Shown here: positions 1 to 64,000 of the stretch, piece after piece | Layout: each line of letters opens with the position of its first letter | How positions within the stretch are numbered: position 1 is the stretch's first letter | Source: Solidesulfovibrio magneticus RS-1 | GTDB taxonomy: Bacteria; Desulfobacterota; Desulfovibrionia; Desulfovibrionales; Desulfovibrionaceae | Assembly: GCF_000010665.1 (NCBI RefSeq) | Contig: NC_012796.1 | Span: 310,001-374,000, forward strand | Reading direction: 5' to 3' | Length of the DNA: 64,000 nt | Translations under genes and position numbers: made by a program | Notes under the pieces: generated by a model | Database searches by the model: none | Told to the model about the DNA's origin: nothing | The model's input: only the letters and a program-made list of their open reading frames with translations

Positions 1-1630
1 GCTTGGCGGCGGCCAGCAGTCCCGGCACGTCCAGGACCAGGGCCATGTCGCCGGCCTCGGTGACGGTGCCGCCAAGGACGCCCTCGACCCGGCCCAGGGC
101 TCGGCCAAGGTGCTTGAGCACGGCCTGTTTGCGGCCGATGACGGCGTCCACCACCAGACCGGCCCGGCCGCCGTCGCGGCGCACGGTGACCACGTGGGGC
201 GTGTGGGCCTCGACCCGGTCGAGGTCGAAAAAGCGGCGCAGGGACAACAGCGGCATGGGGAGGCCGCGCAGTTCCATGATACCCGTGGTTCCGGCCAGGG
301 CGGCCGTCGCCGGCAGCTCCAGGCATTCCTCCACGTAGTCCAGGTGGAGGTAGTAGGCCTCGCCGGCGCAGCGGACTTCCAGGCAGTCGATGATGGCCAG
401 GGACACGGGCAGGCGGATGGTGAAGGTGCTGCCCGCGCCCGGAGCGCTTTGGACGTCCAGGCGGCCGCGCAGGGCGGCGATGGCCTCGCGCACGGCGTCC
501 ATGCCCACGCCCCGGCCCGAGACGTCGCTTACGGCCTCGGCCGTGGACAGGCCGGGCAGGAAAATAAGTTCCAGGGCGGCGGCCGGGTCAAAGGGGCGGC
601 CGGCGTCGATGCGGCCGGCGGCCACGGCCTTGGCCCAGAGCTTGCGGCCGTCGATGCCGCCGCCGTCGTCGCGCACGGCGATGACCACATCGGAGCCTTC
701 CTGGCGGGCCGACAGGGTGACGGTCCCCTGGCGCGGCTTGCCCAGGGCCGCGCGCACCTCGGCCGGTTCGACGCCGTGGTCCACGGCGTTTCGCAGCAGG
801 TGGATGCAGGGGGCGTTTAACTGTTCGATGACGGCCTTGTCGAGTTTGGTGTTCTCGCCTTCCATGACCAGGGCGGCGTCCTTGCCCAGGCTGGCGCAGG
901 CGTCGCGCACCAGCCGGCGGTACTTGGGAAAGCTCACCTTGATGGGCAGCAGTCGCAGCCCCAGCACCTGGTCGCGCAGCAGGGCCGAGAGCCGTTCGAC
1001 CTCCTCGGCCACGCCCCGAAGTTCCAGGTCGGCCCGGCGCAGGGCCAGGCCGGAGAGCCGGGCCTGGGCGATGCCGAGTTCGCCTACGCGATCCACCAGC
1101 ACGTCGAGTTCCAGGGCCGGAATGGCCAGCTTGCGGATGCGTTCATCGGCCCAGGCCGGCCCCGGAGCTTTGTCGGTGTCGACCTCGGCTTCCGGCTCGG
1201 CCTCGGGTTCGGCACCTGACTCGGCAGGCTGTTCGGCGGCGGACGGCGTGTTTTGGACCAGGGCGGCCAGCCGGGCCAGACGCTCGGCAATGTCACGGGA
1301 GGCGTCGTTTCGGGCGTTTTCGGCCATGGCCCGCATGTCGTCGAAGGCCCCGAGCAGTTCACCCACGAACTGGCGGTCGGCCGGCCGTCCGTCCCGGCGC
1401 ATGAGTTCCAGCACGGATTCGGCCCCATGGGCCAGGGCGGCGAGATTGGCCGCGCCGATGGCTCCGGCGTCGCCCTTTATGGTGTGGGCGGCCCGGAAGA
1501 TGGCGTCCACCCGGCCGGCCAATTCGCCGGCCGGAGCGGACTCCAGGTCGAGGATGGCCGTTTCGATGCCGCGCAGCTGCTCCAGGCAGCTTTCGGCAAA
1601 AAGTTCGTAGAGGGTGTCGTCGTCGGCCAT
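1..1630 (-). CDS. cheA: Chemotaxis histidine kinase CheA (3' end beyond window)
   Basis: CheA autophosphorylates on an Hpt-domain histidine and passes phosphate to CheY/CheB-type regulators, working in a cytoplasmic complex with receptors and CheW. The frame opens at ATG 1630 and stays open to base 1 (about 543 codons). The domain order is visible: Hpt with HTIKGDAG (His49), an Ala/Glu/Pro-rich linker near residues 120-165, the dimerisation helix, the ATPase domain with NAVDHG, DDGGGID and GRGVGMDAV, and a C-terminal CheW-like domain (GIMELRGLPMPLLSLR) cut by the window edge. The stop codon is not in the window. It lies 89 bases downstream of a hydrolase gene on the same strand, so it may be co-transcribed with the polysaccharide genes. 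The family assignment is secure; the signal and partners are unknown. Confidence 0.95.
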   Translation of the reverse strand, partial: MADDDTLYELFAESCLEQLRGIETAILDLESAPAGELAGRVDAIFRAAHTIKGDAGAIGAANLAALAHGAESVLELMRRDGRPADRQFVGELLGAFDDMRAMAENARNDASRDIAERLARLAALVQNTPSAAEQPAESGAEPEAEPEAEVDTDKAPGPAWADERIRKLAIPALELDVLVDRVGELGIAQARLSGLALRRADLELRGVAEEVERLSALLRDQVLGLRLLPIKVSFPKYRRLVRDACASLGKDAALVMEGENTKLDKAVIEQLNAPCIHLLRNAVDHGVEPAEVRAALGKPRQGTVTLSARQEGSDVVIAVRDDGGGIDGRKLWAKAVAAGRIDAGRPFDPAAALELIFLPGLSTAEAVSDVSGRGVGMDAVREAIAALRGRLDVQSAPGAGSTFTIRLPVSLAIIDCLEVRCAGEAYYLHLDYVEECLELPATAALAGTTGIMELRGLPMPLLSLRRFFDLDRVEAHTPHVVTVRRDGGRAGLVVDAVIGRKQAVLKHLGRALGRVEGVLGGTVTEAGDMALVLDVPGLLAAAK

Positions 1631-1719
1631 GGGGAAGGGTGGTTCCTTATGGTGTAGCCATACGACGCCGTCGCCCGGGACGCAAGGCGACAGGCCGGGA
1701 GGGCGGTTGGTCGCGCCTG

Positions 1720-3351
1720 CTACATGTAGCCGAGATCGGAGAGTTCCTCGGCCAGGGCGGCCGCAGCGGCCGCGTCGTCGGGAGCGGCCGGAGCCGTGGC
1801 CGCCGCCCCGGCCACGGCTCCGGCCACGGGCCGGGCGGCCAGGGTTTCGGCCGTAAAGGCCCCGGCCAGTACCCGGCCGTCCATGGATTCGGTGGGCGCT
1901 TCGCCCAGGGCATGGAGCAGGGTCGGGGTCACGTCGGGCATGGCCGCGTCGGCCAGCTCCACCCCGGCGGCGATGCCCGGCCCGGCCAGGGCGAAGACGC
2001 CGTACTGCTCGTGGCGGCCGCTCCATTTGTGGCCGGCGAAAAGGCCGGTGGGCGCGTCCTGGGCGTAAAGCGCGATCTCGTGGGGCACCAACACCTGATA
2101 GCCCGGGCCGCACAGCGTCACCACATCCGGGGCGTTTGGCGTCCCCTCGCCCTGGTAGAGTTCCTCCCGGGCGTAGACGGCGGAGAAGGGGTACGCTCCG
2201 GTTTCGGGATCGACGATGGCGGCCAGGCCTTCCTTGAGGCGGGCGACCAGGGCCGGCCGGTCGGCCGGGGAGACCACAGCCTCGTTGAAAAAGATGCCGC
2301 CGGCGATGCCTTCGGAGACGCAGGCCGAGCGCTCCCAATCCACGATGGAGGAAAAGAGGTTGTTGATGCGGGCGTGTTCGGCCGAACGGGCCTTGCGCCG
2401 GGCCTCCACCACCGAGGCCGGCAGCACGGCCTTGGCCGCCGCCGCCACCAGCCGCCGCAGTCCCGAGGGCGGCCGCCGGCCGGCCAGGGTCCGGGCCAGG
2501 TCGCCGGACAGGACGAGCAGGCCCTGGTCCATGAGCCAGCGGTTGAGGAAAATGGCGCGCTTAAGCGGCCCGGCCCCGTGGTCCGAGACGATGGCCACGG
2601 CGGCGTCCGGGCCGGCGGCGGCCACGATGCGGCCAAGGGCGAGGTCCAGGCGCTCGTAGACCTGCTCGATGGCCTGCCCCAGCTCGGCGTGGCGGGGATG
2701 GGCCGGGTCGCGGTAGCCCCAGAAGAAATGCTGCACCCGGTCGGATTCCATGAAGACCGAGCAGAAATAGTCGAGTTGCCTACGGGCCATGAGCCACAAG
2801 GTCAGCTCGCAACGGGCGTCCACCCCGGCCAGCAGGTTGGCCAGGTACTTGGCCGGATCGGGGTCCAGCATGGGCGATTCGCGGCAGGTCCCGAATTTCG
2901 CTTCGACCTCGCGGCGGATTTCCGGGGGATACGTGAAGTCCTCGACGTGGCTGGGGGTGAACATGCCCGGAATGACGAAGCCGTCCACGGGATCGGGCGG
3001 CCAGGTCACGGGCACGTTGGCCGCGCCGGCCGGCCGTCCCCGGTCGGACAGGATGCGCCAGATAGGCGGCAGGCGGCGCTGGGCCGCGGACACGAACCGG
3101 ACCTCGTGGGTCCTGGGGTCCAGGGTCAGGGCATCGCAGACGCCGTGGCGGCCGGGGCTGGCCCCGGTGGCGAAGCTTGTCCAGGCCACGGGCGTCACCG
3201 GCGGCACGGTGGAACACAGCGGGGCATGGACGCCCCGGGCCAGCAGGGCGGCCAGATGGGGCATGCGGCCCTGGGCCATGAGCGGCTTGGCCACATCGAA
3301 GGTGGCTCCGTCCCAGCCGATGACCACCACGCGTTTTGCCGTCAGGGACAT
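1720..3351 (-). CDS. Alkaline-phosphatase-superfamily phosphodiesterase/hydrolase
   Basis: A 543-residue protein of the type I phosphodiesterase / nucleotide pyrophosphatase branch of the alkaline phosphatase superfamily. The metal-site motifs are intact: GWDGATFD with Asp14 and likely nucleophile Thr17, SDRVQHFFW (Asp204, His208), SDHGAG (Asp257, His258) and a later GHKWSGRHEQ. There is no signal peptide, so it is probably cytoplasmic. The last 60 residues are Ala-rich and end EELSDLGYM. Its start overlaps the flippase stop by 10 bases, suggesting translational coupling. Relatives often sit in glycan or glycolipid loci, where the substrate is usually unknown; a phosphorylated sugar or lipid carrier is a reasonable guess here. 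The fold is well supported, the substrate is not. Confidence 0.85.
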   Translation of the reverse strand: MSLTAKRVVVIGWDGATFDVAKPLMAQGRMPHLAALLARGVHAPLCSTVPPVTPVAWTSFATGASPGRHGVCDALTLDPRTHEVRFVSAAQRRLPPIWRILSDRGRPAGAANVPVTWPPDPVDGFVIPGMFTPSHVEDFTYPPEIRREVEAKFGTCRESPMLDPDPAKYLANLLAGVDARCELTLWLMARRQLDYFCSVFMESDRVQHFFWGYRDPAHPRHAELGQAIEQVYERLDLALGRIVAAAGPDAAVAIVSDHGAGPLKRAIFLNRWLMDQGLLVLSGDLARTLAGRRPPSGLRRLVAAAAKAVLPASVVEARRKARSAEHARINNLFSSIVDWERSACVSEGIAGGIFFNEAVVSPADRPALVARLKEGLAAIVDPETGAYPFSAVYAREELYQGEGTPNAPDVVTLCGPGYQVLVPHEIALYAQDAPTGLFAGHKWSGRHEQYGVFALAGPGIAAGVELADAAMPDVTPTLLHALGEAPTESMDGRVLAGAFTAETLAARPVAGAVAGAAATAPAAPDDAAAAAALAEELSDLGYM

Positions 3352-4823
3352 GGCGACTCCTTGGCACGGGCGGCGTCGCGGCCGGCCTGCCGGATCTGGC
3401 GCAGTTCGGCGAGGTCGCGCCGGGTTGCGCCCTTAAGCCCCAGAATCACCGCGCCGTAGGCGAGGGTCGCGGCCGCCGCGCCAAGCACGGGCGAACCGCG
3501 CAGCAAAGACGCAGCGCCCAGACAGGCGGCCACGGCGCAGGCCGTGCGCAAGGCCGGCCCCAGGGCCAGGGGCGTGTAGCCGTGGCGGGCGGCGAAGCGC
3601 AACGAAAAGACCAGCAGCCAGGCGTAGGAGCCCAGGGCCGCGCCGGCCGCGCCCATGGTCCCGTAGCGCGGGACCAGGAAGGCGTTGGCGGCAAAGGCCA
3701 GCACAAGGGCAGCCCCGGCGTAATACAGGGCATAGCGCTGGCGGCCGATGGCCACAAGCAGGTTGTTGACGAGCATGTCCAGGGCCAGCAGCGGCAGGGC
3801 CAGGGCGAGCAGGCGCATGACCGGCGCGGCCCCGGCGTATTTGCCGCCAAACAGGAGCTGGCAGGCCGGTTCGGCGTAGACGGCCAGCAGGCAGGCCGGC
3901 AGGGCCATGCCCTGCAAGGTGTGGCGGAAGACCAGCCGGAACAGCCGGCGGGCCGTGTCGAAATCCGTGGGGGCCAGCCGGGCCAGGGCCGGAAACACGG
4001 CCAGCATCAGCGCCTGGGGCACGATTTCGAGCTTGAGGAGAAACTCGTGGGGAGCCTGGAAATCGGCCACGGCCGGGAGATCGGCCCACCACGACAGGGA
4101 CAGCGTACCGGCCCGGAAGAGATTTTGCTGGAAAAACACCCCCAGCCCCACCACCGACGAGGCCAGGAACATGGCCCGAAGGGCCGGGAAGTCCGGGGCG
4201 AAGGACGGGGTGGTGAGCCGCGCGGCCACCCGCCAGGCCAGGGCGGCATGGAGGGCGGCGGCGGCGAGCAGGCCGGCCAGCACGCCGGGGACGCCGTAGC
4301 CCAAAAACAGGGCCAGTCCCACGGCGATGATGGAGACCAGCCCCGACAGGGCGGCCAGGGGCGTTTCGAAGCCCATGCGCTCGTGGGCCTGGAACACGGC
4401 GCAGCCGAGCATCCCGAAGGACCGGCACAGTTCCAGGGCGTAGGCCAGGGCCAGCAGGCCGAAAAGCGGCCCGTCGTAGCCGGACCAGACCCCGGCCAGG
4501 GCCAGCCCCAGGCCGGCGGCTACGGCCAAGGCGGCCCGCAGCAGGATGGCCCGGCCGACCACCGCGCCCGAGGTGGCCGGGAAGCAGGCCATCTCCCGGA
4601 TCATCACCTGCTGCACGCCGAAATAGGTCAGGGCCGCCGCCGCGCCGGCCAGGGCGCTGACCGCGCCCAGCCGGCCGAAATCGTCCACGGGCAAAAGCCG
4701 CGCCGCCGCCAGCAGCACGAAAAAGCCGCTTAGGGCCTGAAGCCCCCGGGACACGGCCAGGGCCAGGAAATTGCGGCCCAGGGAGCGGCGGTCGGAAGCT
4801 GGGGGGACATGCGGGGCGGCCAT
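3342..4823 (-). CDS. Wzx-type polysaccharide flippase
   Basis: A 493-residue polytopic membrane protein with about 12-14 hydrophobic segments, typical in length for the oligosaccharide flippase (Wzx, MVF) family that moves lipid-linked repeat units across the inner membrane. Residues 12-50 contain the characteristic N-terminal helix with SRGLQALSGFFVLLAAARLL, and LFGGKYAGAAPVMRLLA near residue 335 matches the flippase repeat G-x-Y-xxA. It is preceded 9 bases upstream by the large membrane protein ending at 4833 and overlaps the following hydrolase by 10 bases, so the three form one transcription unit. A second, unrelated-looking flippase lies at 49291-50751, so two glycan pathways may be present. 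The substrate cannot be told from sequence. Confidence 0.88.
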   Translation of the reverse strand: MAAPHVPPASDRRSLGRNFLALAVSRGLQALSGFFVLLAAARLLPVDDFGRLGAVSALAGAAAALTYFGVQQVMIREMACFPATSGAVVGRAILLRAALAVAAGLGLALAGVWSGYDGPLFGLLALAYALELCRSFGMLGCAVFQAHERMGFETPLAALSGLVSIIAVGLALFLGYGVPGVLAGLLAAAALHAALAWRVAARLTTPSFAPDFPALRAMFLASSVVGLGVFFQQNLFRAGTLSLSWWADLPAVADFQAPHEFLLKLEIVPQALMLAVFPALARLAPTDFDTARRLFRLVFRHTLQGMALPACLLAVYAEPACQLLFGGKYAGAAPVMRLLALALPLLALDMLVNNLLVAIGRQRYALYYAGAALVLAFAANAFLVPRYGTMGAAGAALGSYAWLLVFSLRFAARHGYTPLALGPALRTACAVAACLGAASLLRGSPVLGAAAATLAYGAVILGLKGATRRDLAELRQIRQAGRDAARAKESPCP

Positions 4824-4832
4824 GAGTGTGCG

Positions 4833-6767
4833 CTAATACGGCGTGGTGTTGCAGGTGAGGGTGGAGAGGAGGCCGGCCCAAACCTCTCGGGGCATCCGGT
4901 ACAGGACGGAGGTGGCGTTTTCGGCCAGCCGGTAGCCGGCCAGTTCCGGCGGCGGGCCGCCGGGGGCGCGGTCCAGGGCCACGAAAACCTCGGCCGCGCC
5001 GGGGCCGTCCGGGGCGGCCAGGGCTAACGGCGCGACCACCTGGAAGGGGCCGTCCAGGGACAGCCCAAGGAAGCTCCATTTCCAGGGATCGGCCGAGCAC
5101 ACGGCCAGTTGCCTGGCCCCGGCCCGGGCCAGGGCGTCCTTCAGACCGGCGATGTTGCCGTCGATGACCCGGTAGCGGCCGTGGTTGCGTACGTACCGGG
5201 GGTAGTCGATGTTCAGGGCGGCATAGGCCGGACGCAGGCCGGCGGCCACGAGTTGGCCGGCCAAGAAGACGCCGGCCAGGACCACGGCGGCCATAGCGAC
5301 CGGCCGGGGCAGGGCCGGTTTGCCGGCCGGCCGGGCCAGGGCGGCATAGAGGGCCACGGCGGCGGTCATGGGATAGAAATAGGACAGCCCCTTGCCGGCC
5401 ACCCAGGGCGCGCCGCGCAGCCAGAAAAGGGCAAAGGCGGCCAGGGAGGCCAGGGAAAAGGTCAAGGCGCACAGTGGCGCACGGCGGTCGGGGTCGGCGG
5501 CGGCCCGCAGTCCGCCAAGGGCGAACAGGGCGCACAGGCCAAGCCCCAGGACCGAGACCAGCCAGCCCGGCAGATCGCAAAAGCCCCAGCCCGGCAGACG
5601 GGAGAAGCCGTATTCCAAAAGCGGCAGGCCGAACAGGCCCGAGGGCAGGTTGTGGTACAGCCAGCTGAAATAGGCCTCGCTCCACAGCTGGGGCGCGCCC
5701 TGGGTGAACTGGATCTGGGCCAGCATGTGGCCCCAGAGAAACCGCACCGGCCAGGTGGCGGCCATGCCGATGAGAAACCCGGCGACGTGGACGGCGCACT
5801 CGGCCCGGGGCAGCCGGCCCAGGGCCCGGCGCAGCACCAGATAGCTGGCCGAGGCCCCGACGATCATGGGGAATATTTCCGTGTAATTGACAAAGGCGGC
5901 CAGGTAGCAGCCGGCCAGAAGCACCAGCCGGCCCAGGGTTTCCCGCCGCCCGGCCGGGGCGGGCAGGGACAGGGCCAGGGCGAGAAGCGCCACCAGGGGC
6001 AGGACGTTGATCTGGGAAAATGCCCGGATATCCAGGACCATCTGGGCGTAATAACCGGTGGACAGGGCCAGGGCCGACAGGCTGGCGGCCGGGGCGGACA
6101 GGCCCATGGCGGCCAGGAAGGGGAGCAGGGCGGCAAAAAGCAGCACAAAGCTCGTGAGCGTAAAAGCGTACTGGTATTCGACGATGCCAAGACCGCCCAG
6201 GCGGGCAGCGGCCGTGAGCATGGCCCCGGAGGTCCAGCGGATGCTCAGCATGGACTGGGCCGGCACCAGCATGGGGCCGGCCGCTTCCACGGCCTCGGGG
6301 GTCTGCTCGAAGGCCCAGGCCCGGGGGTGTTCGTCGAAGTACCGGGCAATGAACATATAAATGAAGGAATCCGAGGCGTTGCCGCGAAAGACGTCATAGC
6401 CTTTCTTGCCGACGGCCAGGGGGGACAGCAAAAAGCCCAGGCACAGGACCAGACCGGCCAGGCCAGCGAGAAGCCGTTTGCCGGATACGGCGGCCAGGCG
6501 CGGGCCGATGGTGGCACGGCAGGCCGCCAGGCAGGCGGCCGAGACGGCCAGAAGCAGCCCGGCCAGGGGCCAGGCGGCCTCGCCGGCCGTGCCTTCCTGG
6601 AGCAGCCACCAAGTCAGGGCCGTGGAATAGAGGGCGTAGCCCGCCGCCGGAGCCAGGGCCAGGACGGCCAGGGCGCCCAGGCGCGGGGCCAGCAGGGCCA
6701 TGGGGCCAAGGCCCGCGCCGGCGAAGATCAGGCCGTTTAAAGCCAGAGCCAGAACGATGTGCTGCAT
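4833..6767 (-). CDS. Large polytopic membrane protein, glycan locus
   Basis: A 644-residue, very hydrophobic protein with roughly 12-14 predicted membrane segments through residue ~490, followed by a ~150-residue soluble C-terminal part ending STLTCNTTPY. I do not recognise a named family with certainty. The architecture (many helices, aromatic extracytoplasmic loops, soluble tail) resembles PMT/GT-C glycosyltransferases or Wzy-like polymerases. The loop after the third helices contains DVFRGNASDSFIYMFIARYF, an acidic first periplasmic loop of the kind GT-C enzymes use. It lies 10 bases from the upstream HlyD-like gene and 9 bases from the flippase, so it belongs to this operon. A GT-C transferase or polymerase role is inferred from context only. 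Confidence 0.75.
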   Translation of the reverse strand: MQHIVLALALNGLIFAGAGLGPMALLAPRLGALAVLALAPAAGYALYSTALTWWLLQEGTAGEAAWPLAGLLLAVSAACLAACRATIGPRLAAVSGKRLLAGLAGLVLCLGFLLSPLAVGKKGYDVFRGNASDSFIYMFIARYFDEHPRAWAFEQTPEAVEAAGPMLVPAQSMLSIRWTSGAMLTAAARLGGLGIVEYQYAFTLTSFVLLFAALLPFLAAMGLSAPAASLSALALSTGYYAQMVLDIRAFSQINVLPLVALLALALSLPAPAGRRETLGRLVLLAGCYLAAFVNYTEIFPMIVGASASYLVLRRALGRLPRAECAVHVAGFLIGMAATWPVRFLWGHMLAQIQFTQGAPQLWSEAYFSWLYHNLPSGLFGLPLLEYGFSRLPGWGFCDLPGWLVSVLGLGLCALFALGGLRAAADPDRRAPLCALTFSLASLAAFALFWLRGAPWVAGKGLSYFYPMTAAVALYAALARPAGKPALPRPVAMAAVVLAGVFLAGQLVAAGLRPAYAALNIDYPRYVRNHGRYRVIDGNIAGLKDALARAGARQLAVCSADPWKWSFLGLSLDGPFQVVAPLALAAPDGPGAAEVFVALDRAPGGPPPELAGYRLAENATSVLYRMPREVWAGLLSTLTCNTTPY

Positions 6768-6777
6768 GGCGGGCCGC

Positions 6778-7776
6778 TTAATGCAGATCGACCACGACGT
6801 CGCAGCGCATGCCTTCCTTGATGCGCAGGTCGGGGTTGGGCAGGGTCAGTTCGATGAGATAAAAGGACGGTTGCTGCAACATGGCCGGCTGGGCCACGTA
6901 GTCCACCTTGCTGATAGTGGTCTGGAATTTTTCGCCGGGCCAGGCGTTGAAGATCACGGTGGCGGGGTCGCCGGCCTTGAGCTTCTGCATGGCGATTTCG
7001 TGCACCGAGGCCCGCACGATGATGGGATCGAGTTTGCCGATGGTGACCAGGGGAGCCTGTTTGGAAAAGGCCATGCCGGGCACGAGGCTGGAGTTGAGCC
7101 ACAGGATGTAGCCGTCGCCGGGGGCGCGCACGTAACCCCGGCGAGGCAGGTTTTTGAGGTCCACTTCCTTGCCGAATTTGGACTGGCTGAGCAGGACGCT
7201 GTTGTCGTAGCGCTGGCGGGCCAGTTCCAGTTTTTCTTCAAGAAAGTCGCGTTGCAAAAGCAGGTTTTCGATGTCGCGGGCGTTGTTGGCGACCTCGTTG
7301 ACGGCCACGGCCTGGTTGCCGGCCATGTTTTCCAGCTCTCGCTGGCGGTTTTGGATCGTGGCAAGTTGGAACTGCACGACGCTCATGGCGTGTTCCAGGC
7401 CGTTGAGTTCGGCCCGCGACACGAGCTGCTTTTCGGCCATGAGGTTTTCCAGGGGCAACTCATAGGTGATGAGCACTTGGTCTTCCACCACGTGTTGGCC
7501 GATCTGGACCGGAGCCGAGATGATCCGCAGCCGGCGCATGTCCGAGCCCAGATCGGCGGCGGATTTTTCCTCGACGGCTTCCTTGGGCATCTCGTAGACG
7601 TTGGCTGTGATGCCGCTGCCTTGGGTCGGGGCCTTCTTGGATTTGGCGGAAAAGGGCCAGTTGATGTCGTAGCGGATGGGGCAGTAGGCCTTGCCCTGGA
7701 AGGAGATGGTCTCGGCCGAGGCCGGAAGGGCCGCCGCCAGAAGCAGCGCCGCGGCCAGTCCGAAGAGGGTTTTCAT
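6778..7776 (-). CDS. HlyD/RND-type periplasmic adaptor-like protein
   Basis: About 332 residues beginning MKTLFGLAAALLLAAALPASA, a clean signal peptide, then a barrel-sandwich/lipoyl half (residues ~50-120), a long coiled-coil stretch with Gln/Asn/Glu heptads (NRQRELENMAGNQAVAVNEV), the returning lipoyl half with GYVRAPGDGYILWLNSSLVPG and a beta-barrel domain ending IKEGMRCDVVVDLH. This is the membrane-fusion protein layout of secretion and efflux systems. The frame could open earlier, up to 7893, but the upstream part is Arg/Gly-rich and lacks a signal peptide, so ATG 7776 is preferred; ATG 7785 is an alternative. No inner-membrane pump gene is adjacent. It starts divergently from the Wza-like gene and heads the operon running to CheA. 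Confidence 0.82.
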   Translation of the reverse strand: MKTLFGLAAALLLAAALPASAETISFQGKAYCPIRYDINWPFSAKSKKAPTQGSGITANVYEMPKEAVEEKSAADLGSDMRRLRIISAPVQIGQHVVEDQVLITYELPLENLMAEKQLVSRAELNGLEHAMSVVQFQLATIQNRQRELENMAGNQAVAVNEVANNARDIENLLLQRDFLEEKLELARQRYDNSVLLSQSKFGKEVDLKNLPRRGYVRAPGDGYILWLNSSLVPGMAFSKQAPLVTIGKLDPIIVRASVHEIAMQKLKAGDPATVIFNAWPGEKFQTTISKVDYVAQPAMLQQPSFYLIELTLPNPDLRIKEGMRCDVVVDLH

Positions 7777-7970
7777 ATCTGTCATGCCATGCCTGCAGGC
7801 GGTTTCGGATTGCGGCGCGACCGCGCCAGCGCCCAGGCGAGACGACGTGCCCGAACGCGGCCTCCCCTTACACCAGATCATCCCGGACCACAACGCGGCG
7901 GGTCCGTCTTGCCGCCGGGTCCGAAATCCCGTAATTGGGCGAGACCCTGATCCAAAGCGAAAGGACTGCC
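7777..7970. promoter_or_regulatory. Divergent intergenic region between two export operons
   Basis: Both the HlyD-like operon (minus) and the Wza/Wzc operon (plus) start from this 194-base gap, so promoters for both are expected here. I could not pick a convincing sigma-70 or sigma-54 pair. A 6-base inverted repeat (CGGACC...GGTCCG, near 7893-7915) is present. A strong ribosome site, GAAAGGA, lies just before ATG 7971. The regulatory role is an inference from gene arrangement. Confidence 0.35.
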
Positions 7971-8837
7971 ATGCCCGCCTGCGCCCTCCCGCGATCCCTC
8001 GCCCCGCTTATGTTGTTGGCCGCGGCGTGGATGCTCGTCTCCTGTGCCCGGCCCACGGCCCCGCCGCCGGCCGCTTCCTCCTCGAAAAATCCTGCCGCCG
8101 CCTCGGCCGCCGCCCCGGCCCGGCGGGCTGTTCTGGGCTACGGCGACGAGTTGCTCGTGGCCGTGTGGCGCCACGACGACCTCAAGACCGCCGTGCGGGT
8201 GGACGAAGCCGGGCGCATCCAGCTGCCCCTGGCCGGCGAGGTCACGGCCGGCGGGCGCAGCGTGTCGGAACTGCGCGCCGACCTCACCCGGGCTTACGCC
8301 AAATACCTCGTCGATCCCCAGGTGACGGTGACGGCCCAGAGCCTGCGCAGCCAGACTGCCCTGGTCCTGGGCGAGGTCAAGTCCCAGGGCGTGGTGTCCG
8401 TGGACCACGACATCGTGCTGTTCGAGGCCATCGCCCGGGCCGGCGGCTTCACCGACAACGCCGGCAAGAGCACGGTGGTGCTGTTCCGGGGCATGGATAC
8501 CGACAAGCCCCAGGCCTACATCCTGGATATGAAGCTCGGGACCGGCCTTGGCAAGGGCACGGCCGGCTTCGACCGCTATCTGGAAGGCGGCGACGTGCTC
8601 TACGTGCCCAAGAGCACCTGGGCCAACATCGACGAGTTCCTGGGCCACCTAAACGCCGTGGTCAACGCCTTCATCAATGCCGAGCGCCTGGTCATCTTCC
8701 TGCCGCAGCTGCGCGACGCCATAAACGACCTGTCCCAGGGGCCGGTCAACCAGGTCAACACGGTCATCCAGCAAAGCCAGCCCGTGGCCGGAGAATATTT
8801 AAGCAATCGCCAGGGCGGCGTGACCACGGTGCAGTGA
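7971..8837 (+). CDS. Wza-like polysaccharide export lipoprotein
   Basis: A 288-residue outer-membrane polysaccharide export protein. The signal peptide ends in a lipobox MLVSC, so Cys25 is the probable lipidated residue. The polysaccharide export domain follows a Pro/Ala linker: LGYGDELLVAVWRHDDL, then DEAGRIQLPLAGEV, the hallmark of the family. An SLBB domain follows (VLGEVKSQGVVSVD). The C-terminal part ends NRQGGVTTVQ. ATG 7971 is chosen over the 12-codon-longer start because GAAAGGA sits 8-14 bases upstream and the signal peptide then begins correctly. It overlaps no gene and is one base from the Wzc-like gene, giving the classical wza-wzc pair. Export of a capsule or exopolysaccharide is the expected role. 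Confidence 0.9.
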   Translation: MPACALPRSLAPLMLLAAAWMLVSCARPTAPPPAASSSKNPAAASAAAPARRAVLGYGDELLVAVWRHDDLKTAVRVDEAGRIQLPLAGEVTAGGRSVSELRADLTRAYAKYLVDPQVTVTAQSLRSQTALVLGEVKSQGVVSVDHDIVLFEAIARAGGFTDNAGKSTVVLFRGMDTDKPQAYILDMKLGTGLGKGTAGFDRYLEGGDVLYVPKSTWANIDEFLGHLNAVVNAFINAERLVIFLPQLRDAINDLSQGPVNQVNTVIQQSQPVAGEYLSNRQGGVTTVQ

Positions 8838-8838
8838 T

Positions 8839-11028
8839 ATGGAACTGCGCCTGCTCCTTGCCCTGCTGTGGCGTCGCCGCCGCCTCATGCTGCTGGTGTT
8901 CGGCCTGGTGGCCGGCGGCCTGACGCTGCTGACGCTTGTGTGCGAGACCCAGTACGTGGCCTCGGCCAAGGTCTATCTCTACCACTCCTCCACCAAGGCC
9001 AGCCTGCTGTCGCGCGTCAACCTCGACTCGGCCATGATGGGGTCGGCTTCGCTTACTGACGCCGAACGCGCCACCTACGAGGACCTGGCCACCATCGTGC
9101 CGGTCCTGAGGCCCCTGCTCGACGAGCTGCACCTGACGCGCAAGCGCAAGTCGCTCCAGCTCGTGGAAATGGTCCCGCTGGTACGCTGGGCCGTGGACAC
9201 CTGGCTGCCGCGTTTCGGCCGCCGACCCATGACCTATGAGGAGCTCACCAACAAATCCATCGTCCACATCCTCTTCCCCCGGCCCTATCTCAAGGCAGCC
9301 ATGATGGACGACGCCGACATCCTGGAGTTTTCCAGCTCGGCCGAGTCCATGGAGCTGGCCATGGCCCTGGCCAACGCCGCCGCCCGGTCGTTCATGGCCC
9401 GGGAGGCGGACATGCGCCACGGCGAGTGTCGGGAACTGGCCGCCGCCGCCGCCGCCGAACTGCCGCGCGCCCGCGAGGATTACGAAAAGGCCCTGGCCGA
9501 ACTGGGCAAGCTGCGCCAGCGCGAAAAGATCGTGGACCTCACCGCCGAGGGCGAAAAACTGGTGGAGCGCTTTTACAGCCTCAGCAACGAACGCGACTCC
9601 AACCGGCTGCTCCTGCTCAAGGCCCAGGGGATGTTGGCCAACGTCAAGGGGCAGATGGCCAAGCGCCCGGAATTCCGCAAATCCGGCGAATCCATCCAGC
9701 GTTCGAGCCTGATCGATTCCTTGAAGCTCACCCTGCGCGACCTTTACATGGATCTGGCCGTGGCCAAGACGCGCATGACCGCAGAGCATCCCCAGGTCAA
9801 GGAAATCGAGGGCAAGATCGAGGAGGCCAAGCGCCTGATAAAAGGCGAGGCCCAGAAGGTTTTCGGCTCCGAGACCATCTCCACCGACCCGACGTTTACC
9901 TTCTTAAACGAACGGGCGGCCGAATACACCGCCCAGGCCGCCGGCCTGGAGAGCCAGGACGCCGCCTACGGCTCCCTCCTCGACGCCCTGGAGGGCCGCA
10001 TCATGGCCTTCCCCGAGCGGGCGGCGGCCGAGGCCCTGCTCAAGGTCCGGGTGGCGGCCGGCGAACTGTTTCTCAGCAATTTGAACCAGCTCCACCGGGC
10101 GGCCGTGGCCGGACAGGCCCTCGACCTGTCCATCGCCCATCTGGTGGAGGCGGCCACGCCCCCGGGGCGCCTCGACGACTACATGCGCCCCAAACTCTCG
10201 CTCATGCTGGCCCTGGGCATTGTGCTGGGCGGGTTTCTGGCGCTGACCGCCGCCCTGCTGGCCGCCTACCTTGATTCCTCCCTCAGCCCGGCCGGCGCGG
10301 CCGTCCTGGGCGCGCCCGTGGCCGGGACGTTGCCCCGGCGGTCCGGACTCCCCCGGGCCCAGGCGGTGCGGCGGCTTCGCGACGCGCTTTTTCCCGTAAG
10401 CGGCCGGCCGCCCAAGGTGCTGGTCGTCGCCGACGCCCTGCCCGGCCCGACCCAGGCCATGGACGTGGCCTTGGAGCTGGGGGCGGCCCTGGCCCGGTCG
10501 GGCCGCTCCGTGGTCCTGGTGGACGCCGATCTCACCCGGCCAAGCCTCCATGCCCGCCTCGGGCTGCCGCTTGGCCCGGGGCTGGCCGAGGCCGTGGCCG
10601 GCAAGGTTTTTCGTGACGCCGTGATCCTGCCCGGCCCCGAGTCCGGGCTGTTTGCCCTGCCTGCCGGCCAGGGAGCCCTGTCGCCGGAAGCGGCCGAGGG
10701 GCTGCTGGATGCGCCGGCCGTGGCCGGGCTGCTGGACGGCTTGGGGCGGCGGTTTGACGTCGTGCTGGTGGCGACCGCGCCGGCCGGAGCCAGCGGCGAC
10801 GCCTGCTCCCTGGCCCGCCACGCCGACGCCGTGCTGGCCTGTCTGCGTCCTTGGGTCGATGACGCCGCCGCCGTGGCCCGGGCCACGGCCGATCTGGCCG
10901 CCGCCGCCGGCCGCGCGCCCCGGCTCGTGCTGGTGGGCGCGCCGGACGACGAACCCTCCCCCCGCGACGTGTGGGCCGACCTGCTGCGCCGGGCGCGGCA
11001 CAAGCGGGCGGCCGCGCCGACGGCCTAG
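8839..11028 (+). CDS. Wzc-like chain-length protein with degenerate kinase domain
   Basis: A 729-residue Wzz/Wzc-type protein: first membrane helix at about residues 14-34, a long periplasmic part with coiled coil (200-440), a PxxP-like stretch TPPGRLDDYMRPK before the second helix (453-477), and a cytoplasmic P-loop-type domain (520-720). Known BY-kinases carry Walker A (GxxxxGK[ST]) after the third strand. Here the same place reads ADALPGPTQAMDVALELG, with no GK[ST], whereas Walker A' (VVLVDADLTRP, about 558-568) is kept. No C-terminal tyrosine cluster is seen. So the protein probably sets polymer length and docks with Wza but is unlikely to be an active kinase. It directly follows the Wza-like gene. 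Confidence 0.88.
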   Translation: MELRLLLALLWRRRRLMLLVFGLVAGGLTLLTLVCETQYVASAKVYLYHSSTKASLLSRVNLDSAMMGSASLTDAERATYEDLATIVPVLRPLLDELHLTRKRKSLQLVEMVPLVRWAVDTWLPRFGRRPMTYEELTNKSIVHILFPRPYLKAAMMDDADILEFSSSAESMELAMALANAAARSFMAREADMRHGECRELAAAAAAELPRAREDYEKALAELGKLRQREKIVDLTAEGEKLVERFYSLSNERDSNRLLLLKAQGMLANVKGQMAKRPEFRKSGESIQRSSLIDSLKLTLRDLYMDLAVAKTRMTAEHPQVKEIEGKIEEAKRLIKGEAQKVFGSETISTDPTFTFLNERAAEYTAQAAGLESQDAAYGSLLDALEGRIMAFPERAAAEALLKVRVAAGELFLSNLNQLHRAAVAGQALDLSIAHLVEAATPPGRLDDYMRPKLSLMLALGIVLGGFLALTAALLAAYLDSSLSPAGAAVLGAPVAGTLPRRSGLPRAQAVRRLRDALFPVSGRPPKVLVVADALPGPTQAMDVALELGAALARSGRSVVLVDADLTRPSLHARLGLPLGPGLAEAVAGKVFRDAVILPGPESGLFALPAGQGALSPEAAEGLLDAPAVAGLLDGLGRRFDVVLVATAPAGASGDACSLARHADAVLACLRPWVDDAAAVARATADLAAAAGRAPRLVLVGAPDDEPSPRDVWADLLRRARHKRAAAPTA

Positions 11029-11090
11029 GCCCGGTTCGCCCGGGGGCCACGCTCCAAAAGGCCGTTTGCGCCGCAGATGGCCACCATGTC

Positions 11091-11129
11091 GCCCGGCTCT
11101 GGCCTGGGCCGGCCAGTCCAGAGCCGGGC
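11091..11129 (+). terminator. GC-rich hairpin after the Wzc-like gene
   Basis: A perfect 12-base inverted repeat, GCCCGGCTCTGG (11091-11102) and CCAGAGCCGGGC (11118-11129), with a 15-base loop, 62 bases beyond the Wzc stop. There is no T-run after it, so it may be a Rho-assisted terminator, an RNA-stability hairpin or an attenuator ahead of the next gene. The repeat is directly visible; its function is inferred. Confidence 0.45.
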
Positions 11130-11162
11130 CGACGCACGGGCCTCTTGCACTCCTGGCCCGGC

Positions 11163-13919
11163 GTGATAGACCCCTTGGCCGTGAAACATCTTACCGAAAA
11201 CCTGCGCCGTCCCTGGCCGTTTCTCCTGTTTCTGCTGGCCCTGGCCCCGCGTCTGCACGAACTGGGCGGGCCGTCTGTCGCCTTTTACGATGAGCTGACC
11301 ACGCTGATGCGGGCCATGGAGCCCTCGGTGGCCGACGTGGTGGCCGGGGCGGCCTGGCAGTATCCGCCGTTTATCGATTTCCAGCCGCCGCTGCACTACG
11401 TCGTCGTCCACCTGATGCTCTGGTTTTTCGGCCACAGCGACTTTTTCGCCCGCCTGCCGTCGGCCCTGGCCGGCGCGGCCTGCGCGCCTTTGCTGTTCCT
11501 CATCGGCCGCCGGCTTGGCGGCACGGCCTGCGGCCTTTTCGCCGGCGCGGCCTTGGCGGGATGCCTGTACCACGTGGACGTCAGCCAGCAGGTGCGGCTG
11601 TATGCCCTGTTCGGTTTCTTTTTCCTTGGGGCGTCGCTGTTTTTGCTGCGGGCGCTGTCCGGCGGTCACCGTCGGGACTGGCTCATGGTCGGCTGGTTTG
11701 GCGCGGCGGCCTTTTACACCTCGTATCTGTCCGCCGGGTTTCTGGCCTTCGCTGTCCTGGCCACGGGGCTGACCCTGGCCTGGCCCGAGGGCGACGAGGC
11801 CCCGCCGCGTCGCCGCACCCTGGCCGGCCTAGTCGTGGCCTGCTCCCTGATCCTTGTGGCCTTTGCCCCGTGGTGGCTGGCGACGTCGGGTCTGCGCCAG
11901 TATCTGCTTGGCGCGGGCGCACCCCATCTGGCGTCGCTTGGCGCGTCCCTGGAAGCGGCCTTTGCCGCGTTCGCCAGCCACTACGCCGCCTTTCTGGGCC
12001 GCCCGGCCTATCCTTGGCTACTGGCCGGCCCGGCCCTGGCCGGACTCCTTCTGGGTCTGGTCGACCCCGCCCGCCGGCGCGGGGCGGTCCTTGTCGGCCT
12101 GCTTTTCGTCTGCGTCTTTGGCCTGGCCTGGGGCCGGGCCACCACGGCTCACCATTTCCAGGTGCGCTACGTGCTGCCCTGCCTGTTCGCCGCCCTGCTG
12201 GCGGCCGGGCTTGGGGTCTCGGTGCTGCTGGCCCGGCTGTCGGCTCGCCGGGCGGTCCATATCCTGGCGTTGCTGCTCGGCCTGGGGCTGGCCGCGCCCA
12301 ATATCCCGGCCGCGCCGTTTTTTTATCGCCGCGACGACAGCCGTTTGAAAACCCTGGCCGCCGCCCTGGACGAGGCCGCTGCGCCCCGGGCGGCCCTGAT
12401 CTTGTGGCGCGAGTCCGATCCCTGGACGCGGCCCTATTTCGAGGCCTTTACGCGCTGGTATCTGCCCGGCCGGTTCCTGCCGTCCCTGCCCCACGGCGGG
12501 CCGGACGGCCGGTCTGCCCGGGAGGCCCTGGTCCTGGTCCCGACCAGCGGCGACGCCTCGGCCCGGCCCTTGCCCGAGACCGCGACGCCCGTCGCCGTCC
12601 TGGCCGGGGTGGGCGTCCACCGCCTGCCCCTGATAAATGCTTCCCCGAATCTGCCGCCCGTCGCCTTTTCGGCCGGTTTCCGGCCGGACACGGCCTTTGG
12701 CGAAATGGCTGCCTCGCGAAACCTCCGGGCCACGGGCGAGGGCCTCGTCCTGGCCGACCGTGGCCGGGCCGGGGAGGCCACCTACGTGTTCACGCCGCTG
12801 CCCGGCCAGACCGTGGTCCTGGCTTCACTGGCCATGGACGCCCGGATCACGGATTATCCGGACGACGACACGCCCACCGGCCGGGCCTTTGTCCTGGTCG
12901 GTCCGGACGCCGATTCGCTCATCCCTTACGATCCGGCCGCGCCGCCGCCACCGTCCAAATCACTGACCGTGCGCCTTATCCTGAGTCCGGGCTTCGAGCG
13001 CGAGCCCGTGGCCGTTACCCGGCTGGAGGCGCACCTGACGGTGTCCGGCGATCCCGGTCTGCCCGGGGCCGGGGCGGCCCAGCGGGCTGCCCGGCTGGCC
13101 GCCAACACCCCGGTGGCCCCGTGTCCGGCCGGCACGGCCTATCCGGGGCAGTACGTGCTCGACCCGTCGGGAAGCGTCTGTCCCTGGACCGTGGCCCTGT
13201 CGCCCGGCCGGCCGGCGGTCCTGGGCAACGCCGGCCAGGAGGCCTTTTCGCCTGAAGGCCTGACGCTGGCCGGCAACCCCGGCGGCGCGATCCTGGCCCT
13301 TGGCGGCGCGTCCGTGCCGCTGCCCTTGTCCGGCCCGGCCTGTCTTCGCGCCTTTCTGCAGCCGGGCGGCGAGGGCGAAGCCGTCCTGGCCCCGCTTTTT
13401 ACGGCCGAAGGGTTCGACCCGGGCGCGGCCGACGTCGGCGCCACGACCGTGCGCCTGCAAAACGATCCGGCCCTGTCCTGCCCCGACGCCAAGCCGTGTT
13501 TCGTGGCCTATGCCGCAACCACCGGCTATCCGGCCAAATCGCTGGAATTGACGTGGTTCCCGAGGCTTTTTGGCGATGCGGAAGGGAAAAACGGGGCGGT
13601 GGCCGAGGTGGCCCTGGGAGACGGCGAGTACCGGCTGCTGGACGCTTTCCTGAGCACCCGCTCGGGGCGCTGGGACGGGCTGGGAGTGATGCGCCGGGCT
13701 TCCCTCGACCTTGGCGGCTTCACGGGCACGGTGCGGGTGCGGTTTCGCCTGACCGGCGACGGGGGCCAGCTGTGGAGCGCGCCAGTCTACCCCATGGCCG
13801 CACGGCTGGTCCTGGACACGCGCAGCCTGCCGGCCCTGGAGCTGTCGCCGGGCACGACACCCCTTGGCGTTTCCTGCCCCGGAGAGTGTCGGGCGACCCT
13901 GGGCTTTGACGGACCCTAG
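11163..13919 (+). CDS. PMT/ArnT-type (GT39) membrane glycosyltransferase
   Basis: About 918 residues. The N-terminal half has roughly 11 membrane helices with the acidic first-loop motif FYDELTTLMRAMEPS, matching the Asp-Glu catalytic site of lipid-phosphate-sugar-dependent GT-C transferases (PMT, ArnT, dolichyl-phosphate-mannose mannosyltransferase). Another typical block is FFARLPSALAGAACAPLLF. After the last helix (about residue 420) comes a ~490-residue soluble, probably periplasmic C-terminal region, Pro/Gly/Ala-rich with beta-like segments, that I cannot assign. The start is uncertain: GTG 11163 and GTG 11181 both precede the first helix; a frame open from 10971 overlaps the Wzc gene and is rejected. 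It is transcribed with the export genes and should use a polyprenyl-phosphate sugar. Confidence 0.8.
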   Translation: MIDPLAVKHLTENLRRPWPFLLFLLALAPRLHELGGPSVAFYDELTTLMRAMEPSVADVVAGAAWQYPPFIDFQPPLHYVVVHLMLWFFGHSDFFARLPSALAGAACAPLLFLIGRRLGGTACGLFAGAALAGCLYHVDVSQQVRLYALFGFFFLGASLFLLRALSGGHRRDWLMVGWFGAAAFYTSYLSAGFLAFAVLATGLTLAWPEGDEAPPRRRTLAGLVVACSLILVAFAPWWLATSGLRQYLLGAGAPHLASLGASLEAAFAAFASHYAAFLGRPAYPWLLAGPALAGLLLGLVDPARRRGAVLVGLLFVCVFGLAWGRATTAHHFQVRYVLPCLFAALLAAGLGVSVLLARLSARRAVHILALLLGLGLAAPNIPAAPFFYRRDDSRLKTLAAALDEAAAPRAALILWRESDPWTRPYFEAFTRWYLPGRFLPSLPHGGPDGRSAREALVLVPTSGDASARPLPETATPVAVLAGVGVHRLPLINASPNLPPVAFSAGFRPDTAFGEMAASRNLRATGEGLVLADRGRAGEATYVFTPLPGQTVVLASLAMDARITDYPDDDTPTGRAFVLVGPDADSLIPYDPAAPPPPSKSLTVRLILSPGFEREPVAVTRLEAHLTVSGDPGLPGAGAAQRAARLAANTPVAPCPAGTAYPGQYVLDPSGSVCPWTVALSPGRPAVLGNAGQEAFSPEGLTLAGNPGGAILALGGASVPLPLSGPACLRAFLQPGGEGEAVLAPLFTAEGFDPGAADVGATTVRLQNDPALSCPDAKPCFVAYAATTGYPAKSLELTWFPRLFGDAEGKNGAVAEVALGDGEYRLLDAFLSTRSGRWDGLGVMRRASLDLGGFTGTVRVRFRLTGDGGQLWSAPVYPMAARLVLDTRSLPALELSPGTTPLGVSCPGECRATLGFDGP

Positions 13920-13955
13920 GGTCAGGTCCACCAATTAACGCGAACCACCCCTTTG

Positions 13956-14004
13956 CCCCGTCGAGGGGGGCAGGGGGGGATGATCCCCCCCGGCCGCCGG
14001 AGGC
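13956..14004 (-). repeat. Dispersed intergenic hairpin element, copy A
   Basis: Read on the plus strand: CCCC-5 nt-GGGG (13956-13968), then a perfect stem GGGGGGGA/TCCCCCCC with loop TGA (13973-13991), then the constant tail GGCCGCCGGAGGC (13992-14004). It lies 12 bases past the stop of the minus-strand gene ending at 14016, in a convergent gap. Further copies are at 26341 and 60090, and a variant is at 63440. A transcription-end or RNA 3'-end role is inferred from position. Confidence 0.7.
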
Positions 14005-14015
14005 CTCTCCCTCCC

Positions 14016-16409
14016 TCAGGGGCGCGTCACCGGACAACGGCCGCACACGATCCCTTTGCGCAGATCATGTCGGCTTGGATCGGCCAGAAGCGCCCGGGCG
14101 GCTTGATACTTTTCCCCGTTCCACAGTTGCGGCAGGGGTGTTTCAAAGACGTTGCCGAAATCCACGCTGGGGTCGCGCGGGTCGCGGCAGCAGGGGATGA
14201 GTCCGCCGTCCCAGTTGACGTAGGCCGAGCGGTACAGCCACGAGCAGCCCGGCGCGGCCTCGTGTTCGTGGGTCAGGGTCTGGCGTGGAAACATGGTCGA
14301 AAACCAGGCGTCGGGCGCGTCTTCGGGGAAAAAGGGTCGGATGAACCGCACCTGGTCCACGCCGAGCCTGGCCGCCGTTTCCCGGGCCAGCTCGATCTCG
14401 TGTTCATTAAATCCCGTCACGCAGTACTGCCAGTCGATAAAGGGCGTTTTGCGGCCGGCCGCCTTGCGGGCCGCGATGATGGCCTTCAAATTTTCCAAGG
14501 CCAGATCGGCGTTGCCGCCGCGCATGAACCGGCCGGCCGTCTCCTGGGTCACGCCGTGGCAGGAGAAGATCAGCACTTCCAGGCCGGAAGCCACGATGCG
14601 CCGGGGCAGGTCCGGGTCGCGGTGGTTGCAGTTGGACGACACGCCCACGCCGATATTGCGGTCGGCCGCGTAGCGGATCATCTCCAGGGTCTCGGGAAAC
14701 AAAAACGGCTCGCCGAAGCCGTACATGTTGATCTTGAACAACCACTTGCCGCAAGAGTCGATGATGCTCCTGAATTGCTCGAAGGTCATGCGCCCATAGG
14801 GGCGCTCGCCGGGCAGCGGGGCGCGGCGGTCGTCGTAGCAATAGGCGCAACGCAGGTTGCAGATGTTGGTGGTCTCGATCTTGAGGATGTAGGGCATGGA
14901 GTCGAGAACGGTCCGCTTTTGCAGCCGGTTGCGCTCGGCCGCAAAGAAGTTCCACAACCTTGCCGGCGTGGCGTGGCGCACGAAGGCCTGGGCGTGGCGT
15001 TTGAGGATTTTGAGCCGTTCGGCCGGTCCGGCCCCCTTGGTGGCCAATCCGGCGTCCAGCAGGCTTTTCTTGCCCGGGGCCGCGGGCTTGGCCGGGGCGC
15101 GACCCAGCAGATGGCCGGCCATTTTCAGCCCCTGGGAGGCCGCCGCCGGAGTGAGGCAGAAATAGAAGCCGCCCTGCCGCCCCACGGCGTGGAGATTGGC
15201 GATGTCGCGCACCGGGGCCATGGCCCGGGCCAGGCGATCTTCGTAATCCAGGGGATAGACCGGCATGGCCGCCGGCAGAGTGACCACCTTCGAAGCCCGC
15301 AGGGCCTGGGCCGGATACAGCCCCAGCCGGGCCACGTCGGCCACGCCCCGGGCCAGGGTCTTTTCTTCCGGTTCGGTCGCGTCTTCGAGGTTGACCTCCA
15401 GGCACAGGCCCTCGCGGTCGGCCGGGCCACGTTCGGCGAAGATCGACTCCGGATAATAGATGCGGTTGGCCTGCATGGCCGGATCGGGGTGGTAGCTGTA
15501 GACGTAGGGGCGCGGCACACGTTCCGTTCTGGCGTAGGTGAGCATGACCATGCGCATGGTCACGGTGGGCAGGCGCGGGGCGTCGCTGTCCAGGGCGTCC
15601 AGGAGCGCATTGGCCGGCGCGGTCCACACCACATGGGCCGGCGTGATTTCCCGGCCGTCGGCCACCACCTTGGCGATGCGCCCGCCGTCGCGGACAAGCC
15701 CGATGTGCGAGACGTTCGTGACCACCTCGCCGCCGGCCGCCTCGATGCGCCGGCGAAGGCTCGCCGCCAGATCGGCCATGCCGCCGGCCGGGTACCAGTA
15801 GCGCTGGCGCAGGCGGGACAGGGCGGCCAGCACGGCCTGCCCCTTGCCCCGGCGCACGAAGGGTTCCTTGTCGTTGTCGATGGTGCGGTCCACCCGGGCC
15901 AGCCAGTGGTGGTGCAGGGCTTCGGGCGGGGTCAGGGCCTTTTTGGCGAACAGGTCGCGGAAAAGCAGGTCGTAAAGGCCCGGGCCGCATTTTTCCGACA
16001 ACTCCAGGGCGGCCGAGATGGGCTCGGGCGGCGGCGCGCCCCGGCGCTTGAGGGCGGCGCGCAGCGCTTCGATCTGGTAGCGAAGGGGATAGCGGAAGAA
16101 ATCTAAATGGTTGGGGAACTTCCAATGCCGGCCGGCGGCGAAAATGGAAAAGGCGAAGGGCCGGCGGATGACCGGCGCGCCGGCGAGCAGGCCGCGCAAA
16201 AACGTCTCGCCCGGCCCGGGCGCGTCGAGAAAAAGGACGTGGGGGCCGAGGTCGAAGACCACGCCGTCCAGGGCCACCGAGCGCAAAAGCCCGCCGACCT
16301 CGGGTTCGCGTTCCAGGACCAGGCAGGGCCGGCCGGCTTCGGTCAGGCTCAGGGCGCAGGCCAGGCCGGCCACGCCGCCGCCGACAATGACGATGGGCTG
16401 TGCGTGCAT
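14016..16409 (-). CDS. FAD-dependent amine-oxidase-like / radical SAM-SPASM fusion
   Basis: A 797-residue two-enzyme fusion. Residues 1-435 form a flavin oxidoreductase of the protoporphyrinogen oxidase / phytoene desaturase / UDP-galactopyranose mutase type: IVGGGVAGLACALSL dinucleotide site, LEREPEVGGLLRS, a GVVFDLGPHVLF block and a C-terminal flavin motif VGRQGGFYF. After a ~70-residue linker comes a radical SAM domain with CNLRCAYC (Cys517, 521, 524), GFGEPFLFPE, and a C-terminal SPASM-like segment with CSW, IPCCRDP, LWNGEKY and CGRC. ATG 16409 is chosen because AAGGTG lies 9 bases upstream. The reading frame is continuous, so the fusion is real in this sequence. The substrate is unknown; a peptide or glycan precursor modified in two steps is possible. 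It is monocistronic and divergent from cheC. Confidence 0.85.
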   Translation of the reverse strand: MHAQPIVIVGGGVAGLACALSLTEAGRPCLVLEREPEVGGLLRSVALDGVVFDLGPHVLFLDAPGPGETFLRGLLAGAPVIRRPFAFSIFAAGRHWKFPNHLDFFRYPLRYQIEALRAALKRRGAPPPEPISAALELSEKCGPGLYDLLFRDLFAKKALTPPEALHHHWLARVDRTIDNDKEPFVRRGKGQAVLAALSRLRQRYWYPAGGMADLAASLRRRIEAAGGEVVTNVSHIGLVRDGGRIAKVVADGREITPAHVVWTAPANALLDALDSDAPRLPTVTMRMVMLTYARTERVPRPYVYSYHPDPAMQANRIYYPESIFAERGPADREGLCLEVNLEDATEPEEKTLARGVADVARLGLYPAQALRASKVVTLPAAMPVYPLDYEDRLARAMAPVRDIANLHAVGRQGGFYFCLTPAAASQGLKMAGHLLGRAPAKPAAPGKKSLLDAGLATKGAGPAERLKILKRHAQAFVRHATPARLWNFFAAERNRLQKRTVLDSMPYILKIETTNICNLRCAYCYDDRRAPLPGERPYGRMTFEQFRSIIDSCGKWLFKINMYGFGEPFLFPETLEMIRYAADRNIGVGVSSNCNHRDPDLPRRIVASGLEVLIFSCHGVTQETAGRFMRGGNADLALENLKAIIAARKAAGRKTPFIDWQYCVTGFNEHEIELARETAARLGVDQVRFIRPFFPEDAPDAWFSTMFPRQTLTHEHEAAPGCSWLYRSAYVNWDGGLIPCCRDPRDPSVDFGNVFETPLPQLWNGEKYQAARALLADPSRHDLRKGIVCGRCPVTRP

Positions 16410-16527
16410 AGGGTCAGTCACCTTCCGGGTGGAATTGTCGCGCGGGTCTATTCTAGCCCACAAGGTGGGGCGGCGTCTTGGGTTTTTGTTTGGCGTGCCG
16501 CGTCGTCCCTTTTGTGCCTGTCGGGGA

Positions 16528-16556
16528 TTTCCAAGTCCCTCGCCTCGGGCTATGAT
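16528..16556 (+). promoter_or_regulatory. Possible sigma-70-type promoter for the CheC gene
   Basis: TATGAT at 16551-16556 is a near-perfect -10 box. TTTCCA at 16528-16533 is a four-of-six -35 match at a 17-base spacing. It ends 29 bases before the start codon, and a GGAGGA ribosome site at 16571 lies between. The hexamers are seen; use as a promoter is inferred. Confidence 0.4.
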
Positions 16557-16585
16557 GAAGGCGTTGGACAGGAGGAACCCGGTTG

Positions 16586-17200
16586 ATGTCGCAGGAAATT
16601 AGTCTCGAAGCCCGCATGGATATTCTCGCCGAGTGCGTCAACATCGGCCTTGGCCGGGCGGCCGAGGCGCTTAACCGCATGTGCGAAAGCCATGTGGCGC
16701 TTTCGGCCCCGGAAATACGCGTCATGAACCGCCCGACCCTGACCGCCGCCGCCGCCGGCCGTTGCCCGGCCGTGTGCGAGGGCGTGTTTCTGCCCTTTGT
16801 CGGCCCCATGATGGGCATGACCGCCCTGGCCTTTGCCTACGGCGACGCGGCCAAGCTCGTCACCGGGCTCACCGCCGCCATGGGCATCGACGAACCCTCG
16901 GAAGACATGCGCGAGGACACCCTGCGCGAGGTGGGCAACGTCATCCTGGTCGGCGTGCTCGGGGCCATGGGCACCATGCTGGGCCTGCACGTCACCTACC
17001 AGCCCCTGTCCACGGCCAAGAGCCTGGAGCCGCTTCTGGCCGTGGCCGACGCCTGCCAGACCGTGACCCTCTATGTGCGGGCCCATTTCGTGCTGGAGCG
17101 CTTCCAGGTCACGGGCGACATCATGGTGGTGCTGGCCCAGGAGGGCTTTGACGCCCTGACCGCCGCCATTGACGGCAAAATCTTGGAAATGGGCGGTTGA
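16586..17200 (+). CDS. CheC-type chemotaxis phosphatase
   Basis: A 204-residue protein with both halves of the CheC/CheX/FliY active-site signature: ECVNIGLGRAAEALN (Glu and Asn near residues 16-19) and EVGNVILVGVLGAMG near residue 112. CheC proteins remove phosphate from CheY-P and in some species bind CheD. The length matches single-domain CheC. ATG 16586 has GGAGGA 10 bases upstream; a TTG one codon earlier is possible. Its TGA (17198-17200) is two bases before the ATG of the following radical SAM gene, so the two are almost certainly co-translated. No cheD or cheY is adjacent. The pairing of a chemotaxis phosphatase with a radical SAM enzyme is odd. Confidence 0.88.
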   Translation: MSQEISLEARMDILAECVNIGLGRAAEALNRMCESHVALSAPEIRVMNRPTLTAAAAGRCPAVCEGVFLPFVGPMMGMTALAFAYGDAAKLVTGLTAAMGIDEPSEDMREDTLREVGNVILVGVLGAMGTMLGLHVTYQPLSTAKSLEPLLAVADACQTVTLYVRAHFVLERFQVTGDIMVVLAQEGFDALTAAIDGKILEMGG

Positions 17201-17202
17201 CC

Positions 17203-18801
17203 ATGGCCCGGATCGTGCTTTTTTCCCCCACGCCGCCGGACCTGTCGGCTTTTGGCGTGCGCAGCCTGCAAGCCAGCCTCAAGGCCGCCGGCCACGACGT
17301 CCGGCTGGTGCTGTTTCCGGGCAGCATCGGCCTGTCCCAGGAGGACGGCTCCTACGTCTACCGCTACGCCGACACGGTGATCGACCAGGCCCTGGAGCTG
17401 GCCGCCGGGGCCGACGTGGTCGGGGTGTCGTTTTTCACCAACTATTTCGACCGGGCCGTGCAGCTGACGGCGGCTGTGCGGGAGCGCCTGGGCATTCCGG
17501 TCGTCTGGGGCGGCGTCCACGCCACGGTGCGGCCCGAGGAAGCGCTCGACCACGCCGATTTCGTCTGCCGGGGCGAGGGCGAGGCGGCGCTTGACCGACT
17601 GGCCCGGGAACTGGCAACCGGCCGGCCGGCCGACGCCATCCCCGGGGTCTGGACCCTGCGCGACAGGGCGGTGGTCGACAACGGCCTGGCCCCCCTGGCC
17701 CCGGACCTGGACGCCTTGCCCTTTTTCGATTTTTCCGGCCAGGACCAGTTCGTCATGGCTCCGGAGCGCGGCCGCATCGTGCCCCTTGACGCCGAGGCTT
17801 TGCGCCTGGCGCTGCCGCGCCTGCCCCACTGGGACGGCCGGCTGGTCACGGCCTATCGCACCATGACCGACCGGGGCTGCCCGCATGGCTGCGCCTATTG
17901 CAACGTACCCACGGTCAAGGCCCTTTTCCGGGGCGGCGGGGTGCCCTATTTCCGCCATCGCGGCGTGCCCCACGTCATGGCCGAGCTGCGCGGGATCATT
18001 GCCCGCTATCCCTTCATCGAGGCCATCCAGCTTTTTGACGACACTTTTTTCTCCCGCCGTCTGGACTGGCTGCGGGAGTTCGCGGCGGCCTACAAGGCCG
18101 ACATCGGGTTGCCGCTGTACTGCCAGGCCTCGCCAACGACCCTGGACGCCGAGAAGCTCGACGTGCTCATTGAGGCCGGGCTGTGCTACGTGGAAATGGG
18201 CATCCAGACCGGCAGCCCCCGGATGCGCGAGATCTTTCGCCGGCCCGAGGACGACGACGCGGTTCTGGCCGGGGCCAATTTGCTGCATTCCCGGCGGGAC
18301 AAGCTGCTCCCCCCGGACTATCACGTCATCATCGACGCGCCCTGGGAAACGGAAGAGGACCTGCTGGCCACGGTGCGGCTGTTGGCCCGGCTGCCCAAGC
18401 CCTTTGGCCTGGCCATCGCCAGTCTCGTCTATTTCCCGGAAACCGAACTCTACCGTCGGGCCAAGGCCGAGGGCCGCATCCATCACGAGGAAACGGAAAT
18501 CTACCGCCGGCCGTTTTACCTGCGGCCCCAGCGCAGCTATGCCGCCTTTATGCTCTACCTGCTCACCTTCCAGCGCATTCCGGCCGGGGGCTACGCCTTT
18601 TTGCTGCGCCCGGGCACGGTCGCCTGGTGTTCGCGCCATGTGCCGCCGGCCGTGTACAAGCTCGGCTACGCCCTGGGCGAGGTGGCCAGGCTCATGGCCA
18701 AGGGGGCGACGGCGCTGTCGCGCGGCGATTTCGGCCGCATCGCCGCGTTTGTGCGGCGCACCCTGCGCCACGATCCCACCGTGGCCGGGCGTAAGGGCTA
18801 G
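17203..18801 (+). CDS. B12-binding-type radical SAM protein
   Basis: A 532-residue protein with an N-terminal Rossmann-like cobalamin-binding-type domain (residues 1-145; VVGVSFFTNYFDRA, VVWGGVHATVRPEE) and a radical SAM barrel with RGCPHGCAYC (Cys226, 230, 233). The strict DxHxxG cobalamin motif is not seen, as in many members of this class. VEMGIQTGSPRMREIF and VIIDAPWETEEDLL are standard barrel motifs. The C-terminal ~90 residues are basic and partly helical. It is clearly paralogous to the protein at 29533-31065, sharing the order and wording of most motifs. It starts two bases after the CheC stop. The reaction is unknown; this class does methylations, ring contractions and C-C bond chemistry on lipids, peptides and antibiotics. 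Confidence 0.85.
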   Translation: MARIVLFSPTPPDLSAFGVRSLQASLKAAGHDVRLVLFPGSIGLSQEDGSYVYRYADTVIDQALELAAGADVVGVSFFTNYFDRAVQLTAAVRERLGIPVVWGGVHATVRPEEALDHADFVCRGEGEAALDRLARELATGRPADAIPGVWTLRDRAVVDNGLAPLAPDLDALPFFDFSGQDQFVMAPERGRIVPLDAEALRLALPRLPHWDGRLVTAYRTMTDRGCPHGCAYCNVPTVKALFRGGGVPYFRHRGVPHVMAELRGIIARYPFIEAIQLFDDTFFSRRLDWLREFAAAYKADIGLPLYCQASPTTLDAEKLDVLIEAGLCYVEMGIQTGSPRMREIFRRPEDDDAVLAGANLLHSRRDKLLPPDYHVIIDAPWETEEDLLATVRLLARLPKPFGLAIASLVYFPETELYRRAKAEGRIHHEETEIYRRPFYLRPQRSYAAFMLYLLTFQRIPAGGYAFLLRPGTVAWCSRHVPPAVYKLGYALGEVARLMAKGATALSRGDFGRIAAFVRRTLRHDPTVAGRKG

Positions 18802-18811
18802 TGCCGCGTCC

Positions 18812-18839
18812 CTTAAAAAATACGAGAGTATTTTTTAAG
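18812..18839. terminator. A/T-rich hairpin in convergent gap
   Basis: A perfect 12-base inverted repeat CTTAAAAAATAC / GTATTTTTTAAG with loop GAGA lies between the radical SAM gene (plus) and the sensor gene (minus). On the plus strand the second arm carries a T-run, and an A-run follows it (a T-run on the minus strand). It is a plausible terminator for either direction. A/T-rich sequence stands out sharply from the surrounding GC-rich DNA. Confidence 0.5.
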
Positions 18840-18901
18840 AAAAAAAATGGTTTTAGCTTGTTGACTACAAAACACCATATGCGCTTTTCGCGGGCGCGAC
18901 A

Positions 18902-20926
18902 CTAGCGCCTCGCCAGATAGACCGACAGCAGGCTGGCCGCCGTGGACAGCAGGGAATGTTCCTGGCGGGTGAATCGGCGCGGCTCGCGCACGTCGGCGAT
19001 GACCAGAAATCCTGTCCAGAAGCCATCTCGGGTCACCGGCGCGGCCAACAACGCCCTGGCTTCAAACAGCCGCAGGATTTCCTGGAGGTCTTCGGGAAAA
19101 TCCGTGTCCAGGCCGGTGACGATCTCTCCGGCGGCCATGCGGTCGGCCCAGTGGAAGCCGTCGATGCTGTAAGACACCAGGGCCGCTTCCGGGGCGTCCC
19201 GGCGTGGGGCGAGTCCGGCCGCGCAGGCCTCGGCGGCCAGCCGACAGCACAGTCCCAGGCGCGAATCCTCGACATTGTCGAACCATATGGCCCGGCCCAC
19301 GGAAAAGGCGCTGAGAAGCCGCACCAGGGCCCGATCCACGGCGTCGTCGCCGCCGGCCAGCAGTTCCCGGCCGAAAAGGGCCAGCTCCTCCTCGGCCAGA
19401 GCCCGGGCGGCCAAGGCCTCCTCGGCCAGACGTCTGGCCGTGATGTCCGCGCCCACGGCCAGCCAGCCCTCGGGACGGCCGTCGGGCCCGAAAAGCGGCT
19501 GGTTATCCCATTGCAGATAGACCCGTCGGCCGTCCTTGGCCGCCACTTCGTTTTCGTTGCCCGCTCCGGCCAGGGAATGGGGCGCGGCCATGGCCCGGGC
19601 CAGGAGGCTCGTGAGATCGGGCGGAGCCGAGGGCCAGAACACGGCCTTGCCCGAGAGCATTTCGGCCCGGCTGTAGCCCAGGAGCCGTTCGGCGTACTCG
19701 TTGACGAAAACCAGCCGGCCCCCGGCGTCGAAGCGCAGGATCAGGGAGTTGGCCGATTCCACCAGTTCCCGGTAGCGGCGTTCGCTTTCGGCCAGCCGGG
19801 TTTCGGCCCGCCGTCGTCCGGCCAGGAGGATGAGCAGGGCCAGGGCTCCGGGCAACGAAATGACCAGGGCCGCGCCGCCGGCCCAAAAAAGACCTTTGTG
19901 GCGTTCATACAAGGACGCCGGCGCGTTTTCGAAGACGGTGTTTGGGGGCGCGCGGTCCACCGGCAGGCCAAGCCGGGTCATGACGGTCTGGTCCAGAACC
20001 GTTTCGGCCGGCACGTCGGTCACCCGGATGTCGGCCGGGGCTTTGCCGGCCAGCACCTGTTCCACCAGGGCGGCGGCGGCCCGGCCCTGGTCCTGGCCGC
20101 GCAGCACCCGGCCGCCCACCGCGCCAAGGCCCAAATCGAAGTCCCACAGGCAAAACAGGGGGACCTGGGATACGGCGGCCAAGGCGGCCAGATCCTCGCC
20201 CATGAGCGGCGCAGCGCCTGATTCGCTTTTCAGGGGAGCCAAACGCACGGCCACGGCGTCGCGGGGCGCGGCGGCCAGGGCCTTTTTCGCCGCCTCCAGG
20301 CTGACGTTTTGCAGCTCCACCGGCCGCATCCGGCCTTCCAGAGCCCGGGCCGCCCGGCGGAACCGGTCGATATTGGCCCGGGACGAAGCGGCGTCGTCGG
20401 CGGTCAGGGCCAGCACGGTGTGGGCTGTCGGGACCAGGGCCAGGGCCAGCTCCAGGGTGCCCACCACGTCCGGCGACTCGCCCACGCCCGTGATGTTGGT
20501 CTGGCCGGAGAGGCGGGCCGGGGTGAAGTCGTTGACCCCGCAAAAGACGATGGGCCGGCCGGGAAAGAGCGTTTCGCGTCGGGCCAGCCAGAAATTGAGG
20601 GCGGCGTCGTCGCAGGAGACGAGGACCGCAATGGGCACATGGGCGTATTTGGCGGCCAGATAGTCGGTGAGATCGCCGCGGTCCTCGGTTTCGGGAAAGC
20701 GCCTGGCGTCGAGGTGCTCCACGAACACCCGGGCTTTGGCGGTGGGCAGACGCTGGAGAAAACCGGCCACGATCCGGTCCGACCAGGGGTCGCCGTGGTG
20801 GTAGGAACTGAGCAGCAGCACCGCCGGCGCGGCAGTCTGCGCCGGCGCCGGCCCGGCCAGGGCGGCTGAAAAGGCGCAGGCCAGAAGCGTCATGGCGGCG
20901 ATGGCGGCTCGCAGAGGGTTTCCCAT
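18902..20926 (-). CDS. Membrane sensor: substrate-binding, PAS and GAF-like domains, no kinase
   Basis: A 674-residue protein. A signal peptide (1-29) is followed by a periplasmic ABC_sub_bind-type domain (about 35-320; VLLLSSYHHGDPWSDRIVAGF, PIVFCGVNDFTPARLSG), one membrane helix near 350-372, a PAS domain (about 380-500; ILRFDAGGRLVFVNEYAERLLGY) and a GAF-like domain (about 515-670) that ends the protein. No histidine kinase, GGDEF, EAL or receiver domain follows; the frame stops at LARR. Proteins with this periplasmic domain usually carry a C-terminal output module, so this one probably signals by contact with a partner. The divergent hybrid kinase starting at 21092 is the obvious candidate. 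Confidence 0.85.
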   Translation of the reverse strand: MGNPLRAAIAAMTLLACAFSAALAGPAPAQTAAPAVLLLSSYHHGDPWSDRIVAGFLQRLPTAKARVFVEHLDARRFPETEDRGDLTDYLAAKYAHVPIAVLVSCDDAALNFWLARRETLFPGRPIVFCGVNDFTPARLSGQTNITGVGESPDVVGTLELALALVPTAHTVLALTADDAASSRANIDRFRRAARALEGRMRPVELQNVSLEAAKKALAAAPRDAVAVRLAPLKSESGAAPLMGEDLAALAAVSQVPLFCLWDFDLGLGAVGGRVLRGQDQGRAAAALVEQVLAGKAPADIRVTDVPAETVLDQTVMTRLGLPVDRAPPNTVFENAPASLYERHKGLFWAGGAALVISLPGALALLILLAGRRRAETRLAESERRYRELVESANSLILRFDAGGRLVFVNEYAERLLGYSRAEMLSGKAVFWPSAPPDLTSLLARAMAAPHSLAGAGNENEVAAKDGRRVYLQWDNQPLFGPDGRPEGWLAVGADITARRLAEEALAARALAEEELALFGRELLAGGDDAVDRALVRLLSAFSVGRAIWFDNVEDSRLGLCCRLAAEACAAGLAPRRDAPEAALVSYSIDGFHWADRMAAGEIVTGLDTDFPEDLQEILRLFEARALLAAPVTRDGFWTGFLVIADVREPRRFTRQEHSLLSTAASLLSVYLARR

Positions 20927-20984
20927 TGGCTTTCCCTATCCCAAAAAGACGTCGCTGTCTTCTGGCGGGGGCGTTGGACGGCTC

Positions 20985-21014
20985 TTGCCAAACGGCCGTC
21001 CCCTCATGTTATGC
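20985..21014 (+). promoter_or_regulatory. Possible promoter for the hybrid kinase
   Basis: TTGCCA (20985-20990) and TTATGC (21009-21014) with an 18-base spacer resemble sigma-70 boxes in the 165-base divergent gap. A GGTGA ribosome site precedes ATG 21092. The match is moderate and the call rests on position. Confidence 0.3.
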
Positions 21015-21091
21015 TGCCGGCCAATACGGCTTGGCCGACCGGCCAATGACAGACGCGCAGACCCCAAACGCCCCGGATCGGTGACGCCGCC

Positions 21092-22696
21092 ATGACCAGC
21101 CCGGAACAACCATTTCAAGCCCCCGGCGGCCCCATGGACGCGCCCCGCGCCGACAGGTCGGACGATGCGCGATACTGGCGGCTTTTCTTCGAACAATCGG
21201 CCATGGGCATCCTGGTCGGCGACGCGACCGGCCGCATCCTTGAGACCAACCCCATGGCCCTTGCCCTGCTCGGTTATGACCGGGACAGACTGGTTGGGGC
21301 CAGCATGGCCGATATTGTGCATCCAGACGACCAGGCCGCAGCCCCCCTGCGCGCCAACCACCGAGCGGCCCTGGACGGCCGGCCGCGCCACATGGACCGG
21401 CGCTACCGCCGGGCCGACGGCACGTATCTGCCCGTGGCCGTGTCCTTCGGGCTGCTGGACAGACAGGCCGGCACGATCCAGGTGATGTTTCGCGATATTT
21501 CCGCCCGCCAGGGCCTGGAAAAACAGCGGGCCGACGCCCTGGCCAAGGCCGAGGCGGCCGAAGCCATCAAATCCGCCTTCCTGGCCCACATGAGCCATGA
21601 ACTGCGCACGCCCTTAAACGGCATCATGGGGATGTTGCAGCTGGCCCAATCGGCTTGTCCCGGCCCGGAGGTGGCCGACTACCTGGATACGGCCATGGAA
21701 TCGGCCCGGGGGCTTTTGCGGATTCTCTCCGACCTTTTGGAGGTGACGAACATCCAGGGCGGTCGGGTGCGTCTGGCCGAAGAGGATTTCGACCTCGACG
21801 CGGTCATCGCCCCGGTGGCCGCCTCCCTGGCCTATGAAGCCCACATCAAGGGCTTGCAGTTCGTGCAGCGGGTGGCTCCGGACGTGCCACGGCATCTTCG
21901 CGGCGACGCGGCCCGGCTGCGCCAGATTCTTTTCGCCCTGGCCGGCAACGCGGTCAAATTCACTGCCGAGGGCCAAGTGGTCCTGTCCGTGGAAACCGTG
22001 CCCGCCAGCGAACCGCTGCAGCTGCGTTTTGGCCTCTCCGACACCGGTATCGGCATCCCCCGGGAGCGGTTGCCGGGGCTGTTCGAACCCTTTGCCCAGG
22101 CCCGGCCCCACGGGGGCGGGATTTTTGGCGGGGCCGGACTGGGGCTTTGCATCGCCAAGGGCCTGGCCGAGGAAATGGGCGGGGAGATCATGCTGGCCAG
22201 CGAAGTGGGCCGGGGCACCGAGGTGCGTGTCACCCTGCCTTTTGCCTTGCCCGAGGCGGCGCCGGCGCGCCCGATCCGCGAGCCAGCCTCCTTGGCCGGC
22301 AAGCGGGTGCTGGTGGCCGAGGACGAGGCCGTCAACCGCCTGACCATCCGGGTGATGCTGCAAAAGTTGGGCTGCCGGCCCCAACTGGTCGAAAACGGCC
22401 GCCAAGCGCTCACGGCCCTGGCCGAGGGCACGTTTGATTGCGTGCTCATGGACATGCGCATGCCCGAGCTGGACGGGCTTTCGGCTGTGCGGGCCATGCG
22501 GCGAGGCGAGGCCGGGCCGGCCGCCCGGACCATGCCCGTGGTGGCCCTGACCGCCCACGCACTGGCCGAGGACCGTTGCGCCGCCCTGGAGGCGGGCGTG
22601 GACGCCTATCTGGTCAAGCCCGTGGACATGGCCGAGCTGGGGCGTGCCCTGGGGCAGGCCATGGCCGGCAGCCGGGCGGTGGATGCGGCCGGCTGA
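21092..22696 (+). CDS. PAS-domain hybrid histidine kinase
   Basis: A 534-residue soluble two-component kinase: PAS (about 28-140; GILVGDATGRILETNPMAL), HisKA with FLAHMSHELRTPLNG (His169), HATPase with GNAVKF (Asn286), DTGIGIP and GGAGLGLCIAKGL, and a C-terminal receiver with VLVAEDEAVN and VLMDMRMPEL (Asp454). There are no membrane helices, so the signal is cytoplasmic or comes from a partner. It is divergent from a sensor that lacks a kinase domain, which suggests the two work together. No output regulator or Hpt protein is adjacent. Its 3' end is 18 bases from the convergent GT2-GT4 gene. Confidence 0.92.
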   Translation: MTSPEQPFQAPGGPMDAPRADRSDDARYWRLFFEQSAMGILVGDATGRILETNPMALALLGYDRDRLVGASMADIVHPDDQAAAPLRANHRAALDGRPRHMDRRYRRADGTYLPVAVSFGLLDRQAGTIQVMFRDISARQGLEKQRADALAKAEAAEAIKSAFLAHMSHELRTPLNGIMGMLQLAQSACPGPEVADYLDTAMESARGLLRILSDLLEVTNIQGGRVRLAEEDFDLDAVIAPVAASLAYEAHIKGLQFVQRVAPDVPRHLRGDAARLRQILFALAGNAVKFTAEGQVVLSVETVPASEPLQLRFGLSDTGIGIPRERLPGLFEPFAQARPHGGGIFGGAGLGLCIAKGLAEEMGGEIMLASEVGRGTEVRVTLPFALPEAAPARPIREPASLAGKRVLVAEDEAVNRLTIRVMLQKLGCRPQLVENGRQALTALAEGTFDCVLMDMRMPELDGLSAVRAMRRGEAGPAARTMPVVALTAHALAEDRCAALEAGVDAYLVKPVDMAELGRALGQAMAGSRAVDAAG

Positions 22697-22714
22697 TCGC
22701 CGCCGACCGCCACA

Positions 22715-24841
22715 TCAGGCCAAGGCCCGCCGGTAGGCGGCCACGGCCATGGCCGCCGTGTCGTTCCAATCAAGCCGTTTTGCCCGGGCCAGACCCTTGG
22801 CCCGCAGTTCCGCGGCCAGTTCCGGCTCGGCCAGCACCCGATAAAGGGCCTCGGCCAGGGCCTGCGGGTCGGACGGATCGACCAAAAGCGCCGCGCCGCC
22901 GGCCGCCTCGGGCACGGCCGGGGCCAGGCTTGCCACCACCGGCGCGCCGCAGGCCATGGCCTCGACCACCGGCAGCCCGAATCCCTCGCCAAAGCTCGGA
23001 TAGGCAAAGACCGCCGCCCCGGACAGCAAGGCCGGCAGCTCCGCCTGGGCCACGCCGCCGCAAAAGACAATGCCTTCCCCCGTTCCCGCTTCGCGCAGCT
23101 TCTGGCCGAAGGCGGCGAAAAGCCCGTCGTCCGGCCCGGCGATGACCAACGTGGGCGCTTGCGCCCCCAGCCGCCGACGCAGCAGGGCATAGGCCGCCGC
23201 CAGCCCAGGCACGTTTTTTCGCGGCTCCATGCGCCCCAAAAAAAGGATGTAGGGACCACCCGGCAGCCCCAGGCGGGCGCGCATGTCAGCCAGGGCGGCC
23301 GGGTCCGTCACCGGGGCGAAGGCCGGGTCCACCCCGGGAAAGGCGTAGGCCACGCGCGTGGCCGGCACGCGGTAGCGGGCGACGATCTCGTCGCGGCAAT
23401 AGGCCGACAGCGTCAGCACCCTGGCCGCCCGGCGGGCGCCCAGGGGATAGAGCAGCCGCATGAGGCGGGAAAGCCCCTTGGGGAAATGCTCGGGCATGGC
23501 TTCGTGCAGGATGTCGTGGAGGCTGACCACGCAGGGGACCGTGGGGGTGAGCGGCGCGAGGTACTGGCAGTGGAAGACGTCGACTTCCCGGCGAAGCCGC
23601 CAGGGGAAGGGGGCGATCAGCCGGGCCAGACGGCCGGCGGGGATCTCGCGCACCGTGACGTTGGGGGCGTCTCCGGCCAGGGTCCGGGCCGCGTCCAGGC
23701 CATCCCGGGTGGCGTAGAAGACGAAGTCGAGGTCCGGGGCGGCCTGGGGCAGCCGGGCGGCCAGGGCTTCGATGTAGGTGCGCGACCCCTGGCGGATGCC
23801 GGAAATGGTGTGGAGATCAAGGCCCACCCGTTTTGGGGTTGTCCCATGCGGCGGGCGGCAGGCTGTCCGGGACAGCACGCGGTCGGCCAGCCCCCGGGCC
23901 AGGCCGGCGGCAAAGGCCAGGGAGCGCAGCGTGACGAACATCGGGGCCAGACGGGCCACGGCCCTGTCGCGCCGGGCGGCGAAGCGGGCAAAGGGCAGGG
24001 CGCTGCCCAGCAGCGCGGTCAGGGCAACCAGGGCGAACAGGCCGGCCGGCCGGGAGAACGGGGCCAGGACCGTGGCCAGGGCGAACAGCCCGGCCAGGAT
24101 GGTCTGGAGGCGGATGACCGGCGGGGTGTAGCCGTCGCGCACGAGCTTTTCGGGGTGTTCCCGGCAGGCGCGAAGCCGCCAAAAGGCCCGGCTGGCCTTG
24201 ATGGTCAAGTAGCGGCCCAGGGTGGCCGGATGGCGATGATAAACGATGGCGTCCGGGGCGAAGACCAGCCGGTGGCCGGCGGCGGCCAGCCGGTAGGACA
24301 GCTCGGTGTCCTCGTTGTCGGCCGCCCGGAAGGACGTGTCGAAGCCGCCGGCCGCATCAAACACCGCGCGGCGGTAGGCGGCGGCGTAGGTGGCCACGAG
24401 GTCGATGGCCGGACGCCTGGCGACATAGGCGTAGCGGTCCTCGAACTCGATCTGGGCAAACCGGGCGACAAGCGACGTCTGGCGGGTGCGGTAGGCACCC
24501 TGGACGCCGGCAACGGCCCCATCGTCCAGGGGGGCGGTGAGGCGGGCCAGGAAATCCGGGGCCGGGGCGCAGTCGGCGTCGGTGAAAACAAGGATGTCGC
24601 TGTCCGGCGGCGCGGCGGCGGCTCCGGCGTTTCGGGCGGCGGCCGGCCCGGCGTTTGGCTGGGAAATGACGGCCACGCCCCTGGCCCGGGCCATGGCTGC
24701 GGTGGCGTCGGTGGAGCCGTCGTCGACCACGATGACGGAAAACGCCGACCGGGGCATGGTCTGGGCAGCCAGGGCGTCCAGGGCGTCGCCCAGGGTGGCG
24801 GCGGCGTTGTAGGCCGGGATGACGACGGTCAGGCGGGGCAT
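22715..24841 (-). CDS. GT2-GT4 fusion glycosyltransferase
   Basis: A 708-residue protein made of two glycosyltransferases. Residues 1-235 are a GT2 (GT-A) domain: VVIPAYNAAATLGDALDAL, VVDDGSTDAT, FTDADCAPAPDF and the acceptor-site ADNEDTELSYRL. Residues 240-320 hold two or three membrane helices. Residues 338-708 are a GT4 (GT-B) domain with GIRQGSRTYIEAL, LFLGRMEPRKN and the E-x7-E block FGEGFGLPVVEAMACGAPVV. The reading frame is continuous. GGGGAG lies 7 bases before ATG 24841. It is the last gene of the 22715-33873 operon, 10 bases after the radical SAM gene. It probably adds two successive sugars at the inner membrane; the sugars are unknown. Confidence 0.9.
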   Translation of the reverse strand: MPRLTVVIPAYNAAATLGDALDALAAQTMPRSAFSVIVVDDGSTDATAAMARARGVAVISQPNAGPAAARNAGAAAAPPDSDILVFTDADCAPAPDFLARLTAPLDDGAVAGVQGAYRTRQTSLVARFAQIEFEDRYAYVARRPAIDLVATYAAAYRRAVFDAAGGFDTSFRAADNEDTELSYRLAAAGHRLVFAPDAIVYHRHPATLGRYLTIKASRAFWRLRACREHPEKLVRDGYTPPVIRLQTILAGLFALATVLAPFSRPAGLFALVALTALLGSALPFARFAARRDRAVARLAPMFVTLRSLAFAAGLARGLADRVLSRTACRPPHGTTPKRVGLDLHTISGIRQGSRTYIEALAARLPQAAPDLDFVFYATRDGLDAARTLAGDAPNVTVREIPAGRLARLIAPFPWRLRREVDVFHCQYLAPLTPTVPCVVSLHDILHEAMPEHFPKGLSRLMRLLYPLGARRAARVLTLSAYCRDEIVARYRVPATRVAYAFPGVDPAFAPVTDPAALADMRARLGLPGGPYILFLGRMEPRKNVPGLAAAYALLRRRLGAQAPTLVIAGPDDGLFAAFGQKLREAGTGEGIVFCGGVAQAELPALLSGAAVFAYPSFGEGFGLPVVEAMACGAPVVASLAPAVPEAAGGAALLVDPSDPQALAEALYRVLAEPELAAELRAKGLARAKRLDWNDTAAMAVAAYRRALA

Positions 24842-24851
24842 GCCACTCCCC

Positions 24852-26324
24852 TTACACCTTGGAGCCGCGCAGCAGGTGCTTCAAGAATACCCGGCCGGCC
24901 CGCAGGGTCCGGGCCATTTCGCCGGGGCTTGCCAAGGCGGCCAGGGCACGGCGGATAAGAAATTGCGGCCGCAGGTAGAACCGTTTGCGGGCCAGGTCGC
25001 ACAGCCGCACGATCTCGGCCGGATACAGCGACTCGTTGCGCACCACGCAGCCGTGCAGGCCTTCGGGGGTGAGCCAGTCGCGCCAGCGGCCGGCGGCGAT
25101 AAATCCGCGCGCCTCGTAGTCGGCGAAGGCCTCGGTGCCGGGATAGACCATGACCGGGTAGAACTGGGCGGTTTCCGGATTGAGGTCCAGGGCGAAGTCG
25201 ATAGTGGCCAGGATGGACTCCCTGGTGTCGCCGGGGAAACCGAAAATGAAGCAGCCGTGGATTTTTATGCCGGCGGCGGCGGCGTCGGCCCGGAAGCACC
25301 GCATGCGCTCGGCGCCCAGGCCTTTTTTCATAGCCGACAGGGCCGTGGGGTCGGCGGATTCGAAGCCCACGCAGAGTTGCCGGCAGCCGGCCCGGCGCAT
25401 CAGGCCCATGAGGTCCGGGTCCAGATCGGCCCGGGCGTTGGCCGTCCACTCGAACACCAGCCCCCGGCGGATGATGGCCTGGCAAAAGGCCCGGCAGCGG
25501 ACCTTGTCGGCGGTCAGGGTATCGTCCTCGAAAAAGATGGTGCGAAGGCCCGGGAAGTGGTCCAGGCACCAGGCGACTTCGTCCAGCACCTTGTCGATGG
25601 AGCGGCAGCGGGCGGTGCGGCCGGTGAGGGTTTGGGGGTGCAGGCAAAAGGAGCAGCGAAACGGGCAGCCGCGCGAGGTGGCCAGGGTGACCATGGGCGG
25701 CTTGGCGTTGGGATTGAAATAGTGCCGGATGTCGAGGTGGCGGGCGTAGACCGGGGCCACGGGCGGCAGGGCGTCGAGGTCCTCGATAAACGGCCGGTCC
25801 GGGTTGTGGACGACGACGCCCCCTGCCCCCAGAAACGACAGGCCGTCCACGGTGGCCAGGCGCTGCGGTGTGGCCGGTCCGGCGGCCAGGAGCCGGGCCA
25901 GTTCCAGGACGGTGGCCTCGTACTCGCGCCGGGCCACGGCGTCCACGGCCCCGCGTCCGTCCTGGAGCACCTTGCCGGCCAGGGCCGTGGCATGGGGGCC
26001 GACCAGCACGGTGGTCAGTCCGGGCAGGGCTTTTTTCAGGGCGGCGGCGGCCTTGATGTCGGCGTCGATGCTCGGGGTGGAGGTGTCCAGCACGGCTAAA
26101 AACGGCGTTTCGGCCTTGGCCCGGGCCACGACGGCGTCGAGGTCCAGGCCGGCGGCCGGGGCGTCCACGAAGACGACCTCGAAGTCGTCGGCTTCGAGCA
26201 CGGCCACGGCCTGGGCCAAAAACAGCGGGAAATAGAGCGTGCCGCTCTTGGTCACGGCCGGGGAGCGCTGGGGCCGGGAGAATTTGGGCAAAAATGGGGC
26301 GTTTACAACCAAAATATCGGCCAT
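24852..26324 (-). CDS. B12-binding-type radical SAM protein
   Basis: A 490-residue enzyme: cobalamin-binding-type Rossmann domain (1-150; LVVNAPFLPKFSRPQ, VLVGPHATALAGKVL), then a radical SAM barrel with SRGCPFRCSFC (Cys220, 224, 227), FFEDDTLTADKVR, CVGFESADPTALSAMKKG and HGCFIFGFPGDTRESI. The C-terminal ~90 residues are basic and resemble the tail seen in other envelope-linked members. AAGGACG precedes ATG 26324. It follows a GT2 gene after an 87-base gap that holds hairpin copy B, and precedes the GT2-GT4 fusion by 10 bases. It is less similar to the other two radical SAM proteins in the operon than those of the 17203/29533 pair are to each other. Substrate unknown. Confidence 0.87.
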   Translation of the reverse strand: MADILVVNAPFLPKFSRPQRSPAVTKSGTLYFPLFLAQAVAVLEADDFEVVFVDAPAAGLDLDAVVARAKAETPFLAVLDTSTPSIDADIKAAAALKKALPGLTTVLVGPHATALAGKVLQDGRGAVDAVARREYEATVLELARLLAAGPATPQRLATVDGLSFLGAGGVVVHNPDRPFIEDLDALPPVAPVYARHLDIRHYFNPNAKPPMVTLATSRGCPFRCSFCLHPQTLTGRTARCRSIDKVLDEVAWCLDHFPGLRTIFFEDDTLTADKVRCRAFCQAIIRRGLVFEWTANARADLDPDLMGLMRRAGCRQLCVGFESADPTALSAMKKGLGAERMRCFRADAAAAGIKIHGCFIFGFPGDTRESILATIDFALDLNPETAQFYPVMVYPGTEAFADYEARGFIAAGRWRDWLTPEGLHGCVVRNESLYPAEIVRLCDLARKRFYLRPQFLIRRALAALASPGEMARTLRAGRVFLKHLLRGSKV

Positions 26325-26340
26325 GTCGCGTCCTTTATAT

Positions 26341-26386
26341 CCCCTATGGGGGGTCCGGGGGCCTCAGGCCCCCGGCCGCCGGAGGC
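26341..26386 (-). repeat. Dispersed intergenic hairpin element, copy B
   Basis: Same layout as copy A: CCCC-TAT-GGGG (26341-26351), stem CCGGGGGCC/GGCCCCCGG with loop TCA (26355-26375), tail GGCCGCCGGAGGC (26374-26386). It lies just past the stop of the minus-strand GT2 gene, inside the operon. The stem sequence differs from copies A and C while pairing is kept. Confidence 0.7.
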
Positions 26387-26411
26387 ATCTTCCTCTTGCT
26401 CTTGCCCTTGC

Positions 26412-27260
26412 TCAGTCTCCCACCCTGGCCTCGACGGCGGCCAGCCGGCGTTCCAGGGAGGCGACGCGGCCTTCGAGGCCGGCGGCTTTTTCGGCCAGCC
26501 GGGTGCGGTGGGCCATGGATTCGGCCATGAGGTCGTCGAGGATCAGATTCTTTTCAAACCAGGCCCGCAGCAGGGTGCTGAGGTAGCGCCGGCCCATTTC
26601 GGTCAGGTGCAGGTTGGAGCTGCCCCAGGTGCGGCCCTGCCAGGAGATGGGCACCATGGCGATGGCGTAGCCGCGAATAAGCGTATTGAGCGACAGTTCG
26701 ATGGTGATGTTGAAGTGGCAGGCCTTGAGCGGCATGATGTCGCGGATGACGTAGGAGCGATAGGCTTTGAAGGAGTTGGTCAAGTCGTTGAAGCGCGTCC
26801 AGAACATGATCTGCATCATCTTGTTGACAAGGCGGTTTACGAAGAGCTTGAGCTTCGGGTAATTGACGCAGCGCGAGCCGCGCATGAACCGCGAGCCGAA
26901 GACGCAGTCGTAGCCTTCCTCGATCTTGCGGTAGTATTTGATGATGTCTTCGGGGTCATCGGACAGGTCGGCCATGCAGATGACAATGACGTCGCCGCTG
27001 GCCCGTTCCAGGCCGGCGCGCACGGCCCGGCCGAAGCCACGCGGCGGCTCGCGGTGGACGACCACCACGCCCGGGTCAGCCTCGGCCAGGGCGTCGAGAA
27101 CCGCGCCGGTGGCGTCGGCGCTGTTGTCGTTGACCAGCACCAGTTCGTAGGGAACGCCTTCGCGGCGCAGCACGGCGCGGATGCCGTCAATGGTGGCGGT
27201 GATGTTGCCTTCCTCGTTGTAGGCCGGGATGACGACGGACAGCAGCATGGCGTTTTTCAT
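26412..27260 (-). CDS. Polyprenyl-phosphate-sugar-type GT2 glycosyltransferase
   Basis: A 282-residue GT2 of the dolichyl/polyprenyl-phosphate mannosyltransferase type: VVIPAYNEEGNITATIDGI, VLVNDNSADAT, MADLSDDPEDI (the DxSDDP metal-site variant), GSRFMRGS and the conserved LTNSFKAYRSYV. These enzymes charge undecaprenyl phosphate with one sugar for later use by GT-C enzymes such as the one at 11163. There are no clear membrane helices. The last ~25 residues form a short coiled coil (LEGRVASLERRLAAVEARV). The start is ATG 27260 or ATG 27248. It sits between the acyltransferase and a radical SAM gene in the operon. Confidence 0.88.
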   Translation of the reverse strand: MKNAMLLSVVIPAYNEEGNITATIDGIRAVLRREGVPYELVLVNDNSADATGAVLDALAEADPGVVVVHREPPRGFGRAVRAGLERASGDVIVICMADLSDDPEDIIKYYRKIEEGYDCVFGSRFMRGSRCVNYPKLKLFVNRLVNKMMQIMFWTRFNDLTNSFKAYRSYVIRDIMPLKACHFNITIELSLNTLIRGYAIAMVPISWQGRTWGSSNLHLTEMGRRYLSTLLRAWFEKNLILDDLMAESMAHRTRLAEKAAGLEGRVASLERRLAAVEARVGD

Positions 27261-27320
27261 GGGCAGGCTCGCTTTGGCGGTGGCGTTGGGGCGCGATTGT
27301 GTCCGAGGGGGGCGCGGGCT

Positions 27321-28241
27321 TCAAGAAAAAAGATGGGTTTCCAGGCCATGCCACCAGCCGGGCCGGGAGGCGACCCGGTCGGCGTAGCGGGCCATGAACG
27401 CCCGGGTCATGGCCAGGGCGGCCGCGTCGCGGTCCATGCCCTGGGGCGGGATGATGGGCGCGTCCAGAACAAAACGGAAGGGGGCGTCGCGTCCGGGTTC
27501 GAGAAATCCCGGCACAAGCGCCGCCCCGGCCGACAGGGCCAGCCGGGCCGGGCCAAGGGGCACGGACAGCGCCCCGCCCGGGAACTCCACCGTGGCGTGA
27601 TGGCCGAAGGCGGGCTGGCCCGGGCCGTCGTCGGCCGTGGTCATGACCACGCCCCCGGCGCGCAAGTGGGTGAGCGCCAGGCGCACGCCCGGCCCGGGCG
27701 GCACGATGCGGGCCGGGATGCGGGCTTCGTAGCGCGCCCGCAGGCGGAAGGCCACGCGGCGGCCGACAAACGACAAGCCCTCGTCCGAAAGGTGGCCGAT
27801 CTGGACCATGGGGAAGCCCAGCGCTCCCAGGGCGGCCAGGGGCATCTGGGTCGGGCCGAAGTGGCCGATGGGGATGACCGCGCCCCGGCCGTGGGCCAGG
27901 GCCAGCCCCAAGCGGTCGAGGCCGTCGATTTCCAGCAACTCGTGGAAATTGGCGGCGGTCAGGCGCGGCAATTGAAAGACGATGAGCTGGTTGACGTAGT
28001 GGGTGGCAAAGGCGTCGAGCACGGCTTGTTCCGCCTCGGCCTCGGCAAGGGCGGGATTAACGGCCCGGGCGGCGATAGCGATGCGCCCGGCCCGGCCCCG
28101 GGACAGGGCGGCGTGGAGCCGGCCCATGGCCCGGTAGAGGGCCACGGCCGCCCGGGGCGGCAGGCGCTCGGCGACAAGGCGCAGGGGATACCAGACGAAA
28201 AGGCGCAGCAGGTCACGGGAGAAGCTTTCGCGCACGCGCAC
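27321..28241 (-). CDS. LpxL/HtrB-like acyltransferase with altered active-site motif
   Basis: A 306-residue protein of the lysophospholipid / lipid A late acyltransferase family: N-terminal hydrophobic stretch, long helices with HYVNQLIVFQLPRLTAANFHELLEIDG, then the catalytic block GHFGPTQMPLAALG, followed by AGGVVMTTADDGPG and a VPLGPARLALSAGAALVPG block. The family active site is H-x4-[D/E]; here the fifth position after His is Gln (HFGPTQ), so activity may be altered or use another acid. The start is GTG 28241, two bases after the upstream radical SAM stop. It is in mid-operon, implying that the product is acylated or acyl-carrying. Membrane association is likely. Confidence 0.8.
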   Translation of the reverse strand: MRVRESFSRDLLRLFVWYPLRLVAERLPPRAAVALYRAMGRLHAALSRGRAGRIAIAARAVNPALAEAEAEQAVLDAFATHYVNQLIVFQLPRLTAANFHELLEIDGLDRLGLALAHGRGAVIPIGHFGPTQMPLAALGALGFPMVQIGHLSDEGLSFVGRRVAFRLRARYEARIPARIVPPGPGVRLALTHLRAGGVVMTTADDGPGQPAFGHHATVEFPGGALSVPLGPARLALSAGAALVPGFLEPGRDAPFRFVLDAPIIPPQGMDRDAAALAMTRAFMARYADRVASRPGWWHGLETHLFS

Positions 28242-28243
28242 GG

Positions 28244-29536
28244 CTATTTCCCGGCGGCCCGCAGCAGCAGATCGAAGCCCTTTTCGATCCAGGCGGTTTT
28301 TGGCTGGGTGTACATGACCGGCGCAAGCAAGTCGGCGTCCGGGGGGATAATTCCCTCGGCCACGGCCCGGCGGGCCAGGGCGGTATGGGGCTCGACCCGG
28401 ATGCTGTTGAGCTCGAAGTGGGCTTTCCTGCCCATCTCGCGGCGGGCCTTGAGGATAAAGCGCAGCATGGCCAGGGCCGCCTTGGCGGTCTGGCCGGGCG
28501 GGTTCTTGAAGAAGTTGTAGCTGACCTCGAAGCAGCCCAGATCGCGCACCAGGGCGTAGGCAGCCTCGATCTCGGCCACGGACGAGGCCTTGCCCAGGGC
28601 ACCCAGCGCCTCATCGCTAAAGGCGTCCGGCGAAAAGATCACGGTGTCGCAGCCGGCCCGGCGGGCCAGGGTCAGAAAATCGCGCGTGAGTCCCCTTTCG
28701 GCGAACCAGGCCGACCAGGGCAGGGGCGAACCGGCTTCGATGAGGGCCTCCATGACGGCGGCGGCATGGTCGGCGGGCAGATTGAAGACCGAATCGAGGA
28801 AGGTGAACCGCCGCGCGCCGTGGACGTCGCGAAGGGCGACGACCTCGACCGCCACCTGCCCGGGGGCTTTGCGGCGGTAGCGCCGGCCGTTGAGGAACCC
28901 GTAGGGACAGTAGACGCAGGCAAGCGCGCAGCCGCGCTTGGTCTCGACGCCCACGCCCCAGGGCACGGCGACGTAGGGGGCCAGGGGCAGGATGGAAAAA
29001 TCCGGGGAGGGCAGGTCGGCCAGATCGATCTTGTCCGAGGGGCCGGTGAAAAACGGGCTGCCGTCTGGCCGGCGGGTCCAGAGCGAGGGCACGGCGGCCG
29101 GGTCGCCCCGGGCCTCCAGGGTCGCGGCCAGGGCGGCGAAGGCGGCTTCGCCTTCCAGGGCCACGCCGTGGTCGATGGCCGGCCAGCCGGCCATGACGGC
29201 CTCGGCGAACATGGAAAAACCGGCCCCGCCGACCACCACCGGCCCGGTTGTCTCCTGCCTGGCCACGGCCACGGTTTCGCCAAAGGGCGGCAGATAGGAG
29301 ACGTTGACCCGGGTGTTGGTGGAGTCGATGTTGCGCAGGGAAACGCCGGTGAGGTCCGGGGCGAAGTCGCGCAGGAACCCGGCCAGGGCGGCCATGGGGT
29401 CGCCAGGGGCCACGTTGGGGTCAAAGGCGGCCACGACATGCCCCGGCAGGCTGGCGGCCAGGGAGGCCAGGCCGATGGGGAAAACCGGGTCTGTCGTGCC
29501 GGGGCCGAGCCAGGATTGGACCAGGGCGATTCTCAC
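28244..29536 (-). CDS. B12-binding-type radical SAM protein
   Basis: About 430 residues starting at GTG 29536, which overlaps the previous stop by four bases (GTGA). The N-terminal part is Rossmann-like (IALVQSWLGPGTTDPVFP, GVSLRNIDSTNTR, VVVGGAGFSMF), followed by a radical SAM barrel with KRGCALACVYCPYG (Cys203, 207, 210). FTFLDSVFNLPADHA and SYNFFKNPPGQT are later barrel motifs. The N-terminal domain lacks DxHxxG. ATG starts far upstream in the same frame are rejected because they overlap the preceding gene. It is tightly coupled to the genes on both sides (4-base overlap, 2-base gap). Substrate unknown. Confidence 0.86.
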   Translation of the reverse strand: MRIALVQSWLGPGTTDPVFPIGLASLAASLPGHVVAAFDPNVAPGDPMAALAGFLRDFAPDLTGVSLRNIDSTNTRVNVSYLPPFGETVAVARQETTGPVVVGGAGFSMFAEAVMAGWPAIDHGVALEGEAAFAALAATLEARGDPAAVPSLWTRRPDGSPFFTGPSDKIDLADLPSPDFSILPLAPYVAVPWGVGVETKRGCALACVYCPYGFLNGRRYRRKAPGQVAVEVVALRDVHGARRFTFLDSVFNLPADHAAAVMEALIEAGSPLPWSAWFAERGLTRDFLTLARRAGCDTVIFSPDAFSDEALGALGKASSVAEIEAAYALVRDLGCFEVSYNFFKNPPGQTAKAALAMLRFILKARREMGRKAHFELNSIRVEPHTALARRAVAEGIIPPDADLLAPVMYTQPKTAWIEKGFDLLLRAAGK

Positions 29537-31065
29537 GCGTGGTCCCCCGGCCGGGCGCGCCAGCTTCGGGCCAGGCGCAGGAGCTTTTTGACCGGTTCGG
29601 CCAGGGCGAACACGGCCCGCCAGACCGGGGCCATGACCGGCTGGGACAGGGGCACGGCCACGGCGTCGGAAGCCAGCCAAGCCAGGAGCTTTGAGGGCAT
29701 CCGGCCGCCCTTGGCCAACAGGATCAGCAGGTTGACGTAGTCCGGCCGGCGCATGGTGTAGCTTTTGGTATAGACCTGCCGGCGCTCGTCGGTGAGAAAT
29801 CCGTCGGCGGCGGCCATGGCGTGGAGCTTGGTGCCGGGGTAGAGCACCAGGGAAAAGGGCTGGAGCCGGAAAGGCTTGGGGATCTGGGCGATAAAGCGCA
29901 CCGATTCCAGACGGTCGGCCAGCGTCTCGTAGGGCGTGTCCAGGATGAAGTCGTAGCTCGGCGGCAGGAGCTTGTCCTTGTAGGCGTTGATGACGGCCAT
30001 GGCTTTTAACATCACCGCGTTGCCCATGGCCTTGCGGTTGAACAGTTCCTGGATGCGGGCCGAGCCGGTCTGGACGCCCATTTGCAGATAGCATAGGCCG
30101 GCGTCGGTCAGGGCGTCGAGCTTTTCCCGGGTGATGGTGGCCGGCGAACCCAGGCAGGTGAAGGGCAGGCCGACCCGGGCCTTCCACTGGCGGCAAAATT
30201 CCCGGATTTCTTCCAGGGGCCGGGCGAAAAAGGCGTCGTCGGAGATCCAGACGTAGCCGATATGCGGCAGTGTCCGGCGCACGGTCTCCAGCTCGGCCAT
30301 GACGTGCTCCGTGCCGCGCCAGCGCAGATAGCCCTTGGCCCCGTACAGGGCCTTGACCGCGTCGTTGACGCAGTAGGCGCAGCGATGGGGGCAGCCCCGG
30401 CCGGTCATGGTCTGGTAGCCGACCCGGCCGAGCAGCCGCGACACCGTGCCCCGGGCCAAAAACGCCTCGGTCATGGCCGGGGTCAAGGGCACAATGCCGT
30501 CCTGGGGATGCTCGGGGTCCCAGATGTGGTGGTCGTCGTGGGACCAGTCAGGCGGCGGCAGGCTGTCGAGGTCCTGGGTCAGGGGGCGCACCGGATTTTG
30601 GGCCAGGCAGCCGTCGGCGCGCCGGGTCCAGATGTTGGGGATGGCCGTGGCGTCGTTGCCGGTCGCCAGGGCTTCGGCCAGATCGGCCAGGGCTTCCTCG
30701 CCGTCGCCCACGCAGACGTAGTCGGCGACGGCCAGGCACTCCTCGGGCCGGATGGTCGGATGCACCCCGCCCCAGACCACGGGCGGGCCGCCGGCATCCC
30801 CCAGCGCCCGGGTGATCTGGGCGGCGTTGTCCACGTAGTTGGTCATCAGCGACACCCCGACCAGGGAACAGTCAGCGCACAGCCGGACCAGATCGGCCAT
30901 GACGTGGGCCGGGTAACGCTCGGGCGCGTCCAGCAGGGCGTCCCCCAGGGGATCGGGCAAAAGGATCAGGCGCACGGCCAGGCCTCGGGCCTTGAGATAG
31001 GCGGCGATGGAGCGCAGGCCGTAGGCGGTGATGTCGGGATAGGGGGAGATCAGGGCGACGCGCAT
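29533..31065 (-). CDS. B12-binding-type radical SAM protein (paralogue of 17203-18801)
   Basis: A 510-residue enzyme. The N-terminal cobalamin-type domain has LISPYPDITAYGLRSIAAYL, LVGVSLMTNYVDNAA and VVWGGVHPTIRPEE. The radical SAM site is GRGCPHRCAYC (Cys225, 229, 232), followed by WISDDAFFARPLEEI, CYLQMGVQTGSARIQELF and DFILDTPYETLADRL. The sequence parallels the 17203 gene along its whole length, so one is a duplicate of the other or both came from the same ancestor. ATG 31065 has AAAGGA about 9 bases upstream; longer starts to 31269 are rejected as Arg/Pro-rich shadow. It overlaps the next radical SAM gene by 4 bases. Substrate unknown. Confidence 0.87.
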   Translation of the reverse strand: MRVALISPYPDITAYGLRSIAAYLKARGLAVRLILLPDPLGDALLDAPERYPAHVMADLVRLCADCSLVGVSLMTNYVDNAAQITRALGDAGGPPVVWGGVHPTIRPEECLAVADYVCVGDGEEALADLAEALATGNDATAIPNIWTRRADGCLAQNPVRPLTQDLDSLPPPDWSHDDHHIWDPEHPQDGIVPLTPAMTEAFLARGTVSRLLGRVGYQTMTGRGCPHRCAYCVNDAVKALYGAKGYLRWRGTEHVMAELETVRRTLPHIGYVWISDDAFFARPLEEIREFCRQWKARVGLPFTCLGSPATITREKLDALTDAGLCYLQMGVQTGSARIQELFNRKAMGNAVMLKAMAVINAYKDKLLPPSYDFILDTPYETLADRLESVRFIAQIPKPFRLQPFSLVLYPGTKLHAMAAADGFLTDERRQVYTKSYTMRRPDYVNLLILLAKGGRMPSKLLAWLASDAVAVPLSQPVMAPVWRAVFALAEPVKKLLRLARSWRARPGDHA

Positions 31066-31171
31066 GGCATGGTGTCCTTTGGCGCGACGTCGCGCCCAGG
31101 GGTTGTGCGATGCCGGCGGTGGTCTGTCAAGGCAGGGGGGCGGCGGCCTTGGCCGTCGCGGCCGGGAGACG

Positions 31172-32389
31172 TCACCGGGTCGCTGCCTTGTAGGCCTTGT
31201 AGAAGTCGAGAATGTGCGGCGGGCAGCCGGCCACGAAGCGGGCCACGTTTCCCGGCCGGCGCACGTCAAAGGCCAGGGGCGCGGCGCAGGCTCCGAAACA
31301 CCAGAGCTGGCCGGGCACGTTTCGCAGATTGACGGCCTGGGGCATGGGCACGCCGAGATAGACGGTGTGGGGCGTGCCGGCGGCGAAGCCGTCCTCGGTG
31401 GCCAGTTTGTCCAGGGCGTGGCGCAGGGCCGATTGGCAGCCCTGGCAGGCCCCGCCCTCGATGACCCGCACGGCGGGATAGGCCCCCATGGAGCTCAGGA
31501 CCGGCCGGACAAACCGCCGTCGGCAGCGGTCCGGATCGTCGCCGGCCACGTCGATGGCGGCCAGGTCGGTCTCGCCCAGGCCCTCCTGGCGGGCCAGACG
31601 CAGCATGGCCACCTCGTTGGCGGCGATGCCCATGAGGTCGGCGCAGACCGTATCCACGGCGCAGACGTCCGCGCCGGCCACGACGACGTTCATGTCCGGC
31701 AGGCTGGACCCGGACAGCGGGGCTTGGCCCTGCACGGCCCACAGCCCGTCCACCACGGTCAGATGGGGCCGGATGGCCCGCAGGATGTCCACGATCTTGA
31801 GGTTGATGTCGTTGCGGTGAAACGGCATCCGGTTGTCGTCGAGAATGAGTCCGTATTGGTTTTTGATGCCCAGGGTCACCAGGGTGTGCACGTGGGTCTT
31901 CATCTTGGGCAGGTTGATGTAGACCTCGGCTTCAAGCACGGCCTGGGGCAGGGGCACGGGGTCGAAGAGAAAGGCCCCGGGATTGGGGACCGGGACCGGC
32001 GGCTTAGCGTCGAAAGCGACCAGCTGCGCGCCTTCGGCCTCCAGGCGGTGCAGGAAGCCGGACAGACCGGCGGTGGCCTCCAGCAGGGACAGGCCCCAGC
32101 CCGGGTTGTCGCCCACGGCAACCGACCGCGCCCCGGCCCGGACAAGGAGCCGGACCATGGCCAGGATCACCCGTTCGTCGGTGACCACCGACCGGGGGCT
32201 GGCCGGATTGGGCCGCACGAGGTTGGGCTTGAGAAAGACCGACTTGCCGCCGACCAAGGCCGGCAGGTCACAGCAGACGGCCACGGCCCGGTCGACCAGC
32301 GCCGTCACGGCGGTCAAGCCGGCCTCGGTGTAATTGTCCGGGGCCTCGCCGATTACGGCGTGGGCGAGTCCGACACAAGGGCGCGCCAT
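31172..32389 (-). CDS. DUF362-family Fe-S protein
   Basis: A 405-residue protein matching the DUF362 family: FLKPNLVRPNPASPRSVVTD, VGDNPGWGLSLLEATAG, INLPKMKTHVHTLVTLGIKNQYG and the VDTVCADLMG block. The C-terminal third contains Cys clusters (EGGACQGCQSAL, LWCFGACAAP, FVAGCPPH) that could bind an iron-sulfur centre. DUF362 proteins are of unknown reaction and occur with radical SAM and adenylating enzymes. ATG 32389 has AGGAGG about 10 bases upstream and lies within the preceding ligase gene (37-base overlap). A 106-base gap follows before the radical SAM gene. An electron-transfer or reductive role is a guess. Confidence 0.85.
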   Translation of the reverse strand: MARPCVGLAHAVIGEAPDNYTEAGLTAVTALVDRAVAVCCDLPALVGGKSVFLKPNLVRPNPASPRSVVTDERVILAMVRLLVRAGARSVAVGDNPGWGLSLLEATAGLSGFLHRLEAEGAQLVAFDAKPPVPVPNPGAFLFDPVPLPQAVLEAEVYINLPKMKTHVHTLVTLGIKNQYGLILDDNRMPFHRNDINLKIVDILRAIRPHLTVVDGLWAVQGQAPLSGSSLPDMNVVVAGADVCAVDTVCADLMGIAANEVAMLRLARQEGLGETDLAAIDVAGDDPDRCRRRFVRPVLSSMGAYPAVRVIEGGACQGCQSALRHALDKLATEDGFAAGTPHTVYLGVPMPQAVNLRNVPGQLWCFGACAAPLAFDVRRPGNVARFVAGCPPHILDFYKAYKAATR

Positions 32390-33873
32390 GCGATCTTGCC
32401 TCCTGGAGTGCGGGGAAGGGCGTCGCGGATTTCGATGACCCGCGGCATTTTCAGGCGGTGCAGCCGGCCGGACAGGAAACGGCGCAGCTCGCCGGGACTC
32501 AAGGACGCGCCGTTTTTCGGGGCGACCACGGCCTTGGCCGCCTCGCCGCGCAGGGCGTCGGCCACCGGAATGACCACGGCCTCGGCCACGTCCGGGTGCT
32601 GGCGCAAGGCCTCCTCGATCTCCACCGGAAAGACCTTCATGCCCCCGACCTTGAGCAGCATGGATTGGCGGCCGGCGAAGAAAAAGCGTCCGTCCCCGTC
32701 GTGAAAGACCTCGTCGCCGGTGCGAAAGCGGCCGCCGTAAAGGCGAAATTCCGGCCGCGGCTCCTCGCCGAAATAGCCCGGGCAGACGCCCGGCCCCGAT
32801 ATTACCAGCTCGCCGGGTTCGCCCGGGTCGCAGGGCGAGCCGTCCTCGCGGGTGACGGCCACGTCGTAGCCGGGCACGGGCCGGCCCAGGCAGCACGGGG
32901 CGTAGGCGTCGCCCGGGCGGTTGGCCAGGGCCACGCCCGTGGTCTCGGTGCTGCCCCAGACGGGCAGGATCGACGCGCCAAAACGCTCCCGAAGGCCGGC
33001 TGCCAGGGCCGAGGGCACGTGCATGCCGCCGGATTCGGCCAGACGCACGGCGGCAAGCGGATTGTCCGCCCCGGCCGGCAGGCGCAGCAAGGTTTCGTAG
33101 ATGGCGGCCACGGCCATCAGCGCCGTGACCTTGTGGCGGGAACACGCCTCGGCCACGGCCCGGGACGAAACCCTGTCGCAAAGGACCATGGTTCCGCCCA
33201 GAGCCAGGGGGCGCAGCAGGGTCTCGTGGGGGTGGACGAAAACCGGCATCATGCACAGGTGAACGTCGTCGGGGGTCAGGGCGAAGGCGTCAATGGCGGC
33301 CGCGGTATTGGCCAGGAGGTTGCCCAGGGTCGTCACCGCGCCCTTGGGCGCGCCGGTGGTGCCGGAGGTGAAGTTCAAATAGACCGGGTCGTCGGGTTGG
33401 ACCCGGGGCAGGGCGGCGGGCATGGGGCCGGCGGCCAGTTCGGCCAGGGTCGGCTTGCCCGCCGGGGCCGGTCCGTCGCAGACCACCGTGGGCATGGGCG
33501 CGTCCTCGGGGTAGAGAGCGGCCAGGGCCGGCAGGTATTCGGCGGCCACGACCAGGACCGCCGGGGTCAGGCGGTCGAGGATGGCCCGGGTCACTTCGGG
33601 CGGCTGGTTGGGGTCCAGGGGGAAAAAGGCGCCGCCGGCAGCGGCGGCGGCCAGGAAGGCGGTGACGGCCTGGGGCGTTTTACGGGCATAGACGGCCAGA
33701 CGTTGGCCCGGGGCCAGACCCAGGCCGGCCAAGCCGCCGGCTAGACGCAGGGCGGCCTCGGCCAGGGCCTCGTGGGACACGGACACGTCGCCGGACAGGA
33801 TGGCCGGCGCACCGCCCCGGACTTGGGCGTTTCGACGCAGCATCCCGGCCAGGGTTTCGTCATCTTGGAACAT
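32353..33873 (-). CDS. AMP-forming acyl/aryl ligase (adenylation enzyme)
   Basis: A 506-residue member of the ANL superfamily: P-loop LNFTSGTTGAPKGAVTTLG (about 166-184), WGSTETTG, RFRTGDEV and the C-terminal catalytic-lysine region PRTPGGKIAW. These enzymes activate a carboxylic acid with ATP and load it on CoA or a carrier protein. No acyl-carrier gene is adjacent. ATG 33873 begins MFQDDETLAGML at the usual distance from the first domain; longer starts are rejected. It is the first gene of the eight-gene minus-strand operon and overlaps DUF362 by 37 bases. The acid substrate cannot be read from sequence. Confidence 0.9.
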   Translation of the reverse strand: MFQDDETLAGMLRRNAQVRGGAPAILSGDVSVSHEALAEAALRLAGGLAGLGLAPGQRLAVYARKTPQAVTAFLAAAAAGGAFFPLDPNQPPEVTRAILDRLTPAVLVVAAEYLPALAALYPEDAPMPTVVCDGPAPAGKPTLAELAAGPMPAALPRVQPDDPVYLNFTSGTTGAPKGAVTTLGNLLANTAAAIDAFALTPDDVHLCMMPVFVHPHETLLRPLALGGTMVLCDRVSSRAVAEACSRHKVTALMAVAAIYETLLRLPAGADNPLAAVRLAESGGMHVPSALAAGLRERFGASILPVWGSTETTGVALANRPGDAYAPCCLGRPVPGYDVAVTREDGSPCDPGEPGELVISGPGVCPGYFGEEPRPEFRLYGGRFRTGDEVFHDGDGRFFFAGRQSMLLKVGGMKVFPVEIEEALRQHPDVAEAVVIPVADALRGEAAKAVVAPKNGASLSPGELRRFLSGRLHRLKMPRVIEIRDALPRTPGGKIAWRALVSDSPTP

Positions 33874-33932
33874 GTCCCGACATACTGCATAAAAAAGAAT
33901 TATGGCAAGGCATTCCAGCGGGCTTGGGACGA

Positions 33933-33960
33933 TTGCCGGGCCGAACGTTCCGGTATACAT
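33933..33960 (+). promoter_or_regulatory. Weak promoter candidate before small exported protein
   Basis: TATACAT at 33954-33960 is a good -10 box. The best -35, TTGCCG at 33933-33938, leaves only 15 bases between, so the match is poor. The 155-base gap must also hold the promoter of the minus-strand ligase operon, which I could not place. Confidence 0.25.
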
Positions 33961-34028
33961 GCAGTCCGCGAGGGCATGGCGCGTCGGCCCGAGCCGCTTG
34001 GCGCATGATACGGACGCGTGGAGATTTT

Positions 34029-34379
34029 ATGAGACAGCACCGATATTACCTTGGACTCATGGCCGCTGTGCTTCTGGTTTGCCTGATGGTGCTGGCCGCC
34101 GGCTCGGCTGGCGCGGCCAAGGCTGATGACGACGGCAAACCGCTGAAGACCGGCGTTACGATAACCGGCATCGTTGAAGACGACTATACCGACGGCCTGC
34201 TCGTCACCACCGAGGACGGCACCAGCTACATGGTGTTGACCCCCGAGGAAGTGAGCCTGGAGCAGGAAGAGGCATTTCACAAGAAGTTCAAGGGGCAGTC
34301 CGTGACGCTGACGGGCAATGTCTTTCGGGATGAGGACGGATCGCTGAGTCTGTTTGTGATGAATCTGCCGGCGCAATGA
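34029..34379 (+). CDS. Small exported protein, OB-like, unknown function
   Basis: A 116-residue protein with a signal peptide (cleavage near residue 29, AGSAGAAKA) and a mature part rich in beta strands: TGVTITGIVEDDYTDGLLVT, SYMVLTPEEVSLEQEEAFHK and QSVTLTGNVFRDEDGSL. This spacing of short strands and a helix resembles small periplasmic OB-fold proteins, but I recognise no named family. GGAG precedes ATG 34029 by a few bases. It is alone on the plus strand, divergent from the ligase operon. It lies at the edge of the lower-G+C region. Confidence 0.75.
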   Translation: MRQHRYYLGLMAAVLLVCLMVLAAGSAGAAKADDDGKPLKTGVTITGIVEDDYTDGLLVTTEDGTSYMVLTPEEVSLEQEEAFHKKFKGQSVTLTGNVFRDEDGSLSLFVMNLPAQ

Positions 34380-34851
34380 TTCTGCTGGGCGCAAAATACT
34401 GCCGGTGAAGGTCGCCGGCGCCTTCCTCCGCTAGCCCCGAGGCTCCGGTCGGACCTTTTGTGTCAGGCTTGGGCGTTACCCCGCCAGTTTACGTGCCGTC
34501 GGACATGGACGAACACGCCCGGGCGTGCCGCTTGGCGGCGGCTATACCGGCCGTTGCCGGGATTTGCGGATGCAATCGCTGCTCGGTGCGCTAGTCTAGC
34601 TGATTTTCCTTTCACGGAGAATGCCTAAGAGCATTGAGTGAACGCGGCGGATGCTGGGAATCTTGTCGGCATTGCGCCGATGTCGAGTGCATCGGGTCGT
34701 ATCGTCTTGAGAGACGATTTGATGCTTTTGGCTCGCGATGAAATGCTTGGTTCTATAACGGCGTTCCCTGGGCGATTCTGTGGTCCGTCTTGTGGTGTAA
34801 AGACGTAAATGCCATGATCTTATGATGTCTGAGGACTGTTTGTTTGCGGGC
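34380..34851. other. Gene-poor gap at edge of low-G+C region
   Basis: A 472-base gap. Only short open frames of poor quality are seen. One 6-base hairpin (TCGTCT-TGAG-AGACGA, about 34701-34716) and a GCCGG...CCGGC pair near 34402 are present. No convincing terminator, RNA gene or insertion-sequence end was found. Base composition shifts here from GC-rich to more balanced sequence. Confidence 0.5.
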
Positions 34852-35121
34852 CTATTGGCGTTTTGACGGCAGGAATATCTGCAGAAGGCCGAGAAATGCG
34901 GCGGCAAGGTCTTTCCAGGCCCAACCCCAGAGGAGGTTCATGTAGCCTTTTTTGCTGGCCCCTTGCGTGTGAAACGTCAAATTGTCCCCCCGGAGGCCGA
35001 CAAGGCTTGAAGGGCCTGCTTCGAGTCTAGAATGTGCGGAGGGGGCGGCCGATTGCGCCTCGTTGTGACGGTCGGTCTTGTATTGAAGATCCAATGGGGT
35101 TTTAAATTGATCCTCTGTCAT
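34852..35121 (-). CDS. Small protein of unknown function (89 aa)
   Basis: An 89-residue frame starting ATG 35121 with a strong GAGGAG ribosome site 5 bases away, which is the main reason to believe it. The N-terminal half is polar (MTEDQFKTPLDLQYKTDRHN) and the C-terminal half has a hydrophobic stretch, MNLLWGWAWKDLAAAFLGLL, ending in a basic tail. It could be a membrane-associated or substrate-like small protein. It is divergent from the ABC exporter at 35262, whose substrate is unidentified. No family is recognised. Confidence 0.5.
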   Translation of the reverse strand: MTEDQFKTPLDLQYKTDRHNEAQSAAPSAHSRLEAGPSSLVGLRGDNLTFHTQGASKKGYMNLLWGWAWKDLAAAFLGLLQIFLPSKRQ

Positions 35122-35261
35122 GCTTGCTCCTCAACGGTTCGGCGTAAAGGGCTGGCGTCCGCAGATATTTTATTCTAGAAGCGGAATCATCGTTTTGCAA
35201 GCCATTTTCCAAAGCGAAGGAATTGCCCTTTTGTTGGCCAGTTAGTTGATGTGAGGTTCTT

Positions 35262-37439
35262 ATGAGCAATGGTAGTGAGGCGTTTCGTCACAATACAGGC
35301 TTGATGTGTTTTTTGCTTGTGGCGAGGCATCATGGCATTGACTTGACAATGGACAGTCTTTCTCATCGCTATGGTATTCATGGTGAAGACGTTTCGCTAA
35401 AGCAGCTATGGCGTGCTGGAAAGGATATTGGCTTCAAGGTGCGCCAAGTTCGGCTTGGATGGAAGAAGCTTTTTTTTCTAGGCAATGTTTTTCCTCTCAT
35501 TGCTCGATTGCGTTCCGGTAAATACGTCATCATGTCAGGAGTTCGCGGCGAGCATGAAGGCGGCGAAATCGTCGTGGTCGATCCAAGTCTTGGAACGCTT
35601 GAGTTTCAGTTTCTGTCCAGAGCTGTACTGGAGGAGATTTGGGAAGGCGACATGCTCTTGCTCAAGAAAGTTTACAGCTCAAAGGATACATATAAACCGT
35701 TCGGACTTGACTGGTTCATACCTGAGATCATACGACATAAATCCTTGTTTCGCGACGTCGCATTGGCCACGGTCTTTGTCAATTTTCTGGCAATTGCGCT
35801 TCCAATTTATCTGCAGTTGGCATTTGACAAGGCTGTTGGGCATCAAGCCTTGTCGACGCTCATCGTTTTATCTGTCTCCATGGTTGCGGTTACTATTTTT
35901 GACCATATTTTGCAGTATTTGAAGGGATATATCGTTCTTTTTGCTACCAGTAAGATTGATCTTCGGCTTGATAAGACCATTTTTGCCCATATTTTGCGCC
36001 TGCCTATCGATTTTTTTGATTTTACGCCGATAGGGCTTATAACCCGCTATATGTTTCAGAAGGAGCGTATTCGGCAATTCATGACGGGGACGCTTCTTAC
36101 GACCCTGTTCGATCTGAGTATGATTGTCGTCGTTCTGCCAGTGTTGTTTTTCTATTCCTGGAAGCTGACCTTCATTGTCTTGGCGATGACTTCAGTTGTT
36201 GCTTTGATTCTTTTTTCGACGATGAAGACTTTTCGATACGCCATGCAGCAGTTGCAGCATGCCGAAGCGGTAAAAAATCGCTATATGGTTGAAACCCTGC
36301 GCGGCATGGGCACCATCAAGGCGCTGGCCCTGGAGCCCACCCGCTTTAGGCGTATTGAGGCCGACTCGGCCCAGACCGTTTCGCGAAATTTTCGCATCCG
36401 AAAGCTGTCGCTTGTCGTCATGGGGCTCAGCGAATTTCTCCAGGCGTTGCTTCGTGTGGTCCTCATCTGGTACGGTTGCCGTTTAGCCATTGAGCAGGAA
36501 ATGACCGCAGGTAGTCTGGTCGCGTTTGTGATGCTGAGCAATCTCATCACGTCGCCGATCTGCAAGATTGTTTCCCTGCTGCATGAGTACCAAGAAGTTG
36601 CCGTGTCGGTGGGGATGCTCGGGCTTATACTCAACCGTCCCGCGGAACAATCTCCCAACGTCCGGGGGCTCACGACGCCCATTACGGGGTCCATCGGCAT
36701 CGATCGTGTGACATTTCGCTATGCCGCGAACTTGCCTCCCGCTCTGTCTGACATTTCCCTTTACTTTCCAGCCGGCTCTATCGTCGGTGTCGTGGGACGT
36801 TCCGGCTCGGGAAAGTCCACGCTCACCCGGCTCATTCAAGGGCTTTATCCTTTGCAGCAGGGGCGCATAACGTTGGACGGCACGGATATGCGGGATTTTG
36901 ACCTAGCCCATATGCGGCGCTCCATCGGCGTGGTGCTTCAGGAGAGTTTTTTGTTCGAGGGCACCATACGGGAAAATATCGCGATCACGAAGCCTACCGC
37001 GACATTTGAAGAAATTGTTTTCGCCGCGCGTATGGCCGGAGCTGATGAGTTTATCCAGGGGCTTCCCAACGGTTACGACACGCCGTTGTTCGAGGGCGGC
37101 TCGAACCTCTCCGGCGGGCAGCGGCAGCGCGTGTCCATTGCCCGGACATTGTTGACTCAGCCCTCGATCCTTATTCTGGACGAAGCCACAAGCGCACTGG
37201 ACGCGGAATCCGAAGCAATCATTCAGGCCAACCTCACGGCCATCGCTCATGGGCGCACCATGCTTATTGTGAGCCACCGCCTCTCCATGTTGACCATTTG
37301 CCATTCCATTATTGTTCTGGAAAAAGGCGAGTTGGTGGGCAACGCTCCGCATGATGAACTGCTGCGTACCTGTCCGCTCTATGCGGATCTTTGGTACAAG
37401 CAAAATCGGCACATCTTGGGTCTGGTCGGGTCAAGCTAA
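35262..37439 (+). CDS. Type I secretion ABC transporter with C39-like domain
   Basis: A 725-residue exporter. Residues 1-130 form a C39-peptidase-like domain, but the place of the catalytic Cys reads HNTGLMCFLL (Thr before Gly-Leu), as in HlyB/LapB-type inactive domains that bind unprocessed RTX-like substrates. Six membrane helices span about 155-440. The nucleotide-binding domain has GRSGSGKSTLTRLIQG, LSGGQRQRVSIARTL and ILILDEATSALD. It should work with an HlyD adaptor and TolC-like channel; none is adjacent, though an HlyD-like gene is at 6778. GAGG lies 8 bases before ATG 35262. The first ~1 kb is visibly A/T-richer than the last kb, suggesting a mosaic gene. Confidence 0.9.
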   Translation: MSNGSEAFRHNTGLMCFLLVARHHGIDLTMDSLSHRYGIHGEDVSLKQLWRAGKDIGFKVRQVRLGWKKLFFLGNVFPLIARLRSGKYVIMSGVRGEHEGGEIVVVDPSLGTLEFQFLSRAVLEEIWEGDMLLLKKVYSSKDTYKPFGLDWFIPEIIRHKSLFRDVALATVFVNFLAIALPIYLQLAFDKAVGHQALSTLIVLSVSMVAVTIFDHILQYLKGYIVLFATSKIDLRLDKTIFAHILRLPIDFFDFTPIGLITRYMFQKERIRQFMTGTLLTTLFDLSMIVVVLPVLFFYSWKLTFIVLAMTSVVALILFSTMKTFRYAMQQLQHAEAVKNRYMVETLRGMGTIKALALEPTRFRRIEADSAQTVSRNFRIRKLSLVVMGLSEFLQALLRVVLIWYGCRLAIEQEMTAGSLVAFVMLSNLITSPICKIVSLLHEYQEVAVSVGMLGLILNRPAEQSPNVRGLTTPITGSIGIDRVTFRYAANLPPALSDISLYFPAGSIVGVVGRSGSGKSTLTRLIQGLYPLQQGRITLDGTDMRDFDLAHMRRSIGVVLQESFLFEGTIRENIAITKPTATFEEIVFAARMAGADEFIQGLPNGYDTPLFEGGSNLSGGQRQRVSIARTLLTQPSILILDEATSALDAESEAIIQANLTAIAHGRTMLIVSHRLSMLTICHSIIVLEKGELVGNAPHDELLRTCPLYADLWYKQNRHILGLVGSS

Positions 37440-37645
37440 GGGCGCTGGCTCCAGAGCGAAAGCCCCGTGGTCTGGTTTGGGGTCGGTCGTCTTGGGCTGG
37501 CGTAGGCCTCGCAGGCCATTGCTTGGGCGGCGTCGGCAATACATTCAGGCGCTGTCGCTATTGGTCGCGGGATGTCCGTGGCTTCATCGTTTCATGAGCA
37601 GTCTGTCGGCACGTCTTTGTGGATGTTCGGCTCTTTTAGAACGCA

Positions 37646-40600
37646 TCAACTCAAGTTCAGGGCGGTATCGCGTACTCTTTTGAATATTTCATCGACGACA
37701 GCATAGTCATTTCTGCCGTAGCGCATCAGCCAGTACAGATATTTTTCTTGTTGCAAGGAGCCATGTTCATCTTTTACCGCCGACATGACGTCGTCTCGAA
37801 GGTGTAGTATGTGATGTGCGAAGAAAGGAAGTGGGGTGTCTTCTTTCAAATAAGAAGATGTTTGAGGCGTGATTAAGAAATTATAATAGTTCTGTGGCAG
37901 TGCTTTGGCCGTTTCGCTGTCAAGTTCGAAAAATAAAAACCAAAGAAGCAGTTGGAAACGACTTTGAGGCGTGTCTAACGAATAGGCCGCCTGAAGGTCG
38001 GCTCTTGCTTTGAAGAGGAGCAGCACAATATGAGGTATGGGCAGGGGTTGGCCAGGCTCTGCGTCAAAGGCGACGGAGAACAAATCATCCCCGAGTATTG
38101 ACGTCCCGGAGACAGGCCCGGTGGCCAGGGATTGGTTTGTCAGGTGCAGGCGATTGCGCATCTCGCAAGGCATTGCATCAGACAAGATCACAGGGGAGGT
38201 CAGGGAAGACAATGCGTTACGCAGGGCGGATTCCGCGTCAATCCGGTCCATCCGGAGGGCGTGCAGCTGTACGCCCATATGCCGTTCATCTGGCAACCCC
38301 AGTTTGAAGGGTGCCATGCCGGTGTCCGTGGAAATCGTCAACGTGTTGCTGTTGTCTTGGCGCAGGATGTCGGGGGATACGAAGAAAAAGAACCGCCAGC
38401 GACCGGGGTTGGGGGCATTGGCGTTCCTGAGGGACACGTCGTTGAGGGCGACCTTGAGTCGGGGGCGTGCATTGTTCGGCTGCGGCGGGAGCGTCGCCTC
38501 GATGCCCAGCAACAGCGGCACGTCACAAGCGTCGGCCAGCTGGAACCGAAGCGTGCCCAGGGCCCCGATACTCCAACGGCCTTCGGGTTCGGGCGGATAC
38601 CAGTCACAATCATAGGTTGGGCAGGGGGTTTGGGCGCAATCTTCGGCCGCGCCATATTCTTTGCCAAGTGTCATCCATGCCTCCCTGTAGCGGGAGGGCG
38701 AGGTTTGCCTGCCCATGCGAAGGCCAAAAAAACCAAGAGAAAATTGACAGTCAGAAGAGCCAATGCCCAACTTGCTGGGTGTCAGGGGCGATGTTCCGAC
38801 GAATTCGATGTTTAGGGAGACCATGCCTGGATACTGGGCGCTCTGTGGGACGCAAAGCGTCACTGTCGTTACCGCGTCATCGGCAAAACGTAACGCCGTC
38901 AGGAATTTTCCCTGAGCGAAAGCAAAAACTTCCACGGGGTGTTCTGTCGTTGCCACGGGTCTGACGAGAAATTCCAGCACGGCGTCTTTGTGGAATTCGA
39001 GCAGCGACAGAGACAAGCGGACAGGTTTCCCTTCGGAGACGACAACGCCCCACCCGTCTACCACCTGCCCGTCGGCAACACAGTTTCGCAGATGAAGCCC
39101 GGGGGTGTGGATCCCGATGGAATCCCCGGGGCGCAGGAGCCGGGCCGTCGCAGCGTTGTCCGTAAAAAGATGAGGAATGGCCTCAATTTGTCCCGCATCG
39201 GTTAAGGCAATCTCCTTTATGCCGAGTCCGACGTATCGGGAGTCATTTTTGTTAACTGCCGTACCTATGTGCGTCAGTGTCTCACAGGTAAAGTCAACAG
39301 TGATTGCATCGGAGCCATCGATCAGTTTCTGGGGAATATAAGCGAAACAGATTTTCGACTGCCGATTGTCCAGGACCCAGCGATGCAATGCTGTGCCGTT
39401 GATGCTCGGCGTACAGATAAAAGGGCAAGATGGTGAATTGACAGCCATGCAACTGGCTGCGAGTATCATGTCGCCCTGGGGTTGCGGTGTGGGATTTAGC
39501 TTGATGCTGGCAGTAGTTTCGGCGGACCAAATGCCCCAATGCTCGGGAGTATGCCACCCTGTTGTAAAATAGCGGATATACTCATCCACACAATTGCCGC
39601 GAAGTAACGATCCCAGGAGATAGCGCCAGGACGGCGCAGTGTGAGTTGTTCCCAGACATTGCAAGAGGCTCGAAGCCGCTTCTTCCCAGGTTTTTGGCTG
39701 ATACAGCCGTCCGATTTTCTCTTCTCGCTGAGCCCGGGCTGTTTTGCTTTTGCAATAAAAAGCAATTCGTTGCGCCCAAGGCGAAGCGTCCAAAGGATCA
39801 AGCAAATCCGTTAGGTTCGGGGCAATTTCCGGAATAGACGAAGTGTTGCTGGCCAAGCAGATCTTGCCATACCGCAAGCTTTCAGCAACAGGAAGGCCCC
39901 ACCCTTCATAGAGAGACGGATAGACGGTGAGTTGGCAATTCTCGTAAAGCCATTGCAGTTCACTATCGGTGATGTCGGTGAGATTTCGAACATATTTTTG
40001 GTGCAAGGGGGAGCCCTGGAAAGCGCGTGCTACGTCCTCGCCGCACCAAGCCACGCCGCCAACGATGATCAGAACTGGCGTCTTGTTTCCCATGGTCTCA
40101 TTGAGTTTTGTCCATACATCGAATAGCAGCCGATGGTTCTTTCGGGGATGAATGGCGCCTACGCACAGGACAAATCCTTGCTGAATATTGGCAACAGCTT
40201 GTAGCCTTTCGGAAAGGGATTGCGCAACAGCGACGTCGGCTTTGCCAGCTTCGATAATGGCGCTGCCTAATTCAAAAGTTGATACTGTAATCGAAGTCTC
40301 GAGATTATCCAGCGCGAACTGCTCAACGTCATTCGCCGATGACCGGGATATGGCCAAAACTTGATGTGCCGCAATGAGAAGGTGCCTCAAGTTTGTGTTG
40401 AAAACTGGAGCGTAATTGTCCTGGAACCAATAGGGAAATTTTACAGGGATTATGTCGTTAATGATAAAAGTCAAACGGAGGTCAGTCTTCTTGACTAAGG
40501 ACAACAGACCGGCTGTGTAACGGCTGTTTTGCATCCAAGCACTGCCGCAAACAAGCAAAGGAGCACCTGGCATCGAGCGTACGGTTAAGAGGTCTTTGTC

Positions 40601-42946
40601 AGGCTGGCAGTATTTCAGATAATCCGGCAGCAGGCCGTGTTCAACCAGTCGGGAGTGCACTTCGATAAACTGGCGGCTTGGATCGTGCCAGACAATGAAG
40701 CAGAGCTCGAGGCCTTCGTGTTTCAGAAGAGCAAGAGCCATGTTGCGTTCGTGGCGTGCTATGCCAGTAATTCGGCCTCGATGGTTGGCGCTGGTCGTAA
40801 CGTCAAACACGAGGCGTGTCGGCGTAGTCCCCGAGCGGTTCACCACGGAATTCGAATCAGGACGCTTTTTTGAAGAATGGACGACGACGGCGTTCCGGTA
40901 AGCGTCAGCAGTCGCTGCGGCATAGCGTTCCCAGGAATAACGATCTGCAACCATACGGCGCAGCTCTTGAATTTCGTCTTGGTGGCGAGGATTGTCCCAG
41001 GCTTTTACAATGGCGTCGCGAATGGATCCAGGGTGGGCCGGGTCGCAGTAGCGCGCATGATTGCCGAAGTATTCCAGCTCTGATGACCGATTGCCCAGGA
41101 CCATCGATGCGCCGGTCGAGGCGGCTTCCAAAGCCGCAAGGGAAGCGCCTTCCGCCCAGCTTGGCAAGGTGACTACACGGGCTCCTGCGTAAGCTGAACG
41201 CAGGAGTGCGGAGTCATTTGGCAGGCGATCGATCATCACGAGGTTTGGGTGATTTACCTGGTAAATGAGTTCGGTGTATTGCTGTGAACCGCTATGCCCG
41301 AGCAAGACAACAGGGATGTCGAGGTCTCGCGTAGCCAGCGCCAGCATAAGTTGGTTTTTGCGCGGTTCGATGCGGCCAACACAGAGAATGTACTCTCGCA
41401 GCCCATGTGTTTCGGCGAACAGCTGCGGGTTTTCGCTCAAGCCAAAATCCGAATCTACGGGATTGTGGATGATGCTCGATTGTTCAGGACAAATCCCTAA
41501 CGCGGCGACTCGGTCGCGTTCGTGCTGGCTTAAGAAAATGGTGTGGTCAGCCAGAGAAACTGCTTCGTGCAAGTATGAATGAAAGCCTGGCAATGGTTCG
41601 AAAAGAATTGTTTCAGGTCTTGTCTTTGCCAATCGCTTTGCTTCACACGTGAGCACGGTCTCTAATTCGCTGCCTCTAAATCGCTTGAAGTGGTTGAGCA
41701 GCTGGTTGCTCCAGTAGGCATGTTCGTGAAGATCCAGATAGATGGGCGAGAAGACGACGGGTTTGTCCAGGGACCGGGCTTGGCGCAGTATTCGCAAAGC
41801 GCTCTGGGGGCTCCAAATATTGAAAAGATGAACGAGGTCATGCGCACTCGAGGCCCTGATGGTGTTCCATACAACTTCGCACGAAAAACCATGATTCCGC
41901 AGTTCTTTGGCGGTGCGCGGCACGCGCAAGGATGGCCCGCCTTTGCTGTTGGATTCGTTGCCGTGCAGGATCAAGGCTGGTTGAAAGGAGGCCGTCGAGA
42001 GCGTGGGTGAAGCCTTGCCAAAAGAAAACACGTTGCTGCCGGCTATCGGAGGTCTGCCGTGGCGAGCTAACAGGTCCCGAAACAGCCGATCGTGGCTTTC
42101 CGCCCAGTTGTCCCAGGTGTAAGCTGCCACGGCAGCTCTAAGCGCGCTTTTCTGCTCGACAAGCGACTTCAAGACTCGGCGCAGGTCGTTCGCGTCGCCG
42201 TTCTTGAAAGGAATATGGGGAAAATTATCGACCCACCCGACCGAAGACGCGATGACTTCCCGTCCGCAGGCCAAAGCCTCCACGACGCACATCGGGCCGC
42301 CTTCATACAAGGCAGGGACCAAAATGTAGTCCATGTCCCGATAGAAGTCGGCCATCTTGTCGGCAGGGATATTTTCTGCAGGCCCGGGCCAGCCTTCACC
42401 GGTAAAATGCCATTCGATTTCCGGGATATCCATGACGGCGGCCACCAAGTGCTCGCCTTTGCGACCGGTGTGATAGGTCCGCCCGACAACGCCAATTCGG
42501 ATTTTAAGCGACAGTTCATCCAGGTCGACGCCAGGCGAGATAGTGGAAACGTGCGTGAGGCCATGGCCGCGAAGCACGTCTTCGTATCTTTTTGACATGC
42601 AGATGCAATATTCAACTTCAGATGCTGTAGAAAAAAAAAGGTTAGCAGCTTCTTTGTCGTGTTCTTGGTGTGTATAACAAGCAATTTCTATTGGTGAGAA
42701 ACGGCGAATGCGTCTTGAATAAGTAATATAATATTGAATGTCGGATTTGAGATCTTCTGCGTCTGTATATGTTGTATAGGGAACGCGCGATGTGATTTCT
42801 GTTGCCAATTTCTCGAGTATCCAGCCTTTATCTGAAGTGACGATATTTATACGACCCATAAGCGTCAATTGCTCCATCAAGAGTTGGCAACAGATTAATT
42901 CTTTGGTCTCATCTGAGAGCAATAAAACATCTCCAGGCAGTTCCAC
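37646..42946 (-). CDS. Giant multidomain glycosyltransferase (three GT4 modules)
   Basis: A 1766-residue protein. Three GT-B/GT4 modules can be read: residues ~1-295 (CVVEALACGREVIASSVG), ~315-690 (CVGRIEPRKNQ, ASLAALEAASTGASMVLG) and ~710-1090 (CVGAIHPRKNHRL, SLYEGWGLPVAESLRYGK). The remaining ~670 residues hold beta-rich segments, one starting TTGWHTPEHWGIWSAE, that look like jelly-roll carbohydrate-associated modules, then a helical end. There are no membrane helices. The start is GTG 42946, overlapping the upstream gene by 38 bases; TTG 42922, with GGAG about 9 bases upstream, is an equally good alternative. It is probably a processive or multi-linkage polymer synthase for a surface glycan or glycoprotein. 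G+C is lower than in the flanks. Confidence 0.85.
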   Translation of the reverse strand: MELPGDVLLLSDETKELICCQLLMEQLTLMGRINIVTSDKGWILEKLATEITSRVPYTTYTDAEDLKSDIQYYITYSRRIRRFSPIEIACYTHQEHDKEAANLFFSTASEVEYCICMSKRYEDVLRGHGLTHVSTISPGVDLDELSLKIRIGVVGRTYHTGRKGEHLVAAVMDIPEIEWHFTGEGWPGPAENIPADKMADFYRDMDYILVPALYEGGPMCVVEALACGREVIASSVGWVDNFPHIPFKNGDANDLRRVLKSLVEQKSALRAAVAAYTWDNWAESHDRLFRDLLARHGRPPIAGSNVFSFGKASPTLSTASFQPALILHGNESNSKGGPSLRVPRTAKELRNHGFSCEVVWNTIRASSAHDLVHLFNIWSPQSALRILRQARSLDKPVVFSPIYLDLHEHAYWSNQLLNHFKRFRGSELETVLTCEAKRLAKTRPETILFEPLPGFHSYLHEAVSLADHTIFLSQHERDRVAALGICPEQSSIIHNPVDSDFGLSENPQLFAETHGLREYILCVGRIEPRKNQLMLALATRDLDIPVVLLGHSGSQQYTELIYQVNHPNLVMIDRLPNDSALLRSAYAGARVVTLPSWAEGASLAALEAASTGASMVLGNRSSELEYFGNHARYCDPAHPGSIRDAIVKAWDNPRHQDEIQELRRMVADRYSWERYAAATADAYRNAVVVHSSKKRPDSNSVVNRSGTTPTRLVFDVTTSANHRGRITGIARHERNMALALLKHEGLELCFIVWHDPSRQFIEVHSRLVEHGLLPDYLKYCQPDKDLLTVRSMPGAPLLVCGSAWMQNSRYTAGLLSLVKKTDLRLTFIINDIIPVKFPYWFQDNYAPVFNTNLRHLLIAAHQVLAISRSSANDVEQFALDNLETSITVSTFELGSAIIEAGKADVAVAQSLSERLQAVANIQQGFVLCVGAIHPRKNHRLLFDVWTKLNETMGNKTPVLIIVGGVAWCGEDVARAFQGSPLHQKYVRNLTDITDSELQWLYENCQLTVYPSLYEGWGLPVAESLRYGKICLASNTSSIPEIAPNLTDLLDPLDASPWAQRIAFYCKSKTARAQREEKIGRLYQPKTWEEAASSLLQCLGTTHTAPSWRYLLGSLLRGNCVDEYIRYFTTGWHTPEHWGIWSAETTASIKLNPTPQPQGDMILAASCMAVNSPSCPFICTPSINGTALHRWVLDNRQSKICFAYIPQKLIDGSDAITVDFTCETLTHIGTAVNKNDSRYVGLGIKEIALTDAGQIEAIPHLFTDNAATARLLRPGDSIGIHTPGLHLRNCVADGQVVDGWGVVVSEGKPVRLSLSLLEFHKDAVLEFLVRPVATTEHPVEVFAFAQGKFLTALRFADDAVTTVTLCVPQSAQYPGMVSLNIEFVGTSPLTPSKLGIGSSDCQFSLGFFGLRMGRQTSPSRYREAWMTLGKEYGAAEDCAQTPCPTYDCDWYPPEPEGRWSIGALGTLRFQLADACDVPLLLGIEATLPPQPNNARPRLKVALNDVSLRNANAPNPGRWRFFFFVSPDILRQDNSNTLTISTDTGMAPFKLGLPDERHMGVQLHALRMDRIDAESALRNALSSLTSPVILSDAMPCEMRNRLHLTNQSLATGPVSGTSILGDDLFSVAFDAEPGQPLPIPHIVLLLFKARADLQAAYSLDTPQSRFQLLLWFLFFELDSETAKALPQNYYNFLITPQTSSYLKEDTPLPFFAHHILHLRDDVMSAVKDEHGSLQQEKYLYWLMRYGRNDYAVVDEIFKRVRDTALNLS

Positions 42947-45041
42947 GGGGTTGCCAATGTTTTTCCCTTAAAATTTCTATTACTGTTTTAAAACCCAGAG
43001 ACTTTAATCCGCAGCGAAATAATTCTTCGGATATTTCTGTTGCGGCGTCAAAGCAAATGGGAAATTGTTTGTTGAAATATTTTGATTCGGTGTTTGCGTA
43101 CTTAATAAAGAGTTCGTCATTTCCGTGAGGAATTTTTGATAGTACTACAAGGGCACGATTTGCCAGCTTGGCTAGGTATGTTAATAGATATGTTGGGTCG
43201 CTACTGTAACACATGAATGCAATGCATGAGACGATATCGTAAGTGTCAGCTAGCCCTTTCGCTTCATGAGTCATCATGTTATACGAAGCGTGGATGAATT
43301 TGGCGTTAAGACTGCACGCGCGATTAACGATAGAAAATGCTTCGCTAAAATCGTAGCCGTCAATACCCGTTGCCATTTCGGCCCCTTCCTGCAGGTAGCG
43401 GTAACAGAAGTACCCGCTATTGCAGGCAAAGTCAGCAAATGAGAGCCCTTTGAAGCTTCCAAATTCATTCTTGATAGCCCAGATGATGTCTTCATACATC
43501 ATGGTAAGTTCACTGTTTAAAAGGAAAAAATTATCCCATTCTTTTTTGGTGACTTCGCCAGGCCGCATCGCTCGAGTGAGGCCGCCATAAACTTGTCCAT
43601 TGCCTGAACCCGTAATTGTGCCGTCCGGCAGCTTAAAGGGTTGATATCTAAAAATATTAAGCAAGTGATCTCGTGAAAGATTTGGATCGACGACAGGAAT
43701 CTCAAATATTTTATCCATAGTCCGGTCGCGATGTTTAACGCTTTGATGCCTGAATTTAATTGTATTCAAGTCGGTAGGGTGTCTTTTTGTGTACCCGTCG
43801 GGAATAAAGCGACGAATCGTTCGTTGGAATTCAGGCGAAACTATAAAGCGCTGTCGTAATCCATCGAGACTTTTTGCTGCTTCAAGATGGTTCGAAATCC
43901 TTTGCTCTCCTCCTTCGGGGGGGCGCCCAAGGAACATTCTGTAGGCAGCATGGACGTCGAGTGAGCTTATTTCGTTAAAATTTTCTGGCTTATCTTCGTG
44001 AAAAGCTTGGTAAGTATCCGGAATACCGTGCAAATTTTTTTCAGGAGTTATTTCAAATAGCCAGTGCATGTTGTCTTTTAGTATATGATTAACCTTTCCC
44101 TGGTCATCCGTAAGAAGAAGTTGGGCCGTTGCGGTGAACGTTCCAGGCGATAATCCTGTGGTAGAGATCAAGACGGTGTCAATGACCGGTCGGTCAGGTT
44201 CAAGCGCCGTGTTGAGTGGGTAAATAGAGCTGGCAGTGGTGCTGTTTGCAGTAGATTGAAAACCGATGAGTACATTGCTTGTTAAAGGATTTCCGCAGTC
44301 ATCATTCCAGGAAAATGGACTTTCATTGCAGGCATATATTTCGATAGAGAGAGGCGTGCCGGCCGAGATGGTGTGCGATTTGTTGGTGATAGAAAGTGTA
44401 TGAGCGAATGGATGTGTCAACGCGGCCTCTTCCGCTTCGGATTTGATAACCAGCAGGCGCTCTCGTATCGCCTCAACTGCTGGAACAAGTTCGGCGGAAG
44501 GAAGCAAGCACCAGAACTTGTCAACTATGATTAATTCTCTGCCAAGCTGCTCCGCCAGCGCACCGACGCCATTGACGATATCCGGAAACCTCGGTCGATA
44601 ATCATCGCCACAGGCAATCCCTGTGGATTTTAAATGAGAAAGCCAGAAGTGAAGATTCTTCGAGAAGGTGGGATTGCGATGGACGGAATCTTCGTAAAAC
44701 AGGTCAATGTCTTGATCCCATGTTGAAAAGTCTCGTGGGCTATAACCCTGATGTGGAACGATGTTTTGAAGTCTCTTGGTGTACTCACGAAATTGTTCAA
44801 TAGAATAGGTAATGCCCCAGCGGTCTTGCAGGGGGGTTGCGCCGGAGTTTCCCTTCCAGGGATCTATGCAATGTACTGTCACAGATGGTAAAACACTAGC
44901 TCCCCAAGCGTAGCTTGATCGCCCAAACAATGAGCCGATTTCAACAACAACCCCGTTTTCAGGCACGAGAGTTGCCACAGCCTCAATGGCGCGAAGTTGG
45001 AATTCATTGATTTGGCCTGGTATATTCAGATCATATGTCAT
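42909..45041 (-). CDS. Multidomain protein: two methyltransferase domains and DUF4214-like segment
   Basis: A 710-residue protein. The N-terminal domain (about 1-200) is a class I SAM methyltransferase-like fold (VVVEIGSLFGRSSYAWG, HCIDPWKGN). Residues 210-340 are beta-rich, Ig- or Wzt-C-like (SITNKSHTISAGTPLSIEIY). A helical DUF4214-like segment follows (AAYRMFLGRPPEGG ... VSPEFQ). The C-terminal third is a second methyltransferase with FADFACNSGYFCYRYLQEG and DIVSCIAFMCYSSDP. It overlaps the upstream gene by 11 bases and the giant GT gene by 38 bases. It may cap or decorate glycan chains with methyl groups, as in chain-terminating methyltransferases, but this is inference. It is markedly A/T-rich. 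Confidence 0.8.
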   Translation of the reverse strand: MTYDLNIPGQINEFQLRAIEAVATLVPENGVVVEIGSLFGRSSYAWGASVLPSVTVHCIDPWKGNSGATPLQDRWGITYSIEQFREYTKRLQNIVPHQGYSPRDFSTWDQDIDLFYEDSVHRNPTFSKNLHFWLSHLKSTGIACGDDYRPRFPDIVNGVGALAEQLGRELIIVDKFWCLLPSAELVPAVEAIRERLLVIKSEAEEAALTHPFAHTLSITNKSHTISAGTPLSIEIYACNESPFSWNDDCGNPLTSNVLIGFQSTANSTTASSIYPLNTALEPDRPVIDTVLISTTGLSPGTFTATAQLLLTDDQGKVNHILKDNMHWLFEITPEKNLHGIPDTYQAFHEDKPENFNEISSLDVHAAYRMFLGRPPEGGEQRISNHLEAAKSLDGLRQRFIVSPEFQRTIRRFIPDGYTKRHPTDLNTIKFRHQSVKHRDRTMDKIFEIPVVDPNLSRDHLLNIFRYQPFKLPDGTITGSGNGQVYGGLTRAMRPGEVTKKEWDNFFLLNSELTMMYEDIIWAIKNEFGSFKGLSFADFACNSGYFCYRYLQEGAEMATGIDGYDFSEAFSIVNRACSLNAKFIHASYNMMTHEAKGLADTYDIVSCIAFMCYSSDPTYLLTYLAKLANRALVVLSKIPHGNDELFIKYANTESKYFNKQFPICFDAATEISEELFRCGLKSLGFKTVIEILREKHWQPRGTAWRCFIALR

Positions 45042-46965
45042 GGTTTTCAGTGATTTGTTGCAAGTTCTTGAACACTAGTTTCCGGACAGCCACGGATAAT
45101 AATTTTCGGTCAGTGCTTTCGGGGTTGATATCACACGGCCGTCTGGCATCGGGATGCTGTAACAACAATTTTATAGGTTGTTGGCCTCGTAAAATGTCGG
45201 TCGGGATATTGATATTTATGGTTCCTGGTTCAGTAACAATGAGACTAAAAAAAGGGAAATTGTTGATTGTCACTGTTACTCGTTGTCGTTCAAGAAGTCC
45301 TGGAGCCAAAAGGGGCTTGAGATCCATTTCGAGGGCAACGCTAGGAATAGAGGGCATACTTTTCTCGTCGAACGACAAAAAAAGTACTGACTCATCGCCA
45401 ATCATCCACGAGTGGTCTTTTTCCGCGCCGACCCAGCCTTGTGCTTTATAGCCGTCTGCGTTGCCTTCGCTGGTAAAGTCAATCGTTGTGCCAATGCAGT
45501 AAGCGTAGTTATGTGGTTCGTTGAGTTTGATGTGAATTTTCCAGAGAGCATCGGCAGTTTCGTGGACTAAACTCCTGATCCGTTCTGTGGTCGGACAGGG
45601 AGAGTCTTCCAAGGAAAACAGAATCAGCCTTCTTAAGCTTCTGTTGTCTTTGACGTAATAAGCGTCGGCAACAGGGTCATGCCCATAATCCAATGTGACG
45701 TCTAACTGGAGGGTGGGGTGAAATGCCTCGCTAATGAGTGTCCATGTCATCTTCGACGGAGCACGGTCGGGAATCTCAAGGGCTACGCGATTGGCCGAGC
45801 TAATGAGACGGAGCAACGCTACAAGCGTCTGCTCATAGTCTTCGCGTGTTTCGCAGCCTGGTGAAATATCCAGGCCGAGCAGCACAAGATTGAAGGCTCC
45901 CAGGCAGGAGGAATCGAAATTAGAATCAGCTAGGTTCGTCTGGTGTAAAAAGAGCGTGGTGCCTGCTTCCGCTGCCAAGGCTTCAACTTCAGCAACGTAT
46001 TCTTGCGGTGCGTAAGGCTCAACGAGATGTACCACGGAGGCTTGTTGCAGGTGTCTGACGACAGTATTGGGGTAGCCGCCAACTTCAACGACGGTGCAAT
46101 CAGTCTGATCGATGAATTCCATCGCTAGAACGTATCGTAAGCGGTAGGCAGAGGTAGTCAAATACTGCCAATGTGTAAATCGTGATTTTCTCTTGTATTC
46201 GGTAATGCAAGACTGTAGCTCTTCTTGTGCCAATGTTGTTTTACGACCTTTGTCAGTAAATTCAGTCCAATTCTGCGGTTGTCTCGGGACATCTGGTGGC
46301 AGGGCGCGGCGCAAGAGGATTGTGCCGGTACCCACTTCGGGGAAAGTGAGATGTTCCCATCCTGGATAGCTTTCCAAAATCTCTCTAACAGCTTCGCTTA
46401 CGCTCGGCAGGCGGTAATCATGCAGGGTGATCATACCCTGTTGCGTCAATAGAGGGGCATAGGCTTTAAAATCCGCCAAGACCCCGGTCCGGGAATGGTC
46501 GCCGTCGATATGTAAATAATCAATGCCAATACCTTCCGTAGTTAAGATTTTCGCCGCATCCCGTGAAAGCATGGGCAAGACGAGAATATCTGATTCCCGC
46601 TGTAGAAAAGTATTTTCCGTTGTCAGCCATCCCCCTGGTTGGTGAGGGCTGCCAAAAGCCAGATCCGGTATGTCGGCGTCAATAAGCATGGTTACTGACG
46701 GATCAATGCCAATGTCCAGTTGTGCCCGGCGCATGAGGCTTGGAACGAAACCGCCACCTGAGCCGATGCAAATCGACACTTGGCTACGACTCAGATAGCC
46801 GAGCGCGTAGTATAAAATGCCAGCTCCCAGATAATGATCCAGTGCGCCATGGCTACCAGCAAAAGGGTCGTTGCCAAAGTCGTGTCGTGCAACATCAGGA
46901 TGAATTAAAAACGAACGATCTCCCCGTTGTATAGAAGCTTCTTTCGAGCCATCACGTCCGTTCAT
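45031..46965 (-). CDS. Multidomain protein: two methyltransferase-like domains with beta-rich tail
   Basis: A 644-residue protein. The first domain resembles Methyltransf_24 enzymes (ICIGSGGGFVPSLMRRA, DYLHIDGDHSRTGVLADFK, MITLHDYRLPSV). The second begins CTVVEVGGYPNTVVRHLQQ and includes LVEPYAPQEYVAEVEAL, VLLGLDISPGCE, a nucleotide-binding-like fold. The last ~170 residues are beta-rich (GWVGAEKDHSWMIGDESVLF), similar in style to the modules in the giant GT protein. GAGGA precedes ATG 46965. It is first in a three-gene overlapping unit (46965 to 37646). O-methylation or tailoring of glycan is suggested; substrates are unknown. Confidence 0.78.
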   Translation of the reverse strand: MNGRDGSKEASIQRGDRSFLIHPDVARHDFGNDPFAGSHGALDHYLGAGILYYALGYLSRSQVSICIGSGGGFVPSLMRRAQLDIGIDPSVTMLIDADIPDLAFGSPHQPGGWLTTENTFLQRESDILVLPMLSRDAAKILTTEGIGIDYLHIDGDHSRTGVLADFKAYAPLLTQQGMITLHDYRLPSVSEAVREILESYPGWEHLTFPEVGTGTILLRRALPPDVPRQPQNWTEFTDKGRKTTLAQEELQSCITEYKRKSRFTHWQYLTTSAYRLRYVLAMEFIDQTDCTVVEVGGYPNTVVRHLQQASVVHLVEPYAPQEYVAEVEALAAEAGTTLFLHQTNLADSNFDSSCLGAFNLVLLGLDISPGCETREDYEQTLVALLRLISSANRVALEIPDRAPSKMTWTLISEAFHPTLQLDVTLDYGHDPVADAYYVKDNRSLRRLILFSLEDSPCPTTERIRSLVHETADALWKIHIKLNEPHNYAYCIGTTIDFTSEGNADGYKAQGWVGAEKDHSWMIGDESVLFLSFDEKSMPSIPSVALEMDLKPLLAPGLLERQRVTVTINNFPFFSLIVTEPGTININIPTDILRGQQPIKLLLQHPDARRPCDINPESTDRKLLSVAVRKLVFKNLQQITENHDI

Positions 46966-47400
46966 CGTCGTGATCCTCGTTGAGGAGAATAGGATCTGAA
47001 AGTGTCGTCATAACTAATCCGAAAAATACTAGACGTGAGAAGTTTGCCTTGTTTCGATGCAAAATGGAAGGGTTGTTTCTTTGCGGAAAGGCAGAGGGTT
47101 GATCCATCTTGTCAGATTAGGGCGATGATGCAAAGCGTGAATAAACCTTGGAGTGAAACTGCGAGGGAAACTCTTGTGTTGCTGTCAGCGGGATGACATA
47201 TGTCTTGTGGGTTGATCACACAGGTAATCATGGCGGCCGTCAGAAAGTAATTTGGCTATAGGCGTCCGCGCATTCTGGTCACGCACTTGTAGATGAGGGA
47301 AAAGTTAATGAGGAAAGCCCTGCAAACAGAACTTTGCAGGGCTTTGTCAATATCTTTGCAATGCACGGGACTAACTGGCAGGATAAAATCTTATTTTGAA
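46966..47400. other. Intergenic gap with one terminator
   Basis: A 435-base gene-free gap between the exported-protein pair and the methyltransferase gene, both on the minus strand. It holds the hairpin at 47314-47345 and presumably the promoter of the three-gene unit. I saw TAGTAT near 47026 but no fitting -35 box. No other structure was noted. Confidence 0.5.
47314..47345 (-). terminator. Strong hairpin after small exported protein gene
   Basis: A perfect 13-base inverted repeat AAAGCCCTGCAAA / TTTGCAGGGCTTT with a 6-base loop lies 56 bases past the stop of the 47401 gene. The arms end in A/T triplets and a T-rich stretch follows on the minus strand (CATTAACTTTTCCC). It is a good intrinsic-terminator candidate. 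Confidence 0.7.
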
Positions 47401-47709
47401 CTATTGCTTGACAAGGTAAAGGGCTGTTAAAACTTTGTTGGATGATTGGTACTGGACCGTAAGATTGGAAGCGAGCGCTGTCATGGCAATGGCGGAAACC
47501 ATGGAAACGGAGCCGCTGGGAATAGTTAGTGTAGCAGATGTTGAGCTACCCGTGGGAGTGATATTTATATAGTTGACAGGAGCGTCGGCCCCGGAGGGTA
47601 CCGTCAAAAGGTAGTTCACGGTGCCTGTGGTCGGAGCTGCCCAGGAGGGCGTTGTGGTGGAAAGCACCACAAGAGAAATCAGCAGCAGGATCTTGAACAA
47701 CGATTTCAT
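47401..47709 (-). CDS. Small exported protein, unknown function
   Basis: A 102-residue protein with a signal peptide (MKSLFKILLLISLVVLSTTT, cleavage after PSWA) and a mature part of about 78 residues, rich in Ser, Thr, Val and Ala: GTVNYLLTVPSGADAPVNYI and SSTSATLTIPSGSVSMVS. The Thr/Ser content and repeated strand-like hydrophobics suggest a surface or outer-membrane beta protein. AGGA precedes the ATG. It is 12 bases downstream of the STN-like gene and ends at a strong terminator, so the two form an operon. No family is recognised. Confidence 0.7.
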   Translation of the reverse strand: MKSLFKILLLISLVVLSTTTPSWAAPTTGTVNYLLTVPSGADAPVNYINITPTGSSTSATLTIPSGSVSMVSAIAMTALASNLTVQYQSSNKVLTALYLVKQ

Positions 47710-47721
47710 CAGTTCCTCCGA

Positions 47722-48645
47722 TTATTTTGGGGTGTCCAATTTTTCAGTCCCCGATGGACTGCTTTTCATGCTGGAACGCAGCGTTGACGAAGTCGTGGAT
47801 TGAGACGTGGCGCTGTCAGCTTCAGACTTGGAGTCTGCCACGGAGGCACTTTTGTCCGCCAGGGTTTTGTTGGCTTCTATGAGATCCGCACGCATTTGTT
47901 CGTGCGTGAGAGTGGTTCCGTCAGGAAGTTCAATGACTCTGTCGGCGCTGGTGACCGCATCCGCCTCATGCTGTTGCTTGCGCAGATCTCCAAATGTTAC
48001 AGGTTGTCCATCGTCCCCCTGGAACGCGATGTCGTGAGGTTTAGGTGTAAGCAGTTCGATCTGATCGCGCCGGAGAAGAAGCTCGCGAACCGTAACGTTC
48101 TCCTCGTTCGGAAACTCTATGACTTCGTCGAGATTCGGGGGGGCCTTGGCTGTCAAAGCATCGGCTGCGGTTTGGGCGGGGTCAATCTCCGGAAAGGCGT
48201 TGGCGGCTTGGGCCTGCTGTGGCGTATTTTTTGCCGAATTGATGGATGTCAGATCCGATGGTTGGCTGGCGCTGATAGGGGCGTTTGCCTGAACACCAAT
48301 GCCGTTGATGACAGCACGCTGCTTGGCTTGGTCAATGGTTATCGCATAACTCTCGACTTTTGCTGCCTCAAGAATTCTATTGAGGATGTCGATTTGTGAG
48401 TTGCTCTGAATATTGATCCGAACCATGTTGCTTGAGGATATCCCAACGAGCTGAACCTCAATCTGACTTTCTTTGGTGAATATCTTCAGGCAATCACTTA
48501 GGCTTGTATTCTGACAAAATACTGAGAGTTGTTTGGCGTCTTGAGCCAATGATAATGAGGTAATGCAAACGACTCCGGCAAGGCAGCAAAGTGTTATGCC
48601 GAAGACGTTATACATATATCTGTTGATGTGGCAGTGTTTTTTCAT
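47722..48645 (-). CDS. Exported protein with STN-like domain
   Basis: About 307 residues. The signal-anchor region (about residues 8-35: YMYNVFGITLCCLAGVVCIT) is followed by a secretin/TonB short N-terminal (STN)-like domain: LSVFCQNTSLSDCLKIFTKE, VRINIQSNSQIDILNRILEA and KVESYAITIDQAKQRAVI. The remaining ~180 residues are low-complexity, Ala/Gln/Asp/Ser-rich, with no barrel, so it is not a secretin or TonB receptor. ATG 48645 is chosen because the longer start adds a basic, unlikely leader. It is co-transcribed with the small exported protein. It may bind envelope partners or recognise an export complex. Confidence 0.7.
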   Translation of the reverse strand: MKKHCHINRYMYNVFGITLCCLAGVVCITSLSLAQDAKQLSVFCQNTSLSDCLKIFTKESQIEVQLVGISSSNMVRINIQSNSQIDILNRILEAAKVESYAITIDQAKQRAVINGIGVQANAPISASQPSDLTSINSAKNTPQQAQAANAFPEIDPAQTAADALTAKAPPNLDEVIEFPNEENVTVRELLLRRDQIELLTPKPHDIAFQGDDGQPVTFGDLRKQQHEADAVTSADRVIELPDGTTLTHEQMRADLIEANKTLADKSASVADSKSEADSATSQSTTSSTLRSSMKSSPSGTEKLDTPK

Positions 48646-49290
48646 GGTCCATCTTTGGTGGGGGTGAGACAAGGTAAGCCTTTTTAAGCTTCTCTCGGAG
48701 CATTTCGGTCGGATCAACTTCGCGACACGGAGAAATAGTGTCGTATTTCACCAGGGTTCAAAAATTAAAGAAGTCTACTATCTTGTAGCCATTTCTTGTC
48801 TGCCAGTCAAGATCACTCCATGCTCGGCGGGGATCTTTTGTGGAAGCTAACTATTTCCACTTATTGTAATTGTCTTGGGATAACTATTCTTTGTTTACGT
48901 TTGATCTCAACACTGTCTGGAACGCAAGCCTTGACGCAAATCGTTGCTTTTGAGGAATGGTCAGTTACAAGGCATGGTTACTGGAAAGGCTCCGAGGCTA
49001 TCGAAAGAAATAGATCGGCGTATGGGCCAACCAATCGTCAAAACGTCTGGAGAAATTTGACTGTCGTTTGATTGATCGTGCCAGTGCGAGCAAACGAATG
49101 TCTCAGAATTGATTGTCTTTAGAGAGAAGAAATTCAGCAATTACTCCAGTCATTCGACGAATAACATTCATTCTTCATTGCAATAGGATGCCCTGGGCAA
49201 GTGGGCATACTAACAGAAGGCAGACGCGATAATCCGTGCGCTGCGTTTCAGATCGTGCACATCGTCGATCCCGCGTGGGGTCCAAGAGGC
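48646..49290. other. Gene-free gap between the low-G+C region and flippase
   Basis: A 645-base gap. A short open frame at 48796-49071 (plus) has no ribosome site or recognisable motif and is not called. A possible minus-strand promoter (TTGAAC, 18 bases, TATTTC, about 48734-48763) could serve the STN-like gene. After about 49200 the sequence turns GC-rich, marking the right edge of the low-G+C region. No direct repeat, tRNA or integrase was seen at the edge. Confidence 0.45.
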
Positions 49291-50751
49291 TTAGCCCATT
49301 CCCACCTGGGCCTTTTGGGCCCGCAGTTCCTTGCGCCATTGCAGAACCAGGAATACAAAGGGAACCAGGGCCAACACTTCCGGGATCTCGCGAATACCAA
49401 GCCGGTAGGTGGCGAAATAGAGTGCGGCGCCGGCCAGACAGGCCACCGCGATGCGCCACATGGACTTGAGGTCGATGATGCGCATGGTGGCCTGGCAGTA
49501 GGTGGTGGTGGTCACGGCCACGGCCGCCTTGGTGATGAGCATGGACAGGCAGGTCCCGAGCAGGGGGTCCATGGGAATGAGCGTGGCGCACAGGGCCAGG
49601 TTCAGGACCAGCCCTCCGATGTAGACGAACAGCAGCAGCCGCTGCTTGCCCTGACTCATCATAAGATAGGCGGCGAGGTTGTGGATGAAGCCGCAGATGA
49701 TGGTGCCGACCAGCCACTTCTGCATCCACATGGCGTCGTAGTATGCCCCGCCGTAGATCAGCCCGATGAGCCTGTCGGACTCGATATACAGCACGAACAT
49801 GATAGGGATGGACGCGCCGATGAGCCAACGCACGGAGTTGTTGGCCAGACGGGTGAACTCGCTTTTGTCGCTTTTCCACAGCCGCACGAACAGCGGGTAG
49901 AGGATGCTGCGCAGGAGCAGGTTGGAGACCAGGATGGAGATGCCGTCCACCAGCTCCCAGGTGACGCTGTACTGGGCCACTTTGGTGGGGCCGGCCTGGT
50001 TTTGCAGGAAGTAGAGGTTGGCCTTGTTGTAGAGGATGGCAGCCAGGGCCATGAGCACGAAGACCGTGCCGTTTTTGGCCGTGGCCCAGGTGCGGGCCAG
50101 GGACTTGCGCTTGAGCGACAGGCCGTCGAAATTGGTGAACTTGAGCGCCATCCAGACGCCGCCGATAAGGTTGACGACGTTTTCGATGAGTTTAAAGAGC
50201 GCGATCCAATGCGGCGCTGCCCCAAGGGACAACAGCGCGATGGCGTAGCCATAGCCGAGGATGCCGGACACCACCCGGATGCGGCCCTCGATGTCCTGCC
50301 GGCCTTCCACCCGTATGGCCACGAAAAACGAGCTGGCGATGGCTTCCAGGCCCACGCCGGCCGAGATGACCAGGACGAGGTTCTTCAGCCCCGGCGTATA
50401 GCCCTGCCAGTGGATAAAGACGGCAACGCCCAGCCACCCGGCCACCAGGAGCGCGCCTTTGAGCAGGGTGTACTGGGCCAGGATGTCGCCTTTGTGGCTG
50501 AACTTCTTGCACAGCGACGAGACCAGCGGCTGGTTGAGGCCGAATTCGCCAAGAAAGAGAATGATGGAGGCCAGGCCGAAGGCGACCATGAATTCGCCGT
50601 AGTCGCTGGAGGACAGCCGGGCGAGGTAGATCAGGAAAAAGGTGTGCAGGCCGTCGTGTATCCACTGCGCGCCGGCGAGTTGCAGAAATTTGGACAGGAT
50701 GCCGTAGGACGGCTTGGACGCTTTGCTGGGCTCGGGGGATTTGGGGGGCAT
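49291..50751 (-). CDS. Wzx-type flippase (second)
   Basis: A 486-residue polytopic protein of the oligosaccharide flippase family: IYLARLSSSDYGEFMVAFGL is the classic N-terminal motif, NKANLYFLQNQAGPTKVAQY and LIGLIYGGAYYDAMWM (the G-x-Y-xxA repeat) are further family marks. There are about 12-14 helices. AGGGGG lies 9 bases before ATG 50751. It follows the long-tailed radical SAM gene by 58 bases on the same strand and could move that gene's product. It is not closely similar to the flippase at 3342, so each probably serves its own glycan. Confidence 0.88.
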   Translation of the reverse strand: MPPKSPEPSKASKPSYGILSKFLQLAGAQWIHDGLHTFFLIYLARLSSSDYGEFMVAFGLASIILFLGEFGLNQPLVSSLCKKFSHKGDILAQYTLLKGALLVAGWLGVAVFIHWQGYTPGLKNLVLVISAGVGLEAIASSFFVAIRVEGRQDIEGRIRVVSGILGYGYAIALLSLGAAPHWIALFKLIENVVNLIGGVWMALKFTNFDGLSLKRKSLARTWATAKNGTVFVLMALAAILYNKANLYFLQNQAGPTKVAQYSVTWELVDGISILVSNLLLRSILYPLFVRLWKSDKSEFTRLANNSVRWLIGASIPIMFVLYIESDRLIGLIYGGAYYDAMWMQKWLVGTIICGFIHNLAAYLMMSQGKQRLLLFVYIGGLVLNLALCATLIPMDPLLGTCLSMLITKAAVAVTTTTYCQATMRIIDLKSMWRIAVACLAGAALYFATYRLGIREIPEVLALVPFVFLVLQWRKELRAQKAQVGMG

Positions 50752-50809
50752 CGGGTGTTCCCCCTTCCGGCCGCGCGGGGCGGCCGGAAGGGAAGTTCAG
50801 GCGGTACGA

Positions 50810-52687
50810 CTAGCGTCCCTTGGTCTTTTTCTTGGCGGCCTTGCCGGCTTTCTTGGCCGGCTTTTCAGCGGCGGGCTTGGCCGTCTTGGCGGCCTTGGCC
50901 GGCTTGGCTTCGGCGGCCGGTGCCGGTTTGGCGGCCTTGGCCGGTTCGGGCGCGGCCGGCGCGGGCGGCAGGTCCACTTTCACCACGGGATCGCTGATGC
51001 CCTTGGTGGCCGGGGCGGTCTCGATCCGGGGGGCCGGCACGGGCTGCGGCTCAGGTTCCGGCGTGGGGGCAGGCTCCGGAGTCGGTTCCGGCTCGGACTG
51101 CGGCGCAGGCTCCGGAGTCGGTTCCGGAGTCGGTTCCGGCGTAGGCTCAGGAGCCGGTTCGGGCAGGGGTTCGGGTTCCGGCTCAGGCGTCGGCTCCGGT
51201 TGGGCCACGGGCTCGGGTGCCGGAGCGGGTTCCGGCTGCGGCTCGGGCTGGGCCACGGGCTCGGGTGCCGGGGCCGGCGCGGGCGTCGGCGCAGGGGCCG
51301 GCGCGGGAGCCGGGATCGGTTCGGGCTGGGGCGCGGGCGTCGGCTCAGGTTCCTTCACCGGCTCAGGGGCGGGTTCGGGAGCCGTCACGGGTTCGGCGGC
51401 CGGCTCGGCAGCCGCCTGGGGCGCGGGAGCCGGGGCCGCCTTGGCGCCGCCGCCGCAGCAGCCGCGCGGGGCGCACTGAATAAACGCGCCGAACTTCTCC
51501 AGCTCGTCCACCCGGCAGCTCCAGACCAGCTTGTCCTGGTAGTAGATGGCGTCGGGGCAGCCGTCGCACATGTTCTGGCGGCCGTCGTCAAAGAGGTCGC
51601 AGGGCTGGATGACCATGATGGACTGGATGTGGATGGGCTTGGTCCACTGCTTGGGCTTGAGCAGCAGCCGGCCGAAAATCTTGCGCAGGCTCTTGTTGAA
51701 GGGGGTGAGGAAAATGAGCTTTTGCAGCCAAGCCGTCCAGCAAGGCCGGGTGTAGGCCAGGTAGGTGCCGAACAGCACGTGGTGGAAGGCCTGCATCCAC
51801 TCGGCGAACTTGGCGTCGAGGTAGCCGAAGATTTCGTCCTTGGAGCCGGCGCGAAGGGTGAGCAGCCACTTCATGGTGCGCGGGTCCTCGGTGCCGTTTA
51901 GATAGGCGCAAGGCTCGTGGTCCGGATAGGCCAGCCGGATGGCGTCGGCGATCTCCTGGGAGTCGAGGTCCTCGTGGTTTTCCTGATGGTCGAGCTGGTA
52001 GACGAGGCTGCCGACGTCCACGGGCTTGCCGTTGGCGAACACGTCGAAATCGCCGCGCTTTCGGGCCGAGCGGAAGAGAATGTAGACCATGGTCTGGACC
52101 AGGTCGATGTGCTCGTGGGCCCAGCGGGTGAGCATGGGGATGTCGGCCAGGGTGTCGCGGTAGATGGTGGCGTTAAACGAACACGACACCGTGCCGCCAC
52201 TGTGCTCGTGGATCATTTCGGCGAGTTTCAGGCGCAACGCGCACAGATCTTTCTCGCTGGCCCCTTTCCAGCCGGGCCGGACCTGGTGGGAGTCCACGTG
52301 CATGGTGAACCCGACCACGCCGGCGGCGGTCAGTTCGCGCACCAGCTCCGGGGTCAGCGCCTGGCCGTTGGAATTGATGATGGGCTTCCAGCCCTGGGCC
52401 GCGACGTAACGCACCAGGGGCACGATGTCGGGATAAATAAGCGGCTCGCCGCCGGCAATGGAGATGCCGTCGGTGCGACGCATCTTTTTGACCTGCTCCA
52501 GATCCCGGATGACGTCGGCCAGGGGTTTGTGGCCGAAGGGATCGTTCTCGCGGTAGCAGCCTTCGCAGTACAGGTTGCACTTGGTCGTCGGCTCAAGCCA
52601 GGTGATGGCGTTGTCGGCCAGGTTCCAGGGCATCCGGTAGTACAGATGCGGCGTCAGCGGGCGTTTTCTCATGGCGGTTGCATCCAT
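50810..52687 (-). CDS. Radical SAM protein with Pro/Glu-rich and Lys/Ala-rich tail
   Basis: About 625 residues. The barrel has [16 protein letters not shown] (Cys37, 41, 44), [28 protein letters not shown] and [13 protein letters not shown]-terminal Cys cluster follows ([37 protein letters not shown]). Residues ~415-570 are almost only Pro, Glu, Ala and a few Gln/Val, in short P-x-P-E repeats. The last ~50 residues are Lys/Ala-rich, histone-H1-like, ending AAKKKTKGR. The start is ATG 52687 or ATG 52672. No upstream ribosome site is clear. It shares its strand with the flippase. The tail could tether the enzyme to DNA, membrane or substrate. Not a known named enzyme to me. Confidence 0.82.
51030..51440 (-). 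repeat. Imperfect in-frame repeats coding the Pro/Glu-rich tail
   Basis: Recurring plus-strand units such as GGCTCCGGAGTCGGTTCCGG (about 51074-51093 and again at 51110) and GGGCCACGGGCTCGGGTGCC (51203 and 51250) encode P-E-P and P-x-P-E repeats on the minus strand. The region is internally repetitive and would be prone to slippage, so tail length may vary between strains. Confidence 0.75.
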
Positions 52688-52800
52688 TGGGCAGGGTATT
52701 TGCCGCTTTGGCGGCGACTCGGCGTTTGCGTTACCGCAAATGGCCGGGGCTGGCAACCGCGATGCCCGGGAACGGCATGTTTTCGCGGGTCGCAAGGCTG

Positions 52801-52829
52801 CAGCGGCCCGAACACCGTCCGGGCCGCTG
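52801..52829 (-). terminator. GC-rich hairpin downstream of ABC importer operon
   Basis: A perfect 10-base inverted repeat CAGCGGCCCG / CGGGCCGCTG with a 9-base loop lies 23 bases past the stop of the permease gene at 52852. No T-run follows on the minus strand. It separates the BMP importer operon from the radical SAM gene. Terminator function is inferred from position. Confidence 0.5.
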
Positions 52830-52851
52830 GGGAAGAAAGGGTGGAAAAAAA

Positions 52852-53835
52852 CTAGAAGCCCTTGTCCAGGGCGCCGACGATGGCTCCGGGCGCGCCGCCG
52901 GCCGTGCGCGGCATGAAGCGGCCCAAAAGCGGCACGCGCCTTGCCGCCTCGCGGAAGGCGGCCGAGCGGCGCAGGTTGACCACGAGCAGGGTGAGGATCA
53001 TGACCGGGAAAGGGGCGATCTGAAACAGCGTGCCGGAAAGGCCGGGCAGCACGTCCTGGAGCGCTATGCCCGAGACCTGGATGGCGGCGAAGAACAGCGC
53101 CCCAAGGGCCACCCGCACCGGTTTCCAGCCGCCGAAGATGACGATGGCCAGGGCAATCCAGCCCGCGCCCTCGCAGCCCTGGGGATGGCCCCAGCCGGGC
53201 TTGACGGCCAGGGAATAAAAACCGCCGGCCAGCCCCCCCAAGGCTCCGCCGATGAGCGCGCAACCGAACTGCACCTTCTTTACGGCCAGCCCGCGCGCGG
53301 CGGCCGCCGCCGGGGCTTCGCCCACGGCCCGCACCACCAGCCCCGGCCGGGTGCGCATGAGGAAAAACCAGACCACGGCCACGGCCACGAGGCTGAGCAT
53401 CACCACCGGGCTTTGGCGAAAGACGGCCGGGCCGATAAGCGGCAGGTCGGACAACCCAGGAATGGACAGCGCGCCGAGATCCGGCCCGGGCTGCCTCGCC
53501 TGGGCATGGCCCATGAAATAGGCCAGTTCCCGGCAAAAAAGGGTCAGTACAAAGCCCACGGCCAGCTCGGATGCGCCGAGAAATAGCCCGAAAACGGCCA
53601 AGACGGCGGCGATGGCCGCGCCGGAGCCGGCCCCGGCGGCAAGCCCCAGCCACGGGTCGCCCGTGGCCCGGGCGGCGGCAAAGGCGGCCATGGCGGCGAA
53701 CAGCACGGTGCCGTCCATGGACAGGTTGATGACCCCGGCCCGTTCGGACACGGTTTCGCCGAGAGCAGCAAGAATAAGCGGCGCGGCGGCGAACAGCACG
53801 GCCCCGAGCAGGGCGGCGGCGTAATCCAACGTCAT
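52852..53835 (-). CDS. BMP-type ABC importer permease (second)
   Basis: A 327-residue inner-membrane permease of the branched-chain-amino-acid/nucleoside-type (YufQ/NupQ-like) family: [20 protein letters not shown] is its signature near residue 25, with [19 protein letters not shown] and [15 protein letters not shown] later. About 9-10 helices. It overlaps the other permease by 4 bases (ATGA). The longer frame to 54408 is a shadow. With the neighbours at 53832, 54872 and 56378 it forms a complete BMP-type importer (substrate-binding protein, ATPase, two permeases). A nucleoside, purine or simple sugar substrate is expected. Confidence 0.9.
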
Positions 53836-54875
53836 GGCCGGCCTCCGCCGAGTCCGGCCGGCAGGATGCGCCGGGCGGCGAAAAGGGTCAGCACCAGCAC
53901 CCCCTGGACCACGCCGGCCAGGGAGGAATCCAATGACAGGGACAGGGGCAGCTGGATGGAGCCGACGGTGAGGACGGCGAAAAAGAGGCAGGCCAGGGGC
54001 AGAAAGCGCAGGCTGCCCGAGGCCAACAGCACGGCCATGATGGCGGTGTAGCCGTAGTTGCCGGAAATGGACGGAATGAGGCGGTGGTAGAGCCCGGCCA
54101 CCAATATGCCGCCGGACAGGCCGGCCAGGGCCCCGCCGATGGCCATGGCGGCCAGCATCCGGCGCTTTGGCGAAAGGCCCAAACGCTCGGCGGCCATGGC
54201 GTTTTGGCGCACGGCGGACAGGGTCAGGCCGAAAAAGGTGCGATGGAGCAGCCAGGCCACGAAGACAAAGGCGCACACGGCCAGGACAAGGCCCCACAGG
54301 CTCATGGGCTTGCCGCCCAGGGCCGGCAGCCACAAGGCGGCGGGCAAGGGCTCTGTGCCGGACATCGAAGCCATGCCCGGGCGCTTCCAGGGGCCAAGGA
54401 TCAGCCACAACGACACGCCCATGGCCACGAAATTGAGCCCCAGGCCGGAGAAAATCTCATGAACCCGGCCGTGGGTGCGCAGCACGCCCGATAACAGCGC
54501 CCAGGCCATGCCGCCGACCATGGCCGCAATCAGGGAGCCGGCCACGGCCAGCTCGCCCGGCAGGCCGCCCGAGAGGCCGAAATCGCGCAGAAACCAGAGG
54601 CAAAAGACCGAACCCAGGGTGATCTGGCCTTCCACGCCGATGTTCCAGAGGTTGGCGGCGAAGGTGACGCACAGGGCCGCGCCGCATAACAGCAGCGGGA
54701 CCAGGGCCGAAAGCGTGCGCAGCCAGGCCTGGCCCGAACCCAGGCCGCCGGAAAGCATCACGGCCAGGGTGTCGATGGGCGGCGCGCCGGCGGCGGCCAC
54801 AATGGCCAGGGTCACGCCCAGGGCCAGGGCCAGGGACAGGCCGGCCCGGCGCAGGAAGGCGGCGCGGTCGGTCAT
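53832..54875 (-). CDS. BMP-type ABC importer permease (first)
   Basis: A 347-residue permease of the same family as its neighbour (YufP/NupP-like). The signature [20 protein letters not shown] lies at about residue 70. [20 protein letters not shown] and [20 protein letters not shown] are further family blocks. About 9-10 helices. It overlaps the ATPase stop and the second permease start by four bases each, so the operon is tightly coupled. It forms the membrane channel together with the second permease. Confidence 0.9.
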
Positions 54876-56350
54876 TGGGGCATCTCCCCCGGGGCCAGAC
54901 GGCCGGTCATAAGGTCGCCCACGCAGCCGGCGTCAAAGACGCCGGCCCGCAGGTCGGCGACCAGGGCGCGGTTGTAGAAGACGAGAACGCGCCCGGCCTG
55001 AGCCAGGAGTTCGTCGAGATCCTCGGAAAAAAAGATCACGGCCGCGCCGCCGGCGGCGCGCTGGCGGAAATGGTCCCAGATCTGGGCGATGGACGCGGCG
55101 TCCAGGCCCCGGGTGGGATTGTCGGCCAGCAGCAGGCGTGTGTCGTCGGGCACAAGGGAGAGCAGCAGGCGCTGCTGGTTGCCGCCGGAAAGCCGGGCGG
55201 CCGGGGCGTGGGGCTGGTTGGTCAGGCGGAAGCGGCCCACGCAGCGCTCCTCGAAAATGGCCCGGGCCTCGTCGCGCCGGTCCGGGAAGGCCAGGCGCAC
55301 ATGGTCCAGGAGGGTCAGGCCCGGAAAAAGGCCCTCTTCCATGCGCGAGGCTGGCAAATAATGGACGGCGGCGTCGAGGAACCGCTTGTGGGGCTTGCCG
55401 GCCAGCTCCAGGCCGCCGACGCGCAGCGAACCGGCCACGGCCGGAGCGATGCCGGCCAGACCCCGCAGGAAGGCTTCCTGGCCGCCGCCGGAAATGCCGG
55501 CCACGCCGACGATCTCGCCCGGGCGCACGTCCAGGGAAAACGGTTCGAGCACGAGTTTTTCATCCGCAATGACGGCGTCGCGCACGGTCAGCAGGCTCTC
55601 GCCGCTGCTGGCGGTGGGCCTGGGCGGGACGGCTGCCTGACAGGCCCCGTCGGCCCCGAACATGGCCCCGAGCAGGGCCTTGGGGTCCAGCGGCGCGGCG
55701 AAATGCCCCACCACCTTGCCCTGGCGCAGCACCGTGGCCTCGTCGCACAGCTCCCTGGCCTCGGCCAGCTTGTGGGTGACCAGCACCACCGAGCGCTCAC
55801 CATCGGCCACAAAGGTCCGCAGCACGTCGAAAAGGGCGGCCTTCTGAGCCGGGGAGATGCCGGAGGTGGGTTCGTCGAGGATAAGCAAGCGCACGTCGCG
55901 GTCAAAGAGGCGAGCCAGCTCCAGATGTTGCCGGGCGGCCACGGTGAGGCTGCCGACCGGCACATCCGGGGGCAGGTCGAAGCCCATGCGCCGGCACACG
56001 GCGTCCAGACGCTCCCGGGCTTGCCCGCGGGACAGGACTGGACCGCCGCCCAGGGCGAAGTTTTCCCACACGGTAAGCGGCGGGAAATCCAGCGGGTCCT
56101 GGGCCAACATGCCGATGCCGAGTTTGCCGGCCCCGTCGGGGTCCAGGCGAGCATGGGCCGTGCCGTCCACGGTGATCGATCCGGCGTCCGGGGCCAGGAC
56201 GCCGCACATGACGCGCATGAGCGTCGATTTCCCGGCCCCGTTCTCGCCCAGGATGCCGTGGACGCGGCCCGGCGCGAAACGCGCCGTCACGTCGTCGTTG
56301 GCGGCAAGGGCGCCGAAACGCTTGACGATATGGGACAGCACGACGTCCAC
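54872..56350 (-). CDS. BMP-type ABC importer ATP-binding protein (two NBDs)
   Basis: A 492-residue protein with two nucleotide-binding halves, as in the sugar/nucleoside (RbsA, YufO) class. The first has GENGAGKSTLMRVM and LLILDEPTSGISPAQ. The second has the family's weak Walker A (VAGISGGGQEAFLRGLAG), LSGGNQQRLLLSLV and LLLADNPTRGLDAA. The start is GTG 56350 with AAGGA just upstream. It lies 27 bases after the binding-protein gene and overlaps the first permease by 4 bases. It energises uptake through the two permeases. Confidence 0.92.
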   Translation of the reverse strand: MDVVLSHIVKRFGALAANDDVTARFAPGRVHGILGENGAGKSTLMRVMCGVLAPDAGSITVDGTAHARLDPDGAGKLGIGMLAQDPLDFPPLTVWENFALGGGPVLSRGQARERLDAVCRRMGFDLPPDVPVGSLTVAARQHLELARLFDRDVRLLILDEPTSGISPAQKAALFDVLRTFVADGERSVVLVTHKLAEARELCDEATVLRQGKVVGHFAAPLDPKALLGAMFGADGACQAAVPPRPTASSGESLLTVRDAVIADEKLVLEPFSLDVRPGEIVGVAGISGGGQEAFLRGLAGIAPAVAGSLRVGGLELAGKPHKRFLDAAVHYLPASRMEEGLFPGLTLLDHVRLAFPDRRDEARAIFEERCVGRFRLTNQPHAPAARLSGGNQQRLLLSLVPDDTRLLLADNPTRGLDAASIAQIWDHFRQRAAGGAAVIFFSEDLDELLAQAGRVLVFYNRALVADLRAGVFDAGCVGDLMTGRLAPGEMPQ

Positions 56351-56377
56351 GGGCAGTCCTTTGCTGGCCGCGCCCCC

Positions 56378-57556
56378 CTACTTGGAGGCGCTGGCTCCGT
56401 CCATGCCGCGCAGCAGCTGCGGGCAAAACCAGATGGCCTTGTCGGTGGCCGTGGAGCCGGCCTGCACGAAGACCGCGCCGTCCTGGTACTCCAGGGGGCC
56501 GGCATAGAGATTGACCTTGCCCGAACCGAGGTCGGCGATGAACTGCGCCAGCGCCTTTCTGGCCTCGGGGGCCAGGGCGTCGCCTTCGGTGAAGCCGATG
56601 GGGCTCTTGTCCGGGTCGTTTAAGGCGGCGAAATCCGGGGCCAGCCATTCGAAGCCCGGCTTGTAGGTTCCGGCGGCCACGGCCTTGGCCACGGTCAAAA
56701 GGGGCGGACCCCAGTTGAAGTAGGGCGCGCCCAGGCAGACTTCGGGCGCGGCCTGGCAGGCCAGCTTGTAGTCGTAGGGCAGGGCGTAGACGTCGGCCCC
56801 GGCCTTCTTGCGCGCCCCGGCCACGGTAAGGGCCTCGGGGGTGTCGATGCCGGAGATGACCACGTCGTAGCCCTGGTCAAAGAACGACCCGGCCACCTGG
56901 TTGGGGTCGGAGGTCACGCCCGGGATATTGAACCAGAAACCGATCCAGCTGACCTTGAAGGACAGGTCCTCGGCCTTTTTGCCGCGCACCTTTTCCCAGG
57001 CGTAGCGCGCGCCGAGGTAGGCGGCGTTGGCCAGACGGCGGGTCTCGTCGTTGATCAGCGGCCCAAGGAAGCCGATCTTGCCAGTCTTGGTGGTCATGGC
57101 GGCGGAAAAGCCGGCCATCATCTTGGCGTATTCCATCTTGGAGAAGACGTTGCCGAGATTCTTCGGGGCCTTGCCGGTGAGCGCGTCGTCGCCTGAAATA
57201 TGGACGAACATGAGGTCGGGATGGGCTTCGGCGGCCTCGCGGATGCCGTCCTTCATGTCGTCGGAACCGGCCAGGATCAGGGTCGCGCCCTTGGCGGCCA
57301 GATCGTCCACCAGTTGGGGAATGGTGACGCCAGGGCGGTCGGCCGGGTTGACCTTGTCGAGGTAGAGCATTTTCGCGCCGGGCAGCTTGGCCTCGACGTA
57401 TTTGCCACCCTCGTACTGGGCCTGGCTATAGCCTTTGTCGTTGTAGGGGCCGACGAGCAACATGCCAAAGGTCAGCGGCTTGTCGGCGGCCAGGGCGGAG
57501 CCGGCCAGGACGGCCAACAGGGCGGCGACGGCCGCCAGGATGGTGAGGCGACGCAT
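56378..57556 (-). CDS. BMP-family (PnrA-like) substrate-binding protein
   Basis: A 392-residue periplasmic binding protein. Signal peptide 1-23 (LLAVLAGSALA, no lipobox, so soluble rather than lipoprotein). Family blocks: LTFGMLLVGPYNDKGYSQAQ, LILAGSDDMKDGIREAAE, MMAGFSAAMTTKTGKIGFLG and QGYDVVISGIDTPEALTVAG. BMP proteins bind purine nucleosides or related small molecules. AAGGAG lies 7 bases before ATG 57556. It is first in the importer operon. Longer in-frame starts are rejected because the signal peptide begins here. Confidence 0.92.
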   Translation of the reverse strand: MRRLTILAAVAALLAVLAGSALAADKPLTFGMLLVGPYNDKGYSQAQYEGGKYVEAKLPGAKMLYLDKVNPADRPGVTIPQLVDDLAAKGATLILAGSDDMKDGIREAAEAHPDLMFVHISGDDALTGKAPKNLGNVFSKMEYAKMMAGFSAAMTTKTGKIGFLGPLINDETRRLANAAYLGARYAWEKVRGKKAEDLSFKVSWIGFWFNIPGVTSDPNQVAGSFFDQGYDVVISGIDTPEALTVAGARKKAGADVYALPYDYKLACQAAPEVCLGAPYFNWGPPLLTVAKAVAAGTYKPGFEWLAPDFAALNDPDKSPIGFTEGDALAPEARKALAQFIADLGSGKVNLYAGPLEYQDGAVFVQAGSTATDKAIWFCPQLLRGMDGASASK

Positions 57557-57629
57557 GGGGTTCTCCTTGGGCTGGGATTGGCGTGGGCGCACTGTAAAAA
57601 AACCGGAAATTTTATGCCAGGGGCCGTGG

Positions 57630-58694
57630 TCAGGAACGGCCCGGCAGACGGCCGTCGCGCAAAAAGGCGTCGATAAGGCCGAACACGTCCTGGTTGCCGC
57701 AAAACCGGCCGCCGGCAATACGCTGGCGCATGGCCGGCAGGGCGGCTTCGAAATCCGGGATGAGCCCGGGGGCCAGGCGCTCCATGGAGGCGGCCTTTCC
57801 ATAGCCCAGGCGTTCCAGGTAGATGGCGTTTAACTGTTGCTCGAAAGCCCCGGCCACCGGGAAGGACAGAACCGGTTTGCCGTAAAAAAGGGCTTCGCTC
57901 ATGAGATTGTGGCTGCCGCCGCAGATGACGTAGGCGCAGGAAGCCAGATCGTCAAGAAAGCCGTCCTCGGCGTAGCTGCGAAAGGTCAGATTGCCGTCTA
58001 CCTTGTCCACCTTGTAGCCGTAGACCCGGAATTCCCGGTCAATGCTTTTCAGGTAGGGGGCAAAGGCGTCGCAGATGCCGCAGCTTTGGTAGACGAGGAT
58101 GTGGCTGCCCTGGCTCGGGCTGCGGTCGATGACGCTCTGGCGCAGGATGGGCGGGGCGACCATGGCCCTGGCCCCGGGCTTGGCCGGGGGCTGGAAAAAC
58201 GAGATGGCCAGATAATCGGAGCAGGCGGAAAAAAGAAACCGGATGGAGGCCCGGATGCCCAGGTAGTCGGGATACAGCCGCCAGGGCACGGGATGGTCGC
58301 AGCAGGAAATGACGTGCTGGTGATCGATGGACAGGCAGGGGATGCCGGCGCGTTTGGCGGCGATGGGCACGAAATATTCGTAGTCGGAAATGGCGGCGTC
58401 GGGTTTGAAATCGGCGATGAGCCGGGCCAGGCGGGCCAGTTCCGAGGGGCGCTTGATCAGGGTGCGGGCGGCGAGCTTGAGTGTGGCCGGGGTGTCCAGG
58501 CGCTGGTTCTTGTAGCGGGTGCCGGGGTTTTCGAAGCGCTCGACCCGGAATTCGCGGGAGAGCAGGCCCGCCCCTTCCTCGCTGGAGACAAAGAGGAATT
58601 CATGGCCCAGGGCGGCCAGCCGCCGGGCGAGAATGAGGGCGCGTATGGCGTGTCCGTGCTGGGTGCCGTGGACGCCGTAGAGGATGCGGGCCAT
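57630..58694 (-). CDS. GT-B glycosyltransferase (MGT/GT28-like)
   Basis: A 354-residue GT-B glycosyltransferase of the MGT/MurG-like type: N-terminal LYGVHGTQHGHAIRALILAR (the GxGH-type loop), ISDYEYFVPIAAKRAGIPCL in mid-protein, and the C-terminal donor-site block CAYVICGGSHNLMSEALFYG followed by KPVLSFPVAGAFEQQLNAIYL. It is cytoplasmic. It belongs to a minus-strand run of three glycosyltransferase genes. No strong ribosome site precedes ATG 58694. Acceptor and sugar unknown. Confidence 0.85.
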   Translation of the reverse strand: MARILYGVHGTQHGHAIRALILARRLAALGHEFLFVSSEEGAGLLSREFRVERFENPGTRYKNQRLDTPATLKLAARTLIKRPSELARLARLIADFKPDAAISDYEYFVPIAAKRAGIPCLSIDHQHVISCCDHPVPWRLYPDYLGIRASIRFLFSACSDYLAISFFQPPAKPGARAMVAPPILRQSVIDRSPSQGSHILVYQSCGICDAFAPYLKSIDREFRVYGYKVDKVDGNLTFRSYAEDGFLDDLASCAYVICGGSHNLMSEALFYGKPVLSFPVAGAFEQQLNAIYLERLGYGKAASMERLAPGLIPDFEAALPAMRQRIAGGRFCGNQDVFGLIDAFLRDGRLPGRS

Positions 58695-58838
58695 GGGTGG
58701 TGTCGCGTCTCCGATGAAAATATGGGGCGCTGCCGGCGGCGCGCGGCAGCCAGAGGTGGGGCAGCACTAAACGGCAAGCGGGCCGGCGTCAACAGGGAGG
58801 GGGCGCGGCCGTCTGCAGGCAGGCGGCCGCATCGTGCG

Positions 58839-59996
58839 TCAGTCCCGGATCACCCGCATGACCACGCCGCCCCAGCCGACCTTGTAGCGGATGCCGCGCC
58901 AGGACATGGTGTTGGTGGTAAAGGTGCGGCCAAAACACCAGCCCAGCATCAGAAACGTGGCGGCGTAGCCGCGCAGCCAGGCGAGCATGCCCACCCGGCG
59001 CGGGCACAGCGACCGGAAACACAGCCCCAGCCCGGCAAAAGCGGCCAGATAGACGGCCGAGAGCGCCGCGCCCGCGCCGCAGCCCGCGCCGAAAATCCAG
59101 GCCGCCAGCATGGCCGCGGCGGCCACGGGCGGCGCGGCCAGGAGCAGCACCGCCGCGATGGAGACGATCCAGCCGGGCGGGATGCAGAACTTCAAATAGA
59201 GCAGCTGACGCGTCAGCCAATCGTCCCAGCGGGCCAGGGATACCTTCTCCAGCGGCGTTTGCAGGCAGGCGGCGGCCACGGGCCAGGCGGCCACGCCAAA
59301 GGTGTGGAGATGCGGCCCCATGGAGAAGTCGTCCACGATGTTTTGGCCCCAGAGCCTGGCCAATCCGAACCGGTCGAAGGCTTGGCGCGACACGGCCATG
59401 GCCCCGCCCCAGGGCTGGGTGATGGCCCGGATGGGCTGGAGCAGATGCAGGGCCAGGCAGGTGACGGCCATGCCCACCGTGGCCGTGGCTCCGTCGCCGG
59501 GCACGACCTTGTGGAAGCCGCTGGTCATGGGCGCGTCGCCCCGGGCGATGGGGGCCACGAGATTGGTGACGAAGTGCCGGTCGGCCACGTGGGTGGAATC
59601 GCAGAACACGAACACATCGGCGGTGTGGGCGGCGCGCAGGCCGGCTAAGATGTTGTGGTTTTTCTGACCGCAGGCTTCGGCCCGGCCGGCCACCACCACC
59701 TGGACCCGGGGATCGGCCCCGGCCACGCCCACGACGAGATCGGCGGCCGGGTCGGACGCCTCGGCCACCACGAACACGGCCAGGAAATCGGGGTAGTCCT
59801 GATCGATCAGCGAGGCCACGGCCTGGCGCATCCCGGGCGTGTCGCCGGTGACGGGCACGATGACCGCCGCCCGGGGGCGGTCTTGCGGCATGGCCTCCGG
59901 GCCGTCGCCGCCGCGCACATGCTTGCGCCCGAGCAGGAACAGGGCGGCCAGCACCACCAGTTGGGCAGCCATGACGCCGAAAACGAATCCCTCCAC
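58839..59996 (-). CDS. GT2/GT21-like glycosyltransferase (ceramide glucosyltransferase-HpnI type)
   Basis: A 385-residue membrane glycosyltransferase: N-terminal helix (1-25), GT-A domain with AAVIVPVTGDTPGMRQAVAS, FVFCDSTHVADRHF (DST in place of DxD), QPWGGAMAVSRQAFDRFGL, and a later SLARWDDWLTRQ block resembling the (Q/R)xxRW motif, then three or four C-terminal helices. The family includes ceramide glucosyltransferase and HpnI, which act on lipid acceptors. The start is GTG 59996 with GGAGG 4-8 bases upstream. A hairpin (CGGCCGC arms, about 58806-58832) lies past the stop. Confidence 0.85.
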   Translation of the reverse strand: MEGFVFGVMAAQLVVLAALFLLGRKHVRGGDGPEAMPQDRPRAAVIVPVTGDTPGMRQAVASLIDQDYPDFLAVFVVAEASDPAADLVVGVAGADPRVQVVVAGRAEACGQKNHNILAGLRAAHTADVFVFCDSTHVADRHFVTNLVAPIARGDAPMTSGFHKVVPGDGATATVGMAVTCLALHLLQPIRAITQPWGGAMAVSRQAFDRFGLARLWGQNIVDDFSMGPHLHTFGVAAWPVAAACLQTPLEKVSLARWDDWLTRQLLYLKFCIPPGWIVSIAAVLLLAAPPVAAAAMLAAWIFGAGCGAGAALSAVYLAAFAGLGLCFRSLCPRRVGMLAWLRGYAATFLMLGWCFGRTFTTNTMSWRGIRYKVGWGGVVMRVIRD

Positions 59997-60089
59997 GCAT
60001 CCTCCAAAGCGGCCGGCGGCCGCCTGATATTATCGTCTTCCATAACAAAGAAGAGACCCTCCCGGCCTCTTCGTCCATCGCCCCCATCA

Positions 60090-60138
60090 CCCCATGTGGG
60101 GTTTCCAAAGGGGCTCAGCCCCTTTGGCCGCCGGAGGC
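60090..60138 (-). repeat. Dispersed intergenic hairpin element, copy C
   Basis: CCCC-ATGT-GGGG (60090-60101), stem CCAAAGGGGC/GCCCCTTTGG with loop TCA (60105-60127), tail GGCCGCCGGAGGC (60126-60138). It lies 22 bases past the stop of the minus-strand exported-protein gene. The stem differs from copy B at several places on both arms with pairing intact, which is strong evidence for an RNA or ssDNA hairpin role. Confidence 0.75.
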
Positions 60139-60159
60139 ATCTTCCGTCTTCTCTTTTCT

Positions 60160-60513
60160 CTACGGCGTTCGCACGGCGCGCAGTTCGACTTTGCTGCCGC
60201 CTTTGGTGGTGAGCACGCCGGTCAGTTCGTTGCCTTTGGCGTCGCCCTCGAAGATGTGGCCGCTGCCGTGGAGCATGTAGAGGTGGCCGTTAAAGATGGC
60301 CCCCACCACGTGGTAGACGTTGGTTTCGCCGGTCAGGGCGCTGACGACGACCTGGGCCTTGACCGCGTTGCCGTCCTGTTCGACCACGGCTTGCAGGTTG
60401 GAGCCATAGAGCGACCCGCGCCAGACGCCGGCCACGTCGGCTTCCGCGGCGGCCAGCGCCGGGGAAAAAAGGATCAGGCAGGCGAAGAAAACGGCGTGCA
60501 GGCGGTGTCGCAT
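60160..60513 (-). CDS. Small exported protein, unknown function
   Basis: A 117-residue protein with a clear signal peptide (MRHRLHAVFFACLILFSPAL, cleavage after AAAE/A) and a beta-rich mature domain: VAGVWRGSLYGSNLQAVVEQ, AVKAQVVVSALTGETNVYHV, FNGHLYMLHGSGHIFEG and ELTGVLTTKGGSKVELRAV. The G-x-W-x-G start and repeated two-strand pattern resemble lipocalin-like or calycin-type small periplasmic proteins, but no family is named. The longer frame to 61038 overlaps the next gene and is rejected. It ends at hairpin copy C. Confidence 0.8.
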   Translation of the reverse strand: MRHRLHAVFFACLILFSPALAAAEADVAGVWRGSLYGSNLQAVVEQDGNAVKAQVVVSALTGETNVYHVVGAIFNGHLYMLHGSGHIFEGDAKGNELTGVLTTKGGSKVELRAVRTP

Positions 60514-60563
60514 GAGTCGGACTCCATGGCCGGAACAGGGTCGCGCGGCTGCGCGGGCGGGTT

Positions 60564-61685
60564 TTACGTCTCGGCGTCGCGGTTGGCGGCGGCCGGGGCA
60601 CGTTTCCCGGCTAACGCCTGGGCGAAGACGGTTTCGTGGCGGCGCACCATGGCGTCCATGGAATACAGCGCCACGGCGCGTTCCCGGGCGGCCCGGCCCA
60701 TGGCCAGCCGCTTGTCCTCGTCGGCGAGCAGGCCGGCGATGGTCTCGCCCAGGGCTTCGGGATTGCGCGGCGGACACAACAGCCCGGTGACGTCGGGCAC
60801 GACCAAGTCCGGGATGCCGCCCACGGCCGTGGCCGCCACGGGCAGGCCCATGGCCATGGCTTCGAGCAGCACGTTGGGCAGCCCCTCGCGCACCGAGGAC
60901 AGGACAGCCACCGAGGCCTGCTGGAAAAACGGCCGGGGATCGGGGGTGGAAGGGTAGCTGCGAATGAGCCCGCGCACCGGGCTGCGGGCAGCCAGGGTCC
61001 GCACCGATGTGCGCAGCGGCCCGTCGCCCACCAGCCACAGCTCGGCCCGGGGACGCCGGGCCACGACGTATTCAAAGGACCGGATGAGCGTCTCGTGGTC
61101 CTTGTCCTCGCAAAACCGGGCCAGGCACAAGACCACCTCGCGCACCGGCCGCATGTCGTCGGGCGGGGGCAGGAAATGGTCGGTGTCCACGCCGTTGGGG
61201 ATGCACTCCACGCGCTCGGCCGGCCGGCCAAGGGCGATGAGCTCCTTGGCCAGGGGCGCGGCGTTGACGATGTGGCGGTCGCACAGCCCTTTTAAAAATC
61301 GTTCGTGCTGCCGCTTGATGGCCCCGCCGCCCCGGCAGGTGCCGATGACGGGCCTGGCCCCTTGCAGCTTGGCGAACACCCGGCCCCAGATGTTGGGCAC
61401 GGCGGTCAGCGGCACGAAGAGATCGGGTGGGCTGGCCTTGAGCTTGCGCCACAGCCCGGCCAGGGATTGCGCCCCGACCTTGGGATAGGGCGACAACCAC
61501 GTCAGCGGGATGCCGCCGGCCTCGGCTCGGGGCGCGAAGTCGCGGACGTCGGCCAGCATCCAGAACTCCGGGGCGAAACGCGACCGGTCCAGACGCAGCC
61601 CAAGCTCCAAGGCCTGGCGCTGGGTGCCGCCGAACTCCAGGTCCTGCAACAGGAAAACGACCCGGGCGGGAGTCTCTCGCGCCAT
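60564..61685 (-). CDS. GT4 glycosyltransferase
   Basis: A 373-residue GT-B glycosyltransferase: N-terminal VVFLLQDLEFGGTQRQALEL, C-terminal VLCLARFCEDKDHETLIRSF, WLVGDGPLRTSVRTL and the donor-site VREGLPNVLLEAMAMGLPVA. ATG 61685 shares its A with the upstream stop (TGATG), so the gene is translationally coupled to the radical SAM/SPASM gene. An in-frame ATG 96 bases further upstream is rejected because it would overlap that gene. The pair suggests that a product of the SPASM enzyme is glycosylated, or that both act on one glycan. It is followed by the small exported protein. Confidence 0.9.
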   Translation of the reverse strand: MARETPARVVFLLQDLEFGGTQRQALELGLRLDRSRFAPEFWMLADVRDFAPRAEAGGIPLTWLSPYPKVGAQSLAGLWRKLKASPPDLFVPLTAVPNIWGRVFAKLQGARPVIGTCRGGGAIKRQHERFLKGLCDRHIVNAAPLAKELIALGRPAERVECIPNGVDTDHFLPPPDDMRPVREVVLCLARFCEDKDHETLIRSFEYVVARRPRAELWLVGDGPLRTSVRTLAARSPVRGLIRSYPSTPDPRPFFQQASVAVLSSVREGLPNVLLEAMAMGLPVAATAVGGIPDLVVPDVTGLLCPPRNPEALGETIAGLLADEDKRLAMGRAARERAVALYSMDAMVRRHETVFAQALAGKRAPAAANRDAET

Positions 61686-62899
61686 CAATACCCCATCAAC
61701 CCGCAACAACGGGTGCACGACGGCATCAGCCCCTCGGTGTGCAGGCTGGCACGGAAGCGGCGATAGGACTCGCTGTTCCACAGCTCGGTGATGGTGTGGT
61801 CGCGCACGTTGCCGACGATGTAGTCATGATAGTCGCGGCACGGCGACATGTCGCCGTTGGAATCCAGCTCCACCGCCTGATAGATGGAGATGCACTGGTT
61901 GTAGCCAAAGGTCGATTCGTGGTTGGTGTAGTACTCGCGCAGGCTGTCCACGCCGGCCACGTTGGGGATGATGTTGACCGGCGGATTGTTCCAGCCCTTG
62001 GAACGGCGCTGCACTTCGGCCAGCTGCTTGTTGAGCGTCTCATGGTCCTTGATGGTCCAATCGCCCACCCATCCCCAATGCAGCTTGGGCGTGAAGCCGA
62101 AGCGACGGGTGAAGTCCTCGTCATGGGCCTTGGCGCTCTTTTCGTCAATCCACCAGGACAGGTAATAGACAAAAAGATCGACCCGATCCTTGTAGGCCTC
62201 GTAAATATCCACCAAATGATGGACGTTGGCGCTGGAAATCGTGGTCAAGGCTGCCACCAGCGGCAGCTGGGTCTTGTGGGCCTTCTTGGCTTCCTTGATG
62301 GCCGACAGGGCTTCCTGGACCACTTTGTGGTTGTCGCCGCCGCCGGCCGAAGGCCGGGCCGCATTGTGGGTCTCGGCCGAATGGCCGTCGATGGACATCT
62401 GGAGCAAAAACATCGGCGCGGCCGCCAAACGGTCCGCCGCCGCCGCCACACGCGTGGCGTTGGTGGCGATGGACGTCGGCATTCTCAGCTCGGTTGCCCG
62501 CTCGATGATCTCCAACCATCCTTTATACATGGTCGGCTCGCCGCCCCACAGGTACACCGAAGGACGATGGCCGTGACGGGCCAGATCCTCCAAGAGCGCC
62601 AGATAGCGCTCCGGCGAGATTTCCTTTTTCTTCAGGTCCTTGAGATCGCATCCGTGGAGAAAACCCTGGTCGCCCCACTGGCCGCAGGTATGACAGCGCA
62701 GATTGCACACGTCCGTGATGCGGATGGAGAGCTGCCGGATGCTGCGGGCATGGCCGGTCTCGGCCTGGGGATTGAGGAAGGAAAACAGGAACTTTTCTTT
62801 CTCAAGGGCGGCCAGGCGGCCGGCGATCCAGGGATGACGGGCCACCTTGACCGACTGCTTGAGAATCGTGCCAAGGGCGACGCTGCTGCGCTTGCTCAT
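61685..62899 (-). CDS. Radical SAM/SPASM-type protein
   Basis: A 404-residue enzyme: radical SAM site ITDVCNLRCHTCGQWG (Cys65, 69, 72), VYLWGGEPTMYKGWL, FLLQMSIDGHSAETHN, and a C-terminal SPASM-like region (YNQCISIYQAVELDSNGDMS, PCRDYHDYIVGNV, CTRCCG). SPASM proteins bind extra iron-sulfur clusters and modify peptides or act as sugar/alcohol dehydrogenases. No precursor peptide is seen nearby. GGAGG precedes ATG 62899 by 8 bases. Its leader region upstream (62900-63572) is crowded with hairpins. It is coupled by a TGATG overlap to the GT4 gene. Confidence 0.88.
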   Translation of the reverse strand: MSKRSSVALGTILKQSVKVARHPWIAGRLAALEKEKFLFSFLNPQAETGHARSIRQLSIRITDVCNLRCHTCGQWGDQGFLHGCDLKDLKKKEISPERYLALLEDLARHGHRPSVYLWGGEPTMYKGWLEIIERATELRMPTSIATNATRVAAAADRLAAAPMFLLQMSIDGHSAETHNAARPSAGGGDNHKVVQEALSAIKEAKKAHKTQLPLVAALTTISSANVHHLVDIYEAYKDRVDLFVYYLSWWIDEKSAKAHDEDFTRRFGFTPKLHWGWVGDWTIKDHETLNKQLAEVQRRSKGWNNPPVNIIPNVAGVDSLREYYTNHESTFGYNQCISIYQAVELDSNGDMSPCRDYHDYIVGNVRDHTITELWNSESYRRFRASLHTEGLMPSCTRCCGLMGY

Positions 62900-63100
62900 G
62901 AAACCTCCAATGGAATGCCTTGCGGCGAAATGTCGCCTTACGCCGAAACCGGCCGCGCTTCAAGCCTCCCGATGAACGGGACGGCAGGGCTCCGCCAGGG
63001 CGTTGCTCCGGACCCCCTGGCTGTCTGTGGCGGGCGGGGGAGCCACAAGCGGTTGGCAGGTGGGGGGCGTGGCGGGGCGCGTGGCGGCTGCGCCGCGTGA

Positions 63101-63173
63101 GTCGTCGGGATTTCCAGGGCTTCGATGCGCCCGGCTGCCGCCGGGTGCTCGAAGCCCTGGAAATCCCGACGAC
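63101..63173. repeat. Long hairpin 1: 25-bp perfect arms plus inner stem
   Basis: Arms 63101-63125 and 63149-63173 are perfect reverse complements (25 bases; core GGGATTTCCAGGGCTTCGA). The 23 bases between them pair further (127-135 with 140-148, one G-T pair), leaving loop TGCC. The result is a near-continuous 34-pair hairpin with one bulge at 63126. It lies upstream of the radical SAM/SPASM gene. Confidence 0.9.
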
Positions 63174-63272
63174 CCGGTTCGCCCGGGGTTGCCCGGCGCG
63201 GGAGCAAAGCGAATGGTCCCGTGATTGGCTATCCTGTCAACTTCTTATCCTGTCGCTCCGGTTCCAAGAATG

Positions 63273-63330
63273 CGAAGGGGGGCGGATTTGGGCGCGAGGC
63301 TTTGATCGCGCCCAAATCCGCCCCCCTTCG
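63273..63330. repeat. Long hairpin 2: 25-bp perfect arms
   Basis: Arms 63273-63297 and 63306-63330 are perfect reverse complements (core GGGGGGCGGATTTGGGCGCG) with an 8-base loop, GGCTTTGA. It is 99 bases after hairpin 1. The arms are G-run-rich on one strand and C-run-rich on the other. Confidence 0.9.
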
Positions 63331-63340
63331 CTGGCAAGTG

Positions 63341-63409
63341 GAAGGCCGGGATTTCGGTTGGTTGTCCGGGCGGCTTCCGCCCGGACAACCAACCGAAATC
63401 CCGGCCTTC
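63341..63409. repeat. Long hairpin 3: 33-bp perfect arms
   Basis: Arms 63341-63373 and 63377-63409 are perfect reverse complements (33 bases) around a 3-base loop, CTT. The core GGCCGGGATTTCGGTTGG shares GGGATTTC with hairpin 1. It begins 10 bases after hairpin 2. It is the longest inverted repeat found in the window. Confidence 0.9.
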
Positions 63410-63439
63410 ATTATGGCTCGGCCGCCTTCGCGCCCGCCG

Positions 63440-63522
63440 CCCGGACCCCCGTCCCTCCCAACCGAACACCGGGACGGGGGTCCGGGGGGATAATCCCCCC
63501 GGCGGGTGCGGGCAGAGCCCGC
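63440..63522 (-). repeat. Hairpins 4-6, variant copy D of the dispersed element, after purA
   Basis: Hairpin 4: 16-base arms 63440-63455 and 63471-63486 (CCGGACCCCCGTCCC core). Hairpin 5: CCGGGGGGA (63482-63490)/TCCCCCCGG (63494-63502) with loop TAA, the same layout as copies A-C. Hairpin 6: GCGGGC (63508-63513)/GCCCGC (63517-63522). Hairpins 4 and 5 share bases 63482-63486 and cannot form together. The set lies about 50 bases past the purA stop on the minus strand; hairpin 6 and 5 are the likely purA terminator. Confidence 0.75.
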
Positions 63523-63572
63523 TCTTCTGTCTTTATTCCCCGCTTTCTCGCTTTTCTCCCTAATCCCTGCCG

Positions 63573-64000
63573 CTATCCCCTGATAATCGTCTGCCGACGG
63601 TCGGGGCCGACGGAGAGGATGGAGCAGGTGGTTTTGAGCGACTGTTCGATGCGCGAGACGTATTCCCGGGCGGCCAGGGGCAGGTCTTCCCAGGTGGTGA
63701 TGCCGGACAGGTCTTCTTCCCAGCCGGGCATGGTTTCGTAGATCGGCTCGACGAATTCCAGCGCGCCTTCGTCCTGGGGCGGGTATTCGTAGACTTTGCC
63801 TTTGTAGCGGTAGCCGATGCAGATTTTGATTTCAAAAAGGCCGCTTAAGACGTCGAGCTTGGTCAGGGCGATGTCCGTGGGGCCGGAGAGGCGGGCGGAT
63901 TCGCGCAGCAGCACGAGGTCCAGCCAGCCGCAGCGGCGTTTGCGGCCGGTGGTGGCCCCGAATTCGCCGCCTTTTTCCTGGAGGTAGTCGCCGACGGTGC
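63573..64000 (-). CDS. purA: Adenylosuccinate synthetase, C-terminal part
   Basis: PurA converts IMP, aspartate and GTP to adenylosuccinate in purine synthesis. The frame is open from base 64000 to the stop at 63573 (142 codons). Diagnostic blocks: GATTGRKRRCGWLDLV, LLRESARLSGPTDIALTKLD, and the conserved C-terminal ETMPGWEEDLSGITTWEDLP, followed by EYVSRIEQSLKTTCSILSVG and GPDRRQTI. The start is beyond the window. It is followed on its strand by the hairpin-rich gap and the radical SAM/SPASM gene. Confidence 0.97.
   Translation of the reverse strand, partial: TVGDYLQEKGGEFGATTGRKRRCGWLDLVLLRESARLSGPTDIALTKLDVLSGLFEIKICIGYRYKGKVYEYPPQDEGALEFVEPIYETMPGWEEDLSGITTWEDLPLAAREYVSRIEQSLKTTCSILSVGPDRRQTIIRG

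Follow-up and report, generated by a model that had tools for sequence, protein, structure and literature searches.

A putative eight-gene operon of Solidesulfovibrio magneticus RS-1 with three B12-type radical SAM genes, and its conserved partners: candidates for a modified glycolipid or surface glycan pathway

The eight genes and their surroundings

We analyzed a 64,000-nucleotide stretch of the Solidesulfovibrio magneticus RS-1 genome (the window; genome G000), in which eight open reading frames, g1 to g8, occupy the minus strand within positions 22715-33873 (window coordinates). They encode, in order, an AMP-forming acid ligase (g1, P0001, 506 aa, 32353..33873; Pfam AMP-binding, 250.9 bits), a DUF362 protein (g2, P0002, 405 aa, 31172..32389), two B12-type radical SAM proteins (g3 or rSAM3, P0003, 510 aa, 29533..31065; g4 or rSAM4, P0004, 430 aa, GTG start, 28244..29536), an acyltransferase of the PatA/LpxM fold (g5, P0005, 306 aa, GTG start, 27321..28241), a GT2 glycosyltransferase (g6, P0006, 26412..27260; Glycos_transf_2, 106.8 bits), a further B12-type radical SAM protein (g7 or rSAM7, P0007, 490 aa, 24852..26324), and a GT2-GT4 fusion (g8, P0008, 708 aa, 22715..24841; Pfam Glycos_transf_2 and Glycos_transf_1). 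A preliminary description of this DNA had claimed these families in this order, three B12-type radical SAM genes among them, and Pfam backs every named family, with Radical_SAM and B12-binding domains on each of g3, g4, and g7. Its claims of eight neighbors on one strand, overlaps of 4 or 37 nt, and gaps of 2-106 nt also agree with the coordinates, from which we recomputed overlaps of 37 nt (g1/g2) and 4 nt (g3/g4) and gaps of 106 nt (g2/g3), 2 nt (g4/g5), 60 nt (g5/g6), 87 nt (g6/g7), and 10 nt (g7/g8). The gene calls were trained on g1-g8 themselves and are thus not independent evidence for these genes. A simple consensus scan, which is weak evidence, detected no terminator-like sites on the minus strand within the three larger gaps; its sole minus-strand promoter-like match lies at 35200, 1.3 kb before g1, with one match expected by chance. 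A phage origin was rejected, as PHROGs matches were obtained only for g1, g6, and g8, namely ligase-like unknowns and glycosyltransferases.

Elsewhere in the window, a type I phosphodiesterase gene (1720..3351, minus strand; Pfam Phosphodiest) adjoins that of a Wzx/MurJ-type flippase (3342..4823, minus strand; Pfam Polysacc_synt, 45.4 bits), as it does in the related loci L070, L125, and L044. The plus strand carries a Wza-type polysaccharide export protein (7971..8837; Pfam Poly_export and SLBB), followed by a Wzc-type candidate (8839..11028) that has no Pfam match and is named from this position and its 29% identity to the product of L125:12860-15055, in which Pfam recognizes Wzz and AAA_31. 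A flippase and an outer-membrane export protein, whose joint presence is one mark of a Wzx/Wzy locus, therefore share the window. No priming transferase or polymerase was recognized among the scanned window genes; Pfam matches to Wzy_C and Bac_transf occur in L125. A membrane glycosyltransferase with a PMT_2 domain (11163..13919, plus strand; Pfam) comes next, and in L037 a PMT_2 gene stands right after g8 and convergent with it.

The window further encodes an FAD amine-oxidase-type enzyme fused to a radical SAM/SPASM enzyme (14016..16409, minus strand; Pfam), the two parts of which are separate neighboring genes in L135; a SPASM relative, L042:4529-5593, is likewise backed by Pfam. A CheX-like protein (16586..17200, plus strand; Pfam CheX) precedes a fourth B12-type radical SAM gene, rSAM3' (17203..18801, plus strand; Pfam), a paralogue of g3 at 43% identity. 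CheX-like genes also lie upstream of rSAM3 in L039, L041, and L056, and farther away in L040 and L057, while rSAM3' directly precedes rSAM3 in L042, L043, L060, L070, L071, and L116. Finally, a small protein with a signal-like start and no Pfam family over cut-off (34029..34379, plus strand) is divergent from g1; it was detected at 11 loci of 8 genomes, every one within the genus, and keeps this position at each, while L137 and L140 gave no match. Genes of related loci were named by BLAST against our own gene set, except where Pfam is cited.

Conservation and co-occurrence

The preliminary description had named a gene order unique to this genome as an outcome that would speak against it. The order proved common to other genomes. 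Indeed, g1-g8 stand in one row and in this order in the three genus genomes so read (the window, L034, and L037), with g6-g7 spacings of 1.2 kb in L034 and 0.56 kb in L037. L035 and L036 stop after g6, and L038 lacks g6; the halves of g8 are separate genes in L038, L043, L135, L138, and L139. Elsewhere, the set splits into modules (g1-g2, g3-g4-g5 with or without g6, and g7-g8). One might therefore suppose that unrelated cell-envelope genes had gathered in one region without a joint pathway, and modules do lie apart in several genomes. Genomes in which the operon is broken up nevertheless retain the partner genes, and the same neighbors recur in other phyla, so we regard this explanation as already disfavored and most improbable.

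When named genomes were scanned, 21 loci had an rSAM3 of at least 50% identity, 6 of these belonging to the group of the window itself. In all 21, the gene immediately downstream is rSAM4, an adjacency beyond chance, and 19 have a PatA-like gene. These loci remained from 61 after 40 were dropped for an rSAM3 below 50% or for having only rSAM3'; one of the 40 has rSAM4, tandem arrays of rSAM3-like genes in Coatesbacteria are among them, and none was counted as this system.

Among 199 genomes of the window's order, rSAM3 (E<=1e-80) occurs in 11 and rSAM7 (E<=1e-100) in 12, which include all 11 rSAM3 carriers; rSAM4 occurs in exactly these 11 at a limit (E<=1e-90) chosen post hoc to fall in the gap from 2e-93 to 8e-51. 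One genus accounts for nine of these 11 genomes, and at the genus level the overlap is 3/3 within 4/43, with a chance of 3e-4 if genera are independent. In addition, rSAM7 was present, at 46-61% identity, in all 13 further carriers searched, which had been picked for their rSAM3 match (12 at >=50%, G211 at 42%) and which include at least one probable member of the window's order, Desulfovibrio sp. W18. GT9, DUF362, and rSAM7 genes follow one another in 9 of these 13 (G206 has only an rSAM7 fragment directly there), and a GT2 gene stands directly beside rSAM7 in 7. Outside the genus, rSAM3, rSAM4, rSAM7, and GT2 show correlated pairwise distances (r 0.68-0.90), which fits joint transfer and shared descent alike.

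Our carrier table omits G104, G089, and G068, whose rSAM7 gene was retrieved only in part, as well as L137 and L140; the g1 and g2 blanks for G093 and G203 are consequently not absences. In this table, g6 was seen only in the window's genus (5 of 7 genus genomes, 0 of 14 others). The g2 type was seen only in that genus, G093, and G203, and it adjoins g1 in all 11 genomes where it was read (the window, L034-L038, L135, L137, L138, L139, and L140). Hence, not all eight genes are core. Fuller clusters add Wza, Wzc, and Wzx, a second PatA-like acyltransferase, the fourth B12-type radical SAM enzyme, the FAD enzyme, and the radical SAM-SPASM enzyme. In L044, the order is Wza, rSAM4, acyltransferase, phosphodiesterase, Wzx, and in L125 genes for Wza, Wzc, CpsB, Wzx, a phosphodiesterase, and a priming sugar transferase lie beside rSAM3, rSAM3', and rSAM4. 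An export or phosphodiesterase gene falls within the retrieved stretch in only 7 of the 21 loci. The carriers comprise sulfate reducers, members of the Nitrospirae, some of them magnetotactic, Planctomycetota, and one purple sulfur bacterium. In this patchy distribution, Solidesulfovibrio species and Marichromatium gracile are among the named cultured members.

Family relationships of the enzymes

Among the 25 of 106 NCBIfam matches listed for g1, all are below cut-off and most are acyl-CoA ligases. Similarly, g6 resembles polyprenyl-phosphate sugar synthases, its best NCBIfam matches falling below cut-off. The g2 protein passes the DUF362 (PF04015) gathering score (149 vs 24). Structure predictions, made for the DUF362 and acyltransferase proteins, give g2 an N-terminal domain of the LarA-type fold, at 12-18% identity in the matched rows, together with a Cys-bearing C-terminal part that sets it apart from the LarA superfamily. 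According to an excerpt of PMC11770544, DUF362 and LarA already share one Pfam clan. A PDB sequence search with g2 alone gave no match, and when LarA residues were mapped by sequence profile, the best 60 of 181 PDB matches hit the C-terminal ferredoxin part. Of 24 carriers searched, 3 yielded no A4-type DUF362. LarC is needed for the LarA cofactor; it was detected in 21 of the 24 carriers (not found in 3) and also in 6 of 14 control genomes, and therefore does not discriminate use of this cofactor.

The g5 protein passes the Pfam Lip_A_acyltrans gathering score (37.9 vs 22.3), and all 14 matches of its predicted fold with E < 0.001 are PatA or LpxM. PatA is its best PDB match by sequence and by fold, although the score for the PatA equivalog NF005919 is 52.5 against a cut-off of 209. 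As in PatA and LpxM, there is a catalytic His (position H127, His in 15/15 aligned rows), and an acid stands at the position of PatA E200 (D204, Asp in 15/15). By contrast, the acid of the HX4D/E motif is replaced by Gln in 13/15 rows (H and L in the other two), and several B12-type radical SAM genes are partners of g5. VexE, the Vi-capsule acyltransferase, also lacks that acid and, as far as an excerpt of PMC9597891 relates, functions with a pair equivalent to the His and Asp of g5; unlike VexE, g5 has no TPR part. The same excerpt gives acyl-CoA as the acyl donor of PatA. The preliminary description held the missing acyl-carrier gene to be notable. The absence itself stands, as the window's genome has three acyl-carrier (PP-binding) domains and none lies inside the window; it need not be significant, however, since g5 is nearest to an acyl-CoA user. 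A second PatA-like gene, in G000 far from the window, was found in all 11 carriers of the order searched and may have another job.

The CX3CX2C cysteines are kept in 15/15 aligned rows for rSAM3 and 12/12 for rSAM4, and this core was read from the sequence of g7 itself. By domain and core motif, g3, g4, and g7 thus classify as class B (B12-dependent) radical SAM enzymes. The nearest family of rSAM7 is HpnJ, at 365.5 bits against the TIGR03471 cut-off of 577.6; five rSAM7 orthologues score 356-433 and a true HpnJ control 699. The best PDB match of both rSAM7 and rSAM3 is AprD4, which acts on an aminosugar. This match, along with the Wza, Wzc, CpsB, Wzx, Wzy_C, priming sugar transferase, and glycosyltransferase genes of the fullest clusters, would suit a Wzx/Wzy surface polysaccharide with sugars C-methylated or deoxygenated by the radical SAM enzymes and acylated by the PatA-like ones, and with no lipid product of its own. 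Polysaccharide loci, however, usually vary between strains, whereas this set is kept across phyla. In addition, the characterized PatA-fold enzymes in the excerpt of PMC9597891 place long acyl chains on lipid-bound or nucleotide sugars. We therefore consider such a polysaccharide unlikely.

For rSAM4, the best NCBIfam match is BzaD (TIGR04385; 230.3 vs a cut-off of 450). The ladderane-type model TIGR04072 (cut-off 360) also appears among the matches of rSAM4 (211.1 bits) and rSAM3' (90.2 bits), and neither reaches its cut-off. It is conceivable, if somewhat doubtful, that the product is a modified membrane lipid and never a surface glycan: the radical SAM enzymes would remodel acyl chains, forming rings or chain-chain bonds as in the ladderane proposal, the PatA-like enzymes would esterify, and the glycosyltransferases would only add a head group. 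In L060 and L043, PatA-like genes do flank the rSAM3'-rSAM3-rSAM4 run at either end, each beside a B12-type radical SAM gene. Moreover, B12-dependent radical SAM enzymes are proposed to make the cyclobutane and cyclopentane rings of lipids in an excerpt of the preprint PMC13142503, which also states that only a few non-methylating members of the class are known. Against a membrane lipid stand the missed TIGR04072 cut-off, the lack of an acyl-carrier domain in the window, unlike in the ladderane clusters as excerpted from PMC2649909, and the Wza, Wzc, Wzx, Wzy_C, and PMT_2 genes that go with the set, either in the window itself or in fuller clusters.

Proposed pathway and comparison with known systems

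On balance, we lean toward a conserved multi-locus system, with the putative operon as its largest part, whose product would be an acylated glycolipid or lipid-anchored surface glycan modified by radical chemistry. The modified lipid or glycolipid suggested earlier is still the most likely kind of product, but the eight genes are not the whole pathway, as partners lie elsewhere. From families, conserved residues, gene order, and co-occurrence, we infer the substrates, step order, and product as follows. The ligase g1 would activate a carboxylic acid, perhaps one of the 2-hydroxy type that g2, with its LarA fold, would handle. The first, GT2 half of g8 would put a sugar on a lipid at the cytosolic face, and the HpnJ-like rSAM7 could rearrange this lipid-borne sugar, by analogy with HpnJ, which forms a cyclitol ether from a glucosaminyl lipid. 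From acyl-CoA, g5 and the second, unlinked PatA-like enzyme might then esterify a sugar hydroxyl, with rSAM3, rSAM3', and rSAM4 making further C-C or C-methyl changes to chain or sugar. In the window's genus, g6 may produce a polyprenyl-phosphate sugar for use outside by the PMT_2 enzyme. Wzx would flip the product, and the Wza- and Wzc-type proteins would export it.

More speculatively, the system, patchy in occurrence and probably spread by transfer, could make a new class of bacterial surface lipid, a glycolipid or lipid-anchored glycan with a ring-contracted or carbocyclic sugar formed by rSAM7, chain or sugar carbons joined or methylated by the three other B12-dependent enzymes, and a 2-hydroxy acid handled by the LarA-fold DUF362 protein. 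It is unusual for one conserved set to include four B12-dependent radical SAM enzymes, and an rSAM3-rSAM4 pair, in that order, in a genome that also has rSAM7 offers usable search markers. The set gives DUF362 proteins a pathway context, and a lipid or glycan marker new for anoxic habitats may come to light through it. Because named organisms in culture carry the set, a direct search for the product is feasible.

As the preliminary description had held, no characterized pathway with this set was found in open-license PMC papers; the literature drawn on comprises excerpts of PMC2649909, PMC13142503, PMC11770544, PMC9597891, and PMC12583986. The HpnI-HpnK-HpnJ step to hopanoid cyclitol ethers likewise has a glycosyltransferase gene near an HpnJ-type gene, and rSAM7 spans nearly the whole TIGR03471 model. 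In G200, however, an HpnK-like gene and a hopene cyclase neighbor the true HpnJ (699 bits), whereas the rSAM7 orthologue is on another contig. A squalene-hopene cyclase had no match in G000 and was present in 4 of 18 carriers searched; with the HpnJ cut-off missed as well, a hopanoid pathway was rejected for G000. Ladderane clusters of anammox bacteria and Desulfotalea similarly contain multiple radical SAM genes alongside genes for an oxidoreductase, a ligase, and a glycosyltransferase, as excerpted from PMC2649909. The window differs in having no acyl-carrier gene and in its sub-threshold ladderane-model scores, so that this pathway too is disfavored. With BzaD, a radical SAM enzyme of B12 lower-ligand formation, rSAM4 aligns over nearly its whole length. 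Finally, Wzx/Wzy-dependent loci share Wza, Wzc, CpsB, Wzx, Wzy_C, and priming transferase genes with L125, the fullest cluster. Here, unlike in such loci, up to four B12-type radical SAM genes, two PatA-like enzymes, and DUF362 come together, and in five genomes a molybdopterin oxidoreductase accompanies the set.

The eight-gene operon and its wider gene set

Re-reading of the coordinates confirmed all eight ORFs of the preliminary description and each of the seven junctions between them; Pfam backs every family name given there. The window corresponds to C2:310001-374000 in a genome of 5,315,620 bases in three contigs (C2, 5,248,049 bases). Among the named records listed, the nearest to the third operon gene, the B12-type radical SAM gene rSAM3, is that of S. 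magneticus MBC34 (95% identity).

The gene set exceeds this operon. Further members within the window are a paralogue of rSAM3 that constitutes a fourth B12-type radical SAM gene (rSAM3', 17203-18801), a fusion of a FAD amine-oxidase-type enzyme with a radical SAM/SPASM enzyme (14016-16409; separate adjoining genes at locus L135), a phosphodiesterase-flippase gene pair (1720-4823), and genes for Wza (7971-8837) and a PMT_2 glycosyltransferase (11163-13919). A CheX-like gene (16586-17200) precedes rSAM3', and several relatives have one upstream of rSAM3 as well. In addition, a small protein with a signal-like start (34029-34379) is encoded divergently from the AMP ligase, an arrangement found in 11 of the 11 loci where this protein occurs (8 genomes), split operons included.

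The stretch at 34000-50000 has a G+C content of 0.47-0.56 versus about 0.7 in its surroundings. Its products include two proteins with methyltransferase domains and one of 1766 aa that contains three GT4-type stretches. The stretch looks like an insertion adjoining the operon.

Co-occurrence within and beyond the Desulfovibrionales

Across 199 genomes of the order, orthologues of rSAM3 and the two other radical SAM genes of the operon, rSAM4 and rSAM7, occur together in the same 11 genomes; one further genome, from the same family (G103), has only an rSAM7-like gene (39%; G103:C2:16085-17512), and rSAM3 is absent there at the limit used. Because 9 of the 11 belong to one genus, we also counted by genus: of 43 genera, 4 have rSAM7, and these include all three that have rSAM3 (probability by chance 3e-4 if genera were independent). 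rSAM7 is kept even in G116, G095, and G093, where 21 kb to several hundred kb separate it from rSAM3. The AMP ligase adjoins the operon-type DUF362 gene in all 11 genomes where both were read. A second PatA-like acyltransferase gene is present in 11/11 carriers of the order (the search covered carriers). In the window's genome it is unlinked (C2:5228359-5229321), and the A3 profile matches only this gene and the operon's own PatA-like gene; several other genomes have a relative of the second gene immediately before rSAM3'. Also unlinked here is a second DUF362 gene of ferredoxin-bearing type (C2:861196-862410, L133), unlike in other phyla, where this type belongs to the cluster.

When named genomes were scanned once for the rSAM3 family, 61 loci emerged, 21 of them with rSAM3 at ≥50%. 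These derive from Solidesulfovibrio, Desulfovibrio, a Desulfobacteraceae MAG, deltaproteobacterial MAGs, Nitrospirae including Candidatus Magnetominusculus, Planctomycetota, and Marichromatium gracile. rSAM4 lies directly downstream of rSAM3 in all 21, and 19 have a PatA-like gene; of the other two, one (L065) is a contig of 3.1 kb, and for the other (L061) such a gene lies further along its contig (L126). Within the fetched stretches, rSAM7 (≥45%) and DUF362 each occur in 9 of the 21 loci, and an export or phosphodiesterase gene in 7. Of 14 further carriers, 13 were searched, and each of them holds rSAM7.

Several carriers are Nitrospirae (L062, L063, L065, and L073), Candidatus Magnetominusculus among them. 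Both this organism and D. magneticus are magnetotactic; many other carriers are not known to be. Coatesbacteria and another bacterium (L081, L082, L083, and L087) have three to four rSAM3-like genes per locus without rSAM4, and a Planctomycetia MAG whose isolate name contains AMX (L103) has an rSAM3-like gene (31%) with Wza and two phosphodiesterase matches nearby.

Recurrent blocks and a proposed pathway

Two blocks recur among the carriers. The first comprises phosphodiesterase, second PatA-like gene, rSAM3', rSAM3, and rSAM4, with a flippase ahead in some genomes. The second, GT9-DUF362-rSAM7, appears in this order in 9 of the 13 further carriers (counting G206, where only an rSAM7 fragment directly follows), and a GT2 gene directly adjoins rSAM7 in 7. 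This second block is followed in five genomes (L115, L123, L124, L126, and L132) by a molybdopterin oxidoreductase, one Pfam-confirmed and the others named by clustering with it; that of L124 is formate-dehydrogenase/PhsA-like, with scores under the cut-offs. The fullest contig (L124/L125) also carries a priming sugar transferase, AMP ligase, Zn-alcohol dehydrogenase, Wza, Wzc, CpsB, and Wzy_C, all Pfam-confirmed except the AMP ligase.

We read the set as a probable route to an envelope glycolipid or glycan, unusual for the number of B12-type radical enzymes that it includes; searches of open-licence papers listed no description of it. A sugar lipid would be assembled in the cytosol, its sugar rearranged by rSAM7; the PatA-like enzymes would esterify it with acyl-CoA as donor, and rSAM3, rSAM3', and rSAM4 may make further radical changes. 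The product would then be flipped and, judging by gene neighborhood, exported. We infer every substrate in this scheme. Against it, export genes are near in only a minority of loci, DUF362 of this type was not found in 3 of 24 carriers, outside the genus the operon's GT2 gene was not seen and its DUF362 type turned up in just two relatives, and the correlated pairwise distances of rSAM3, rSAM4, rSAM7, and GT2 are compatible with shared descent. The modified lipid or glycolipid pathway proposed initially is plausible, but it extends beyond the operon.

rSAM7 and the hopanoid enzyme HpnJ

The nearest family of rSAM7 is HpnJ, a B12-type radical SAM enzyme that performs the last step from a glucosaminyl lipid to a cyclitol ether (PMC12583986). 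rSAM7 is not HpnJ itself. In G200 the rSAM7 orthologue scores 433, under the HpnJ cut-off of 577.6, and lies on a different contig from a true HpnJ (699). The latter adjoins a hopene cyclase and an HpnK-like gene (220.6, just under the cut-off of 232.6). A search for hopene cyclase found none in the window's genome, and 13 of 17 further carriers likewise gave no match. By analogy, the likeness of rSAM7 to HpnJ suggests the kind of chemistry that it may perform.
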